DNA of 48,011 nucleotides, from the NCBI GenBank assembly GCA_947570615.1, contig CANOVJ010000028.1:1-48011 (forward strand), read 5' to 3'. Below, one piece after another: positions 1 through 48,011 of this stretch. Made by a program: the position numbers and the translations under genes. Below the pieces are notes generated by a model. It searched no databases, was not told the DNA's origin, and was given only the letters and a program-made list of their open reading frames with translations. The first letter of the stretch is position 1. Every line of letters begins with the position of its first letter. Source of the DNA: an uncultured Lachnospiraceae bacterium (GTDB lineage Bacteria; Bacillota; Clostridia; Lachnospirales; Lachnospiraceae).

Positions 1-130
1 CTTATCAGTTGCATAACTATAAATTTTTGTCTAACTTTTTGGGGTCAGATCACTTGGCCAGTACAGGTAGACTTATTGCCTAATCACGGAGGTCAACCAC
101 TTTGTGGGCGGTTACTTCCTTTTATGTCTA
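1..130 (-). ncRNA. possible small RNA or type I toxin-antitoxin remnant
   Basis: A minus-strand promoter at 132-160 (TTGAAT, 17-base spacer, TATATT) points into this stretch, which has no ORF of useful size. The predicted transcript begins near 125 and contains an imperfect hairpin (GTAACCGCCCAC, then AAGTGGTTGACC, around 88-119). The layout recalls RNAs around holin-like type I toxins in Clostridia, where a short hydrophobic ORF is followed by such a hairpin. Only a nine-codon ORF is present here, so the toxin would be missing. The resemblance is from memory and weak, and the 3' end may lie outside the window. Confidence 0.3.
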
Positions 131-131
131 T

Positions 132-160
132 AATATAGCATGACAGACTGGAAAATTCAA
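132..160 (-). promoter_or_regulatory. sigma-A-type promoter for the leftmost transcript
   Basis: On the minus strand TTGAAT (155-160) and TATATT (132-137) are separated by exactly 17 bases. It reads away from tRNA-Ala toward position 1. No gene start follows in the window. Confidence 0.5.
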
Positions 161-204
161 GTTCGTTATGAGATAATCTGAGTTTACGCTTCCCTGACTA
201 CAAT

Positions 205-281
205 AAACAACGGATGTAACGCTCTGCGGGCATCCTTATGTAGAACAGCGGACAGCCCCCGCGAACTCTCCCTATGTTAAC
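205..281. repeat. dispersed double-hairpin repeat, copy A
   Basis: Two tandem imperfect inverted-repeat units. The first is ACGGATG...CATCC (210-235), the second GCGGAC...TCC (249-272), each followed by TATGT and AACA-like linker sequence. The same two-unit arrangement recurs at 42794-42872 with the arms and linkers conserved but the loops diverged. It is intergenic and non-coding. The pattern fits a REP-like or small mobile hairpin repeat. Confidence 0.6.
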
Positions 282-313
282 AAACGCTGTCCCGAGGAAC
301 GGGACAGCGTTTA
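281..313 (-). terminator. rho-independent terminator after tRNA-Ala
   Basis: AACGCTGTCCCG and CGGGACAGCGTT form a 12-bp perfect stem around a five-base loop. On the minus strand it is followed by TTTGTT. It lies about ten bases beyond the 3' end of tRNA-Ala and would also work on the plus strand. Confidence 0.8.
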
Positions 314-322
314 TAACTAAAA

Positions 323-395
323 TGGAGATAGGGGGACTCGAACCCCTGACCTATACGTTGCGAACGTATCGCTCTCCCAGCTGAGCTATATCCCC
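323..395 (-). tRNA. tRNA-Ala(CGC)
   Basis: A 73-base cloverleaf. The acceptor stem GGGGATA/TATCTCC includes the G3:U70 wobble that marks alanine tRNAs. The D arm contains AGCTCAGCTGGGAGAGC, the anticodon loop TTCGCAA gives anticodon CGC, and the T arm has GGTTCGAGTCC. A73 is present and CCA is not encoded. A promoter lies at 405-433 and a terminator at 281-313, so it appears to be a single-gene transcription unit. Confidence 0.97.
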
Positions 396-404
396 ATAAC
401 AAAG

Positions 405-433
405 ATTATAGCATATCCCGGGGACAGATTCAA
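405..433 (-). promoter_or_regulatory. promoter of tRNA-Ala
   Basis: TTGAAT (428-433) and TATAAT (405-410) on the minus strand are separated by 17 bases. The tRNA 5' end follows nine bases after the -10 box. Confidence 0.8.
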
Positions 434-471
434 GCAAAAACTGAGCAATTTCACACCTGAATTTTTCGGAT

Positions 472-503
472 AAATTTTTCCGCCTGAAAGTTTTCAGGCG
501 GAA
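472..503. repeat. inverted repeat after the argH-topB operon
   Basis: CCGCCTGAA and TTCAGGCGG form a strong hairpin with a four-base loop. It lies about 75 bases past the last gene of the minus-strand operon, so it is the best terminator candidate there. It lacks a clean T-run on either strand, so the call stays at inverted repeat. Confidence 0.5.
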
Positions 504-578
504 ATTATCGGCCATTCCGAAATTTTTCAGCTATTCTGAAATTTTCAGTCCCCTCAGTCCGCTCCTGCCCGGCAGTCT

Positions 579-1244
579 TCACACCTTCTGCGCGATCTCC
601 CCCTGCTTCTTGTAAATGCTCCCCGCCGGGATACAGCCGCGTACCATACTGGTTGGATAGATATTGGAATTTCTGCCGACCACAGTTCCGGGATTGAGTA
701 CGCTGTTGCAGCCCACCTCCACGTTGTCGCCCAGCATCGCGCCGAATTTCTTAAGTCCGGTCTCGATCTGCTCCTCCCCGTTTTTTACCACCACCAGGGT
801 CTTGTCGCTCTTTACGTTGGAGGTGATGGAGCCTGCGCCCATATGAGCCTTAAAGCCAAGAATACTGTCCCCCACATAATTGTAATGGGGCACCTGCACC
901 TTATTAAAAAGAATCACGTTCTTAAGCTCTGTGGAATTGCCCACCACGGCTCCCTTTCCCACAATAACGTTGCCGCGGATAAAGGCGCAGTGCCGGATCT
1001 CCGCATCCTCATCAATGATAGCCGGGCCGTTAATACAGGCGGTGGGAGCTATTTTGGCTGACTTCGCCACCCAGACCCGGTCCTTCACCTCTGTAAAGGT
1101 GTCCTTAGGAAGACTCTTTCCCAGCGCCACGATGAAATCCCGGATCCTGGGCAGAAGCTCCCAGGGATAGACGGCTTTCTCAAAAAGCGGGGCCGCAATG
1201 GTCTCCTGAAGATTGTAAAGATTGCTGATCGTATACTGTTCCAT
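579..1244 (-). CDS. left-handed beta-helix (hexapeptide repeat) protein, GlmU/UDP-GlcNAc pyrophosphorylase-like
   Basis: The 221-aa product contains imperfect hexapeptide repeats from about residue 60 to 200 (for example IAPTACI, VIVGKGAVV, VEVGCNSVL, GTVVGRNS), which fold as a left-handed beta helix. This fold is shared by the acetyltransferase half of GlmU and by related acyl- and nucleotidyl-transferases. There is no N-terminal nucleotidyltransferase domain, so it cannot be a full GlmU. Homologues are often named UDP-N-acetylglucosamine pyrophosphorylase, but the substrate is unknown. The start at 1244 is chosen because AGAGG precedes it by eight bases; a TTG at 1283 in the same frame lacks a site. 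It is the last gene of the argH-asd-ATPase-topB operon. Confidence 0.85.
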   Translation of the reverse strand: MEQYTISNLYNLQETIAAPLFEKAVYPWELLPRIRDFIVALGKSLPKDTFTEVKDRVWVAKSAKIAPTACINGPAIIDEDAEIRHCAFIRGNVIVGKGAVVGNSTELKNVILFNKVQVPHYNYVGDSILGFKAHMGAGSITSNVKSDKTLVVVKNGEEQIETGLKKFGAMLGDNVEVGCNSVLNPGTVVGRNSNIYPTSMVRGCIPAGSIYKKQGEIAQKV

Positions 1245-1293
1245 CTTTCTACCTCTTTCCTGTGCAGTTTTTAAGATATTCAAAACCCGGCAG

Positions 1294-3414
1294 CTACCTC
1301 TTATAGTTGCCCGCGGCCTTCTGAAACTGACGGTTCAATACAAACTGATTGTTCAGTCCCTTCACGATATTGGTTCTCCTGGATACGAAATCGTCCAGCT
1401 TTTTCATGTACTCCTGCTCCGTGATGGCTCCTGACGCCACCATGGTCAGTCCCTTTTCCCAGCTTGCGGTAAGCGCCGGATCCAGCAGAGGGCGGATAGA
1501 ATTGTCAACTACCTCGTAGATCATCTCTCCCATCAGTGTAGGCGTCACCAGCTGGGTTTTCTGGCTTAAATTCAGATACTTTATGTTTATGAGCTTCTTG
1601 AGAATTTCAGCACGGGTGGCCGACGTCCCGATACCGCTTCCTTTGATCTGACTGCGCAGCTCCTCGTCCTCGATAAGCTGCCCGGCATTCTCCATGGCGA
1701 GAATGATTGTTCCGGAATTGTAGCGTTTGGGAGGCGTGGTCTCTCCCTCCCTGATAAACAGCTCCTGAACCGGAAGCATCATTCCTTTTTTCAGATGATT
1801 CAGAGCCTCGGGAAATTCTCCCTCAGAGAGATTTCCATTGGAAGGATTTTCTTTCGAAGGATTCTCTTTGGAAGGATTCGCTTTCGAAAAGGAATACTTC
1901 ATGGCGCGGAGGTATCCCTCCTGTTCAAGCACCTTAAAACCGGCAGAGAACATCTCCCCCTGAATGGACACGGTGAGGGAGATTCTCCGATAAATGGCCG
2001 GGGGACAGAATATCCCCAGGAAACGCCGCACAATCACCTCGTACACCTTCAGGGACACGGCGCTTAAGGAGCGCAGAGCCCCCAGTCCCTGTCCTGTGGG
2101 GATGATGGCGTAGTGATCCGTGATCTGCTTATCGTTCACGTATCTTGTTGCGGCAATCCTCTTATAGCTCTCGTCTTTGAGTATCCCCGCCGCCAGCTCT
2201 CTGATCCCGGCAAGGGGGACCGCCGGGGCCGGCACACCAGCGCTGTCTGTGACCGCCCCCGGATCCGACGCCCCGGCAGCCCTGTGCGAGTCGGCCCCAT
2301 CCGATGATCCGCTCCCGGAAAGAGAGGCGAGGCCTCCGATATTTTTGTGAATCTCCTTCGCCACCGCCGAGGAAAGCACCCGGGCGTCGGTTCGGGGGTA
2401 GGTGGTCAGCTTTTTTTCGTAGAGCTCCTGAGCCACCTTCAGGGTCTCGTCCGGACTGATCTTGAACATTTTCGAGCAGTCATTCTGTAATTCCGCCAGG
2501 TTATAGAGCAGCGGCGGATTTTTGGTCTCCTTCTTCCGCTCGAGCGCCTCCACCCGGGCGCTCACCGGAGGATTCGCACTCAGCGCATCGATCAATGCCT
2601 GGGCGTCCTTCTTTTCCTTAAAACCGTTTTCCTTATACAGAAGGGGCGACCCGAAATACCGGGTATTTTCCACCGCCTTCCACTCGCACTCACAGGTTCT
2701 TTCGTTCAGAAGCACATTGGCCAGCACACGGTAAAAGGGGGTTTTCACAAACTCCCTGATCTCCCGCTCCCGGTTCACCACCATCCCCAGGACACAGGTC
2801 ATCACCCGGCCCACACTGATCACCGCCCGGTCGGCCTTAAGCCAGGATTTCACGGCGTTCCCATATTTCAGGGTGAGGACTCTGGAAAAATTGATTCCCA
2901 TCAGATAGTCCTCCTTGGCCCGCAGATAGGCCGCCGCCCCCAGGTTGTCATACTCGGAGAGATCTCTGGCCTCCCGGATGCCCCGCAGGATTTCCTCCTC
3001 GGTCTGGGAATCAATCCAGACCCGCTTGCGCTTTTTCCCTTTCACATGGGCCTGCTGTTCCACCAGCCGGTAAATATATTCCCCCTCCCGCCCGGAGTCA
3101 GTGCAGACGTATATGGTCTCCACATCCTCCCGGTTCAAGAGTCCGCTGACGATCCCGAACTGCTTCCTTACTCCCTCGATCACTTCATATTTGAACTCGT
3201 CGGGAATAAAGGGAATGGTGTCGAGCGACCACCTTTTATACTTCTCATCATAGACCTCCGGGTAGCTCATGGTGATCAGGTGCCCCACACACCAGGTAAT
3301 TACAGTGTCCGCCGACTCCATATACCCGTCCCGGTTTCCCCCGCTCAGTTGCAGGGCTTTTGCAAATTCCCGGGCCACACTGGGTTTTTCCGCTATATAT
3401 AAACTTTTTCCCAT
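1294..3414 (-). CDS. topB: DNA topoisomerase III
   Basis: The 706-aa type IA topoisomerase cuts and passes single DNA strands. The TOPRIM domain is at the N-terminus (GKSLYIAEKPSVA; acidic motif CTDSGREGE near 107-115). The catalytic tyrosine lies in TTYPRTDARVL near residue 340. The C-terminal part has the conserved GIGTSATRAEI motif. The acidic motif reads TDSGREGE rather than the common TDADREGE. Two low-complexity insertions are unusual: a Ser/Gly/Ala-rich stretch after NIGGLAS (about 370-400) and tandem NPSKE repeats near 510-525. Its ATG overlaps the stop of the upstream ATPase gene as TAATG, so translation is probably coupled. The accessory-type subfamily is also common on mobile elements, but nothing mobile is visible beside it. 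Confidence 0.93.
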   Translation of the reverse strand: MGKSLYIAEKPSVAREFAKALQLSGGNRDGYMESADTVITWCVGHLITMSYPEVYDEKYKRWSLDTIPFIPDEFKYEVIEGVRKQFGIVSGLLNREDVETIYVCTDSGREGEYIYRLVEQQAHVKGKKRKRVWIDSQTEEEILRGIREARDLSEYDNLGAAAYLRAKEDYLMGINFSRVLTLKYGNAVKSWLKADRAVISVGRVMTCVLGMVVNREREIREFVKTPFYRVLANVLLNERTCECEWKAVENTRYFGSPLLYKENGFKEKKDAQALIDALSANPPVSARVEALERKKETKNPPLLYNLAELQNDCSKMFKISPDETLKVAQELYEKKLTTYPRTDARVLSSAVAKEIHKNIGGLASLSGSGSSDGADSHRAAGASDPGAVTDSAGVPAPAVPLAGIRELAAGILKDESYKRIAATRYVNDKQITDHYAIIPTGQGLGALRSLSAVSLKVYEVIVRRFLGIFCPPAIYRRISLTVSIQGEMFSAGFKVLEQEGYLRAMKYSFSKANPSKENPSKENPSNGNLSEGEFPEALNHLKKGMMLPVQELFIREGETTPPKRYNSGTIILAMENAGQLIEDEELRSQIKGSGIGTSATRAEILKKLINIKYLNLSQKTQLVTPTLMGEMIYEVVDNSIRPLLDPALTASWEKGLTMVASGAITEQEYMKKLDDFVSRRTNIVKGLNNQFVLNRQFQKAAGNYKR
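1841..1885. repeat. 15-bp tandem repeat inside topB
   Basis: Three consecutive 15-base units (GAAGGATTYKCTTTS on the plus strand) at 1841-1855, 1856-1870 and 1871-1885, with a degenerate fourth before them. They encode NPSKE pentapeptides, so changes in unit number would keep the topB reading frame. Confidence 0.85.
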
Positions 3415-4919
3415 TACATTTCATCCATACTGATCAGTTTCATGTTCGGCTTTACCCTGGCCTCCAGCTTCAGGCGCTCCTCGAAGTCATGGACGGAAAA
3501 CAGATACATATAATCCGCCGTGAGTCTGGCCTTCTCCGCACAGAAAAGAAACCACTCATAATCGTCGTAGCGCATCACCGGTTTTTCCCAGTTACACACG
3601 CCCAGAATGGTTTTCCCCTCCTCATTCTGCGCCACAATATCGATGGTGCCGAACTTGCCAACCCATTCGCCCGTCTTTTCCACCCGGAAGGGAAGCTTTC
3701 CCTCCTTATTCCACCGCTCAAAACGCTGTTTGCACACCAGGCTGAAATAGTTGGCTACGTAAAGGTTCAGGGTGGGCGCAATGTATTCCTTATAAAATTC
3801 CTCCGCGTCCATCCGCTCCAGGCTCCCCAGATTGGGATACAGATAGGTAAAATAGAAGTGGACGAAATGATTGCTGATCCGGTAGACGCCCTTCTGGGTG
3901 TTGGCCTTCCCCTCCGTATCGTAGGAAAAGACCTTCTCCACAAGCTCCAGCTCCATAAGGTTTTTCAGATAAACACTGATCTTGGCTCTGGAAAACTCCG
4001 TGTGCAGATACAGATCGTTGAGCTTGCGCCGCCCGGAGGCGATGGCGGCGAGAATGGTATTGTACACGCTCATCTCCCGCAGCTCCTCCGCCACGATGCG
4101 CTGCCCCTCCCCGTACAGAAAGGCCTTCCTGTCAAGGATATGCCTGCAGATATTGTCTTTGGTGGAAAGCCTGCCGTCAAAGTGACTCCAGAATCCGGGT
4201 ACTCCGCCCAGAATTGCGTAGGTCTCCACGCACTGTCTTCTGGAAAAATCCGGAAAAAACTCCCTCACATGCTCAAACCCCAGCTCTCTGACCTTGAGAA
4301 AGCCTGAGATTTCAGCGGCCGCCTCTCCCATCCGGTTCACCATGCTGTTTTCCACCCAGCCGATGGAGGAGGAGCACAGAATCACCAGCACCTGCGATCT
4401 TCGCCGTCCATCATGGAGAAAGGCGAGAAGCTCCCGCATGAATTCCTCCCCGGCCCTGACCACATACTGGAATTCATCCACGATCAGATACTTTTTTTCT
4501 GCCGGGTAAGCCGCCAGCGTCTCCCCCGGCTCCGCCTGGGGCTCTCCAAGAGCCGCCTGGAAAATTTCCCCGTAGGTGGGGTAGACGGTCTCCCTCCCTT
4601 TCCCCATCTTCAGCTCCCTCGCCCACTGGCACCGCTGCTCCCGCTCGGAGGCAGAACGCGCCCGGTAAAAGAAGCCCTTTTTCCCCTCGGCGAACTGACC
4701 AAGCAAGGTAGTCTTCCCTACATTTTTTTCACCGTACACGACCAGAATCCGGCCCGGGCTGCGTTCCATCCCCTGCTCTCCTCCGGACTGGGGGGCCTCC
4801 CCGGAGCCTGCCACACTCTGTTTCGGGCCGCGCCACAGGCCCGGTCCTGAGCTGCGCTCATTTTCCCCCTCAAAATATGAATTCAGATAACGAAGCTCAT
4901 AAGTGCGACTGGCCATCAT
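3414..4919 (-). CDS. AAA-type ATPase of the archaeal-ATPase / DUF234 family
   Basis: The 501-aa protein has a Walker A motif GEKNVGKTTL near residues 62-72 and a Walker B motif YLIVDEFQYV near 150. A winged-helix segment lies in the middle (LNDLYLHTEFSRAKISVYLKN...), and a C-terminal DUF234-like nuclease-fold domain follows, with the FGTIDIVAQNEEGKTILGVC region. Proteins of this group are widespread in Clostridia and archaea; their cellular role is poorly known. The N-terminal 60 residues are low-complexity and Gly/Ser-rich. AAGGAG lies ten bases before the start; ATG codons at 4919 and 4916 are equivalent. It is directly coupled to topB by a TAATG overlap, which hints at a DNA-related role; this is inference. 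Confidence 0.85.
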   Translation of the reverse strand: MMASRTYELRYLNSYFEGENERSSGPGLWRGPKQSVAGSGEAPQSGGEQGMERSPGRILVVYGEKNVGKTTLLGQFAEGKKGFFYRARSASEREQRCQWARELKMGKGRETVYPTYGEIFQAALGEPQAEPGETLAAYPAEKKYLIVDEFQYVVRAGEEFMRELLAFLHDGRRRSQVLVILCSSSIGWVENSMVNRMGEAAAEISGFLKVRELGFEHVREFFPDFSRRQCVETYAILGGVPGFWSHFDGRLSTKDNICRHILDRKAFLYGEGQRIVAEELREMSVYNTILAAIASGRRKLNDLYLHTEFSRAKISVYLKNLMELELVEKVFSYDTEGKANTQKGVYRISNHFVHFYFTYLYPNLGSLERMDAEEFYKEYIAPTLNLYVANYFSLVCKQRFERWNKEGKLPFRVEKTGEWVGKFGTIDIVAQNEEGKTILGVCNWEKPVMRYDDYEWFLFCAEKARLTADYMYLFSVHDFEERLKLEARVKPNMKLISMDEM

Positions 4920-4974
4920 GTCATTCTGACTCCTTCCCTTTGTGTTCCCCCAGGCGTCGTCCTCTCCCGTACGA

Positions 4975-6054
4975 TCAGCCGATATACCCCTCCGCTTTGA
5001 GCAGCTCCGCGCACAAAACCGCGCCTCCGGCCGCTCCGCGCACAGTGTTGTGGGAAAGGCCGATAAACTTCCAGTCGTAGATGCTGTCCTTACGCAGACG
5101 CCCTACGCTGACGCCCATTCCCCTTTCAAAGTCAACATCCAGCTTCACCTGAGGACGGTTATCCTCCTCCATGTACTGAATGAACTGAGCCGGAGCGCTG
5201 GGAAGCTGTAATTCCTGGGGCCTTCCCTTAAAGGAGATCAGCTTTTCGATGAGCTGCTCCCTGGTGGGTTTTTGACGGAACTTTACAAATACCGCGGCGG
5301 TGTGGCCGTTTAACACGGGCACTCTCACGCACTGGCAGGTGATCACCGGAGAGACTGCGGGCACAATCACGCCGTCCTTTACCTCGCCCCAGATCCGCAG
5401 AGGCTCCTTCTCGCTCTTTTCCTCCTCGCCGCCGATATAGGGAATCACATTCTCGATCATCTCCGGCCAGTCCTTAAAGGTCTTACCCGCCCCCGAAATG
5501 GCCTGATAGGTGGTGGCCACCACCTCATAGGGTTCAAACTCCTTCCACGCCGTGAGCACCGGGGCATAGCTCTGGATGGAGCAGTTGGGCTTCACCGCCA
5601 CAAAGCCCCTGGCAGTCCCCAGCCTTTTTTTCTGGAAATCGATCACCGCCATGTGCTCCGGATTGATCTCCGGAATCATCATGGGCACGTCGGGGGTCCA
5701 GCGGTGAGCGGAATTATTGGACACCACCGGGGTCTCCGTCCTGGCATACTCCTCCTCGATCCTTTTGATTTCCTCCTTCGTCATGTCCACCGCGCTGAAC
5801 ACAAAGTCCACTCCCCCGGCCACCTTCTCCACCTCGTTCACATTCATCACGGGAATGCTCTTAACCGCCTCCGGCATGGGGGTGTCCATCTTCCATCTGC
5901 CGCCCACCGCCTCCTGGTAGCTCTTTCCCGCCGACCGCTCGCTGGCCGCAATGGTGGTCACCTCAAACCAGGGGTGATTCTCCAGAAGGGCGATAAATCT
6001 CTGCCCTACCATACCTGTTCCGCCTAAAATACCAACCTTCAGTTTTTCACTCAT
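4975..6054 (-). CDS. asd: aspartate-semialdehyde dehydrogenase
   Basis: The 359-aa enzyme reduces aspartyl phosphate to aspartate semialdehyde with NADPH, at the branch point to lysine/diaminopimelate, threonine and methionine. The N-terminal nucleotide-binding loop is GILGGTGMVGQRF and the catalytic cysteine lies in KPNCSIQSYAPVL near residue 160. The length and the CSIQ motif fit the archaeal/fungal-type branch rather than the enteric type. AAGGAG precedes the ATG by eight bases. It follows argH after 26 bases and precedes the ATPase gene, so it is in the middle of the operon. Confidence 0.95.
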   Translation of the reverse strand: MSEKLKVGILGGTGMVGQRFIALLENHPWFEVTTIAASERSAGKSYQEAVGGRWKMDTPMPEAVKSIPVMNVNEVEKVAGGVDFVFSAVDMTKEEIKRIEEEYARTETPVVSNNSAHRWTPDVPMMIPEINPEHMAVIDFQKKRLGTARGFVAVKPNCSIQSYAPVLTAWKEFEPYEVVATTYQAISGAGKTFKDWPEMIENVIPYIGGEEEKSEKEPLRIWGEVKDGVIVPAVSPVITCQCVRVPVLNGHTAAVFVKFRQKPTREQLIEKLISFKGRPQELQLPSAPAQFIQYMEEDNRPQVKLDVDFERGMGVSVGRLRKDSIYDWKFIGLSHNTVRGAAGGAVLCAELLKAEGYIG

Positions 6055-6080
6055 CTTCTGCTCTCCTTATTCCTTTCTGA

Positions 6081-7481
6081 TTAACGCAGGGAATTCTCCT
6101 TATACCACGCCTTTGCAAGAAATTCTCTCTCCAGCCTCAGCACCTCCTCCATGGCCTGCCTGCCCGGCGCGCCCACGGTGAGCCGCTTTTCCACACAGGT
6201 TTTTAAGCTCACGGCATCATAAATATCCGCCTCAAATACGGGGCTGATGGCTTTGAGCTCCTCCAGGGTGAGTCTGTCGATTCCGGTGTTTTTCTCAAGA
6301 CAGTAAAGCACCAGCTCGCCTATAATTCCGTGGGCATCCCGGAACGGAACGCCTTTTCCCACCAGATAGTCCGCCGCGTCCGTGGCATTGGTAAAGCCCT
6401 TCATGGCGCTCTCCTCCATCACCTCCGTGCGGAATTTCATGGTGGAGAGCATCCCCTCGAACAGCGTCAGCGAATCCTTCACTGTCCTGGCGGCGTCAAA
6501 GGTGACCTCCTTATCCTCCTGCATATCCTTGTTGTAGGCCAGGGGAAGGCCCTTCATGGTGGTGAGGATGGCCATCAGCGCCCCGTAGACCCGCCCGGTC
6601 TTCCCCCGCACCAGCTCCGCAATATCCGGGTTCTTCTTCTGAGGCATGATGCTGCTTCCGGTGGAAAAGGCGTCGTCGATCTCCACGAAACGGTACTCGT
6701 TGGAATTCCAGATAATAATCTCCTCGCAAAAGCGGCTCAGATGCATCATGATGGTTGCGAGAGCCCCCAGATATTCTATGATATAATCCCGGTCCGAGAC
6801 AGAATCCATGCTGTTCAGGGTCGGCCCCTCAAATCCCAGCAGGGAGGCCGTATAATACCGGTCCAGAGGATAGGTGGTCCCGGCAAAGGCCCCGGCTCCC
6901 AGCGGAGAGTAATTCATCCTTCTGTAGATATCCTCCAGCCTGGACACATCCCTCTTAAACATCTCAAAGTAAGCCCCCAGGTGATGGGCCAGGGTGGTGG
7001 GCTGGGCTTTTTGCAGATGGGTAAAGCCCGGCATATAGGTATCCAGATTTTTTTCCATCAGGGAGAGCAGCGTCTCCATCAGATTTCCCACACAGGCGGC
7101 GCTCTCAAGAACCTGCCCTCTTATGTAGAGCTTCATGTCCAGCGCTACCTGATCGTTCCGGCTCCTCCCGGTATGGAGCTTTTTGCCCGCATCCCCGATC
7201 CGCTCTGTCAGCACCGCCTCCACAAAGCTGTGAATGTCCTCGTACTGCTCCGTGATGGCAAGCCTGCCCTCGAGAACGTCCTGCCGGATACCGGCAAGGC
7301 CCTTCACGATCGCGTCCTTTTCTTCGCAGGTGAGGATCCCCTGCTTTTCCAGCATCACGCAGTGGGCGATGCTGCCCTCTATATCCTGTTCGAAGAGCTT
7401 CCGGTCAAAGGTGATGGACGCGTTGAACCGGTATACCAGATCGTCCGTCTCCTTCGTGAAACGCCCTCCCCATAGCTGAGC
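6081..7481 (-). CDS. argH: argininosuccinate lyase
   Basis: The 466-aa enzyme splits argininosuccinate to arginine and fumarate, the last step of arginine synthesis. The fumarase/lyase superfamily signature GSSIMPQKKNP lies near residues 275-285, and the TGRSRNDQVALD and AQPTTLAHHLGAY motifs are present. The frame runs seven codons upstream to a TTG at 7502, but GGAGAG sits inside that extension, eight bases before the ATG at 7481, so 7481 is the start. It is the first gene of the five-gene minus-strand operon and has its own promoter. No argG or other arginine gene is adjacent. Confidence 0.96.
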   Translation of the reverse strand, partial: AQLWGGRFTKETDDLVYRFNASITFDRKLFEQDIEGSIAHCVMLEKQGILTCEEKDAIVKGLAGIRQDVLEGRLAITEQYEDIHSFVEAVLTERIGDAGKKLHTGRSRNDQVALDMKLYIRGQVLESAACVGNLMETLLSLMEKNLDTYMPGFTHLQKAQPTTLAHHLGAYFEMFKRDVSRLEDIYRRMNYSPLGAGAFAGTTYPLDRYYTASLLGFEGPTLNSMDSVSDRDYIIEYLGALATIMMHLSRFCEEIIIWNSNEYRFVEIDDAFSTGSSIMPQKKNPDIAELVRGKTGRVYGALMAILTTMKGLPLAYNKDMQEDKEVTFDAARTVKDSLTLFEGMLSTMKFRTEVMEESAMKGFTNATDAADYLVGKGVPFRDAHGIIGELVLYCLEKNTGIDRLTLEELKAISPVFEADIYDAVSLKTCVEKRLTVGAPGRQAMEEVLRLEREFLAKAWYKENSLR

Positions 7482-7520
7482 CATAACTAATCTCTCCTTC
7501 AATTATTAAATCTGAATTTG

Positions 7521-7549
7521 ATACTACCACACTTTCACAGGAATTTCAA
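7521..7549 (-). promoter_or_regulatory. promoter of the argH operon
   Basis: TTGAAA (7544-7549) and TAGTAT (7521-7526) on the minus strand are 17 bases apart. The -35 box lies inside an inverted repeat (CAGGA...TCCTG, 7538-7554) that could bind a regulator. CTGAAT half-sites flank it at 7512 and 7553; ArgR control is possible but unproven. Confidence 0.7.
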
Positions 7550-7749
7550 TCCTGAATTAATCCGTCGGGACAACGCAGGAGCGCGGCGGACAGCTTTATA
7601 TTGTCTCCGCGTCCCCGGGCAGGCTTTTGAAGGGTAACCGGCCATCCACCTACAAAGATATTTCTCCCCCTCATATTTTATGCACGGAAAAAGCTCCCTC
7701 CTCATAAATTACTGTTATAAGAACTCAAACCGTACCTGTTGGAGGAAAA

Positions 7750-7889
7750 ATGAGTCCAATTCTGGAATGTAAAAATATCTGCTTTTCTTATCACAACTTA
7801 AACGGCGAGACCAGAGCCCTGACCGATATCTCCTTTCAGGTATGCCCAGGGGAGTTTCTGGCGATCGTAGGCCCCAGCGGGTGCGGTAA
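7750..7889 (+). pseudogene. NitT/TauT-type ABC importer ATPase, 5' part (split by element 1)
   Basis: The first 46 codons of an importer ATPase of the SsuB/TauB/NrtD/ThiZ kind: beta strands, the aromatic A-loop (CFSYHNLNGETRALTDISF) and then Walker A up to GPSGCG. The frame then leaves homology as NGMVGLW and stops at 7971. The missing part begins with KSTLL at 17980. GGAGG lies four bases before the ATG. Joining 7889 to 17982 gives an unbroken 255-aa ATPase, normal for the family. The gene is interrupted, not decayed: no other lesion is visible in either half. The transported substrate cannot be told, and no substrate-binding protein gene is in the window. Confidence 0.93.
7884..7889. other. 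attL of element 1 (core CGGTAA)
   Basis: The left junction. The six bases CGGTAA recur at the right junction (17976-17981). Host homology ends here in the Walker A codons. Inside the element, GATGGT lies at 7893-7898 and TGGA at 7906-7909; both have mirror copies at the same distances inside the right end. Confidence 0.85.
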
Positions 7890-7935
7890 TGGGATGGTTG
7901 GGCTTTGGATACCCTGCCGCAGAGACGCCGCCCTG

Positions 7936-7962
7936 AAAAGGGGCCGTCGCAACGACAGCCCC
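7936..7962 (-). terminator. terminator of the element 1 operon
   Basis: On the minus strand GGGGCTGTCG and CGACGGCCCC form a ten-base-pair stem (one G-U pair) with loop TTG, followed by TTTT. It lies 14 bases beyond the last cargo gene and about 50 bases inside the left end, so the operon is insulated from the host gene. Confidence 0.88.
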
Positions 7963-7976
7963 AAAATCTGATCCTT

Positions 7977-8420
7977 TCAGTGAATACCAAGATCCTCCCC
8001 CGTGATCAGGTCGATCCCGTTCTCCTTAAGAAGCGCCGTGAGAACGTCCGTGTCCGCCACGCGGAAAATCATGCAGGCCCGCCCGTCCTTCTGCCCGAAA
8101 ACAGAATACATATATTCCACGTCGATCCCCGCCCTGGAGACCACGCCGAGCACCCCGCTGAGCCCTCCGGGGGCATCCGAAACCGCCACGCCCACAACAG
8201 GCGTCATGGTCAGAATAAAGCCATGCTCCAGAAGAATGGAGGAAGCCTTCGGCGCGTCGTCCACAATCAGCCGCAAAACGCCGTAATCGGCCGTCTCCGC
8301 AATACTGATTGCCCGCATATTCACCTGATTTTCCGAGAGAATCGCGGTGATATCCGCAAGCTGCCCCGCTTTGTTTTCAAGAAATACCGAAATCTGAGGT
8401 ATTGTCATATTGGTAACCAT
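7977..8420 (-). CDS. small protein with two ACT domains
   Basis: The product of about 147 aa contains two ACT-type modules: IPQISVFLENKAGQLADITAILSE (N-terminal) and VGVAVSDAPGGLSGVLGVVSRAGIDVEYMYS (C-terminal). ACT domains bind amino acids or other small ligands and regulate partner enzymes. Stand-alone double-ACT proteins are commonly encoded beside paaK and ior genes in anaerobes, where they may sense an aromatic ligand; this is family knowledge plus inference. The start is uncertain: AAAGGAG is one base before the ATG at 8420 and 13 bases before an ATG at 8408, which fits homologues better. It is the last gene of the element 1 operon. Confidence 0.88.
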   Translation of the reverse strand: MVTNMTIPQISVFLENKAGQLADITAILSENQVNMRAISIAETADYGVLRLIVDDAPKASSILLEHGFILTMTPVVGVAVSDAPGGLSGVLGVVSRAGIDVEYMYSVFGQKDGRACMIFRVADTDVLTALLKENGIDLITGEDLGIH

Positions 8421-8490
8421 ACTCCTTTCCAAGCCCTGATAGCTTCTGCGCGGGAGACAGACTCAAAACCAGCGTCCGTCTCCTCCCGTC

Positions 8491-9789
8491 TTAGATTTTC
8501 CGTTTATCGATCACGCGCACGGCCTTGCCCTCGCTTCTTGTGATGGATTTGGGCGCAACCAGACGCACCTTCGCATAGATTCCCAGCATCGCCTTGAGCG
8601 CCGATACCAGAGCTTTCTCCATCTCCGTGATCTTACCCAGATTATCGGAGAAGTTTTCGGGCGTCATCTCCACCATCACCTCGATGGTGTCGGAATTTTT
8701 GATACGATCCACAATGATCTGATAGTTTGCGGGATACCCCTGCTCCAGGAGCACCGTCTCGATCTGGGACGGGAACACGTTGACGCCCTTGACGATCAGC
8801 ATATCGTCGCTCCTGCCCATGGGTTTGCTCATCTTCACATGGGTGCGGCCGCAGGAGCACTTCTTTCTGCTGAGCACGCAGATGTCCCTGGTGCGATAGC
8901 GCAGAAGCGGGAACGCCTCCTTGGTAATCGCCGTAAACACCAGCTCGCCCTTGCTTCCCTCGGGAAGAACCTCGCCCGTGTCCGGATCGATGATCTCAGC
9001 GATAAAGTGATCCTCGTTGATGTGCATGCCGGTCTGCTCGCTGCACTCAAAGGACACGCCCGGGCCGCTGGTCTCTGTGAGTCCGTAAATGTCGTACGCT
9101 TTGATGCCCAGCTTATTCTGGATATCCTGGCGCATCTGTTCGCTCCACGCCTCCGCGCCGAAGATTCCGGCCTTGAGCTTAATCTGATCACGCAGCCCCC
9201 GCTCGTGGATGCTCTCCGCCAGATAGGCGGCGTAGGAAGGGGTACAGCAGAGAATGGTCGCGCCCAGATCCACCATAAACTGGAGCTGACGCTCCGTGTT
9301 GCCCGACGAGAGAGGAAGCGTCAGACAGCCCACCTTATGGCTTCCCCCGTTCAGTCCCGGCCCTCCGGTAAAGAGTCCATAGCCGTAGCAGACGTGGCAG
9401 ACGTCCTCGTCGGTGCCGCCTGCCGCCACGATCGCCCGGGCGCAGCAGTCCTCCCACAGATCGATATCATGCTGCGTGTAAAAGGCCACCACCCTGCGTC
9501 CTGTGGTACCCGAGGTGGACTGGATACGCACACAGTCCTTAAGAGGGCTTGCCAGCAATCCGTAAGGGTAGGCCTCACGAAGGTCGTCCTTGGTCAGGAA
9601 GGGCAGCTTATGCAGATCCTCCACACTCTGAATATCCTCCGGCGCAACGCCCTTCTCCTCCATCTTTGCGCGGTAGTAGGGCACATGATCCCACACACGG
9701 CGCACCTGCCGGACCAGACGCTCATTCTGCCAGGCCAGAATCTGTTCCCGGTCCGCAGTCTCAATTTCCTTCTGATAATAGTTTTCCAT
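8491..9789 (-). CDS. paaK: phenylacetate-CoA ligase (AMP-forming), PaaK family
   Basis: The 432-aa enzyme joins an aryl acetate to CoA using ATP, or runs in reverse to make ATP from an aryl-acetyl-CoA. The phosphate-binding loop is STSGTTGRRVVAFYT near residues 92-106, the acyl-adenylate motif is YGLTETSGPG near 235, and the C-terminal region (RSDDMLIVKGVNVFPSQIE) is typical of PaaK. GGAGG precedes the ATG by seven bases. It follows iorB, whose product complex makes aryl-acetyl-CoA from aryl pyruvates, so the two can form one pathway. The exact acid (phenyl-, indole- or hydroxyphenyl-acetate) cannot be read from sequence. Confidence 0.92.
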   Translation of the reverse strand: MENYYQKEIETADREQILAWQNERLVRQVRRVWDHVPYYRAKMEEKGVAPEDIQSVEDLHKLPFLTKDDLREAYPYGLLASPLKDCVRIQSTSGTTGRRVVAFYTQHDIDLWEDCCARAIVAAGGTDEDVCHVCYGYGLFTGGPGLNGGSHKVGCLTLPLSSGNTERQLQFMVDLGATILCCTPSYAAYLAESIHERGLRDQIKLKAGIFGAEAWSEQMRQDIQNKLGIKAYDIYGLTETSGPGVSFECSEQTGMHINEDHFIAEIIDPDTGEVLPEGSKGELVFTAITKEAFPLLRYRTRDICVLSRKKCSCGRTHVKMSKPMGRSDDMLIVKGVNVFPSQIETVLLEQGYPANYQIIVDRIKNSDTIEVMVEMTPENFSDNLGKITEMEKALVSALKAMLGIYAKVRLVAPKSITRSEGKAVRVIDKRKI

Positions 9790-9846
9790 AAATCAGCCTC
9801 CTCATTTCCGCGCCGCTCTCTGCGCGTCGTTATCTTCTCCTCTTTT

Positions 9847-10419
9847 TTATGAATTTGCTCCCAGCGCAAAGGCCTTCCTGTTCATTTCCAGGAATTTCGG
9901 CGGCACACTGTGTTCTATGGCATCCATCCACTCCTCCTGCGTGAAGTCAAAGTGTCTGGAAAGCCTGCCCATGAGCACAAGGTTCACCGCCCTGCTGCTT
10001 CCCGCTTCCTCCGCCAGGGCCAGCGCATCCAGCGCGTCCACGTTGATTCCCAGCGTCCCGAGCTTTTCCTCCAGCTTTTGCGGATAATCCGCCATGCCCG
10101 CAATCACCGGCATGGGATTGATCTGCTGGCTGTTTACGATGATCCTGCCCCCCGGCTTTAAATACTCCGTATAGCGGGCCGCCTCCAGAAGCTCAAAGGA
10201 TAAGATGCAGTCCGCCTCCCCCTTATCTATGATGGGCGAGCAGACTCTCTCCCCCCAGCGGACATAGGTGACGACGCTTCCGCCCCGCTGGCTCATACCA
10301 TGTACCTCGCTGACCTTCACGTCATATCCCCTGCCAAGAAGGAGACGCCCCAGGAGCTTACTCGCCAGCAGGGTCCCCTGTCCGCCGACTCCCACGATCA
10401 TTATATTCTTTGTTTCCAT
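9847..10419 (-). CDS. iorB: indolepyruvate:ferredoxin oxidoreductase, beta subunit
   Basis: The product of about 190 aa is the gamma-domain type subunit (IMIVGVGGQGTLLASKLLGRLL) of 2-oxo acid:ferredoxin oxidoreductases. With IorA it oxidises aryl pyruvates, made by transamination of Trp, Phe and Tyr, to aryl-acetyl-CoA, CO2 and reduced ferredoxin. The HGMSQRGGSVVTYVRWG motif is characteristic. Its frame overlaps the end of iorA. The start is ambiguous between ATG at 10431 (one base after AAAGGAG plus C) and ATG at 10419; 10419 suits the conserved N-terminus. Confidence 0.93.
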   Translation of the reverse strand: METKNIMIVGVGGQGTLLASKLLGRLLLGRGYDVKVSEVHGMSQRGGSVVTYVRWGERVCSPIIDKGEADCILSFELLEAARYTEYLKPGGRIIVNSQQINPMPVIAGMADYPQKLEEKLGTLGINVDALDALALAEEAGSSRAVNLVLMGRLSRHFDFTQEEWMDAIEHSVPPKFLEMNRKAFALGANS

Positions 10420-10442
10420 ATTTACCGCCATGCTCCTTTCCG

Positions 10443-12179
10443 TCACTCTTGCGATCCCAGCGCGTCAAATCTGCAGAGTTGCTTACACACTCCGCATCCC
10501 ACACAGAGGGTGGCGTCAATCTTCGCTTTCCCGTCCTCCATGCTTATGGCCGGGCATCCGATGTTCATACAGGCCTTACAGCCCCTGCATTTTTCCGGGT
10601 CAGAGCTGATGGGGCCGGGATGCTTTACATATTTCAGCAGCGCGCAGGGGCGGCGTGAGATGATGACAGAGGGCTCCCTGACCGAGAGCTCCTGGCTGAT
10701 CACCCTCTGGCAGGCCTCCATGTCGTAGGGATCGACCACCTTCACCCGTCTGATTCCCACCGCGTGGCACAGGCTCTCCAGGTCGATTTTGGTGCATGGA
10801 TCCCCCTTCAGGTTGTAGCCGGTGGTCGGATTCTGCTGGTGTCCGGTCATGCCCGTGATAGAGTTGTCCAGAATGATCACGGTGGAATTGGATTCGTTGT
10901 AGGCGATATTGATCAGCCCGGTAACGCCGGAATGAATAAATGTGGAGTCCCCGATCACCGCCACAGTCCTTCCCGCACTCTCCTCATCTCCCGCTTTGAC
11001 AAAGCCGTGAAGGCCGGAAACGGAAGCCCCCATGCATACAGTGGTATCGATGGCTCCCAGAGGCGCTACGGCTCCCAGGGTATAGCATCCGATATCCCCC
11101 ATCACCGTGAGCTTTAATTTTTTCAGTACATAAAAGATGCTGCGGTGAGGACAGCCCGCGCACATCACAGGAGGCCGGGCCGGGATCCTCTCCTCCAGCA
11201 CGGGGCCTGTCTGCACGGCCCTGCCCAGCTTCTCCCTTACCAGATTCTGGCTCAGCTCTCCGATATTGGGAAACAGCTCCTTACCGGATACCGAAAGTCC
11301 AAGGCTCCTGCAGTGATCCTCTATGAAGCCGTCCAGCTCCTCCACTACCACAAGCCGTTCAACGCCGGCCGCGAAATCCCTGATCATGCGCTCCGGCATG
11401 GGCCAGATCATGCCCAGCTTAAGAACGGGGTATGTATCTCCAAACGCTTCCTTCACGTACTGATAGCAGGTGGAGGAGGTAATGATCCCCAGGGAGTTGT
11501 CCGTCCCCTGCTCTATCCGGTTGATATCCGCCGTCTCCGCCCAGGCGGTGAGCTCCCTGGTGCGCGCCTCCACCACAGGGTGCCGGTTCTTCGCATTGGC
11601 AGGCATCATAATATATTTACCGGGATTTTTTTCGTATTTCTTCGGTTCCGGGAGGATCCTCTCCCCCGGCTCAACCACACTCTGGGAGTGGCTGACGCGG
11701 GTACACATCTTAATCAGAACCGCCGTGTCAAACCTCTCGGAGAGCTCATAGCCGAGCCTGGCAAAGCGAAGCGCCTCCGCGGAATCGGACGGCTCGAGCA
11801 TGGGGATTTTGGCCGCCCTGGCATAATGGCGGGAATCCTGTTCGTTCTGGGAGCTGTGCATCCCCGCGTCGTCCGCCACACCGATGAGAAGCCCCGCGTT
11901 CACACCCGTGTAAGAAATCGTGAAAAGGGGGTCCGCGGCCACATTCAGTCCCACGTGCTTCATGGCGCAAAAGCTTCTCTTTCCGGCAAGGGATGCGCCC
12001 AGCGCCGCCTCGAGGGCTACCTTTTCGTTGGGAGCCCACTCTGCGTAGATCTCCTCATATTTCGCCACGCACTCGGTAATCTCCGTGCTGGGCGTCCCGG
12101 GATAGCTGGATACAAAGCAGCAGCCCGCCTCATAGAGGCCTCTGGCAACTGCCTCGTTGCCAAGCATCAGTGTCTTCAT
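10443..12179 (-). CDS. iorA: indolepyruvate:ferredoxin oxidoreductase, alpha subunit
   Basis: The 578-aa protein carries the pyrimidine-binding domain (MLGNEAVARGLYEAGC; SYPGTPSTEI), the thiamine diphosphate domain (GDIGCYTLGAVAPLG; GDSTFIHSGVTGLINIAYN) and a C-terminal two-[4Fe-4S] ferredoxin domain (CRGCKACMNIGCPA and CVGCGVCKQLC). These are the standard IorA modules in the standard order. AGGAGG lies nine bases before the ATG at 12179; the frame is open upstream but without a site. The stop overlaps the start region of iorB. The complex is cytoplasmic and oxygen-sensitive, as expected for a strict anaerobe. Confidence 0.95.
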   Translation of the reverse strand: MKTLMLGNEAVARGLYEAGCCFVSSYPGTPSTEITECVAKYEEIYAEWAPNEKVALEAALGASLAGKRSFCAMKHVGLNVAADPLFTISYTGVNAGLLIGVADDAGMHSSQNEQDSRHYARAAKIPMLEPSDSAEALRFARLGYELSERFDTAVLIKMCTRVSHSQSVVEPGERILPEPKKYEKNPGKYIMMPANAKNRHPVVEARTRELTAWAETADINRIEQGTDNSLGIITSSTCYQYVKEAFGDTYPVLKLGMIWPMPERMIRDFAAGVERLVVVEELDGFIEDHCRSLGLSVSGKELFPNIGELSQNLVREKLGRAVQTGPVLEERIPARPPVMCAGCPHRSIFYVLKKLKLTVMGDIGCYTLGAVAPLGAIDTTVCMGASVSGLHGFVKAGDEESAGRTVAVIGDSTFIHSGVTGLINIAYNESNSTVIILDNSITGMTGHQQNPTTGYNLKGDPCTKIDLESLCHAVGIRRVKVVDPYDMEACQRVISQELSVREPSVIISRRPCALLKYVKHPGPISSDPEKCRGCKACMNIGCPAISMEDGKAKIDATLCVGCGVCKQLCRFDALGSQE

Positions 12180-12234
12180 ATATATTTTCCTCCTGTTTAA
12201 AATTCCGCAGATGTTCTTTCGCCCATCCCTTCCG

Positions 12235-12271
12235 GAACGATTTCCGGCCGCCGTACATCCGTAAATCGTTC
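12235..12271. repeat. inverted repeat between symporter and iorA genes
   Basis: GAACGATTT (12235-12243) and AAATCGTTC (12263-12271) form a perfect nine-base inverted repeat around a 19-base GC-rich loop. There is no T-run. It could stabilise mRNA ends or bind a regulator between the two halves of the operon. Confidence 0.6.
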
Positions 12272-12296
12272 TGCTCACACTCGGACATCTGCTGAT

Positions 12297-13847
12297 TTAA
12301 GACTGATCGCCGATGGAATCGGTCACGGAAACCGTCACCTTCCTCTGGTAACAGGAGAAAATCTTCTCCAGCGTCTTCTGCTCAGGCGCCCTGGTCACAA
12401 CGCTCACCACCGGTACAATCACAAGCCCGGCCAGCATGCAGAACGCTCCGGCGTTGATGGGAGACTGCAGATATACGGGAAACGCGGAACGCACAAAGAT
12501 ATTGGCAAGCATCACTACCGTAGAGAACAGAAAGCTCACCCAGCAGGCCGCCTTCGTCGTCCGTTTCCAGTACAGGCCATAGAGAAAGGGCGCCAGGAAC
12601 GCGCCTGCCAGCGCGCCCCAGCTCACTCCCATGAGCTGTGCGATAAAGGTGACATTGGAACGGTACTGGATCAGCGCAAGCACCACGGAGACCGCGATAA
12701 ATACAACCAGAAGCCCCCGCATCCATTTAACCTGTTCCTTTTCATCCATCTCTTTAATAATATTACCTTTAATGAAGTCCAGCGTCAAGGTGGAGCTTGA
12801 TGCCAGCACCAGGGACGAGAGGGTGGACATGGAGGCGGAAAGCACCAGAATGACCACCACCGCGATCAGGATCGTGGGCAGGCCCGAGAGCATGGTCGGC
12901 ACAACCGAATCATAGCCGTTCGCCGCGATATCGATTTTGTCACTGAAAAGACGTCCAAAGCCGCCCAGGAAGTAGCATCCGCCGGACACGATGGTGGCGA
13001 ATACGGTGGAGATCACCATCCCCTTGTTGATTGCGCTCTCGCTCTTGATGGCATAGAATTTCTGCACCATCTGGGGCAGTCCCCAGGTTCCCAGACTGGT
13101 GAGGATCACCACGCCCAGAAGGTTCGCCGGATCCGGCCCGAAAAAGGAGTTAAATATTCCCGGCGCGGAGGAGACCGTCTCGTCGCTCACCGCAGAGAGC
13201 GCATCCAGCGCCGCCAGAAATCCCCCCTGGCTGTTTAACACCGCAAGGATCACCGCCACAATGCCGAAAATCATGATAATCCCCTGAATAAAGTCATTGA
13301 TGGCGGTGGCCATATAGCCCCCGGCTATGACATAGATTCCGGTAAGCACAGCCATGGCGATCACGCATACGCTGTAATCGATGTCAAAGGCCATCCCGAA
13401 CAGACGGCTCAATCCATTGTAGAGACTGGCCGTGTAGGGAATCAGAAAGATAAAAATGATCACCGAAGCCGCCAGCTTTAAGGGCCTGCTCTCAAAACGC
13501 TGCCCGAAAAATTCCGGCATGGTGGCGCTGTTTAAATGCTGGGTCATGATGCGGGTACGCCGTCCCAGCACCGCCCAGGCCAGCAGGGAGCCGATAAAGG
13601 CGTTTCCAAGCCCCGCCCAGGTGGCCGCAATCCCGTATTTCCATCCGAACTGTCCCGCATAGCCCACGAAGACCACCGCCGAGAAATAGCTGGTTCCATA
13701 GGCAAAGGCGGTAAGCCAGGGCCCCACGTTCCTTCCCCCCAGCACAAACCCGTTCACATCCGTGGCGTGCCTGCGGCAATAGAATCCAATGCCGATCATC
13801 ACGCCAAAAAAAACAATAAGCAGTGCAAGCTTGATAAAAAGATCCAT
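12297..13847 (-). CDS. sodium:solute symporter (SSS family)
   Basis: The 516-aa integral membrane protein has about 13 hydrophobic segments starting at KLALLIVFFGVMIGIGFYC. It has the SSS pattern: GGRNVGPWLTAFAYGTSYFSA early, GGYMATAINDFIQGIIMIFG in the middle, and LVLSASMSTLSSLVLASSSTLTLDF later. The family (PutP, PanF, acetate and aryl-acid permeases) couples Na+ entry to uptake of a carboxylate or amino acid. In this operon an aryl acid or aromatic amino acid is the likely cargo; this is inference. GAGGGG lies shortly before the ATG at 13847. Longer open frame upstream overlaps the ligase gene and is not used. Confidence 0.9.
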   Translation of the reverse strand: MDLFIKLALLIVFFGVMIGIGFYCRRHATDVNGFVLGGRNVGPWLTAFAYGTSYFSAVVFVGYAGQFGWKYGIAATWAGLGNAFIGSLLAWAVLGRRTRIMTQHLNSATMPEFFGQRFESRPLKLAASVIIFIFLIPYTASLYNGLSRLFGMAFDIDYSVCVIAMAVLTGIYVIAGGYMATAINDFIQGIIMIFGIVAVILAVLNSQGGFLAALDALSAVSDETVSSAPGIFNSFFGPDPANLLGVVILTSLGTWGLPQMVQKFYAIKSESAINKGMVISTVFATIVSGGCYFLGGFGRLFSDKIDIAANGYDSVVPTMLSGLPTILIAVVVILVLSASMSTLSSLVLASSSTLTLDFIKGNIIKEMDEKEQVKWMRGLLVVFIAVSVVLALIQYRSNVTFIAQLMGVSWGALAGAFLAPFLYGLYWKRTTKAACWVSFLFSTVVMLANIFVRSAFPVYLQSPINAGAFCMLAGLVIVPVVSVVTRAPEQKTLEKIFSCYQRKVTVSVTDSIGDQS

Positions 13848-13863
13848 TTTTCCCCTCTTTTCT

Positions 13864-15501
13864 CTAGTTTCTGATCTGTGCCTCCACAAGACTGCCATGA
13901 CAGTACCGCTCCCGCAGCAACGGCTTTTCGATCTTGCCTGTGGGATTTCTGGGCACCTGTTCAAAGATGATTTTTCTGGGCCGTTTGTATCTGGGAAGCT
14001 CCCTGCAGAATGCCATGATCTCGTCCTCCGTGCAGGAAACATCCTCTTTGAGCTCGATCACCGCCGCCGCAATCTCGCCAAGCCGGGCGTCCGGCAGGCC
14101 GATGACAGCCGCATCCTTAACCTTATCGCTGCGGCGCAGAAAATCCTCGATCTGTACCGGGTACAGATTTTCTCCTCCGGAGATGATGACATCCTTTTTC
14201 CGGTCTACCAGATAGATGAATCCGTCCTCGTCCATCCGGGCCATATCCCCCGTATAGAGCCATCCGTCCTTCAAAACCTCGGCCGTCGCCTCGGGGTTTT
14301 TATAGTAACAGAGCATGACGCCGGGCCCGTGGACAATGAGCTCTCCCACCTCTCCCCGGGGCGTGTCCCTGCCCTGCTCGTCCACAATCCTGGCCTCCCA
14401 GTGATATCCGGGTTTTCCGATGGCTCCCACCTTATGTATATTTTCCACCCCGAGATGGACACAGCCAGGCCCTGTAGATTCGCTCAGACCATAGTTGGTA
14501 TCGTACTGGTGATGGGGGAAATGCTTCTTCCAGCGCTGGATCAGGCTGGGGGGCACGGGCTGCGCCCCGATATGCATCAGCCGCCACTGTTCCAGCAGAT
14601 AATGCCCCATGTCCACCTTTCCGGACTCGATGGCGTCCAGAAGATCCTGGGCCCAGGGCACCAGCAGCCAAACGATCGTACATTTTTCCTCCGTAACCGC
14701 CCGCAGGATCCACTCCGGCTTTACCCCCCGCAAAAGCACCGCCCGGCTGGCCGACAGGAGCGATCCGAACCAGTGCATTTTCGCGCCGGTGTGATAAAGA
14801 GGCGGAATGCACAAAAACACATCCTCCCTGGTCTGGCCGTGGTGATTCTGCTCCGTCTCGCAGGAGGCGCGCAGCGAAAGGTGGTCGTGCAGGATCGCTT
14901 TCGGAAAGCCTGTGGTGCCGGAGGAAAAGTAGATCGCCGCATAGTCCGTCTCCTTAAGTTCAATGGGCGGCGCGCTGGAGGAACAAAAGCCCGTCAGCTT
15001 CAGAAAATCCTCCGTGTAGGACGGTCCCCCCTTTCCGGGAAAGAACATCATCTTAACCTTTGGAAGCTCCTGTGCGATGGCATCCATACGGCTGATGAAC
15101 TCCGGCCCGAAAACCAGAGCCTCCACGTCTGCAAGCTCCAGACAGTATCTGATCTCCTCCGCGGAATAGCGGAAATTTAAGGGGACGGCCACGCCGCCCG
15201 CCTTGAGAATCCCGAAATAGACAGGCAGCCATTCCAGACAGTTCATCATCAGAATGCCCACCTTTTGTTCCCGCTCCAGGCCGCGGCTTAAGAGCAGATT
15301 GGCAAAGCGGTTGGCCCGCCTGTCAAAATCCGCCCAGCTCAGCTCCCTGCGGTAGGGAGCCCCGTTTTCCGCGCCCTCGATCAGGCTCGCCTCCCGCCAG
15401 GTCACCGCGCTGTCCCTCTCCTGGGAGGGATTCAGCTCCACAAGCGCCGGATCCGAACCATAAAGCCGGGCATTGCGCTCCAAAAAGTCAGTGATTACCA
15501 T
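13864..15501 (-). CDS. AMP-forming acyl-CoA synthetase
   Basis: The 545-aa enzyme of the ANL superfamily activates a carboxylic acid to its CoA thioester. Visible motifs are the P-loop YFSSGTTGFPKAILHDH near 185, YGLSESTGPGC near 310, GWLYTGDMARMDEDGFIYLVDRKKD near 420-445, and the catalytic lysine region NPTGKIEKPLLRE at the C-terminus. It is unlike the PaaK-type ligase in the same operon, so the island encodes two different CoA ligases. AAAGGAGG lies eight bases before the ATG at 15501. The gene is 16 bases upstream of the symporter gene. The substrate is unknown; a medium-chain or aryl acid is most likely from context. Confidence 0.9.
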   Translation of the reverse strand: MVITDFLERNARLYGSDPALVELNPSQERDSAVTWREASLIEGAENGAPYRRELSWADFDRRANRFANLLLSRGLEREQKVGILMMNCLEWLPVYFGILKAGGVAVPLNFRYSAEEIRYCLELADVEALVFGPEFISRMDAIAQELPKVKMMFFPGKGGPSYTEDFLKLTGFCSSSAPPIELKETDYAAIYFSSGTTGFPKAILHDHLSLRASCETEQNHHGQTREDVFLCIPPLYHTGAKMHWFGSLLSASRAVLLRGVKPEWILRAVTEEKCTIVWLLVPWAQDLLDAIESGKVDMGHYLLEQWRLMHIGAQPVPPSLIQRWKKHFPHHQYDTNYGLSESTGPGCVHLGVENIHKVGAIGKPGYHWEARIVDEQGRDTPRGEVGELIVHGPGVMLCYYKNPEATAEVLKDGWLYTGDMARMDEDGFIYLVDRKKDVIISGGENLYPVQIEDFLRRSDKVKDAAVIGLPDARLGEIAAAVIELKEDVSCTEDEIMAFCRELPRYKRPRKIIFEQVPRNPTGKIEKPLLRERYCHGSLVEAQIRN

Positions 15502-15558
15502 GTATGGTTCCTCCTTTTTCGTATTTTCGTAATCCATTGATTTATCTGTTTCTTTCTG

Positions 15559-15957
15559 TCAGCCAATGGCAAAGCCATTGACTGTGGCATGGGCCACATA
15601 GGTTCCCAGCTCATCCTCTATATCCACCGCGTACAGTGCGGTGGTATGCCCCTCTCTCAGGCATGAGGCCTTTGCGATCAGGCGCTTCCCCTTTGCAGGG
15701 GAGAGAAAGGTAATCGACGCGTTCTGGCTGACCGTCTTCCTCTGCGCATACCCGTTGGCCGCGATGGCGCAGGCAAAATCCGCCAGGGTAAAAACCGCCC
15801 CGCCCATGGGGACGTTATTCTCATTCATATGCCGCTGCTCCAGGGTCAGGGAACACACTGCCTTCCCGGGCTCTGCACAATCAATGACGATCCCCGTTGT
15901 ACCCACGGCAAAATGATCGTTTTGAAAGCGGCGGCGAATCTCCTCCAAAGCTGACAT
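15559..15957 (-). CDS. PaaI-family hotdog thioesterase
   Basis: The 132-aa protein has the hotdog pattern NVPMGGAVFTLADFACAIAAN near residue 50, with conserved Gly-Gly and acidic residues, and the strand NASITFLSPAKGKRLIAKA. Members hydrolyse aryl- or acyl-CoA thioesters. In an operon that forms aryl-acetyl-CoA it could release free acid and recycle CoA. AAAGGAG lies seven bases before the ATG at 15957; an upstream in-frame ATG at 15987 has no site. It begins about 45 bases after the recombinase stop, so recombinase and cargo are probably on one transcript. Confidence 0.9.
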   Translation of the reverse strand: MSALEEIRRRFQNDHFAVGTTGIVIDCAEPGKAVCSLTLEQRHMNENNVPMGGAVFTLADFACAIAANGYAQRKTVSQNASITFLSPAKGKRLIAKASCLREGHTTALYAVDIEDELGTYVAHATVNGFAIG

Positions 15958-16004
15958 GAACAGACTCCTTTCCTGAAAAAACTCCATTTACCACTTTAAT
16001 ACTT

Positions 16005-17675
16005 TTAATCGCTAAAGTCAAGATTTTTTTGCGGAGGCGCCGATCCCTTTCTCAGATATACGTGGGCAGACTCTCCGTCCCATAAAACCTCCTCGATGAT
16101 CTCCTTCAAAAACTCCCGCTTCTCTGTGAAGGGCAGCCGGTCAAACACCGCCGGGAAATCCATCAGCCCTTCCGAAAAATCTCCGCCGAAATCAGGCTGT
16201 TCCGCCCTCTGCGCCGCCTCCTCTTCCTCCCCGATCCGTCTCTCCAGCTCTCTGCATTCGGCGTCCAGTCTCTGTATCTCTTCATTAATATATCTGACGG
16301 AAACGCTCTGTGTCTCCAGCTTTCCCACGGAAGCCACCAGCGCCTGGATCTTCCCTCTCTTTTTTTCATATTCCTGAGAAAGGAGCGCCTTTCTCGACAC
16401 TTCCCCAATATTTGTGTCCCGGATCCGGCTCCTTAATTCCTCCAGCAGAGGAATCATCCCCTCATCCGGCGCTGCCAGACGCAGAATTCGTCTGCACACT
16501 TCGTTATCCAGCCGATTCCCGTGGACATTTTTGTTCCCGCACCTCTCTCCATGGGTTTTATCCTTATAGGGGCAGCGGTATGAAAAGGTGCGCTCCCCCT
16601 TCTGCGTGACTCTGGAGGCCGGATAGTTCTTGGGCCGCATCCGGTGGTCGCAGGTACAGCAGACCAGCCCCGACAAAAGTGAAGCATTGTTTCTGAGATT
16701 CCTGAAATTCTCCCCCCGGCTCTTATTGTCCTCGAGCAGCTTCTGGACGCGTACATAGTCCTCCCCCCGTATGACTCCCTGGTGGCGTCCCATAGATATG
16801 ATCCACGTTTCCAGGGGCATGCTCTGATTCTTATATGTGGAAGAAGTGGTCCTGGCGTATGCCATCAGTCCCGATTTCTGATCCAGCTCCTCCCGGTCAA
16901 TACACACCTGGCACCCCATGTCGTAAAAATACTGCCAGGCCTCCTGGTCCGCAACACAGTACACCGGATTGACCAGAATGTCCCTGATCCCGGAAACCGT
17001 GAACTCCCTGCCCCTTCTGGTTTTGATCCCGTCCGCGAGAAGCGCTTCGAGGACTTTGGTGATAGAGCGCCTTTCCAGAAAGCAGGAAAAGATAAATCGG
17101 ACGAGCGGGATCTCCCCCGGATTCCAGGTAAGGCAGTACAGGGATTTCTTTTTCAGAGCCGCCGCCTCCTGCTCCAGCTTCATGGAGGAAAAGCCAAGGG
17201 GCGTGTTTCCCCCGAGCCAGCGGCCGCTTCTGGCGAGCATGATCATATTGTCCTTTACCCGCTCCGCGATCTGCTCCCGCTCCATCTGGGCAAGCACGCC
17301 CGAAAAATACAGCATGGCCTTGCCGATGGGGGTGGTCGTATCGAACTTCTCCCTGACGCTGATAAAGGATGTGTTCATGCGGTTTAAATCCTCCATCAGA
17401 TTCGCCAGATCCGCCAGATTTCTTCCCAGCCGGTCCAGCCGGTAACAGACCAGGTAGTCAAAATGCCGGGTTTTCAGCTCCTGCATCATCTGCTGAAACC
17501 GGGGCCGCCTGGTGTCCTTACCGGAAAACCCTTCGTCCTCAAACTCCAGGATCTGCGCCTGATCGCCTCCCTCTATAAACATGGCGATGTATTCCCTGCA
17601 CATGATGAGCTGGTTCTCGACGCTTTCCCCCTTTCCGGTCCATTTCGATTTTCTGCTGTAGACGGCGATCAGCAT
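16005..17675 (-). CDS. large serine recombinase of element 1
   Basis: The 556-aa site-specific recombinase has a resolvase domain (residues 1-150) with catalytic Ser10 in YSRKS and the RLDRLGRNLADL motif. A recombinase domain follows (about 165-270), then a zinc ribbon (CCTCDHRMRP ... YRCPYKDKTHGERCGNK) and a C-terminal coiled coil with LEELRSRI and RRIGEEEEAAQRAE. This is the layout of Clostridial TndX/TnpX-type and phage large serine integrases, which exchange DNA at a two-base core without target duplication. AAAGGAGG lies eight bases before the ATG. Its ATG overlaps the stop of the upstream small gene as ATGCTGA. No lesion is visible, so it may be active. Confidence 0.95.
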   Translation of the reverse strand: MLIAVYSRKSKWTGKGESVENQLIMCREYIAMFIEGGDQAQILEFEDEGFSGKDTRRPRFQQMMQELKTRHFDYLVCYRLDRLGRNLADLANLMEDLNRMNTSFISVREKFDTTTPIGKAMLYFSGVLAQMEREQIAERVKDNMIMLARSGRWLGGNTPLGFSSMKLEQEAAALKKKSLYCLTWNPGEIPLVRFIFSCFLERRSITKVLEALLADGIKTRRGREFTVSGIRDILVNPVYCVADQEAWQYFYDMGCQVCIDREELDQKSGLMAYARTTSSTYKNQSMPLETWIISMGRHQGVIRGEDYVRVQKLLEDNKSRGENFRNLRNNASLLSGLVCCTCDHRMRPKNYPASRVTQKGERTFSYRCPYKDKTHGERCGNKNVHGNRLDNEVCRRILRLAAPDEGMIPLLEELRSRIRDTNIGEVSRKALLSQEYEKKRGKIQALVASVGKLETQSVSVRYINEEIQRLDAECRELERRIGEEEEAAQRAEQPDFGGDFSEGLMDFPAVFDRLPFTEKREFLKEIIEEVLWDGESAHVYLRKGSAPPQKNLDFSD

Positions 17676-17908
17676 CCCCGGCCTCCTTTCCCGATCCCCG
17701 GATCGTGTTCCGTCCCTGCGGCATCTGCAAAGTATGATTTCACATTTTCGATGATGGTATCCAGAAGCTCCAGCTGCGTTTCCCTGGACAGTCCCTTCCC
17801 GCCCAGGCTTCTCTGCGCATATAAAACCGTGCGCAGATTCATTCTGCCCCGAATGTACTCAGTGGGTATATCGCCTTCAATCTGAATGTGGATATGATTT
17901 CCGTCCAT
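17669..17908 (-). CDS. 79-aa small protein upstream of recombinase 1
   Basis: A soluble 79-aa protein beginning MDGNHIHIQIEGDIP, with a predicted helix around SRETQLELLDTIIENVKSYF. I do not recognise a family with certainty. GGGAGGA lies six bases before the ATG, and its end overlaps the recombinase start by seven bases, so the two are translationally coupled. It is the first gene of the island operon, transcribed from the right attachment end. The position fits a directionality factor or regulator of the recombinase; that is inference from context only. Confidence 0.75.
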   Translation of the reverse strand: MDGNHIHIQIEGDIPTEYIRGRMNLRTVLYAQRSLGGKGLSRETQLELLDTIIENVKSYFADAAGTEHDPGIGKGGRGC

Positions 17909-17939
17909 TAAATCCTCCCGTTGTTGCGGGTATTGGTCT

Positions 17940-17945
17940 ATTATA
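17940..17945 (-). promoter_or_regulatory. -10 box of the element 1 operon, inside the attachment arm
   Basis: A perfect TATAAT on the minus strand, 32 bases before the first gene and 35 bases from the crossover. No strong -35 box is seen at 17 bases; TGGACA is too close (12 bases). The promoter overlaps the region expected to bind recombinase, so recombinase binding could control its own operon. Confidence 0.5.
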
Positions 17946-17975
17946 TGCGGTAGATGATGTCCATCATTTCACCAT

Positions 17976-17981
17976 CGGTAA
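17976..17981. other. attR of element 1 (core CGGTAA)
   Basis: The right junction with the same CGGTAA as 7884-7889. Host coding homology resumes at once as AAA TCT ACC CTG (Lys-Ser-Thr-Leu). Mirror copies of the left-end motifs lie at 17971-17976 (ACCATC) and 17960-17963 (TCCA). Confidence 0.85.
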
Positions 17982-18609
17982 ATCTACCCTGCTCTCCATC
18001 ATCGCAGGGCTCCTTACACCCGAATCCGGGCAGATCCTGCTAAATGAGGAAGAACAGGAAAAGATTCGTATCGGTTACATGCTCCAGCAGGATCATCTCC
18101 TGGAATGGCGCACCATCTGGAAAAATATTCTGCTGGGGCCGGAAATCAACAAATGCCTGTCCCCGGAAAAAGAGGCGCTGGCCGAAAAGCTTCTGAAGGA
18201 TTACGGCCTGTACCGTTTTAAGGATAAACGTCCCGGCGAGCTCTCCGGCGGCATGAAGCAGCGGGCCGCCCTGATCCGGACCATGGTCATGGAGCCGGGT
18301 CTTCTGCTTTTAGATGAGCCCTTCAGCGCGCTGGACTATCAGACGAGACTGATGGTCTCCGCCGATATCGGAAATATCATCCGCTCCAGCGGCATCACCG
18401 CCATCCTGATCACCCATGATCTGTCGGAGGCCATCTCCCTGGCGGACCGGATCCTTGTGCTGACCAGACGCCCCGCCACCATCAAAAAAAATATTCCGGT
18501 TCAACTCACCCTGCCGGAGAATACTCCCCTGGCGGCAAGAAATGCCCCGGAATTTCAGGAACTGTTCAGTTTACTGTGGAAGGAGATTTCGGATGAATAT
18601 AAAGGCTAG
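17980..18609 (+). pseudogene. NitT/TauT-type ABC importer ATPase, 3' part (split by element 1)
   Basis: The 209 codons that complete the ATPase begun at 7750. They start with KSTLLSIIAGLL (rest of Walker A), then the Q-loop IGYMLQQDHLLEW, the ABC signature LSGGMKQRAAL, Walker B LLLLDEPFSALD, and the H-loop ILITHDLSEA. All key residues are intact and no stop interrupts the frame. No ribosome site or start codon is found at its 5' end, so in the inserted state it should not yield a working ATPase. Its stop overlaps the start of the permease gene by 17 bases. Confidence 0.93.
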
Positions 18610-19378
18610 TCAACGCAGACAACAGAGGGCACAGCTGACAGGGGCGTCCTGTGCGCAGGTGCAGGCGCAGCCACAGGCCGACTCCGCCCTGGAGCCCCTT
18701 ACCGCCCAGCAGCTCTATATCAGAGATCACCACCGGCATCACCACATGGTCACCGTGCTGCGCATCCTTGTCCTGATCCTCTTTCTCTCCCTGTGGGAAG
18801 CTGCCGGACGTCTGGAGTGGATCGATACATTCTTTTTCAGCAGCCCGACAATGGTGGCTTCGTTTTTCGTCCAGATGCTCAGGGACGGATCCTTCTTCAC
18901 CCACACAGGGATCACCCTGCTGGAAACGCTTCTGAGCTTTGCGCTGGTCACGGTCATCTCTGTGCTCTGCGCCACCCTTCTGTGGTACTCAAAAACCCTC
19001 TCGGAGATCACCGAGCCTTATCTGGTGGTCTTAAACAGTCTTCCCAAATCCGCCCTGGCGCCTCTGTTTATCGTGTGGCTGGGCACGGGAATCAACACGA
19101 TCATCGTGGCAGGTATCTCCGTCGCCGTCTTCGGCTCCGTGATCAGCCTCTACACCAGCTTCCGGCAGGTGGACAGCGAGAAGCTCAAGCTTATCCGCAC
19201 CCTGGGCGGCAGCCGTATCGACGCTTTCCACAAGGTGGTGCTGCCCTCCTCCATTCCGGCCATCTTAAGCAATATGAAGGTGAATATCGGCCTGGCGCTG
19301 GTGGGCGTGATCATCGGGGAATTCCTGGCGGCCAGGAGAGGGCTTGGGTATCTGATTATCTATGGGTCGCAGGTGTTC
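18593..19378 (+). pseudogene. NitT/TauT-type ABC importer permease, 5' part (split by element 2)
   Basis: The first 262 codons of a membrane permease: a Gln/Ala-rich cytoplasmic tail of about 50 residues, then hydrophobic segments from VLRILVLILFLSLWEAA onward, and the EAA loop (LKLIRTLGGSRIDAFHKVVLPSSIPAIL) that docks on the ATPase. The frame ends as YGSQVF, then runs into element 2 and stops at 19384. AAGGAGA lies seven bases before the ATG at 18593. The missing last 34 codons are at 25879-25983. Joined, they give a 296-aa permease with the expected final transmembrane helix. Confidence 0.93.
19376..19378. other. attL of element 2 (core TTC)
   Basis: Left junction in the permease codon for Phe (GTG TTC). 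Inside the element the arm AGGTGATGAGCGGAAATGAT follows directly and is mirrored at the right end. Confidence 0.85.
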
Positions 19379-19454
19379 AGGTGATGAGCGGAAATGATAA
19401 ACAACGTTTCATTTTGTCCCGGCCCTCAACGATCCTCTATAAAAAGTCTATGAT

Positions 19455-21134
19455 TCAGGATCCCCTTTCCGTCTTTGTCCCGCGCCGGCGAATGGCGTCC
19501 CGCGTCCAGGGCAGGCGGAGCGGGGCAGGAGCGTCCCCCTCTGTTCCGGGAGCGGATAAATCACGCGCATCCCCAATCCCCATCCGTGCCCCCGGCTCAA
19601 AGGAAACCTCCATGTAATCGGGAAACACCCTGATTCGGGAAATGGCCTCCATCATTTCCCCGGTCTGCGCCTGCCTGATCACGCCTGCTTCCAGCCTTTC
19701 CCGGATCGTTTCCATCCTGCGCTGCGGCCCGCCATTGTGACAGACGTCGCTTTCCATCTGACGCTGTTCCTCCAGCCGGGCTTCTGCGGAGTTTAGCTCT
19801 TCATTTTTCATCCGAAAGTCGGCGTCCGGGATAACCCCCTCCAGCAGCTTATCCAGCAGAATCCTCTTCTGCCGGGTGATCTGATCCCTGGCCTTTTTCA
19901 GGCGGTGCTCCCCGGAATATGAATCATCTCCCCCCAGGGCCTTTTGCAGTATTGTCAGCGTCTCCCTTAAGAGACGGTCCCTGCGCGTCTCCTGCTCCTG
20001 CTCCGTGTAAAGCTGTTCCAGCATTGCCAGGAGTCTTCCCTCCTCCAGATGCACGTTATCGCATCCCCTCCCCTCCTCCTTCTGCGTCTTTCTGATCCCG
20101 TCTCTGCGCATGCAGGGATCCCTCCTGCCATTCTGGAGATAGTTGCTGCATTTCCACTCGGTCACTCCCCCGCTTTTATTCCGCCGCGTCACACGGTAAA
20201 AGGGACTCCCGCAGAGGCCGCAGACCAGCTTCCCGGACAGATCATACTTCCCCGGCCTGCCTCCCTTTACAGACACGCCGTCCTGGTTTTTCTCCTGTCT
20301 CCTCTGATCCAGCCCCCGGTTCGCCCTCTCAAAGAGCTCCCCGTCCACAATCGGCGGCAGGACATTTTCATGCAGTATCCACTCCGAGGGCAGATTTTTG
20401 CAGACCCGTTTACTTTCAAAGTCATAATGTTGCCGGTTCTGAACCACGGTTCCCTTATAAATGGGGTTCCGGATGATATTCCGGATCAGGGAAGGGCCAA
20501 GCTTTCTTCCCTGATGATTCCGGTATCCATTCTGATAAAGAATCTCCGCCGCAGAGTGTGTGCCATACCCGCCGGCCGAGAGTTCAAAAATCATTCGAAT
20601 CATCCCGGCCTCCGCCTCATCGATCACGACCCTCTTATCCGGCATCTTCTTATACCCATAAGTCCGGTTCGTGAATACAAAGCTTTTTCCCTCTCTCTGC
20701 CGATTCCGGTGGGCGTTGTTGATCTTCTTGCTCAGCTCCCGGCTGTATTCCTCTGCCAGTATGGCCCTGATCCCGGAAATCAGCGCGTCGTCCGGCGTAT
20801 AGAATTTACCCTCCAGATACATATAGAGACGCTTGTTGTTTTTCTGCATCCGATCCAGGAACAGGTACCAGTCCTTCGTGTTGCGCATAAGCCGATCCTG
20901 GCTTTTGATTACGATAATGTCAAACTTATCGCTCTCCAGATCCTGGTAAAGCCGGTTATATTCGCTTCGCCCCTTCGAGGTGGTGCCGCTTCTGGCCTCC
21001 ACATAGAAATCCACAAGCTCCCACCCCTCCCTGGCGGCGCAGGCTCTGGATTCCCGTACCTGCTTTGCAAGCGCGTCCTTCTGCGCCTCCTCCTCCGTAC
21101 TGCATCGGTTGTAGATCACTGCGCGAAGACTCAA
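19455..21134 (-). CDS. large serine recombinase of element 2
   Basis: A 559-aa recombinase distinct from that of element 1. The resolvase domain has catalytic Ser12 in YNRCST and the KSQDRLMRNTKDW motif. A recombinase domain follows (TYGYKKMPDKR ... RNIIRNPIYKGTVV), then a zinc ribbon (CGLCGSPFYRV ... WKCSNYLQNGRRDPC) and a C-terminal coiled coil. The start is TTG at 21134, placed by AAGGAGG ten bases upstream and by homology. That TTG overlaps the TGA of the 41-aa gene as TTGA. The stop lies 77 bases from the left end of the element. No lesion is seen. Confidence 0.95.
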   Translation of the reverse strand: MSLRAVIYNRCSTEEEAQKDALAKQVRESRACAAREGWELVDFYVEARSGTTSKGRSEYNRLYQDLESDKFDIIVIKSQDRLMRNTKDWYLFLDRMQKNNKRLYMYLEGKFYTPDDALISGIRAILAEEYSRELSKKINNAHRNRQREGKSFVFTNRTYGYKKMPDKRVVIDEAEAGMIRMIFELSAGGYGTHSAAEILYQNGYRNHQGRKLGPSLIRNIIRNPIYKGTVVQNRQHYDFESKRVCKNLPSEWILHENVLPPIVDGELFERANRGLDQRRQEKNQDGVSVKGGRPGKYDLSGKLVCGLCGSPFYRVTRRNKSGGVTEWKCSNYLQNGRRDPCMRRDGIRKTQKEEGRGCDNVHLEEGRLLAMLEQLYTEQEQETRRDRLLRETLTILQKALGGDDSYSGEHRLKKARDQITRQKRILLDKLLEGVIPDADFRMKNEELNSAEARLEEQRQMESDVCHNGGPQRRMETIRERLEAGVIRQAQTGEMMEAISRIRVFPDYMEVSFEPGARMGIGDARDLSAPGTEGDAPAPLRLPWTRDAIRRRGTKTERGS

Positions 21135-21256
21135 CTGCTCTCTTCCTCCTTTCTGATCTGACGCAGCATCCTGAGCTGTTCTTCCTGAGAAATGAGCTTT
21201 TCCCGCAGCAAAATGCGGGAAATCTGTTCCAGTATTTTTTTATCTTCCCGGGACAT
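21131..21256 (-). CDS. 41-aa SHOCT-like protein upstream of recombinase 2
   Basis: A short, helical, charged protein whose core ILLREKLISQEEQLRMLRQI resembles the SHOCT motif (short C-terminal-type domain with a Lys/Leu helix, a turn, then a Glu-Glu helix). AGGAGG lies seven bases before the ATG. Its TGA overlaps the TTG start of the recombinase, so the two are coupled. Its place matches that of the 79-aa protein before recombinase 1, but the sequences are unrelated by eye. A role in recombination control is plausible and unproven. Confidence 0.75.
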   Translation of the reverse strand: MSREDKKILEQISRILLREKLISQEEQLRMLRQIRKEEESS

Positions 21257-21412
21257 GGCGCTGCCTCCTGGAGCTATATTTTATACTTTTTTTATATTCA
21301 GAGTGTTTTTGTTTTAAAACACATATGTTAAACTGTTTTTATGCCCTGAGGAATCCGCAGGCTCGGCCTGATATTCCTCAGACCGCAGGATTGTCACGGG
21401 GAGGAAATGCGG
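21257..21412. promoter_or_regulatory. divergent control region of element 2 with operator-like repeats
   Basis: The stretch separates the leftward recombinase operon from the rightward exporter operon. It is AT-rich and holds GTTTTAAAAC (21311-21320), ACATATGT (21321-21328) and a perfect nine-base inverted repeat CTGAGGAAT (21346-21354) / ATTCCTCAG (21373-21381) in the exporter leader. TATAAA on the minus strand near 21285 may be the recombinase -10 box. No regulator gene is in the element, so a host regulator or the recombinase would have to act here. Confidence 0.5.
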
Positions 21413-22117
21413 ATGGATTCTTTTGTTGAATTTAAAAATGTCGGCAAGACGTATCATATGGGGGAAGTGGACATTGAGGCGCTCAGGGATGTGAATTTCA
21501 CCATCAGAAAGGGGGAATTCTGCGTGGTGGTGGGCGCCTCCGGCGCCGGAAAAACAACGATCCTGAATATTTTAGGGGGAATGGACTCGCTCTCCTGCGG
21601 GCAGGTTTTTCTGGATGGCCAGGAAATCTCCTCCTACAACAAAAAGAAGCTGACTGCCTACAGGCGTTTTGATATCGGTTTTGTCTTTCAGTTTTACAAT
21701 CTGGTGCAGAATCTCACCGCCCTTGAAAATGTGGAGCTGGCGGCCCAGATCTGCAGAGATCCGCTGGACGCCATGTCGGTTCTGGAGATGGTGGGCCTCA
21801 AAGACAGGGCGGGAAATTTCCCCGCCCAGCTCTCCGGCGGGGAACAGCAAAGGGTTGCCATCGCCAGAGCCCTGGCCAAAAACCCCAAGCTTCTGCTCTG
21901 CGACGAGCCCACCGGAGCCCTGGACTACAATACGGGCAAGGCGGTTTTGAAGCTGCTGCAGGATGCCTGCCGCAAAAGTGGAATGACCGTGGTAGTGATT
22001 ACCCACAATCAGGCGCTGACCGCCATGGCGGACAGAATTATCACCGTAAAAAGCGGGACCGTGCGGAAGATGGAGCTGAACGAACACATTGTGCCGGTGG
22101 AGGAAATCGAATGGTAA
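21413..22117 (+). CDS. ABC transporter ATPase, MacB/LolD type
   Basis: The 234-aa ATPase has Walker [10 protein letters not shown] near residue 40, Q-loop [19 protein letters not shown], signature [15 protein letters not shown], Walker [14 protein letters not shown] and H-loop VVITHN. The [14 protein letters not shown] stretch and the DEPTGALD motif mark the exporter-like MacB/LolD/FtsE/BceA group. GGGGAGG lies eight bases before the ATG at 21413; an ATG two codons earlier (21407) is too close to it. It powers the FtsX-like permease encoded 79 bases downstream. Such pairs act on lipoproteins, peptides or cell-wall targets; the substrate here is unknown. Confidence 0.93.
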
Positions 22118-22196
22118 CGCCTCCCGGGGGAAGGAACAGGAAACGTCACAGATTTTTCCTGACAGCATTTGTCATGAGCGGTATGGGAGTGAATGG

Positions 22197-25100
22197 ATGA
22201 GCAGTGGAATGATTAAGACTACGGTCAGGGAGATCAGAGGAAGCCTTGGACGGTATATGGCCATTCTGGCAATCGTGATGCTGGGCGTGGGACTCTTTAC
22301 GGGGTTAAAGGCCACCACCCCCGCCATGCTTGCCACGGAGAGCACCTATCTGACGGAACAGAATTTTTTTGATTTCCGCCTCCTGTCCACCCTGGGCTTT
22401 TCACAGGAAAGTGTGGACGCTCTCACACAGCTTAAGGATATCGCTGACGCGGAGGGGGCGATTTCCGTGGACGCGATCTGTACCCTGGGCGAGATGGGCG
22501 AGATATACAAATTCCACACCATCCCTCAGAAAATCAACCGGGTGGTACTCACGGCAGGCCGGATGCCGGAGCGCGCCGACGAGTGTCTTCTGGATTCCGC
22601 TCTGTACGGGGAAGCCGCCATCGGTTCTCAGATCACGGTGACGGACGACAACGACGAGGATACGCTGGAGATGTTTAAGACCCGCACCTTTACCGCTGTG
22701 GGAGTCGTCCGTACGCCATACTATATCAATTTCGAGCGGGGAACCACCTCCATCAGCGACGGAAAAATCGGCGCCTTTCTTTACGTGCCCCGGGAAGCCT
22801 TCGACTGTGATTATCTCACAGAGATCTATGTGACGGCCAGAGAGAAATATGATGTTTACACCGATGAATATGAATCCTACATCGAGTCCGTCACCGATTC
22901 GGTGGAGGAAACGACAGAGCTTCTGGCCGGGAACAGGTATGAAGAGCTTAAGGACACGGCGCAGGAGAAAATCGACGACGCCCAGACGGAGCTGGACGAC
23001 AAAAGGGCCGAGGCCCAAAGGGAGCTGGACGACGCCTGGCAGAAGATCCTGGACGGTGAGCAGGAGATCGCCGACGGCGAGCAGGAAATCCTGGACGGCG
23101 AGAAAAAAATCGCCAACGGCCAGAAGGAGATCGCCGACAGCAAACAGGAAATCGCGGACGCCGAGCAGGAGATCCTGGACGGCGAAAAGGAAATCGCCGA
23201 GAAGGAACAGGAGCTTCTGGATGCGGACGAGGAGCTGAAATATCACGAGTGGGAAATCTTCGCCAACGAGCTGGAGCTGTCCCAGTCCTGGGATAGGCTG
23301 GAGGAAGCAAAGGAGGAGTTAAAGCAGCAGGAGGAGAAACTGGCCGGGCAGGAGGCTCCGCTGATCGAACAGGAGGAAGCGCTTCTTGCCCAGGAGGCGG
23401 AATTAACGGAGCAGGCAGCACAGCTGGAGCGCCAGGAGGCGGAGCTTGGCAGCGCGGCAGGGGAACTGGCCGGTAAGGAAGCGGAGCTGGCGGCGCAGGA
23501 AAACGAGCTAATCACACAGGAGGCTGAATTGGAGGCAGGCCATCAGGCCGGAATCGTTTCCGATCAGGAGTATAATGATGGCATGGCCGGGATCGAAGCC
23601 GGCCGCCAGAAAATCGCCGCATACAGATCCCAGCTTGAAGCCGCCGGCTCCCAGATCCAGTCCGGACTTGCACAGATCCGGTCCGGCAAAGCCCAGCTCT
23701 CGGACGGCCTCTCCCAGCTCCGCTCCGGACTTGCACAGATCCAGTCCTACAGAGGGCAGTTCCAGGAGGGCTGGGATGAGATCAGAGAGGCCAAAGCCAA
23801 ACTCAAGCACAACGAAAAGGTTCTTCTGGAGGCGCAGGACCAGCTACAGTCGGCAAAATCAGAGGTCACAGACGCCAGAGCCGAATGGGAGGACGGAAAG
23901 GTTCAGCTGGAAGATGCCAGGACAGAGCTGGAGGAGGGAAAGGCAGAGCTGGCCGACGGCAGGGAAAAGCTGGCAAAGGCGCAGAAGGATATCGAAAAGG
24001 CCCGCAGGGATCTGGAGGAAGGCAGAGAAGAGCTGGCCGACGGCAGGACAGAGCTGGCGGACGCCAGGGTGGAATACAGCAATGCAAAAGAGGAATTTGA
24101 CACGGAGGTGGCGGACGCTCAGCAGAAAATTGACGACGCCAGACAGGAGCTGGCCGACCTTGAAGCGCCGGACACTTATGTCCTTGACCGGAATACCAAC
24201 GTGGGCTATGCATGCTACGAGAGCGACTCCAATATTGTGGCGGCCATTGCCAATGTATTCCCCGTATTTTTCTTTCTGGTCGCCGCTCTCATCTGCATGA
24301 CCACCATGAACAGAATGGTCGAGGAGCAGAGAACCCAGATCGGCGTGCTCAAGGCCCTTGGCTACGGAAACGGGGCCATCATGGGGAAATTCCTGTTCTA
24401 CGCCGGTTCCGCGGCGGCGGTTGGAGCGATCCTTGGATGCGTCATCGGCACCTGGCTTTTCCCCAGGGTCATATGGATTGGCTATGGAATCATGTACAGT
24501 ATGGGGGAAATCGAATACTATTTTGACTTCCCGCTGGCCCTCCTGTCCACAGCGGTATCTCTCCTGTGCTCCATGGGCGCGGCATACTTTTCATGCCGGC
24601 ATGAGCTGATCAGTGTTCCGGCCAGTCTGATCCGCCCGAAATCACCCAAAAGCGGCAAGCGGATCTTTCTTGAGCGGATCACATTTATCTGGCGCAGAAT
24701 GAAGTTTCTGCACAAGGTTTCCGTGAGGAATATTATCAGATATAAGAAGCGGTTCTTTATGATGATCCTGGGCATCAGCGGCTGTACCGCCCTGCTCGTC
24801 ACAGGCTTTGGCATTCGGGACTCCGTCATGAATATCGCGGAATTACAGTATGACGAAATCCAGATATACGACATCGACGTCACTTTTTCGGAGAGTATTT
24901 CGCCCAGGGAGTCCGAGGAGCTGACAGAGCAGACAGGACATATCCTCTCAGACATTGCTTTCCGCAATGAAAGGAGCATGGATCTGGACTTTGGTGGCCG
25001 GACCAAATCCGTCTATCTGGAAATCCCGCAGGACAGGGAACAGATTGCCGCTTTCCTGAATCTGCATACCACAGACGGCGCAAAAATCCCCTGGCCGAAA

Positions 25101-25832
25101 ACAGGCGAGGCCGTCCTCAGCGAAAAAATAGCGGAAACTATGGGAATCCAGGCGGGCGACGAGGTGATATTGCGGGACGGCGATATGAACAGCCTGAAAG
25201 TGAAGGTGAGCGCTCTGTGTGAAAATTTTGTCTACAATTACGTTTATGTGGACAGGGAAACCTGGAGGGAGCAGCTCGGCGCGGAGCCGGAATATAAGAG
25301 CGCCTTTGCCCTGGTGAAGGAGGATGTGGATCTTCATGAAGCCGCGGCGGAGATTGCCGACCGGACGGACGTCCTGGCCGTTTCCGTGATTGCGGATATG
25401 CGGGAGCGGATCGCAAACATGATGAAGAGCATGGACTATATCGTGGCGCTGATCATTATCTGCGCGGGCAGCCTTGCCTTTATCGTGCTCTATAACCTGA
25501 CCAACATCAATATCACGGAGCGGATCCGCGAAATCGCCACCATCAAGGTGCTGGGCTTTTATGCCAGGGAGACGGCAGACTACGTTTTTCGGGAGAATCT
25601 GATTCTCACCTTCCTGGGAGCCATTGCAGGGCTTTGGCTTGGGAAATGGCTGCACTGGTTTGTGATGTACAACATCAGAATCGACATGATTTCGTTCAAG
25701 ACCATAATCACCCCCGCAAGTTATCTGCTCAGCCTTTTGTTTACCTTTATTTTCGCCATGCTGGTGAACGCTTTCATGTATTTTAAGCTGGAAAAAATCA
25801 ATATGGCGGAATCCTTAAAGTCCATCGAGTAG
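22197..25832 (+). CDS. FtsX-like ABC permease with a very long extracellular coiled coil
   Basis: The 1211-aa protein has eight predicted membrane segments: one near residues 20-40, three at about 680-800 (FFFLVAALICMTTMNRMVEEQRTQIGVLKALGYG marks the FtsX domain), one near 855, and three at about 1080-1195 (second FtsX domain, RIREIATIKVLGF). Between segments 1 and 2 lies about 640 residues, of which some 245-655 are a repetitive coiled coil built of units such as ILDGEQEIADGEQE and LADGRTELADA. It is expected to project into the cell wall. Related giant permeases occur in Clostridia, often with peptide or wall functions. GGGAGTG precedes the ATG at 22197. The stop is only 43 bases from the element's right core. 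Confidence 0.92.
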   Translation: MSSGMIKTTVREIRGSLGRYMAILAIVMLGVGLFTGLKATTPAMLATESTYLTEQNFFDFRLLSTLGFSQESVDALTQLKDIADAEGAISVDAICTLGEMGEIYKFHTIPQKINRVVLTAGRMPERADECLLDSALYGEAAIGSQITVTDDNDEDTLEMFKTRTFTAVGVVRTPYYINFERGTTSISDGKIGAFLYVPREAFDCDYLTEIYVTAREKYDVYTDEYESYIESVTDSVEETTELLAGNRYEELKDTAQEKIDDAQTELDDKRAEAQRELDDAWQKILDGEQEIADGEQEILDGEKKIANGQKEIADSKQEIADAEQEILDGEKEIAEKEQELLDADEELKYHEWEIFANELELSQSWDRLEEAKEELKQQEEKLAGQEAPLIEQEEALLAQEAELTEQAAQLERQEAELGSAAGELAGKEAELAAQENELITQEAELEAGHQAGIVSDQEYNDGMAGIEAGRQKIAAYRSQLEAAGSQIQSGLAQIRSGKAQLSDGLSQLRSGLAQIQSYRGQFQEGWDEIREAKAKLKHNEKVLLEAQDQLQSAKSEVTDARAEWEDGKVQLEDARTELEEGKAELADGREKLAKAQKDIEKARRDLEEGREELADGRTELADARVEYSNAKEEFDTEVADAQQKIDDARQELADLEAPDTYVLDRNTNVGYACYESDSNIVAAIANVFPVFFFLVAALICMTTMNRMVEEQRTQIGVLKALGYGNGAIMGKFLFYAGSAAAVGAILGCVIGTWLFPRVIWIGYGIMYSMGEIEYYFDFPLALLSTAVSLLCSMGAAYFSCRHELISVPASLIRPKSPKSGKRIFLERITFIWRRMKFLHKVSVRNIIRYKKRFFMMILGISGCTALLVTGFGIRDSVMNIAELQYDEIQIYDIDVTFSESISPRESEELTEQTGHILSDIAFRNERSMDLDFGGRTKSVYLEIPQDREQIAAFLNLHTTDGAKIPWPKTGEAVLSEKIAETMGIQAGDEVILRDGDMNSLKVKVSALCENFVYNYVYVDRETWREQLGAEPEYKSAFALVKEDVDLHEAAAEIADRTDVLAVSVIADMRERIANMMKSMDYIVALIIICAGSLAFIVLYNLTNINITERIREIATIKVLGFYARETADYVFRENLILTFLGAIAGLWLGKWLHWFVMYNIRIDMISFKTIITPASYLLSLLFTFIFAMLVNAFMYFKLEKINMAESLKSIE
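22970..24160. repeat. repetitive coding DNA of the coiled coil
   Basis: Many near-identical segments encode Glu/Asp/Ala/Lys-rich heptad-like units (for example GAGATCGCCGACGGCGAGCA variants near 23060-23200, and CTGGCCGACGGCAGG near 23950 and 24035). TCCGGACTTGCACAGATCC also occurs twice (23661 and 23727). Slippage or recombination between units could change coil length without breaking the frame. Confidence 0.8.
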
Positions 25833-25875
25833 CGCCGATGCGGCATCCCGTTTTATCATTTGCGCTCCTTACCTC

Positions 25876-25878
25876 TTC
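25876..25878. other. attR of element 2 (core TTC)
   Basis: Right junction. Host coding resumes as CAG CTA AAC ATG (Gln-Leu-Asn-Met), continuing YGSQVF from 19378. The inner arm GTTTTATCATTTGCGCTC (25850-25867) mirrors the left arm. Confidence 0.85.
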
Positions 25879-25983
25879 CAGCTAAACATGGTGATCACCT
25901 CCATCATCATCCTGTGTATCATCGCCATGGCTCTCTACCAGTGCATCCAGTGGGCGGAGCATTTTTACAAAAAGAAATACTGA
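25876..25983 (+). pseudogene. NitT/TauT-type ABC importer permease, 3' part
   Basis: After the TTC core, 34 codons read QLNMVITSIIILCIIAMALY and on to a Lys-rich end, then TGA at 25981. This is the last transmembrane helix of the permease that starts at 18593, exactly in frame across the junction. It has no start or ribosome site of its own. It is intact, which argues for a recent insertion or for selection on the rejoined gene. Confidence 0.9.
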
Positions 25984-25989
25984 TAAAAG

Positions 25990-26022
25990 CAACGGGCAGT
26001 CCGCCAGGCGCTCTGCCCGTTG
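25990..26022. terminator. two-way terminator between importer operon and DUF6472-like gene
   Basis: CAACGGGCA and TGCCCGTTG form a nine-base-pair stem with an inner small hairpin. On the minus strand it is followed by CTTTTAT, so it best ends the 26029-26229 gene; on the plus strand the tail is GTTATCT, weaker. Confidence 0.65.
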
Positions 26023-26028
26023 TTATCT

Positions 26029-26229
26029 CTACATCTGTCTGCGCACCACCAGGTACTCGTCCCCCGGCTGATAATACGGGCAGTCCCGAAAGTCGTCCGC
26101 CAGAAACCTGGCCATCTCGTCCTCGTCCAGATCCACCTCGCAGCTGTAGCACTCATAATCCTCGTCGTACACATAGTTATTGCACTGTTCGCAGGTTCCC
26201 TGCCGTTTCTTCTTCCCACTGACCACCAA
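26029..26229 (-). CDS. small zinc-ribbon-like protein, DUF6472 type
   Basis: A 66-aa acidic protein with two CxxC pairs (CEQCNNYVYDEDYECYSC) followed by DEDEMARFLADDFRDCPYYQPGDEYLVVRRQM. The pattern matches small DUF6472-type proteins of Lachnospiraceae as I recall them. The cysteines probably bind zinc; the function is unknown. AGGAGG lies seven bases before a TTG at 26229, with a GTG one codon later as an alternative. It ends 46 bases from the importer permease tail, on the opposite strand. Confidence 0.8.
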   Translation of the reverse strand: MVVSGKKKRQGTCEQCNNYVYDEDYECYSCEVDLDEDEMARFLADDFRDCPYYQPGDEYLVVRRQM

Positions 26230-26255
26230 TTTTACACCTCCTGAAAAATACCGGG

Positions 26256-27761
26256 TTAATACACACTTTGCGCCGGACTTCCGGACAGATCCTCGTAAGC
26301 GCCAAATCTCCCGTCCTTCCAGACGATGGTCAGCGGCTGTAAATCATACTCCGTGACCCGGTACCCCTCCTGCGTCAGAGATACCGTGAACCTGGCCATT
26401 CCGCCCCTGACGCAGGATTTCTCCGGCTGGGCGCTGATAAAGTTTCCGATGGAATAATAGACCAGCATCTCATGCCCGCTCTCATCCCTCACAAGCTCTG
26501 TGGGCTGGAGGACATGGGGATGGGTTCCCACCACCACATCCACATGACCCTCCAGAAATATCTGCGTCCATTTTTTCTGAAATTCATCGGGCTCACTGGC
26601 GTACTCCGTACCCCAGTGGACAAACAGGATCACCAGATCCGCCTCCTCTTTGGCCCTGCGGATATCCTGCCGGATCCTCTCCTCATCCTCCAGCACATGA
26701 ACCATGTGGGGATTTCCCTCCGGCAGGGGGATTCCGTTGGTTCCGTAAGTATAGTTCAGCAGGGCAAAGCGCACCCCGTTCCGTTCCAGAATCTCGTAAG
26801 GACGGTACTCCCTTTCCTCCCGTCCCTGTATTCCCGGGCAGAGAATACCCTTCGACCGGAAAAAGGCTCCGGTAAAGTCAACGCCCTCCCATCCCCTGTC
26901 CAGCGCGTGGTTGGTGGCGCATGTCACCACATGGAAGCCCGCCCGCGTGATGGCCTCCCCCACCTGAACCGGCGTGCCGAATCTGGGATAATCACTGTAG
27001 AGCGCGGGATCGTCCGTGAGCGGCGTCTCCTGATTAATCACCGCCACATCGCTTTGGGATATCACATCAGTGAAATTTTCAAAAAGAAAATCAAAGGGGA
27101 GCTCTCCGGAGGAAATCTCTTCAGAAGAGATCTCCTGCTGCAGGCCATACCGGTAAATGGGCTCATGGATCAGATTGTCCCCGAAAACCGTAAAGGAGAT
27201 ATCCGTATCCTCCCTCTCAAATCCCCAGGAAACCCAGATCCAGCTACTCACCTCCCCCTCCTGGGAGGTGAGCCACAGGCGGCGTACGGGGGAGATGAGA
27301 TTATCCGGCCGCATGTCCGAAATCTCCTGCCCGAGATAAGAGGACATCCACTTCGGCCTGATCTGATCCCCCATATATTCATACACGAAGAGATGCTGAG
27401 ACCATGCTTTCTCATCCCGCTTCACCCAGAAGGGCCTGTGCGCGCCATAGCGGCCTTTTTTCCAGCACAGAAGAACCAGCTCATCCTCCCCGTCATGATC
27501 GATATCGCAGGATAAGCTCTTCTGCACCCTGACCTCCTTTGGGGAGCTCCACACCGGCCTGCCGCCCCGGAAAACCTCCGTCAGGCGACGGCCTGTGCGG
27601 ATCTCATACTGCCCGGTACAGTCCCGGATGCATCCCTCCTCCCAGCAAATCCAGCCGGGAAGGAATGCGCCCGCCTCCTTCAGGCGCCGGAATGCCAGAG
27701 CCCCGACGAGCAAAAGAACCAGCGCCATAAGCGCTCTTTTCAGGCGTCTATTCCCATTCAT
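26256..27761 (-). CDS. CapA-like metallophosphoesterase with N-terminal extension
   Basis: The 501-aa protein begins with a membrane anchor (LKRALMALVLLLVGALAF). A region of about 150 residues follows with an Asp-rich calcium-loop-like motif (CDIDHDGEDELVLL), and then a PGA_cap/CapA domain. The phosphoesterase residues are visible: FGDNLIH, INQETPL, CATNHALD, FVHWGTEY and GTHPHVLQP. CapA proteins are linked to poly-gamma-glutamate capsule in Bacillus, but many Clostridial members have no capsule operon, and none is present here. The start at 27761 overlaps the end of the DUF3160 gene by 14 bases, so the two are coupled. Confidence 0.88.
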   Translation of the reverse strand: MNGNRRLKRALMALVLLLVGALAFRRLKEAGAFLPGWICWEEGCIRDCTGQYEIRTGRRLTEVFRGGRPVWSSPKEVRVQKSLSCDIDHDGEDELVLLCWKKGRYGAHRPFWVKRDEKAWSQHLFVYEYMGDQIRPKWMSSYLGQEISDMRPDNLISPVRRLWLTSQEGEVSSWIWVSWGFEREDTDISFTVFGDNLIHEPIYRYGLQQEISSEEISSGELPFDFLFENFTDVISQSDVAVINQETPLTDDPALYSDYPRFGTPVQVGEAITRAGFHVVTCATNHALDRGWEGVDFTGAFFRSKGILCPGIQGREEREYRPYEILERNGVRFALLNYTYGTNGIPLPEGNPHMVHVLEDEERIRQDIRRAKEEADLVILFVHWGTEYASEPDEFQKKWTQIFLEGHVDVVVGTHPHVLQPTELVRDESGHEMLVYYSIGNFISAQPEKSCVRGGMARFTVSLTQEGYRVTEYDLQPLTIVWKDGRFGAYEDLSGSPAQSVY

Positions 27762-30030
27762 ATTCGTACCGGTAGCTCCTGGTCCACTCCGGTTTTTCCA
27801 TCCGGTTGTCATAATTGTAGCTTCCGTTTTCGTCCGACTGGATTCCCATCATCTGCCGCCACCTGGAATCGGTGAGGCGCTCCTGAAGCGGCCACGGGAA
27901 CTGATAGAAGCTGTAGACGCTTCCCCTGGCAATTTTCAGCTTTCCATCTACTTTTACAATCACATAAATATACGAAGGGTTTCCCGTGGCCGCCTCCAGC
28001 ACCTGGCCGTCCGGATCGGTGGCGATATCCACCACGATGGCCGCCGGGCATTCCTGGGTGGATACGGAATCGGACGAGCTCTCCTCCTTCACAGCCTCGT
28101 ACCAGAAATGCTCGATATTTCCTCCGAAGCTGCGAATAAACTCGTATTCCTCCTGGGTGAGCGTCTTATCCGCCAGCTCCTTATCGGAGATCTCCCGCAA
28201 TTTTTCCGCCATATCGGAAAGACGCTCCAGATTCTCCTGATCCAGCGCGGAAAGCATTCCATACCCTTCCAGTCCCTGTGCCGTCAGCGCCGCAAGCCGC
28301 TCAAACCTGGCATATACCAGAGGCTCCGGCTCCACATATCCCCGGTCATCCGGCTCCTCGTCATAGCCGTCGCCCGTCTCCGCAATAACCTGTTTGGTGT
28401 AGAGAACGGTGTCGTGCTTAAGCTCCGTAAAGCTCCCGGCGAAGCACTCCAGATCCTTCTTCCACCACTCGCTGCTTCGCATAAAGGACGGATATCCCTC
28501 CCCCTTTTCCGCCAGTAGTGGCCGGAGAGTGTTCAGCCACCCGGCATAAAGACTGGCGGACCACAGGGTATCGTTTTCCCCTGCAAACGCTTCTCTCAGC
28601 CGCTCCATATTCTCCGGATACCCGGAAAATTCCATGACCCCCTGTTCCTTCAAAATCTCAAGCGCCATCTCGCTGCCCAGCGCCGCGGGCACATCCAGCA
28701 CGTCCGGAAGCATTCTCCTCTCCCCTGCCGGGTTTTCCTTCACCTGGCTGTAGATCAGCTTCTGCATGATGGCCCCGTCGATGGTAAAGCGCTGGCCCAT
28801 AAACCGGAATCCCAGGATTTCATTTTCCTCCCCGTCCTCAATGGGAATGGAGTTAATCAAAGGCGCCATAAGCCCCGCCGTCTCCGCATGAAAGGCGGTA
28901 AATTCAGCATCCTTCCCTGCCAGATCTGCGGCCGCCGTCTCGCCGTATACCTCCCGGATCAGGGGCAGATACTCGCACACACCCAAATCGTCGCTGGCCC
29001 CGGCGAAAAAGGATGTGACGGCGTAGATGCACTCCCAGAGGCTGTATGCCTGCGGATTTTCTGACAGTGCCAGGGAAATCAGCAGAGCGCTTCTGTCCAT
29101 ATCCTCATTTTCCTGCCGGAAATGAACCCTTCCATACCACATCATAGCCCGGAAATACCGCTCCAGCGTCTCGTCCCCCTCATAGTAGCCCCGGGGAATG
29201 TACTGGGTATAATCCTCGTTATCTCCGGTGAGCACAGACTGTGCGATCCCCTCCGCCCGGTAAATCTGATCCAGCTCATATTCCGCCATATCCCGGGCGC
29301 ACTCGTCAAAATCCGTATTTCCATCCAGAAGACTTCTTCCCACTGCAAAGAAAGCCACATTCCTCGCCGCAGCGCTCTCCCATTCGCTCCCCTTAAGCTG
29401 CTCATACTGAACAAGGCTCTCCTCCAGCATCAGACGGCTCAGCGCCAGCAGGTTCCCGGTGAGCGCCTCCCTCTCCACGTTCTTCAGAAGATAGCCAAAG
29501 TACAGATGATACGTGTTCATCATGGCGTCCACCGTGACGAAATTGGGAATCATCTCATAGCGGTTCGTCTCGTACTGTTCAAAAAACTCCCGGCCCGCAT
29601 CCCCCGCCACCACAAATCCATTCTCCGCCAGCTTCTGCGCCATCTCCTCCTGGAGATAAAACTGCCAGAGATTCTCCACATTGCTCAAATCCGGTTCCAC
29701 CGTCCAGGGCTCCACACAGGGCGTCGTCCCGCTCTCCTGCGCGCCGGCCCCGGTGGCGATCAGCATGGGCCTGCCCATCTGCCCCGCACCGAAATCCTCT
29801 GCGCATCCATCGAGAGTCTCTCCTGTCTGCGCATCCTCCGCGTTCTCCCGCTGTGAGGCGGAGACGCCGTCCGGTTCCCCGGAGAGGGTGCCCTCCTCCT
29901 GCTCCGTCGCCCCGGCATTCCCGCCGTCCGCAGACGACATATCTCCATCCGGCTTCTGGGAGCAGGCGCTGAGCACGCCCGCCAGAAGCGTCATCACCAT
30001 GACTGTCGCCACAAATCTTCTCTTTTTCAT
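27748..30030 (-). CDS. DUF3160 lipoprotein
   Basis: The 760-aa protein has a lipoprotein signal (MKKRRFVATVMVMTLLAGVLSAC; the Cys after LSA is near residue 23), a Ser/Gly/Glu-rich linker, and then a large DUF3160-type helical domain (MIPNFVTVDAMMNTYHLYFGYLLKNVE; GQRFTIDGAIMQKLIYSQV; FRQENEDMDRSALLISLALS). The family is extracytoplasmic and of unknown function. GGGAGG lies six bases before the ATG at 30030. It is followed directly by the CapA-like gene; this pairing suggests a shared envelope role. Confidence 0.88.
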   Translation of the reverse strand: MKKRRFVATVMVMTLLAGVLSACSQKPDGDMSSADGGNAGATEQEEGTLSGEPDGVSASQRENAEDAQTGETLDGCAEDFGAGQMGRPMLIATGAGAQESGTTPCVEPWTVEPDLSNVENLWQFYLQEEMAQKLAENGFVVAGDAGREFFEQYETNRYEMIPNFVTVDAMMNTYHLYFGYLLKNVEREALTGNLLALSRLMLEESLVQYEQLKGSEWESAAARNVAFFAVGRSLLDGNTDFDECARDMAEYELDQIYRAEGIAQSVLTGDNEDYTQYIPRGYYEGDETLERYFRAMMWYGRVHFRQENEDMDRSALLISLALSENPQAYSLWECIYAVTSFFAGASDDLGVCEYLPLIREVYGETAAADLAGKDAEFTAFHAETAGLMAPLINSIPIEDGEENEILGFRFMGQRFTIDGAIMQKLIYSQVKENPAGERRMLPDVLDVPAALGSEMALEILKEQGVMEFSGYPENMERLREAFAGENDTLWSASLYAGWLNTLRPLLAEKGEGYPSFMRSSEWWKKDLECFAGSFTELKHDTVLYTKQVIAETGDGYDEEPDDRGYVEPEPLVYARFERLAALTAQGLEGYGMLSALDQENLERLSDMAEKLREISDKELADKTLTQEEYEFIRSFGGNIEHFWYEAVKEESSSDSVSTQECPAAIVVDIATDPDGQVLEAATGNPSYIYVIVKVDGKLKIARGSVYSFYQFPWPLQERLTDSRWRQMMGIQSDENGSYNYDNRMEKPEWTRSYRYEYEWE

Positions 30031-30228
30031 ATGCAACCTCCCTGCTTGTACACAGCCCCGCAATTGCGAAAGCTGCCAATCCCTTTCTGTCCCATACGCA
30101 ATCAAGTAGAGGAGATTTTCCCTCTACTCGCCGCGCGGGGCGCACGCTGCGACAGCAGCAAATCCGGCGCGCCGGTTTTTCCTCTGTGCGCCCCTGCACA
30201 TAAAAAAGCCAGTTCAGACCGATTGGTT
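30031..30228 (-). promoter_or_regulatory. structured leader of the DUF3160 gene
   Basis: The leader holds three inverted repeats: GGGGCGCAC/GTGCGCCCC enclosing the perfect palindrome CCGGCGCGCCGG, and then AGTAGAGG/CCTCTACT nearer the gene. None ends in a proper T-run on the minus strand. It is a candidate regulatory RNA leader, but it matches no riboswitch class I recognise. Confidence 0.35.
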
Positions 30229-30285
30229 TTTAAAACAAACAACACTTCGAAAGCCTTGATAGAATCAAAGCCTTCGGGTGTCGTT
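30226..30285 (-). terminator. terminator of the AT-rich islet operon
   Basis: On the minus strand a long stem with small bulges (ACACCCGAAGGCTTTGAT pairing with ATCAAGGCTTTCGAAGTGTT) is followed by GTTTGTTTT. It lies about 30 bases beyond the stop at 30314. Confidence 0.8.
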
Positions 30286-30313
30286 TCAATGCTCCCTCAA
30301 TAATATAAAAAGT

Positions 30314-31054
30314 TTATGTATTAACTATCTGTTCTTCACCAAAAGGAATAGCACCATTGATCATATTCCGGATACCAGCTTCCATGTAGAAAGTGGGCGG
30401 ATTTCTTTGGCTTTGCTTTCGTTCAAGCTCTTTCCACTCACTGGAGACTTCATAGCCTGTCCACCCCCGCATTTTCTTCCCTGATGCAATAGTCCCATCA
30501 AGCTGGTTTTGCTCGTTCTCCATTAATGCACCAAAGCAGGACAAAAACATTCCCCGCAGTCGGTTGATTCCATTCCGAACCATAGCTTCACTCCTGACGC
30601 TTCCCGTAACCGCTTTAGGTTTATTATCGCCAGCAACAACCGCAATTACAATAATCACGCACCAAAAGCACGTAATTACTAACGCTATTATTGAACATAC
30701 CTTTTTCTTTCCGTCTTTAATACATAAATCAATTATTGCCAGTATTGTTCCAACAAAAGACAGACAACCAAGTATGGAAAATACCAAAGCCACTATTCCC
30801 AGTGCAGATACTCCGTTTTGCACCGGCTCTGCATAATCTACCGGTTCCGCCTCCAATTGAACTTCCTGCACCCGCGGCCTTACCTGTGTCTGCGTTACCC
30901 TTTGCCTTTGCAGTTGCCTCAGTCTCTCCTTCCTTGCCGCCTACGAATTGTCGATTCCCTCATTATCTACCAGCGCACACTTGCAGATCGGGCACCGAAC
31001 CGACTGACTCACAGGAGCAAACTCTCTCCCGCATTCCGGACAAATTTTCGCCAT
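30314..31054 (-). pseudogene. zinc-ribbon and two-helix membrane protein, broken by an in-frame TAG
   Basis: From ATG 31054 the frame encodes a zinc ribbon (MAKICPECGREFAPVSQSVR then CPICKC) and stops at TAG 30943-30941. The same frame continues open without a shift through AARKERLRQLQ, two hydrophobic helices (ALGIVALVFSILGCLSFVGTILAIIDLC and CSIIALVITCFWCVIIVIAVVAG; DUF4190-like) and a soluble tail to 30314. One base change would restore a product of about 246 aa. The part after the stop has a GTG at 30871 but no clear ribosome site. A decayed gene is the simplest reading. Confidence 0.75.
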
Positions 31055-31090
31055 TTTGTGATCCCCCTCGCTTTTGTAATAAATAAACTT

Positions 31091-31582
31091 CTATTTCTTT
31101 TTTGATATTTTGATCAAAACCAATCCTGAAATTATTCCTCCTAATGCTGATATAGATATTCCTTTAAGCCATTCGTTTTGGATTACGGTTGGAACGATCT
31201 CCGATATTGTACAAATAACATCATCTGCGAACGGTATTTTCATAATATTTTCGTGATTTACTCTGGAATATAACGAAAACAGATAGATTAATATAAGCGC
31301 AATAAAAAATAACAATAAATGCTCTTTGCACATGCGCTTCCAATAAAAACATATCATAACCAAACAATAAACTATCATAATAACTGACATTACTATACAT
31401 ATAAACAGATTTCCTCGTCTGGTACATAATGCCGGAGACAAAATAAAAAGCAATAATCGTGAATAACCATACAACGTAAACCAATATTGTTTATTTTGGA
31501 GTACATATTGTATAAGCAAATATATATTCAATACAAATAAAGCCGGTAACAAATTAACCCAAATGTCAAAAACTTTATCCAT
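31091..31582 (-). CDS. hypothetical membrane protein
   Basis: A 163-aa protein with about five hydrophobic segments (LLPALFVLNIYLLIQYVL; LLLFILSPAL; LFICIVMSVIMIVYCLVMICF; LLLFFIALILIYLFSLY; ISALGGIISGLVLI). It ends in KISKKK. I do not recognise a family. GAGGAG lies ten bases before the ATG. It is AT-rich compared with the flanking chromosome and lies between the two zinc-ribbon gene remnants. Confidence 0.7.
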   Translation of the reverse strand: MDKVFDIWVNLLPALFVLNIYLLIQYVLQNKQYWFTLYGYSRLLLFILSPALCTRRGNLFICIVMSVIMIVYCLVMICFYWKRMCKEHLLLFFIALILIYLFSLYSRVNHENIMKIPFADDVICTISEIVPTVIQNEWLKGISISALGGIISGLVLIKISKKK

Positions 31583-31618
31583 TCAAATAAATCTCCTCTT
31601 TAGTATATCTGCATTCTA

Positions 31619-31819
31619 TTATACAATAACATTATCCCCGACTCCAGATTCACTAATTTGTAAATCCCTCATGGCTGATTCGTAATATTCATCTTCCTCC
31701 ACTTTCATCGTATAATCAAAATCTGAAACACCTGTTACGCTGTCAAAATAATTTACGACACACACTTCCTGTCCGGCCGCAACCGCCAACTCTTCCCCAT
31801 TAGCCGCCTGTTTTATCAT
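31619..31819 (-). CDS. small hypothetical protein
   Basis: A 66-aa acidic ORF beginning MIKQAANGEELAVAAG and containing VNYFDSVTGVSDFDYTMKVEEDEYYESAMRDLQ. It overlaps the end of the upstream gene (stop at 31800) in another frame. GGGAG touches the proposed ATG, so the start is doubtful; TTG 31783 or thereabouts is an alternative. It could also be a frameshifted tail of the upstream protein. No family is recognised. Confidence 0.4.
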   Translation of the reverse strand: MIKQAANGEELAVAAGQEVCVVNYFDSVTGVSDFDYTMKVEEDEYYESAMRDLQISESGVGDNVIV

Positions 31820-32612
31820 CTCCCATATCCCTGGAATTAGCCTGCAAAATAACGTTCCCCGTATTCGCATTTATATATGTCACAGAAATATTATCAACTG
31901 TATTCCCGCTAAACGCATTATATATCCCACCATATAAATAGAACCCAAGCGTTGAAAATGATTCAGCCAGACTCAATTCCTCTGATGTAGTTGTCACTGT
32001 AAACTCTGTGAAATCATTGTTTGTATTGATATTGGTAAAATTCGGATATTCCTCTGATCCAACCATTTCCTGCAAGGCCATATTAAGACCTTTCCCTGTT
32101 TCTTCTATAATTTCTTCGTGCTGTTTCTTAGTCATTTTATAAGTCACACTTCCATCTGGATTTAATGTGACTGACTTATATCCCATTTCAGCAGAAATGT
32201 TATCCCATTCAGTTTGTGTGTGGGATTCTGTAAAATCTGCGGGTATGGTAAGCTCAACACTAAAAATATTTTTTTCCACTCCAAAATTTCCGCCAGAGTC
32301 AAAACCTGAATTGCCATCATTGGATGATGCATTTATTCTCTGCACATCTTCCCCAGACCCTGAGTTTGAAGTCCTTCTGGCATTGTTATGATAAAAATTC
32401 ACCGAGAGAGCAAGCACAATAAATATCCCAACTGCGGAACACGCTATTGCGCATACCGCAGGCCATTTATAGCCTGAATCGTCCTTGTTTAAAGAAACAA
32501 TCCCCAGGACTAGTGCAACCAGGCACAAAAATGAACCAATATAGATAAATGAAAGAAACATTCCTGCCACTCCAAGAATAAGTGATATTGCGCTCAAAAT
32601 ACTTATATTCAT
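31800..32612 (-). CDS. two-helix membrane protein with exported domain (DUF4190-like N-terminus)
   Basis: A 270-aa protein with two N-terminal helices (ISLILGVAGMFLSFIYIGSFLCLVALVLGIVSL and WPAVCAIACSAVGIFIVLALSVNF). A Ser/Gly-rich linker follows, and then a soluble domain (FSVELTIPADFTESHTQTEWDNISAEMGYKSVTLNPDGSVTYKMTKKQHEEI). The soluble domain is probably outside the cell. AAGGAGG lies six bases before the ATG, which overlaps the stop of the upstream zinc-ribbon frame as ATGA. The function is unknown. Confidence 0.75.
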   Translation of the reverse strand: MNISILSAISLILGVAGMFLSFIYIGSFLCLVALVLGIVSLNKDDSGYKWPAVCAIACSAVGIFIVLALSVNFYHNNARRTSNSGSGEDVQRINASSNDGNSGFDSGGNFGVEKNIFSVELTIPADFTESHTQTEWDNISAEMGYKSVTLNPDGSVTYKMTKKQHEEIIEETGKGLNMALQEMVGSEEYPNFTNINTNNDFTEFTVTTTSEELSLAESFSTLGFYLYGGIYNAFSGNTVDNISVTYINANTGNVILQANSRDMGDDKTGG

Positions 32613-32865
32613 CCGGGTCCTCCTTGCATTTTCTTTAATTTCTTTATGGCTGCCGCAACCTTAATGAATGCTATCCCGGACAACAATGCCGTAACAGCCC
32701 CAACAAGGCAGGCAATTCCCTGTATCCTCCTTTATTATGGCGCTTTTTGTCTGCATTGAACCCATAGCAGATACGCCGGCGTTGCTCTTTTGTGCAGATC
32801 GGGCATCGAACCGACGGACTCACAGGCGCAAACTCCCTCCCGCATTCTGGACATATTTTCGCCAT
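32609..32865 (-). pseudogene. zinc-ribbon membrane protein, second copy, frameshifted
   Basis: From ATG 32865 it encodes MAKICPECGREFAPVSPSVR then CPICTKEQRRR, nearly the same as the first zinc ribbon at 31054. The annotated frame ends at 32671. A one-base frame change near 32755, at a GGAGG run, gives GGIQGIACLVGAVTALLSGIAFIKVAAAIKKLKK, a clear membrane helix, whose TGA overlaps the ATG at 32612. The natural protein was thus probably ribbon plus helix, now broken. A sequencing error is the alternative. Confidence 0.6.
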
Positions 32866-32871
32866 CTCCAA

Positions 32872-33241
32872 TTTCTTCTCTTTTGTTCCTCAATATAATA
32901 CCACACTTCGGAACAAATTTACATATTTTATTGTTTCATTTCTCATGCTTATGTACAATGCTTTTACTCCACGCCAAAGAAACAAACTTAAATTCATGAA
33001 AATTTCCAATAAATATAAATTATAATTCTATACTCAATTATATATGACTATTACTTTTTTGAAACCGATGATATTGTACACAAATCTCTTCTGCAACTCA
33101 TTATATATCATAATGGATAAATGGGTAAAAAAATATCACAAGAATTTATCTTGTGATCTACATATATCTTTATAACTTTAATACCCTTCTGACAACCTCT
33201 CAACCCCGCATAAACACCGGGATCCCACCCATTTTCTCAAA
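32872..33241. other. gene-free AT-rich stretch
   Basis: 370 bases with no supported gene. It has poly-A/T runs and the terminator of tRNA-Thr at its right side. Nothing else was identified. Confidence 0.7.
33126..33157 (-). terminator. terminator after tRNA-Thr
   Basis: On the minus strand ATCACAAGA and TCTTGTGAT form a perfect nine-base-pair stem with loop TAAAT, followed by ATTTTTTT. Confidence 0.9.
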
Positions 33242-33314
33242 AGCTACTGAGGGGACTCGAACCCCTGACCTGCTGATTACGAATCAGCTGCTCTACCAAC
33301 TGAGCCACAGTAGC
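33242..33314 (-). tRNA. tRNA-Thr(CGT)
   Basis: A 73-base cloverleaf. The acceptor stem is GCTACTG/CAGTAGC, the D arm contains GGCTCAGTTGGTAGAGC, the anticodon loop TTCGTAA gives CGT, and the T arm is GGGGTTCGAGTCCCC. It decodes ACG. CCA is not encoded. Promoter and terminator both flank it. The AT-rich islet lies on its 3' side. Confidence 0.96.
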
Positions 33315-33327
33315 ATCGACAAATCAT

Positions 33328-33356
33328 ATTATAACGTCAGGCCTCGAAATTTGCAA
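33328..33356 (-). promoter_or_regulatory. promoter of tRNA-Thr
   Basis: TTGCAA (33351-33356) and TATAAT (33328-33333) on the minus strand, 17 bases apart, with the tRNA starting 13 bases downstream. Confidence 0.8.
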
Positions 33357-33377
33357 GCATAATTTTATAATAAGTTG

Positions 33378-34211
33378 TCATTTGTCCAGATGCACATCCA
33401 TCTGCCAGTAAGGAATCGAAATCCCCGCCTCATCCAGCGCATATTTGACCGCCTCCGTCAGCCTCCACCTGACAGGCCAGAAATCTGCCTGCGCCACCCA
33501 GCTTCTGGCGTTCAGATTCACCCCGTGATCTCCCAGGGAGTCCACGAACACATTGATTTCGCGCTCCTTTAAGACAGCCTCCTCCGCCGTCAGAACCTGC
33601 ATGATCACCTCTCTGGCCTTTCTGATATCGGCCTCATAGGAAATGGACACGGGAATATCCAGTCTCCTTACGCCGCATCTGGTAAAATTGACGATGGTTC
33701 CGTTGGCGAGAGTCCCGTTGGGCAGCACCACCACCCGGTTATCCGGGGTCACAAGCTGGGTATAAAAAATATCCACCGCCTCCACGGTTCCCTCGTTCCC
33801 CTGGCCGTCCTTAATATAGTCCCCGGCCATAAAGGGCTTAAGAACCAGCAGAAGAACGCCTCCCGCCAGATTGCTCAGGCTCCCCTGAACGGCAAGCCCC
33901 ACCGCTACGCTGGCGGAGCCCAGAATAGCGAGAATGCTTGCGGCGTCCACCCCAAGCCCGGAGGCGATGGTGAGGATCAGCACAAAATACAGGCTGAACT
34001 TCACAAAGGAGTCGATAAACCGCACCGCCCCCTCGTCAATATGGCTTCTGTTAAGCGCCTTCTTCAGCAGACTGCGAATCAGCCGGATCAGCTGGATCCC
34101 GATCAGGAAAGCCAGCCCCGCCAGCACTACCCGTAACCCTAAATGAAACGCCTTTTCCGGGAGCTGGGACAAAAATTCCTCGATCACTCCCGGGTCTACT
34201 TCCCTCTCCAA
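33378..34211 (-). CDS. mscS: small-conductance mechanosensitive channel, MscS family
   Basis: The 277-aa membrane protein has three helices. The pore helix is ILGSASVAVGLAVQGSLSNLAGGVLLLVLKPF near 95-125, and the beta domain follows (GDYIKDGQGNEGTVEAVDIFYTQLVTPDNRVVVLPNG). It opens under membrane tension to release solutes during osmotic shock. The start is taken as TTG at 34211 because GGAGG lies eight bases before it; a GTG at 34226 has no site. It follows glgB by about 75 bases on the same strand, separated by a CCGGCGCA/TGCGCCGG hairpin. Confidence 0.9.
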   Translation of the reverse strand: MEREVDPGVIEEFLSQLPEKAFHLGLRVVLAGLAFLIGIQLIRLIRSLLKKALNRSHIDEGAVRFIDSFVKFSLYFVLILTIASGLGVDAASILAILGSASVAVGLAVQGSLSNLAGGVLLLVLKPFMAGDYIKDGQGNEGTVEAVDIFYTQLVTPDNRVVVLPNGTLANGTIVNFTRCGVRRLDIPVSISYEADIRKAREVIMQVLTAEEAVLKEREINVFVDSLGDHGVNLNARSWVAQADFWPVRWRLTEAVKYALDEAGISIPYWQMDVHLDK

Positions 34212-34287
34212 ACCTTTAACCTCCACACGCCCGGCGCATTAAGCCGCAGGCTCTCTGCGCCGGACCGAATACTTTTCAGAGAACGCC

Positions 34288-36744
34288 TCACCTGGAGTTT
34301 TCTTCCTCCCTGCGGATGGCCTCCGCCCTGGCAAGCTCCTCTCTGGCCCTCTCCAGCTCCTGACAGGCATGCTTCTCGGCTTCCTCGGCCCGCTCCTGGG
34401 CATCCCGGGCCTGACGCATGGCCTCCTCGGCCTCCTCCTGCGCCTTCCGGGCAGCCTCTTTGGCCTCCTCGGCCTCCCGGGCAGCCTCTTTGGCCCGTCT
34501 CTCCGCCTCCAGCCTGGCCTTTCTTCTGGCGATCTGCTGTTTCTCCTTCGCCGTATAAGGCACATAGGCAAAAATGCTGGCGGAGAGCGGCGCGGCTGTC
34601 ATGGTAAAGGAGAAGGGACGCCCGTCCGCCTCTTCCTCCTCCACGAATCTGGCCTGTCCATTGATCCGTCCCTGGCCGCCGTAGCGTTTGGCGTCGGTAT
34701 TTAAGATTTCCTTATATTTTCCCTCCAGGGGGACTCCGATGACAAACTCCTGCTCCTGATTGGCAAAGTTGGCCACCACCACCAGCGTATCCTCCGCCTT
34801 ATCCGTTTTGCGCAGGAAGGAAACCATACATTTTTCGGGGGAAATACAGTTGATCCACTCAAATCCCTCCGGCCTGGTGTCCAGAGCGTAAAGCGCGGGC
34901 TTTTCTCTGTAGAGCGCGTTCAGATCCTTCATGAGCTGATTGACGCCTTTGTGAGGCTCGTAAGAAAGCAGCCCCCACTCCGTCTCCCTGGTCTCGTCAA
35001 ACTCCTTAAACTCTGCGATGTCCTGTCCCATAAACAGAAGCTTCTTTCCCGGATGGGTCATCATATAGGCGTAAGTCAGACGCAGATTTGCAAACTTGTC
35101 GTCGATCACCCCCGGCATCTTTCCGATCAGCGTGGCCTTTCCGTGAACCACCTCGTCGTGGGAGAATACCAGCATGAAATTCTCACTGTAGGCGTAAACC
35201 ATGCTGAAGGTCAGCTCATTGTGGTGATGGGCCCGGAAATAGGGATCGTAACCGATATATCCAAGATAATCGTTCATAAAGCCCATGTTCCATTTCAGGT
35301 CAAAGCCAAGCCCGTCCTCCTCCACCTTCCCGGTGATCCTGGGCCATGCGGTGGATTCCTCCGCGATCATGAGCACGCCGGGATTGCGCTTTTTCATGAT
35401 GGAATTCAGATGCTTTAAGAGCTCCATGGCCTCTAAATTTTCGTTGCCGCCATAGATGTTGGCCACCCACTCGCCGTCTCTTTTTCCATAATCAAGATAA
35501 AGCATGGAGGCCACCGCGTCCATGCGGATTCCGTCCACGTGGTATTTTTCCACCCAGTAAAGGGCGTTGGCTATCAGATAGTTGGACACCTGGGGCCGTC
35601 CGTAATTGTAGATCAGCGTTCCCCAGTGAGGATGAGAGCCCTGCCTGGGATCCGCATGCTCGTACAGTCCTGTGCCATCAAACTGGGAAAGCCCCCAGGT
35701 ATCTCTGGGAAAATGAGCCGGAACCCAGTCCAGGATCACGCCGATTCCCGCCTGATGAAGGCTGTCCACCAGGAACATGAAATCCTCCGCGGTGCCGTAT
35801 CTGGCGGTAGGCGCATAATAGCCTATCACCTGATATCCCCAGGAGGCGTCCAGGGGATGTTCCATCACGGGCATCAACTCCACATGGGTATATCCCATCT
35901 CCTTAATATACCTGACGATCTCCGGGGCCAGCTCCCTGTAATTTAAGTATTCCCCGGTCTCCCTGTTCTTCCTGAAGGAACCAAGGTACATCTCATAGAC
36001 ACTGACAGGGGCATTCTCCTGCTGGCGCTTTTCTCTCTCCTTCATCCACTTAGCGTCTTTCCACTTATACCGAAAGTCGCGGACGATGGAAGCCGTATCC
36101 GGACGCATCTGCTGGCCGAAGGCATAGGGATCCGCCTTGAGATAAGTAAGTCCTCCCTTTGCCCTGATCTCGAACTTATAGCACTCTCCCGGCTTCACAT
36201 CCGGGATAAATATCTCAAAAATGCCGCCGTCGGGATTTCTGGTCATCTGATGGAGGCGTCCGTCCCAGTTGTTGAAATCCCCCACCACACTCACGCGCAC
36301 CGCATTGGGCGCCCAGACTGCAAAGAACGTCCCCTGCGCGCCGTCAACCGTCATATAATGCGCGCCAAGCTTCTCATAAACGGTATAATGAATGCCCGCG
36401 TTAAATTTCTCGATATCGTTTGCGGTAAGTCCCGTCCGGTACCGGTAGGCGTCCTTTCGCAGGACGGTTTCCTCCCCAAAATGGATCTCGTACTCATAGC
36501 TCTCCGGAATCTTCCCGGCCACAAGAACGGCGAAATATCCGGCCTCGTCCACCTGCTCCATCTCACGCTTCTTTCCGTCCTGCATCACCAGGAAAACCCT
36601 GTCCGCTCCCGGCTGAAAGGTCTGGAACAGCACGCTCCTTCCGCTCACGTGAGGACCCAGAATCTCGTGCGGACGATCCTCCTCCGAATAAATGATTCCC
36701 TCGATCCTCGGCCAGTTCATCAGCCTGTACAATTTATTATCCAT
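34288..36744 (-). CDS. glgB: 1,4-alpha-glucan branching enzyme with coiled-coil tail
   Basis: The 818-aa enzyme introduces alpha-1,6 branches into glycogen. It has an N-terminal CBM48-like domain (FFAVWAPNAVRVSVVGDFNNWDG), the GH13 barrel with DWVPAHFPRD, the nucleophile region GIRMDAVASMLYLDYG, acid/base MIAEESTAWP and FSHDEVVHGK, and a C-terminal beta domain. Normal enzymes are 620-750 aa. Here the last 85 or so residues form an Ala/Glu/Arg/Lys-rich coiled coil (starting IARRKARLEAERRAKEAA), which is unusual. AAAGGAG is 13 bases before the ATG at 36744, rather far. No other glycogen genes are adjacent. Confidence 0.94.
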   Translation of the reverse strand: MDNKLYRLMNWPRIEGIIYSEEDRPHEILGPHVSGRSVLFQTFQPGADRVFLVMQDGKKREMEQVDEAGYFAVLVAGKIPESYEYEIHFGEETVLRKDAYRYRTGLTANDIEKFNAGIHYTVYEKLGAHYMTVDGAQGTFFAVWAPNAVRVSVVGDFNNWDGRLHQMTRNPDGGIFEIFIPDVKPGECYKFEIRAKGGLTYLKADPYAFGQQMRPDTASIVRDFRYKWKDAKWMKEREKRQQENAPVSVYEMYLGSFRKNRETGEYLNYRELAPEIVRYIKEMGYTHVELMPVMEHPLDASWGYQVIGYYAPTARYGTAEDFMFLVDSLHQAGIGVILDWVPAHFPRDTWGLSQFDGTGLYEHADPRQGSHPHWGTLIYNYGRPQVSNYLIANALYWVEKYHVDGIRMDAVASMLYLDYGKRDGEWVANIYGGNENLEAMELLKHLNSIMKKRNPGVLMIAEESTAWPRITGKVEEDGLGFDLKWNMGFMNDYLGYIGYDPYFRAHHHNELTFSMVYAYSENFMLVFSHDEVVHGKATLIGKMPGVIDDKFANLRLTYAYMMTHPGKKLLFMGQDIAEFKEFDETRETEWGLLSYEPHKGVNQLMKDLNALYREKPALYALDTRPEGFEWINCISPEKCMVSFLRKTDKAEDTLVVVANFANQEQEFVIGVPLEGKYKEILNTDAKRYGGQGRINGQARFVEEEEADGRPFSFTMTAAPLSASIFAYVPYTAKEKQQIARRKARLEAERRAKEAAREAEEAKEAARKAQEEAEEAMRQARDAQERAEEAEKHACQELERAREELARAEAIRREEENSR

Positions 36745-36862
36745 AATTATGATCACGCTCCTTTCAAAGGCTGATTTTATTTTAGCAAAGATAACTGTAC
36801 AACACAAGCGTCAAGTGCTATTATTAGTAAAGTATGACAAAATATAAGAAGGAGTGAAAAAT
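36745..36862. promoter_or_regulatory. divergent promoters of glgB and the small plus-strand gene
   Basis: Minus strand: TTGTGT, 17 bases, TAAAAT toward glgB. Plus strand: TGTACA, 17 bases, TATTAT toward 36863. The two -35 regions overlap, so the promoters may compete. Confidence 0.5.
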
Positions 36863-37165
36863 ATGTTCAGACCAGCAAACGCCCCTGATCCGGCCGCCGG
36901 GCTGAGCGGGGAGGACAGAGAGATGCTCGAGCGCATCAACGCGTACTCCGAGCAGGTTCTGGGAGACATCGATCCCCAGAAAACCCGCATTTCCTACCAG
37001 CTCGAAAAGTTAAAGCCGGTCATGGAGGAGATCGCCGCAGAAAAAAATCTCTCCCTGGAGGATGTCTTCATCAAATACATGGATCTTGCAAGCATCGTCT
37101 CCGCAAAAGAAAATGAACTGCTCAAAAACGAGCTGGACGAGCACGGATTCGGGGAGTTTTCTTAA
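36863..37165 (+). CDS. small helical protein of unknown function
   Basis: A 100-aa acidic, soluble, mostly helical protein (MFRPANAPDPAAGLSGEDRE at the start; LEKLKPVMEEIAAEKNLSLEDVFIKYMDLASIVSAKENELLKNEL). There is no signal or cysteine. AAGGAG lies eight bases before the ATG at 36863. It is transcribed alone, divergently from glgB, and ends before the shared terminator at 37274. I do not recognise the family. Confidence 0.8.
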   Translation: MFRPANAPDPAAGLSGEDREMLERINAYSEQVLGDIDPQKTRISYQLEKLKPVMEEIAAEKNLSLEDVFIKYMDLASIVSAKENELLKNELDEHGFGEFS

Positions 37166-37273
37166 AGTCCGCCCCGTCCCGCGCCCCATACGCCGCTTTT
37201 GTGACAGACCTGCTTCACGTTGCGCGGGCCTGCGCGATGGACGGGTGCCGCACGCTGTGAATCACCTTATTGT

Positions 37274-37318
37274 AAAAAGGCCGCCTCACAGATTTTCGTC
37301 TGTGAAGCGGCTTCTTTT
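37274..37318. terminator. two-way terminator between the small gene and serA
   Basis: GCCGC-C-TCACAGA pairs with TCTGTGA-A-GCGGC (37280-37311). The plus side is followed by TTCTTTTT and the minus side by CTTTTT, so it serves both converging genes. Confidence 0.9.
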
Positions 37319-37319
37319 T

Positions 37320-38483
37320 CTATTTAACCACTCTCACCCGGAACACCCCGCTGATGGAGCGGAGCTTTTTCACGGTGTCCTCATCCACCGGCTGTTCCAC
37401 ATCCAGCATGGTGTAGGCCACCTCGCCTCTGGACTTATTGGTCATATCCGTGATATTGACGCCCTGGTCGCCGAAGCAGGCGGTAAATTTGGTGATCATA
37501 TTGGCGATATTTCTGTGGAAAATCGCCACACGGCCCGCCTGGGTGCAGATCCCCATATCGCAGTTCGGATAATTCACACTGTTGACGATATTCCCGTTCT
37601 TTAAGTAATTCATCATTTCCTTAACCGCCATCTTGGCGCAGTTGTCCTCAGATTCCTCCGTGGAGGCCCCCAGGTGAGGGATCACGATACAGCCCTTCGC
37701 CCCTGCGGTGGTGGGGTTGGGGAAATCGGAGACATATCTTCGGATCTTCCCCTCCCGGATCCCGGCCAGCACATCCTCCTCCTTCACCAGAAGGTCTCTG
37801 GCAAAGTTGAGCAGGATCACGCCGTCCTTCATCTTACCGATTGCCTCCCGGTCGATCATGCCCTTTGTGGAGTCAAGGAGCGGCACGTGGATCGTGATGA
37901 TGTCGCAGCTCTCGTAGATCTCCTCCACGTTGTGGGCATGCTTTACGTCCCGGCTCAGGTTCCAGGCCGCGTCCACGGAGACGTAAGGATCGTACCCGTA
38001 CACCTCCATGCCCATATGCTTCGCCACATTGGCCACCTTGACGCCGATGGCCCCCAGACCGATGATTCCCAGCTTTTTGTCCTGCACCTCGATGCCGGCA
38101 AAGCGTTTCTTTTCCTTCTCCGCCGCTTTGGCGATATTCTCATCCCCTTTGGCGGACTCCACCCAGTTGATGCCGCCCACAATATCCCGGCAGGCCAGCA
38201 GCATCCCGGCGATCACCAGCTCCTTTACGCCGTTGGCGTTGGCGCCGGGGGTATTGAACACCACGATGCCCTTTTCCGCGCATTTATCCAGGGGAATATT
38301 GTTGACCCCGGCCCCGGCCCTGGCCACAGCCAGAAGCTTATCTGAGAAGTCCATATCGTGCATGGCGGCGCTGCGCACCAGAATGCCCTGGGCCTGGCTC
38401 AAATCCTGCGTCCCTTCAAATTCCTCCGTAAACTGATCCAGCCCCACCTGTGCGATGGGATTTAAGCAGTAATATTGAAACAT
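37320..38483 (-). CDS. serA: D-3-phosphoglycerate dehydrogenase
   Basis: The 387-aa enzyme oxidises 3-phosphoglycerate with NAD+ as the first step of serine synthesis. The NAD-binding loop is GLGAIGVKVANVAKHMG near 145, followed by NFARDLLVKEEDV, the catalytic His in VIPHLGASTEESEDN near 275, and a C-terminal ACT domain (GRVAIFHRNIANMITKFT...), the likely site of serine feedback. The start at 38483 is set by GGGAG nine bases upstream; an ATG six bases earlier is too close to it. It follows serC by 14 bases. Confidence 0.96.
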   Translation of the reverse strand: MFQYYCLNPIAQVGLDQFTEEFEGTQDLSQAQGILVRSAAMHDMDFSDKLLAVARAGAGVNNIPLDKCAEKGIVVFNTPGANANGVKELVIAGMLLACRDIVGGINWVESAKGDENIAKAAEKEKKRFAGIEVQDKKLGIIGLGAIGVKVANVAKHMGMEVYGYDPYVSVDAAWNLSRDVKHAHNVEEIYESCDIITIHVPLLDSTKGMIDREAIGKMKDGVILLNFARDLLVKEEDVLAGIREGKIRRYVSDFPNPTTAGAKGCIVIPHLGASTEESEDNCAKMAVKEMMNYLKNGNIVNSVNYPNCDMGICTQAGRVAIFHRNIANMITKFTACFGDQGVNITDMTNKSRGEVAYTMLDVEQPVDEDTVKKLRSISGVFRVRVVK

Positions 38484-38497
38484 TTTCATCCTCTCCC

Positions 38498-39580
38498 TCA
38501 ACTGTTCTTCTTTTCAAACTCTCTCATGAACGCAACCAGCTTCTCCACGCCCTCAATCGGCATGGCGTTGTAGATGCTGGCCCTCATGCCGCCCACGCTG
38601 CGGTGGCCCTTCAGGTTCTCCATGCCCGCTTCCCTGGCTTCCTTTACAAATTTCGCGTCCAGCTCCTGGCTTCCGGTGACAAAGGGTACATTCATGAGGG
38701 AGCGGTCCTCCTTCCTGACGGTTCCCTTAAAAAGTGCGCTCTCGTCCAGGAAATCATAGAGAATTTTTGCCTTTTTCTCATTATATTCCTTCATGGCAGT
38801 AAGACCGCCCTTTTTCTTCAGCCATTTGAACACCTTGCCGCAGATGTAAATGCCGTAGGCAGGGGGCGTATTGTAGAGGGATCCGGCGTCCGCGTGGATT
38901 TTGTATTTAAGCATGGTGGGCGTCCCGGGCAGGGTATCCTCCGTGATCAGATCCTCCCGGATGATTACGATCACCACGCCGGCGGGGCCGATATTCTTCT
39001 GTACGCCGCCGTAGATCACCCCGTACTTACTCACATCCACCGGCTCCGAGAGAAAGCAGGAGGAGACGTCCGCCACCAGCGTATGCCCCTTCGTGTCGGG
39101 CAGGGTCTTAAATTTAGTGCCGTAAATGGTATTGTTCTCGCAGATGTATACGTAGTCCGCATCCTCCGGGATGGGAAGATCGCTGCAGTCCGGAATATAA
39201 GAAAAGGTCTGATCCGCCGAGGATGCCACTTCCACTGCCTCGCCGTAAATCTGAGCCTCCTGATACGCTTTTTTCGCCCACTGTCCTGTGACGATGTAGG
39301 CCGCTTTGCGCCTCTTCATCAGATTCATGGGAATCATGGCGAACTGCTGGCTCGCCCCTCCCTGTAAAAATAATACCTTATAATTGTCGGGAATACTCAT
39401 AAGCTCCCGCAGGTCCGCTTCCGCTTCCTTAATTATGGTGTCATACGCCTTCGAGCGGTGGCTCATCTCCATAACGGACATGCCCGTCCCCTTATAATCC
39501 AGCATCTCCTCCGCCGCTTCCTGCAAAACCTCCTCGGGCAAAACTGCCGGTCCCGCGGAAAAATTATATACTCTGGCCAA
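38498..39580 (-). CDS. serC: phosphoserine aminotransferase
   Basis: The 360-aa PLP enzyme converts phosphohydroxypyruvate to phosphoserine. The PLP lysine lies in YGGVQKNIGPAG near 195; other family marks are FSAGPAVLPEEVL at the N-terminus and GHRSVGGMRASIYNAMP near 335. The start is TTG at 39580, with GGAGG-rich sequence close upstream. It is the first gene of the serC-serA operon with a clear promoter. No serB is present in the window. Confidence 0.96.
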   Translation of the reverse strand: MARVYNFSAGPAVLPEEVLQEAAEEMLDYKGTGMSVMEMSHRSKAYDTIIKEAEADLRELMSIPDNYKVLFLQGGASQQFAMIPMNLMKRRKAAYIVTGQWAKKAYQEAQIYGEAVEVASSADQTFSYIPDCSDLPIPEDADYVYICENNTIYGTKFKTLPDTKGHTLVADVSSCFLSEPVDVSKYGVIYGGVQKNIGPAGVVIVIIREDLITEDTLPGTPTMLKYKIHADAGSLYNTPPAYGIYICGKVFKWLKKKGGLTAMKEYNEKKAKILYDFLDESALFKGTVRKEDRSLMNVPFVTGSQELDAKFVKEAREAGMENLKGHRSVGGMRASIYNAMPIEGVEKLVAFMREFEKKNS

Positions 39581-39627
39581 TTTTTTCTCCTCCTCCTCTG
39601 AATATCGGTTTTAGATAACTTCCAATC

Positions 39628-39656
39628 ATTCTATACTCATTTAACGCTTTAGTCAA
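39628..39656 (-). promoter_or_regulatory. promoter of serC-serA
   Basis: TTGACT (39651-39656) and TAGAAT (39628-39633), 17 bases apart on the minus strand, with serC starting about 48 bases downstream. Confidence 0.8.
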
Positions 39657-39688
39657 CTAATTTAGTAAAACGCCGACAGAGCGCTTCC

Positions 39689-41092
39689 TCAGTAAAACAT
39701 CACGCAGGGCGTCCCGATCTCCACCATGTCATAGAGCTTCGACACCTCGTCATAGGGGGTGTTGATGCATCCGTGGGAGCCGTTGGTCTTGTAGATCTCC
39801 CCTCCATATTTACTGCGCCAGGAGGCGTCGTGGATGCCGATGGCTCCCCTTACCGGGATCCAGAATTTCACCGGCGAGGCGTAGTCGGCCCCCCGCAGAA
39901 CGCGGTTGCGCTCTTTGTTATAGACAAAATTTGTGCCCGAGGGCGTTCCCCTGCGCAGGCTGGTGTTTCCCGTCACCACCGGCGTCTCGATCCTGAGCTC
40001 CCCCGCCTCATAGTAATACATCATCTGCCTGGTCATATCCACTTCTATGTAGGTGTCGCCGATATCATCCTTTCCCTGCCTGCGGGCCGTCTGGGTGTAG
40101 AGGGGCTGATGGACTTCCCTTCTGCCCTGGAGAAATGCGCCCAGCAGATACTCCTTCTCCGCCCTGCGGTCGATCTGGTTGCCGTAGGTACCGCCCTCCA
40201 CCGTCACGATCTCTCCCCTGGTGGCTCTGAACTGACGCGTCTTCCCCACCGTGTCATACTCGTCGCACAGGCGATCCACGAAGGCGGACACCTTTTCCTC
40301 GTCGGTCATAAGCTCTCCCCGCTCATCCACAACGAAGTCCCCGTTTTCATCCAGTTTTAAGAAATCGCAGACCACGCCGGCGTCTACGGGAACCTCCTCC
40401 TCCCCGAACTGATAGACGATGCCGCAGTCCTGGTAGGCTTTCAGCTTTTCCCAGAGGGCAAGCTCCTGCTTCATTTTTTCCGTCAGAGGCAGATCCTCAT
40501 AGCAGCCCGCCTCCTCCAGATCCAGAAAGGGCTCCGCACTTTCAAAGGCCTCCCGAATGGCCTGCCTGGTCTTATCCTCATTGAGAATATGTCTTCTCTC
40601 GTCCAGAAGCGTATATCCCTCCTGGCCTTTCACGATCTCCAGCCTGTGGCGGGGATCCGTCTTTTGCGTCAGAAAGGGAAGAGCGTCTACCAGGCTCTCA
40701 AAAGCCTGTTCGTCGTACACAATGGCCGGCTCCAGCCGCTTATCCTGCGCCCCTTTTACCAGATTGTCGATCCACAGATAAGGATTCTGGCGCTCCAGAT
40801 ACAGACTCAGCGCCTCGCTGAAGTCAAAGGAAAAATTTACCTCATCGGAAGGGACAGTATAAGACTTACCATCACTGTCCGTGATGGTAAGTCCATAATA
40901 GCAGCACTGTTTTAAAAGCTCCTCATTCACCTCGTTGATACTCTTGCCGGTGCAGTAGATCCCGTTGATCCATGTCTCATAGCTGAACCCGTCCGCATAA
41001 TACCGGGCCAGCCCCAGATACATGGCCGCCGTAGATAACAGTATGATCGAACCCGCCAGGACGATTCCTTTTAAAACAATTTTTCTTTTCAT
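39689..41092 (-). CDS. L,D-transpeptidase (YkuD) with peptidoglycan-binding domain
   Basis: The 467-aa envelope protein has one N-terminal membrane helix (IVLKGIVLAGSIILLSTAAMYLGLA), a PG_binding_4-like region (about 60-250), and a YkuD catalytic domain with SHGCINTP (His440, Cys442). It makes 3-3 cross-links in peptidoglycan or anchors proteins. Its ATG overlaps the ilvB stop as TAATG, so a wall enzyme is translationally coupled to a branched-chain amino acid gene, an odd partnership that may be only a result of compact spacing. Confidence 0.93.
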   Translation of the reverse strand: MKRKIVLKGIVLAGSIILLSTAAMYLGLARYYADGFSYETWINGIYCTGKSINEVNEELLKQCCYYGLTITDSDGKSYTVPSDEVNFSFDFSEALSLYLERQNPYLWIDNLVKGAQDKRLEPAIVYDEQAFESLVDALPFLTQKTDPRHRLEIVKGQEGYTLLDERRHILNEDKTRQAIREAFESAEPFLDLEEAGCYEDLPLTEKMKQELALWEKLKAYQDCGIVYQFGEEEVPVDAGVVCDFLKLDENGDFVVDERGELMTDEEKVSAFVDRLCDEYDTVGKTRQFRATRGEIVTVEGGTYGNQIDRRAEKEYLLGAFLQGRREVHQPLYTQTARRQGKDDIGDTYIEVDMTRQMMYYYEAGELRIETPVVTGNTSLRRGTPSGTNFVYNKERNRVLRGADYASPVKFWIPVRGAIGIHDASWRSKYGGEIYKTNGSHGCINTPYDEVSKLYDMVEIGTPCVMFY

Positions 41093-42774
41093 TATTTTTC
41101 TTTCTTTTCCAGATCCGTTGCATCGAACACTTCGCTGATGGGCGCTCCCGCAGGCACCATGGGGAATACCTTGTCATCCTCCGGGATCACACACTCGATC
41201 AGGACAGGCTTTTTCATCTCGATGGCGCGTCTGAGGGCGTCCGCCACCTCCTCCTTTTTCGTCACCCGGATGGCCTCGCAGCCAAGCCCTCTGGCGACCA
41301 TACAGAAGTCCACGCCGTCGTTTAACACCGTCTGGGAATATCTCTTTTCATAAAAGAGGGTCTGCCACTGGCGCACCATTCCCAGCACGTGGTTGTTGAT
41401 CACCACCTCAATGACGGGGATCTGATACCGGGAGGCCGTGGCCAGCTCGTTCATATTCATGCGAAAGCACCCGTCCCCCGCAATATTGATACACACCTTA
41501 TCCGGCATGGCCGTCTTTGCGCCGATACACGCCCCAAGACCATAGCCCATGGTTCCCAGGCCGCCGGAGGAGAGAAACGTTCTGGGCCTGGAATATTTGT
41601 AATACTGGGCCGCCCACATCTGATGCTGTCCCACGTCGGTGACGATGATGGCGTCCCCGCCGGTCACCCGGTCGATCTCCTCGATCACCCAGGGGCAGGA
41701 CAGGGCGCTCCCGTCATAATTCAACGGATATTTTTCTTTCAGTTCTTTTATATGCGCGCACCATTCTTTGTGTTCCATCTGCGATATCTTCCGGTTGATC
41801 CGGCCAAGGACCTCCTTTAAATCCCCCACCACAAAGGCCGATGTGCGGATGTTCTTGTTGATCTCCGCCGCGTCGATATCGATGTGAAGCACCTTCGCCC
41901 GGGAGGCAAACATGGCGGCGTTGCCCACCACGCGGTCGGAGAACCGGGCTCCCAGCGCCACCAGAAGATCGCACTCGCTCACTCCCAGGTTGGAGGCCTT
42001 GGTTCCGTGCATTCCGATCATCCCGGTGTAGCGCGGGTCATGGCCGTCCATCACGCCCTTACCCATAAGCGTATCGCACACCGGCGCGTCCATCAGCTCC
42101 GCCAGCTCTCTCACCTCTTCGGCCGCCCCGGAGAGCACCGCGCCGCCGCCCACGTAAAGGAAGGGTCTTTTGGAATTGCGGATCAGGGAAAGTGCCCTGT
42201 CAATATCCTCATCGGTATATTTGCAGGAGGATGGGATGGGCGCAGGCTCTCTGCTCTCAAACTCACAGGTATTGGCCGTCACGTCCTTGGTGATATCCAC
42301 CAGCACAGGCCCCGGCCTTCCCGTCCTCGCAATGGAAAAGGCCCTGCGGATCGTTCCCGCCAGATCGTCCACATTCTTCACAATATAGCTGTGCTTGGTG
42401 ATGGGCATGGTCACCCCGGCGATATCCACCTCCTGGAAGGAATCCTTTCCAAGCAGAGGAAGATTCACGTTACAGGTGATGGCCACCACGGGAACCGAAT
42501 CCATATATGCGGTGGCGATCCCCGTCACCAGGTTGGTCGCCCCCGGCCCGCTGGTAGCCAGGCACACGCCCACCTTTCCCGAAGCCCGGGCATACCCGTC
42601 CGCCGCGTGGGCCGCCCCCTGCTCATGGGAGGTCAGAATATGCCTGATCTCCCCGCTGTGTTTATACAAAGCGTCATACACATTCAGGATGGTTCCTCCC
42701 GGATAACCAAAGACGGTGTCCACCCCCTGTTCCTTCAAACACTCCACCACGATTTCCGCACCTGTAAGCTGCAT
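41092..42774 (-). CDS. ilvB: acetolactate synthase, large subunit
   Basis: The 560-aa thiamine diphosphate enzyme makes acetolactate or acetohydroxybutyrate for valine, leucine and isoleucine. Visible are DTVFGYPGGTILNVYDAL (N-terminal), the FAD domain (VALGARFSDRVVGN) and the ThDP motif GDGCFRMNMNELATASRYQIPVIEVVINN near 430. AGGAGG lies seven bases before the ATG at 42774; the ATG at 42780 is too near. No small subunit (ilvN) is next to it. The dispersed hairpin repeat lies just upstream. Confidence 0.95.
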   Translation of the reverse strand: MQLTGAEIVVECLKEQGVDTVFGYPGGTILNVYDALYKHSGEIRHILTSHEQGAAHAADGYARASGKVGVCLATSGPGATNLVTGIATAYMDSVPVVAITCNVNLPLLGKDSFQEVDIAGVTMPITKHSYIVKNVDDLAGTIRRAFSIARTGRPGPVLVDITKDVTANTCEFESREPAPIPSSCKYTDEDIDRALSLIRNSKRPFLYVGGGAVLSGAAEEVRELAELMDAPVCDTLMGKGVMDGHDPRYTGMIGMHGTKASNLGVSECDLLVALGARFSDRVVGNAAMFASRAKVLHIDIDAAEINKNIRTSAFVVGDLKEVLGRINRKISQMEHKEWCAHIKELKEKYPLNYDGSALSCPWVIEEIDRVTGGDAIIVTDVGQHQMWAAQYYKYSRPRTFLSSGGLGTMGYGLGACIGAKTAMPDKVCINIAGDGCFRMNMNELATASRYQIPVIEVVINNHVLGMVRQWQTLFYEKRYSQTVLNDGVDFCMVARGLGCEAIRVTKKEEVADALRRAIEMKKPVLIECVIPEDDKVFPMVPAGAPISEVFDATDLEKKEK

Positions 42775-42793
42775 ACACATTCCTCCTGATTTT

Positions 42794-42872
42794 AAACAAC
42801 GGATGACAGGCTCCGCCAGACATCCTTATGTTAACAACGGACATCACGCTTCGCGAACCGTCCTTATGTTAA
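42794..42872. repeat. dispersed double-hairpin repeat, copy B
   Basis: The same layout as 205-281: AAACAACGGATG (42794-42805), CATCCTTATGTTAACAACGG (42821-42840), then CGTCCTTATGTTAA (42859-42872). The loops differ between copies while the arms and linkers are kept. It occupies most of the ilvD-ilvB gap. Confidence 0.7.
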
Positions 42873-42887
42873 TAAATTTCCTTCTGT

Positions 42888-44558
42888 CTATTTCCCGGGA
42901 ACCTCAAGGATCGCCCCCCGGTTCCCGCTGGTCACCATCTCCCGGTATCTTGCCAGATATCCCGTGGTCACCTTCGGCTCCCTGGGCTGCCATTTTGCTT
43001 TCCTTGCCGCCATCTCCTCGTCGGAAACCCGGACCTCCAGCTTCAGAGCGGGAATATCGATGCTGATGATATCTCCCTCCTCCACAAATGCGATGGGGCC
43101 TCCCACCGCCGCCTCAGGCGATACGTGTCCGATGGAGGCTCCCCGGGAGGCGCCCGAAAAACGACCGTCCGTGATCAGCGCCACGCTGGAGCCAAGGCCC
43201 ATCCCCGCGATTGCCGAAGTGGGATTTAACATCTCTCTCATACCGGGGCCGCCCTTGGGGCCTTCATAGCGGATCACCACCACGTCCCCGGCCACGATCC
43301 TTCCGCTCTTGATGGCGTCGATGGCGTCCTCCTCGCAGTCAAAGACTCTGGCGGGGCCTTCGTGGACCATCATCTCAGGGACAACCGCGGAGCGCTTCAC
43401 CACACTGCCGTCGGGGGCCAGATTTCCGCTGAGCACTGCCAGACCGCCCGTTGCCGAATAAGGATTGTCCAGAGGCCGGATCACCTCCGGATCCCTGTTG
43501 ACCGCTCCGGCGATATTCTCCCCGATGGTCTTTCCCGTCACAGTCATACAGCCGGTATTCAAAAGCCCCGCATCCATCAGCTCCTTCATCACCGCATACA
43601 CGCCTCCGGCCTCGTTTAAGTCCTCCATATAGGTGGGGCCTGCCGGAGCGAGATGGCAGAGATTGGGCGTCCTCTCGCTGATCTCGTTGGCGAAGGCAAT
43701 GTCGAAGTCGAAGCCGATCTCATGGGCGATGGCCGGCAGGTGGAGCATGGAATTGGTGGAGCATCCCAGCGCCATGTCCACGGTCAGCGCGTTTAAGATG
43801 GCGTCCCTGGTCATGATATCCCTGGGGCGGATATCCTTCCGGTACATCTCCATCACGGCCATACCCGCGTGCTTGGCCAGCCTGATCCGATCGGAATAGA
43901 CCGCCGGAATGGTTCCGTTGCCCTTAAGCCCCATCCCCAGAGCCTCCGTCAGACAGTTCATGGAGTTGGCCGTGTACATACCCGAGCAGGAACCGCAGGT
44001 AGGACAGGTCTTTTCCTCAAACTCCCTCACCTCCTCCTCGCTCATGGTTCCCGCCGCATGGGAGCCCACCGCCTCGAACATGGAAGAAAGGCTGCGCTTT
44101 TGCCCCTTCACCCGGCCCGCCAGCATGGGGCCGCCGGACACGAACACCGTGGGAACATTGATCCTGGCCGCGGCCATCAGAAGTCCCGGCACGTTTTTGT
44201 CGCAGTTGGGCACCATCACCAGGGCGTCAAACTGATGGGCAAGGGCCATACATTCCGTGGAATCCGCGATCAGGTCTCTCGTGACAAGAGAATACTTCAT
44301 GCCGATATGTCCCATGGCGATCCCGTCGCAGACCGCGATGGCGGGGAACACCACAGGCACGCCGCCCGCCTGGGCCACGCCCAGCTTTACCGCCTCCACA
44401 ATCTTGTCCAGATTCATATGCCCCGGCACAATCTCATTGTAGGAGCTCACGATCCCCACCATGGGCTTACCCATCTCCTCCCGGGTAAAGCCCAGCGCGT
44501 TAAAAAGACTTCTGTGAGGCGCCTGCTGCATCCCCGTCTTTACATTGTCACTTCTCAT
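42888..44558 (-). CDS. ilvD: dihydroxy-acid dehydratase
   Basis: The 556-aa iron-sulfur enzyme dehydrates dihydroxy-acids in valine, leucine and isoleucine synthesis. Cluster cysteines are in NCDKNVPG near 120 and [19 protein letters not shown] near 185. The [20 protein letters not shown] motif lies near 470. GGAGG lies five bases before the ATG at 44558. An in-frame ATG at 44582 lies inside a hairpin and is not used. The leader carries a terminator and a duplicated hairpin. Confidence 0.96.
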
Positions 44559-44570
44559 TCTTACCTCCAA

Positions 44571-44661
44571 ATCTGCCGCCAAATGGCGGCTTCTGAATCA
44601 AAGATTGATAAAAAGCCGCAGGCTTTTTTCAATCTGGCCTCCAATCTGCCGCCGAATGGCG
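44571..44661. repeat. duplicated hairpin and ribosome-site segment before ilvD
   Basis: CCAAATCTGCCGCCAAATGG (44567-44586) and CCAATCTGCCGCCGAATGGC (44641-44660) are near copies. Each forms GCCGCC/GGCGGC with a four-base loop, followed on the minus strand by CAGATT(T)GGAGG. They sit on both sides of a strong terminator. Confidence 0.75.
44602..44635. terminator. terminator between the glycosyltransferase gene and ilvD
   Basis: AGATTGA...AAAAAGCC, loop GCA, GGCTTTTT...TCAATCT form a stem of about 15 base pairs with T-runs on both strands. It may end the leuB operon or act as an attenuator for ilvD. Confidence 0.8.
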
Positions 44662-44678
44662 GCTTACAAATCCGGCTC

Positions 44679-46382
44679 TTACCGCCGTGTAAACAGCACA
44701 TAGTCGTTATTTTCATACGTCCGGTTCATATGCTCCCGCACATAATCCCAGGGGATTGAATCATAATAATGGTAAAATTCCCACACCATCTCATCAAAAT
44801 CAGGATCCATCATCCGTTTGTCCAGAAGCACCGCATCCGTCCCCTCAATCTCCCGGTTTTCACAGCGGATACCGTACAGGAAGTAGAGAAGATACTCCTG
44901 GTTGCAGTCTGTCACACACAGATTCTCCCACTGATCCATCCGCGCCTGCCCGAAGGCCTGCGCGATCTCGTGCTCCCGCGTGCCGTACTGCTCCTGATAA
45001 CCGGAGAAGAAAAAGCATTTTACCACAAGAAGGGCCGTCAGGAAAATCACGGCGGGAGCCGCCGCTCTTCGTATCACGCTTTTTTCAGACAGTCTCCTTT
45101 TCATTGCCTTTCCCGCCTCCTGCAAAAGAAAGCATATAAGAAGGGAAAGGAGTACGCCGCCGTAGGTGAACACCCGGTAATAGGGACGCTTGCACTGGAT
45201 CAGCAAAACCGCCGGCACAAAGAGGAGCTCCGCCGCCAGAATCATTTCGGGCAGTCTTCCGGGATCCTCCCCCATTTTCCGGCCTCTGATCAGCTTACAG
45301 ATCAGGAACACAGCCCCTGCCCCGAGAACCGTCAAAATCAAAATTCCCGGAAGGCTGTAGAAGGAACCGGAGAGAACCTGCAGCCATTCCCACAGACGGC
45401 CCGCAAACCCCGCCCGCTCCTCGCTCTGGATATAGGGGGTGGCGAGCATGTATTCAATCCCCCTTCCGATCGCGGAAAAGGGAGCGCTCAGAATCATTTT
45501 TATATGCCCCATCCCGTAAAAGGCGCTGGTCTCATCCTTCACCAGCAGGTTGGAGCCGATGGCCGTCCAGATGGTGGCGTAGAGCAGAACCGTCCCGGCC
45601 GCAGCGGCAAGAGACGCCGCCGCCAGACTGATCAGTCTTTTTATGGATTTTCTCTGCCAGAATCCGCCGCCCTGCGCCTGGCCGCTCTCCTGCCGGCCTG
45701 CTTCACCGGGCTGGCCTGCGCCTTCCCGGATGCCCTTAAGAAGCAGATCGCTCCCCCCCGCCAGGCACAGGGGAACCACCCAGTAGACGTTGCTGGAGAT
45801 GGTATATAGCCCCAGCACCAGCGCCGTTTCATAGAGGACGTAAATCCTCCGGGGAACCCGCTCCTGTTCGCAGATCAGGCTCATGGCATACCATGCCAGC
45901 AGGAAACAGGTAATCCCCAGGGTATATCCCCTTCCCTGGACCGCCTGCTGGTTCACCAGCCCCATGGACGCGTACAGAATCACTGCCATCAGATCCAGCC
46001 AGCCATCCAGGTATCTTCCCGCTATTTTGTAGAGGAGAGCCAGATTGGCAAGGGCCGCCAGATAAGACACGCCCCGCAGCCCCAGCCAGGGATTCCCCAG
46101 AAAATCAAGAAAGCCCGACAGCACCGAATAACCCACATGATTGTTGGGCAGAGGCCAGTGAACCGCCGCATACACAGGCCCTTTGCTGATAAAGCAATAA
46201 TAGGTATAGAGCTCGTCATACCAGGGCGTGAGGGCGAACAGACGCCAGCCATAATAGACGGCCATGCCTGCAAACAGAAGCCGGAATATGCGCTCTTTCC
46301 ATTCAGGGCGGTTCACGGAGCGTGCCGCCCCCCGTCTGCCCCCCGCCTGCCCCGGATTATTTTCCAGTCTATCTGATCTCAT
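44679..46382 (-). CDS. multi-pass membrane glycosyltransferase (GT39/PMT-like)
   Basis: The 567-aa protein has about eleven hydrophobic segments and an early extracytoplasmic motif ([21 protein letters not shown]) with the Asp-Glu pair typical of GT-C glycosyltransferases that use polyprenyl-phosphate sugars. It ends with a soluble tail ([20 protein letters not shown]...). The sugar and target are unknown. The start at 46382 overlaps the leuB stop by 14 bases and lacks a strong site, so translation is probably coupled to leuB. Its placement inside a branched-chain amino acid cluster is unexplained. Confidence 0.75.
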
Positions 46383-47454
46383 CTGCCAGCAAATCACCCA
46401 TTTCCTTACAGCCCACCTGCACACATCCCTCCGCCATGATATCCACTGTGCGGTAGCCCTTTTTGAGAATATTTCTGACCGCATTCTCCACCGCGTCCGC
46501 TTCCCGGTCGAGGTCGAAGGAATAGCGCAGCATCATGGCCGCCGAGAGAACGGTTGCGATGGGATTGGCAATTCCCTTCCCCGCAATGTCCGGCGCGGAG
46601 CCATGGCTGGGCTCGTAGAGGCCGAACTTACTGTCGTTTAAGGAAGCAGACGCCAGCATCCCTATGGAGCCGGTGATCATGCTGGCCTCGTCGGAGAGAA
46701 TATCCCCGAACATGTTCTCCGTCAGAATCACGTCAAACTGACCGGGATCCTTCACAAGCTGCATGGCGCAGTTGTCCACCAGCATATGCTCCAGGGTCAC
46801 CTGCGGATAGTCCGCAGCCACCTCGTCCACCACGCTGCGCCAGAGCCTGGAGGAATCCAGCACATTGGCCTTATCCACGCTGGTCACCTTTTTGCGGCGC
46901 TTCATGGCAATGTCAAAGCCTTTGATGGCAATCCTGCGGATCTCGTTCTCGTCGTAGGTGAGGGTGTCCACCGCCTTTCGCACGCCCCCCTCCCGGGTGG
47001 TGCGGCGCTCCCCGAAATAGAGCCCTCCAGTGAGCTCGCGCATGATCAGCATGTCAAACCCCTCGCCGCTGATCTCCTTTTTCAGAGGACAGGCGTCCGC
47101 CAGCTCCTCATAGAGCACTGCAGGCCTTAAATTGGCGAAGAGATTCAGCGCCTTGCGGATTCCCAGAAGTCCCGCCTCGGGCCTTAAGTCGGGCGGAAGC
47201 TTATACCAGGGGGAGGTCACCGTGTTTCCGCCGATGGAACCCATCAGCACCGCATCCGCCCCCTTCGCCGCCGCGATGGTCTCCTGCGTTAAGGGAACCC
47301 CATAGGCGTCGATGGAGGCCCCTCCCATAAGCACGTCGGTGCAGGCAATCTCATGCCCGTACACCGCCGCCACCTTATTCAGCACCTTACGGGCCTCTGC
47401 CACGATCTCTGGCCCGATTCCGTCTCCCGGTATACATACAATGTTCAGTTTCAT
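46369..47454 (-). CDS. leuB: 3-isopropylmalate dehydrogenase
   Basis: The 361-aa enzyme oxidises and decarboxylates 3-isopropylmalate in leucine synthesis with NAD+. The N-terminus [17 protein letters not shown], the substrate-arginine motif [13 protein letters not shown] near 135, and the metal-site region [25 protein letters not shown] near 245 are diagnostic. GGGAGGG lies seven bases before the ATG. leuA, leuC and leuD are not in the window. Confidence 0.96.
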
Positions 47455-47490
47455 TCTCGTTCCCTCCCTGAAAGATACATTCTGTGATAC

Positions 47491-47515
47491 AAAATAAGGC
47501 GCATTACCTGCGCCT
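47491..47515 (-). terminator. terminator of yajC
   Basis: On the minus strand AGGCGCA and TGCGCCT form a seven-base-pair stem, followed by TATTTT. It lies 20 bases after the yajC stop. Confidence 0.8.
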
Positions 47516-47534
47516 CACTTCCAGATCCTGATGT

Positions 47535-47849
47535 TTATTCTGCGTCTGCTTTCTCTACCTGCGCAATGGCACTTTTCTGCATGGGAATGCGGCAATTCTT
47601 GTTGTTACCAAACTCTACGATCACTGTGTCGTCCGTAATATCTATGACGATTCCATAAAAGCCGCTGCTGGTAAGTACGCAGTCGCCAACCTCAAGGGCG
47701 GATAACATGGTTGCCTTTTTCTTCTGTTCCTTTTTCTGTGGACGGATCATGATAAAATAGAAAACTCCAATAATAAGAGCAAAATAGAGCACCATGGAGA
47801 TCCCCATCTGGCCGGCGGCACCGGCTTCCTCTGTCAATAAAATACCCAT
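47535..47849 (-). CDS. yajC: preprotein translocase subunit YajC
   Basis: The 104-aa protein has one membrane helix (MGISMVLYFALIIGVFYFIMIRPQKKEQKK) and the conserved cytoplasmic part (LEVGDCVLTSSGFYGIVIDITDDTVIVEFGNNKNCRIPMQKSAIAQV). It is an accessory subunit of the SecDF complex. AGGAGG lies eight bases before the ATG. A gene such as tgt probably lies upstream, outside the window. Confidence 0.95.
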   Translation of the reverse strand: MGILLTEEAGAAGQMGISMVLYFALIIGVFYFIMIRPQKKEQKKKATMLSALEVGDCVLTSSGFYGIVIDITDDTVIVEFGNNKNCRIPMQKSAIAQVEKADAE

Positions 47850-47897
47850 TCAACTTTCCTCCTGTTTAACGTTAAGTTAAAAATATACTTAACTCCT

Positions 47898-47926
47898 ATC
47901 ATACACAAAAAAGGGCTTAAAGACAA
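47898..47926 (-). promoter_or_regulatory. promoter of yajC
   Basis: TTGTCT (47921-47926) and TATGAT (47898-47903), 17 bases apart on the minus strand. The -35 box falls in the loop and arm of the preceding terminator. Confidence 0.6.
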
Positions 47927-47937
47927 GCCCCTATTTT
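47907..47937 (-). terminator. terminator of the gene upstream of yajC
   Basis: On the minus strand GGGCTT and AAGCCC form the stem, followed by TTTTTT. On the plus strand the tail is CTATTTTT, so it can act both ways. Confidence 0.75.
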
Positions 47938-48011
47938 TCTGCCCTCCAATCGCATGTGTAGGATTACAATACATGTGTTACAACTGAATATTTAAAAAGC
48001 AGAAATACCCG

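Follow-up and report, generated by a model that had tools for sequence, protein, structure and literature searches.

The window, a 48,011-nucleotide stretch of contig CANOVJ010000028.1 from an uncultured Lachnospiraceae bacterium, contains an importer ATPase gene that is split at its Walker A lysine codon by a 10,092-bp island encoding its own large serine recombinase (LSR A; Table 1). As the preliminary description had read it, the ATPase runs as GPSGCG to positions 7885-7887 (codon 46) and resumes in the same frame with KSTLLSIIAG at 17980, and translation of the joined flanks, with 10,092 bp removed, gave the unbroken 255-amino acid protein that had been predicted, with no stop. The sequence CGGTAA was likewise found where it had been placed, at 7884-7889 and 17976-17981, 10,092 bp apart; comparison with relatives narrows this core to AA, with which the Lys47 codon begins. 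The proposals of insertion by a large serine recombinase, of a two-base core without target duplication, and of an attB lying within the P-loop coding sequence were all supported. The two halves derive from one gene rather than from different paralogues: the uninterrupted orthologue in G264, a genome of the same genus, matches both stretches (identities in Table 1).

The disturbed region reaches past position 18609. A second island, which the preliminary description had missed, occupies the adjacent downstream permease gene, where another recombinase, LSR B, lies within a 6,500-bp insert with core TT. The permease flanks rejoin to a protein of 296 amino acids, with the core at 19376 and 25876, and this site (dock B) is cut in 18 of the 19 permease loci viewed. 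LSR B is a distant enzyme, with 21% as the highest identity that it reaches in the tree. Both recombinases have Resolvase, Recombinase, and Zn-ribbon domains, and both docks show an identical 2-bp core without target duplication (AA at dock A, TT at dock B), in line with the rule, given in passages of PMC3556126, that the LSR core is two base pairs long and identical in attB and attP. Two islands in one operon were found in the window and in G104, G262, and G401. The exporter ATPase of island B has a 95% identical copy in G401; dS between the window and G401 is 0.79 for this gene, 1.62 for the permease, and 2.10 for LSR B.

Table 1. Coordinates of the two islands, their genes, and the interrupted importer genes in the window
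Feature	Position	Strand	Basis
ATPase N half, ends at Gly46 of GPSGCG	7750..7887	+	88% identity to free orthologue in G264
Core dinucleotide AA, left junction of island A (attL)	7888..7889	+	Joined flanks, relatives
Island A (dock A); equivalent points lie 10,092 bp apart	7890..17979	.	
ACT-domain-pair protein (cargo)	7977..8432	-	Pfam ACT_8
Phenylacetate-CoA-ligase-like AMP-binding enzyme (cargo)	8491..9789	-	Pfam; PaaK the top NCBIfam match, under the cut-off
2-Oxoacid:ferredoxin oxidoreductase beta-type subunit, IorB-like (cargo)	9847..10446	-	Pfam POR; IorB from position beside IorA
Indolepyruvate ferredoxin oxidoreductase alpha subunit (cargo)	10443..12278	-	TIGR03336, above its cut-off
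Sodium:solute symporter (cargo)	12297..14042	-	Pfam SSF
Acyl-CoA ligase (cargo)	13864..15537	-	Pfam AMP-binding
Thioesterase (cargo)	15559..15987	-	Pfam 4HBT
LSR A, island A recombinase	16005..17675	-	Pfam Resolvase, Recombinase, Zn-ribbon; clade tree; Ser10
79-aa ORF directly upstream of LSR A	17669..17908	-	No Pfam match
Core dinucleotide AA, right junction of island A (attR)	17980..17981	+	Joined flanks, relatives
ATPase C half, from Lys47	17980..18609	+	84% identity to G264
Permease N part, to Phe of GSQVF	18593..19378	+	Pfam BPD_transp_1
Core dinucleotide TT, left junction of island B	19376..19377	+	
Island B (dock B); equivalent points lie 6,500 bp apart	19378..25875	.	
LSR B, second recombinase	19455..21134	-	Pfam; tree
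ABC exporter ATPase (island B cargo)	21407..22117	+	LolD/FtsE-like NCBIfam; all 25 matches listed below cut-off
Large FtsX-like permease with long coiled coil (island B cargo)	22089..25832	+	By inspection; weak lolCE/devC and SMC matches below cut-off
Core dinucleotide TT, right junction of island B	25876..25877	+	
Permease C-terminal remainder	25878..25983	+	

Ser10 of LSR A, which we take to be the catalytic serine, is invariant in an alignment of 14 relatives. The nearest relative, the recombinase of G401, is 70% identical, with dS saturated; none of the cargo of the window's island A was found at more than 35% identity in the G401 locus, whose sequence stops 7.5 kb upstream of the recombinase gene, and the similarity between the 79-amino acid ORF and the small ORF upstream of the G401 recombinase is not significant (E 0.19). 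Judged by these comparisons, the window's own island A is without a close vertical partner. Phage structural or transfer genes were not detected among the nine Pfam-scanned proteins of this island; one relative, G367, has relaxase domains. A phage origin of LSR A was considered and set aside, with no relative confirmed in IMG/VR; at E≤1e-60 the protein matched a single phage record, at 34%, and five plasmid records, none of them above 38%.

The relatives of LSR A form one clade (SH-aLRT 100), with one change on the tree, and for all 15 clade recombinases whose surroundings were examined, it is one and the same codon of a single ATPase orthologue that is interrupted. Viewed directly in 15 genomes, the junctions fall at codon 47 in 14 of 14 N halves and 15 of 15 C halves, which is not chance. 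Across the family, the ATPase is present at E≤1e-62 in 206 of 397 genomes; match limits were checked for all 206, and the 10 that are cut at codon 47 all carry a clade recombinase. The recombinase is also the sole gene common to the 10 complete islands, whose cargo otherwise ranges from none (2.4 kb) to 25.8 kb. Two other candidate arrangements were rejected. A further dock near residue 76, suggested by broken ATPases in G105, G152, G055, and G111, proved by tblastn to be a contig edge in G105, and in the other three genomes the alignments span the whole ATPase with extra sequence; an apparently inverted island in L038/L089 has its arm in normal orientation, with only the recombinase gene turned.

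The suggestion that this recombinase may have many targets was not supported: 15 of 15 insertions by clade members lie in the one orthologue, although at least 59 matches to the ATPase at E≤1e-8 are present in each of the 17 genomes examined. A general preference for Walker A sequences would fit the comparison of 13 attB sites, in which most information lies at codon positions 1 and 2 and less at position 3, but while such a pattern would follow if the enzyme recognized a motif-coding sequence, conservation of the protein would be enough to give it. The single orthologue used in all 15 insertions counts against such a preference, as do the alternatives available in the window's own genome, where a DNA pattern for GPxGCGK(S/T)T, written without AGY serine codons, has three further matches. 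Because the attB paralogue set contained orthologues, scores from the attB weight matrix were used for two of these three alternatives only; the two score 38 and 18, versus 45-65 for the used sites. We therefore regard general Walker A targeting as very improbable. Passages of PMC10083194 report DUF4368 in 63% of a multi-targeting LSR clade. Multi-targeting LSRs have several unrelated target genes for one cluster, and DUF4368 is common among them; LSR A does not fit this description, and Pfam found no DUF4368 in it.

Selection on the split gene was assessed with one genome per species. A clade of genus g29 (100/100) contains the carriers G028, G347, G419, G407, and G403 together with G418, whose ATPase is free of the island. 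G418 is placed next to G403 (94/100; the bootstrap of 94% lies below the tool's mark of 95) and, nested among carriers, has a scarless, contiguous GGTAAATCT. Within g29, LSR dS follows that of the ATPase C half (r 0.98 over 10 pairs, and 0.91 once G028 is left out, over 6 pairs), indicating that one island has diverged in step with the genes that host it. The correlation of permease dS with LSR dS is only 0.37 within six close pairs, and the divergences of LysE and PfkB vary among carriers, so cargo recombines. For the C half, 10 carrier pairs have dN/dS values of 0.005-0.025 and 8 free pairs have values of 0.021-0.134, and no stops were found in 7 N halves and 6 C halves. When neutral change was simulated, a stretch of 206 codons on a branch of 0.6 acquired 6.4 stops on average, and 0.05% of runs stayed free of them; on the shortest branches, 8% of runs end without a stop. 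A second pair, G398/G397, has dN/dS of 0.006 (N half) and 0.045 (C half), with island dS of 0.52-1.25 and flank dS of 0.58-1.40. These comparisons indicate that the ATPase at dock A has been constrained in two lineages while the element was resident.

Such constraint bears on whether the importer was simply lost upon insertion, leaving its halves to decay in a dispensable gene. The ATPase falls below the cut-off in 191 of 397 family genomes and is thus not essential, and the double occupation of the operon in the window, G104, G262, and G401 would also suit passive docking. This reading is nevertheless disfavored, and we consider it improbable, given the stop-free and strongly constrained halves of the long-term carriers and an upstream region that, by eye, is alike in carriers and in the free G418. 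It is scarcely credible that the halves instead work as separate polypeptides: the open frame of the window's C half does continue upstream (284 codons versus 211 matched), but the P-loop itself is cut, and several relatives (L077, L081, L079, and L084) have element-side stops a short way before the C half.

A weightier alternative is polymorphism within species, in which the island inserts repeatedly, selection acts on a widespread free allele, and the carriers that were sequenced are recent insertions, without any need for excision in the carrier line. Because the recombinase picks the same codon every time, repeated insertion would look like inheritance; the varying dS of LysE and PfkB and the low frequency of carriers in the family sample (10 of 206) are also compatible with it. 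However, the island is present in 7 of 8 species genomes of the g29 clade (counting G410 and G416, which lie outside the tree and were placed there from their N halves, recombinases, and cargo only), an improbable proportion if free alleles were predominant, and the match between LSR dS and host dS likewise argues against this alternative, which we regard as unlikely.

We favor, with a probability of roughly 0.6, a reversible island A whose integration breaks the ATPase and whose excision restores it, with LSR B behaving likewise in the permease. Under this reading, LSR A would recombine its own attP with an attB that covers the Walker A codons in the gene for a single, specific importer ATPase, using the 2-bp core AA; integration would switch the ATPase off, and precise excision would restore it without a scar. 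LSR B would act on the permease in the same manner. The two-gene importer operon would be the docking platform for island A, a site-specific integrative island, and the cargo would be whatever sits between its ends, here a gene set for aryl-2-oxoacid oxidation and CoA ligation. Purifying selection on a split gene with the island resident would mean that excision occurs often enough for the importer to matter, and its long persistence in two lineages suggests that the insert can come out, restoring the gene. The interrupted ATPase appears to be in use, most simply via precise excision; we infer excision both as the cause of the free gene in G418 and as a repeated event in carriers. Purified LSR proteins recombine attP with attB in one direction, and excision of LSR elements needs a directionality factor. 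No small ORF upstream of the recombinases is common to all 17 compared, and an excised circle or joined attP was found in 0 of 397 genomes with a consensus pattern that misfits some attP arms, such as those of genus g29. Of the 66 IMG/VR loci retrieved with two patterns, none encodes a relative of LSR A, LSR B, or the ATPase. No NCBIfam above its cut-off named a transporter substrate among the 25 listed of 187 ATPase matches or among 7 permease matches, and no riboswitch reached the gathering threshold in 8 sources.

The gene-interruption elements described to date come chiefly from sporulation and heterocyst genes. As in such elements, the host gene here is split in frame at the att core, and the nearest known kind is that of the skin, gin, and nif elements. 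According to passages of PMC5595907, gin of Bacillus cereus is also a non-phage element with serine recombinases that splits its host gene, gerE, in frame, and its excision rebuilds gerE; it has three recombinases in 28.6 kb and excises in sporulation, as shown by experiment, whereas each complete island here has one recognized recombinase, the gene that is split belongs to an importer, and excision is putative. The skin element in sigK and SPbeta in spsM likewise use a serine recombinase, and in the parts of PMC5025042 and PMC4191935 consulted, precise excision restores the gene with an accessory directionality protein as the switch; these are prophages or prophage-like elements in sporulation genes, whereas for the islands here a directionality factor was not found. 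The interruption elements of heterocyst-forming cyanobacteria, as covered in parts of PMC4874684, also share the recombinase as their common gene, vary widely in length, and raise the same question of retention versus re-insertion, but they involve other hosts, genes, and recombinases, and those parts mention no importer dock. Diverse LSRs sharing one coding site, for example in a prolyl isomerase, appear in passages of PMC10083194; these passages describe neither a pair of docks in one operon nor selection acting on an interrupted gene, and the terms "ABC transporter" and "ATP-binding" are absent from its main text. Searches of the open-licence literature listed no paper recognizable by its title and abstract as treating serine-recombinase docks in Walker A sequences or ABC importers, and the parts of PMC6435816 consulted had nothing on the subject.

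It is possible, though doubtful, that the importer operon is a double genetic switch, in which two unrelated LSR lineages, both with interchangeable cargo, keep adjacent genes off and regulated, precise excision turns the importer on. If so, the cell would trade cargo for uptake, or would keep island-free cells for one life stage. The analysis also maps attB, attP, and core for a set of recombinases. Two recombinase lineages whose cargo is exchangeable land in one Lachnospiraceae transporter operon, the broken ATPase is still under selection, and the standing question of whether such elements are parasites of a spare site or reversible switches becomes testable.

The importer ATPase gene is interrupted at its Lys47 codon (dock A) by a 10,092-bp insert (island A). 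The junctions lie where the preliminary description had placed them, with CGGTAA at both and a spacing of 10,092 bp, and its claim of an unbroken gene is borne out: the joined flanks encode a 255-aa ABC ATPase with no stops. The uninterrupted gene that it proposed seeking in relatives is present in a genome of the same genus (G264), where the orthologue is intact and 84% identical over residues 2-255. The features tested class island A as a large serine recombinase (LSR) element, and its recombinase, LSR A, is present as a single copy in its own genome, four further matches all being at most 32% identical.

Positions of the features discussed
Feature	Sequence	Position	Strand	Remark
Dock A junction, N side	window	7884-7889		CGGTAA
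Dock A junction, C side	window	17976-17981		CGGTAA
LSR A	window	16005-17675	minus	three large-serine-recombinase domains
Island B	window	19378-25875		
Dock B joining points	window	19376 and 25876		TT
L027, third recombinase	L153 (G345)	2376-5695		
Fic protein	L075 (G176)	8157-8861		
Island B exporter ATPase	L205 (G401)	521-1228		

LSR A relatives are found in 36 of 397 family genomes at E<=1e-60, including the window's own, and named assemblies contain five full-length relatives, three of them titled Lachnospiraceae. In 15 of 17 genomes searched (G000, G021, G028, G104, G176, G202, G204, G262, G347, G367 and G397-G401), the ATPase search gave a C-terminal piece as its best hit, with the alignment continuing across a stop into the element in G176 and G398; only G264 and G169 gave an intact best match. 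All junctions viewed lie before the Lys47 codon (N side, 14/14; C side, 15/15). The base following AA is T on 12 of 14 N sides and A on 14 of 15 C sides (G in L089), and the base preceding it is not the same on the two sides in L072 and L076. Because the bases flanking AA vary between the N and C sides, the dock A core is AA. Many members have outer arms that mirror each other as an inverted repeat (TGTTTCC...ACCATCGGC-AA-TGCGATGGT...GGAAACA); those of the window and of members from genus g29 have diverged. Within the G400 island (L089) the recombinase gene is reversed relative to the others, with the one att arm viewed in the usual orientation.

A 34-row tree places all 15 dock A recombinases in one clade (SH-aLRT 100). 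The earlier suggestion that this recombinase may have many targets is not supported: all 15 occupy the same codon of the same ATPase, and LSR A is not a multi-targeting LSR. No other relative in the tree was seen in this ATPase within the available flanks, except L027 of G345. L027, a third type of recombinase with 34% identity to LSR A, is a single case: its insertion in this orthologue lies immediately after the H-loop, ITHDISEAI.

The ATPase is present in 206 of the 397 genomes at E<=1e-62, and its match limits were read for all 206 (sets of 10, 150 and 46). It is cut at codon 47 in ten, every one of which has a clade recombinase, and elsewhere in G345. Short matches were rejected as breaks in G105, where the match stops at a contig edge, and in G152 and G055. 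The G123 contig (L149) terminates precisely at the junction of dock A (GGC AAA TCA), either as an assembly effect of coexisting integrated and empty forms or by chance.

The recombinase is the sole gene common to the ten complete islands, which measure 2.4, 5.6, 6.5, 7.1, 7.4, 8.6, 10.1, 16.4, 16.4 and 25.8 kb; cargo is common within two pairs, G028/G347 and G397/G398. ABC ATPase domains of the G202 island are 28% alike to those of the G397/G398 islands. The window's cargo comprises indolepyruvate ferredoxin oxidoreductase genes and genes for a phenylacetate-CoA-ligase-like enzyme, an acyl-CoA ligase, a thioesterase, a sodium symporter and an ACT protein. Other dock A islands carry LysE, PfkB and serine-dehydratase-like genes, a BspA-type repeat protein with Fic, ABC-2 membrane proteins, an FtsX/ABC, two-component and PLD set, or a pentose set with a glycyl-radical enzyme; one has relaxase domains, and that of G204 holds the recombinase and a single 118-aa ORF (counting ORFs of at least 90 aa). 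The Fic protein of the G176 island strongly matches the candidate defence family PDC-S04 (E 6e-104).

A second insert, island B, absent from the preliminary description, carries its own recombinase (LSR B) and interrupts the permease gene that adjoins the ATPase gene in their shared operon (dock B). The permease match ends after GSQVF and its C-terminal end reappears near 25,880; joining at TT removes 6,500 bp and rebuilds a 296-aa permease. The top identity of LSR B in the 34-row tree is 21%, to L032, which is not in the LSR A clade. A search at E<=1e-60 finds relatives of LSR B in 29 of the 397 genomes. Twenty fetched loci and the window made 21, from which L206 and L210, without permease, were set aside. 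Among the 19 compared, six of which show both sides of dock B, the permease is cut after codon 243 in 18 and intact in G321; therefore 17 of the 29 genomes have their LSR B relative at dock B, one (G321) does not, and the remaining 11 are outside the permease comparison or unplaced. Both docks are occupied in G000, G104 and G262, which, with 10 and 17 of 206 genomes filled, is a weak signal of association (one-sided Fisher p 0.039). They are also both filled in G401, from outside the 206-genome sample. The exporter ATPase carried there in island B shares 95% identity with the window's copy, while the two LSR B proteins share 64%, suggesting that cargo or recombinase has been exchanged.

In g29, the ATPase was found at E<=1e-55 in 18 of 20 genomes, cut in six (G028, G347, G403, G407, G412 and G419) and free in 12. 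A g29-type recombinase was detected at E<=1e-60 in five of 18 further genomes (G403, G407, G410, G416 and G419), in each case next to the ATPase N half and together with some or all of the same cargo genes. An attR arm is present in G412, where no g29-type recombinase was found at this threshold. A tree of the ATPase C half and permease (18 rows) groups the free G418 with five carriers in a single clade (100/100), pairing G418 with G403 (94/100, below the tool's mark of 95) and leaving its other forks unresolved. The carrier/free label changes three times on this tree, and G412 is placed elsewhere. The G418 ATPase is contiguous and scarless at the dock (GGTAAATCT), and this genome yielded no g29-type recombinase at E<=1e-60. 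The region upstream of the ATPase looks conserved between the carriers and G418. By eye, a CATAT...TATG-form motif, a possible operator or promoter, recurs there in free and carrier species of g29 (L214-L222, L073, L074 and L230-L232).

The split ATPase at dock A is under selection while interrupted. Carriers in g29 show a C-half dN/dS of 0.005-0.025 across 10 pairs; the corresponding range is 0-0.18 over 21 pairs of the short N half and 0.025-0.051 over 10 permease pairs. In eight free pairs the C half gives 0.021-0.134. In a neutral simulation, 206 codons acquire 6.4 stops when the branch length is 0.6; at a length of 0.14 they acquire 2.4, and 8% of those runs gained none. Recombinase dS follows that of the C half (r 0.98; 0.91 without G028) and of the permease (r 0.89; 0.37 without G028), the pairs being non-independent. 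For G028/G347, dS is 0.86-1.46 in island genes and 0.31-1.62 in flanking genes, including the C half and permease. G397/G398 repeats the pattern, with dS of 0.52-1.25 for island genes and 1.07 and 1.62 for the ATPase C and N halves, whose dN/dS is 0.045 and 0.006, respectively.

The data at dock A demonstrate a docking site, its core, a clade-wide target, cargo change, co-divergence, constraint and a scarless free relative. The islands, known here from sequence, would work in the manner of the gene-intervening elements gin, skin and SPbeta and of the cyanobacterial interruption elements. Free alleles could alternatively have stayed common within species; however, the island is present in seven of eight species genomes of the g29 clade (for two of the seven carriers, G410 and G416, the placement comes from N half, recombinase and cargo instead of the tree), and we therefore favour excision. 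A search for excised circles with the consensus attP matched none of the 397 genomes. Precise excision would restore the ATPase gene in carriers or their descendants.
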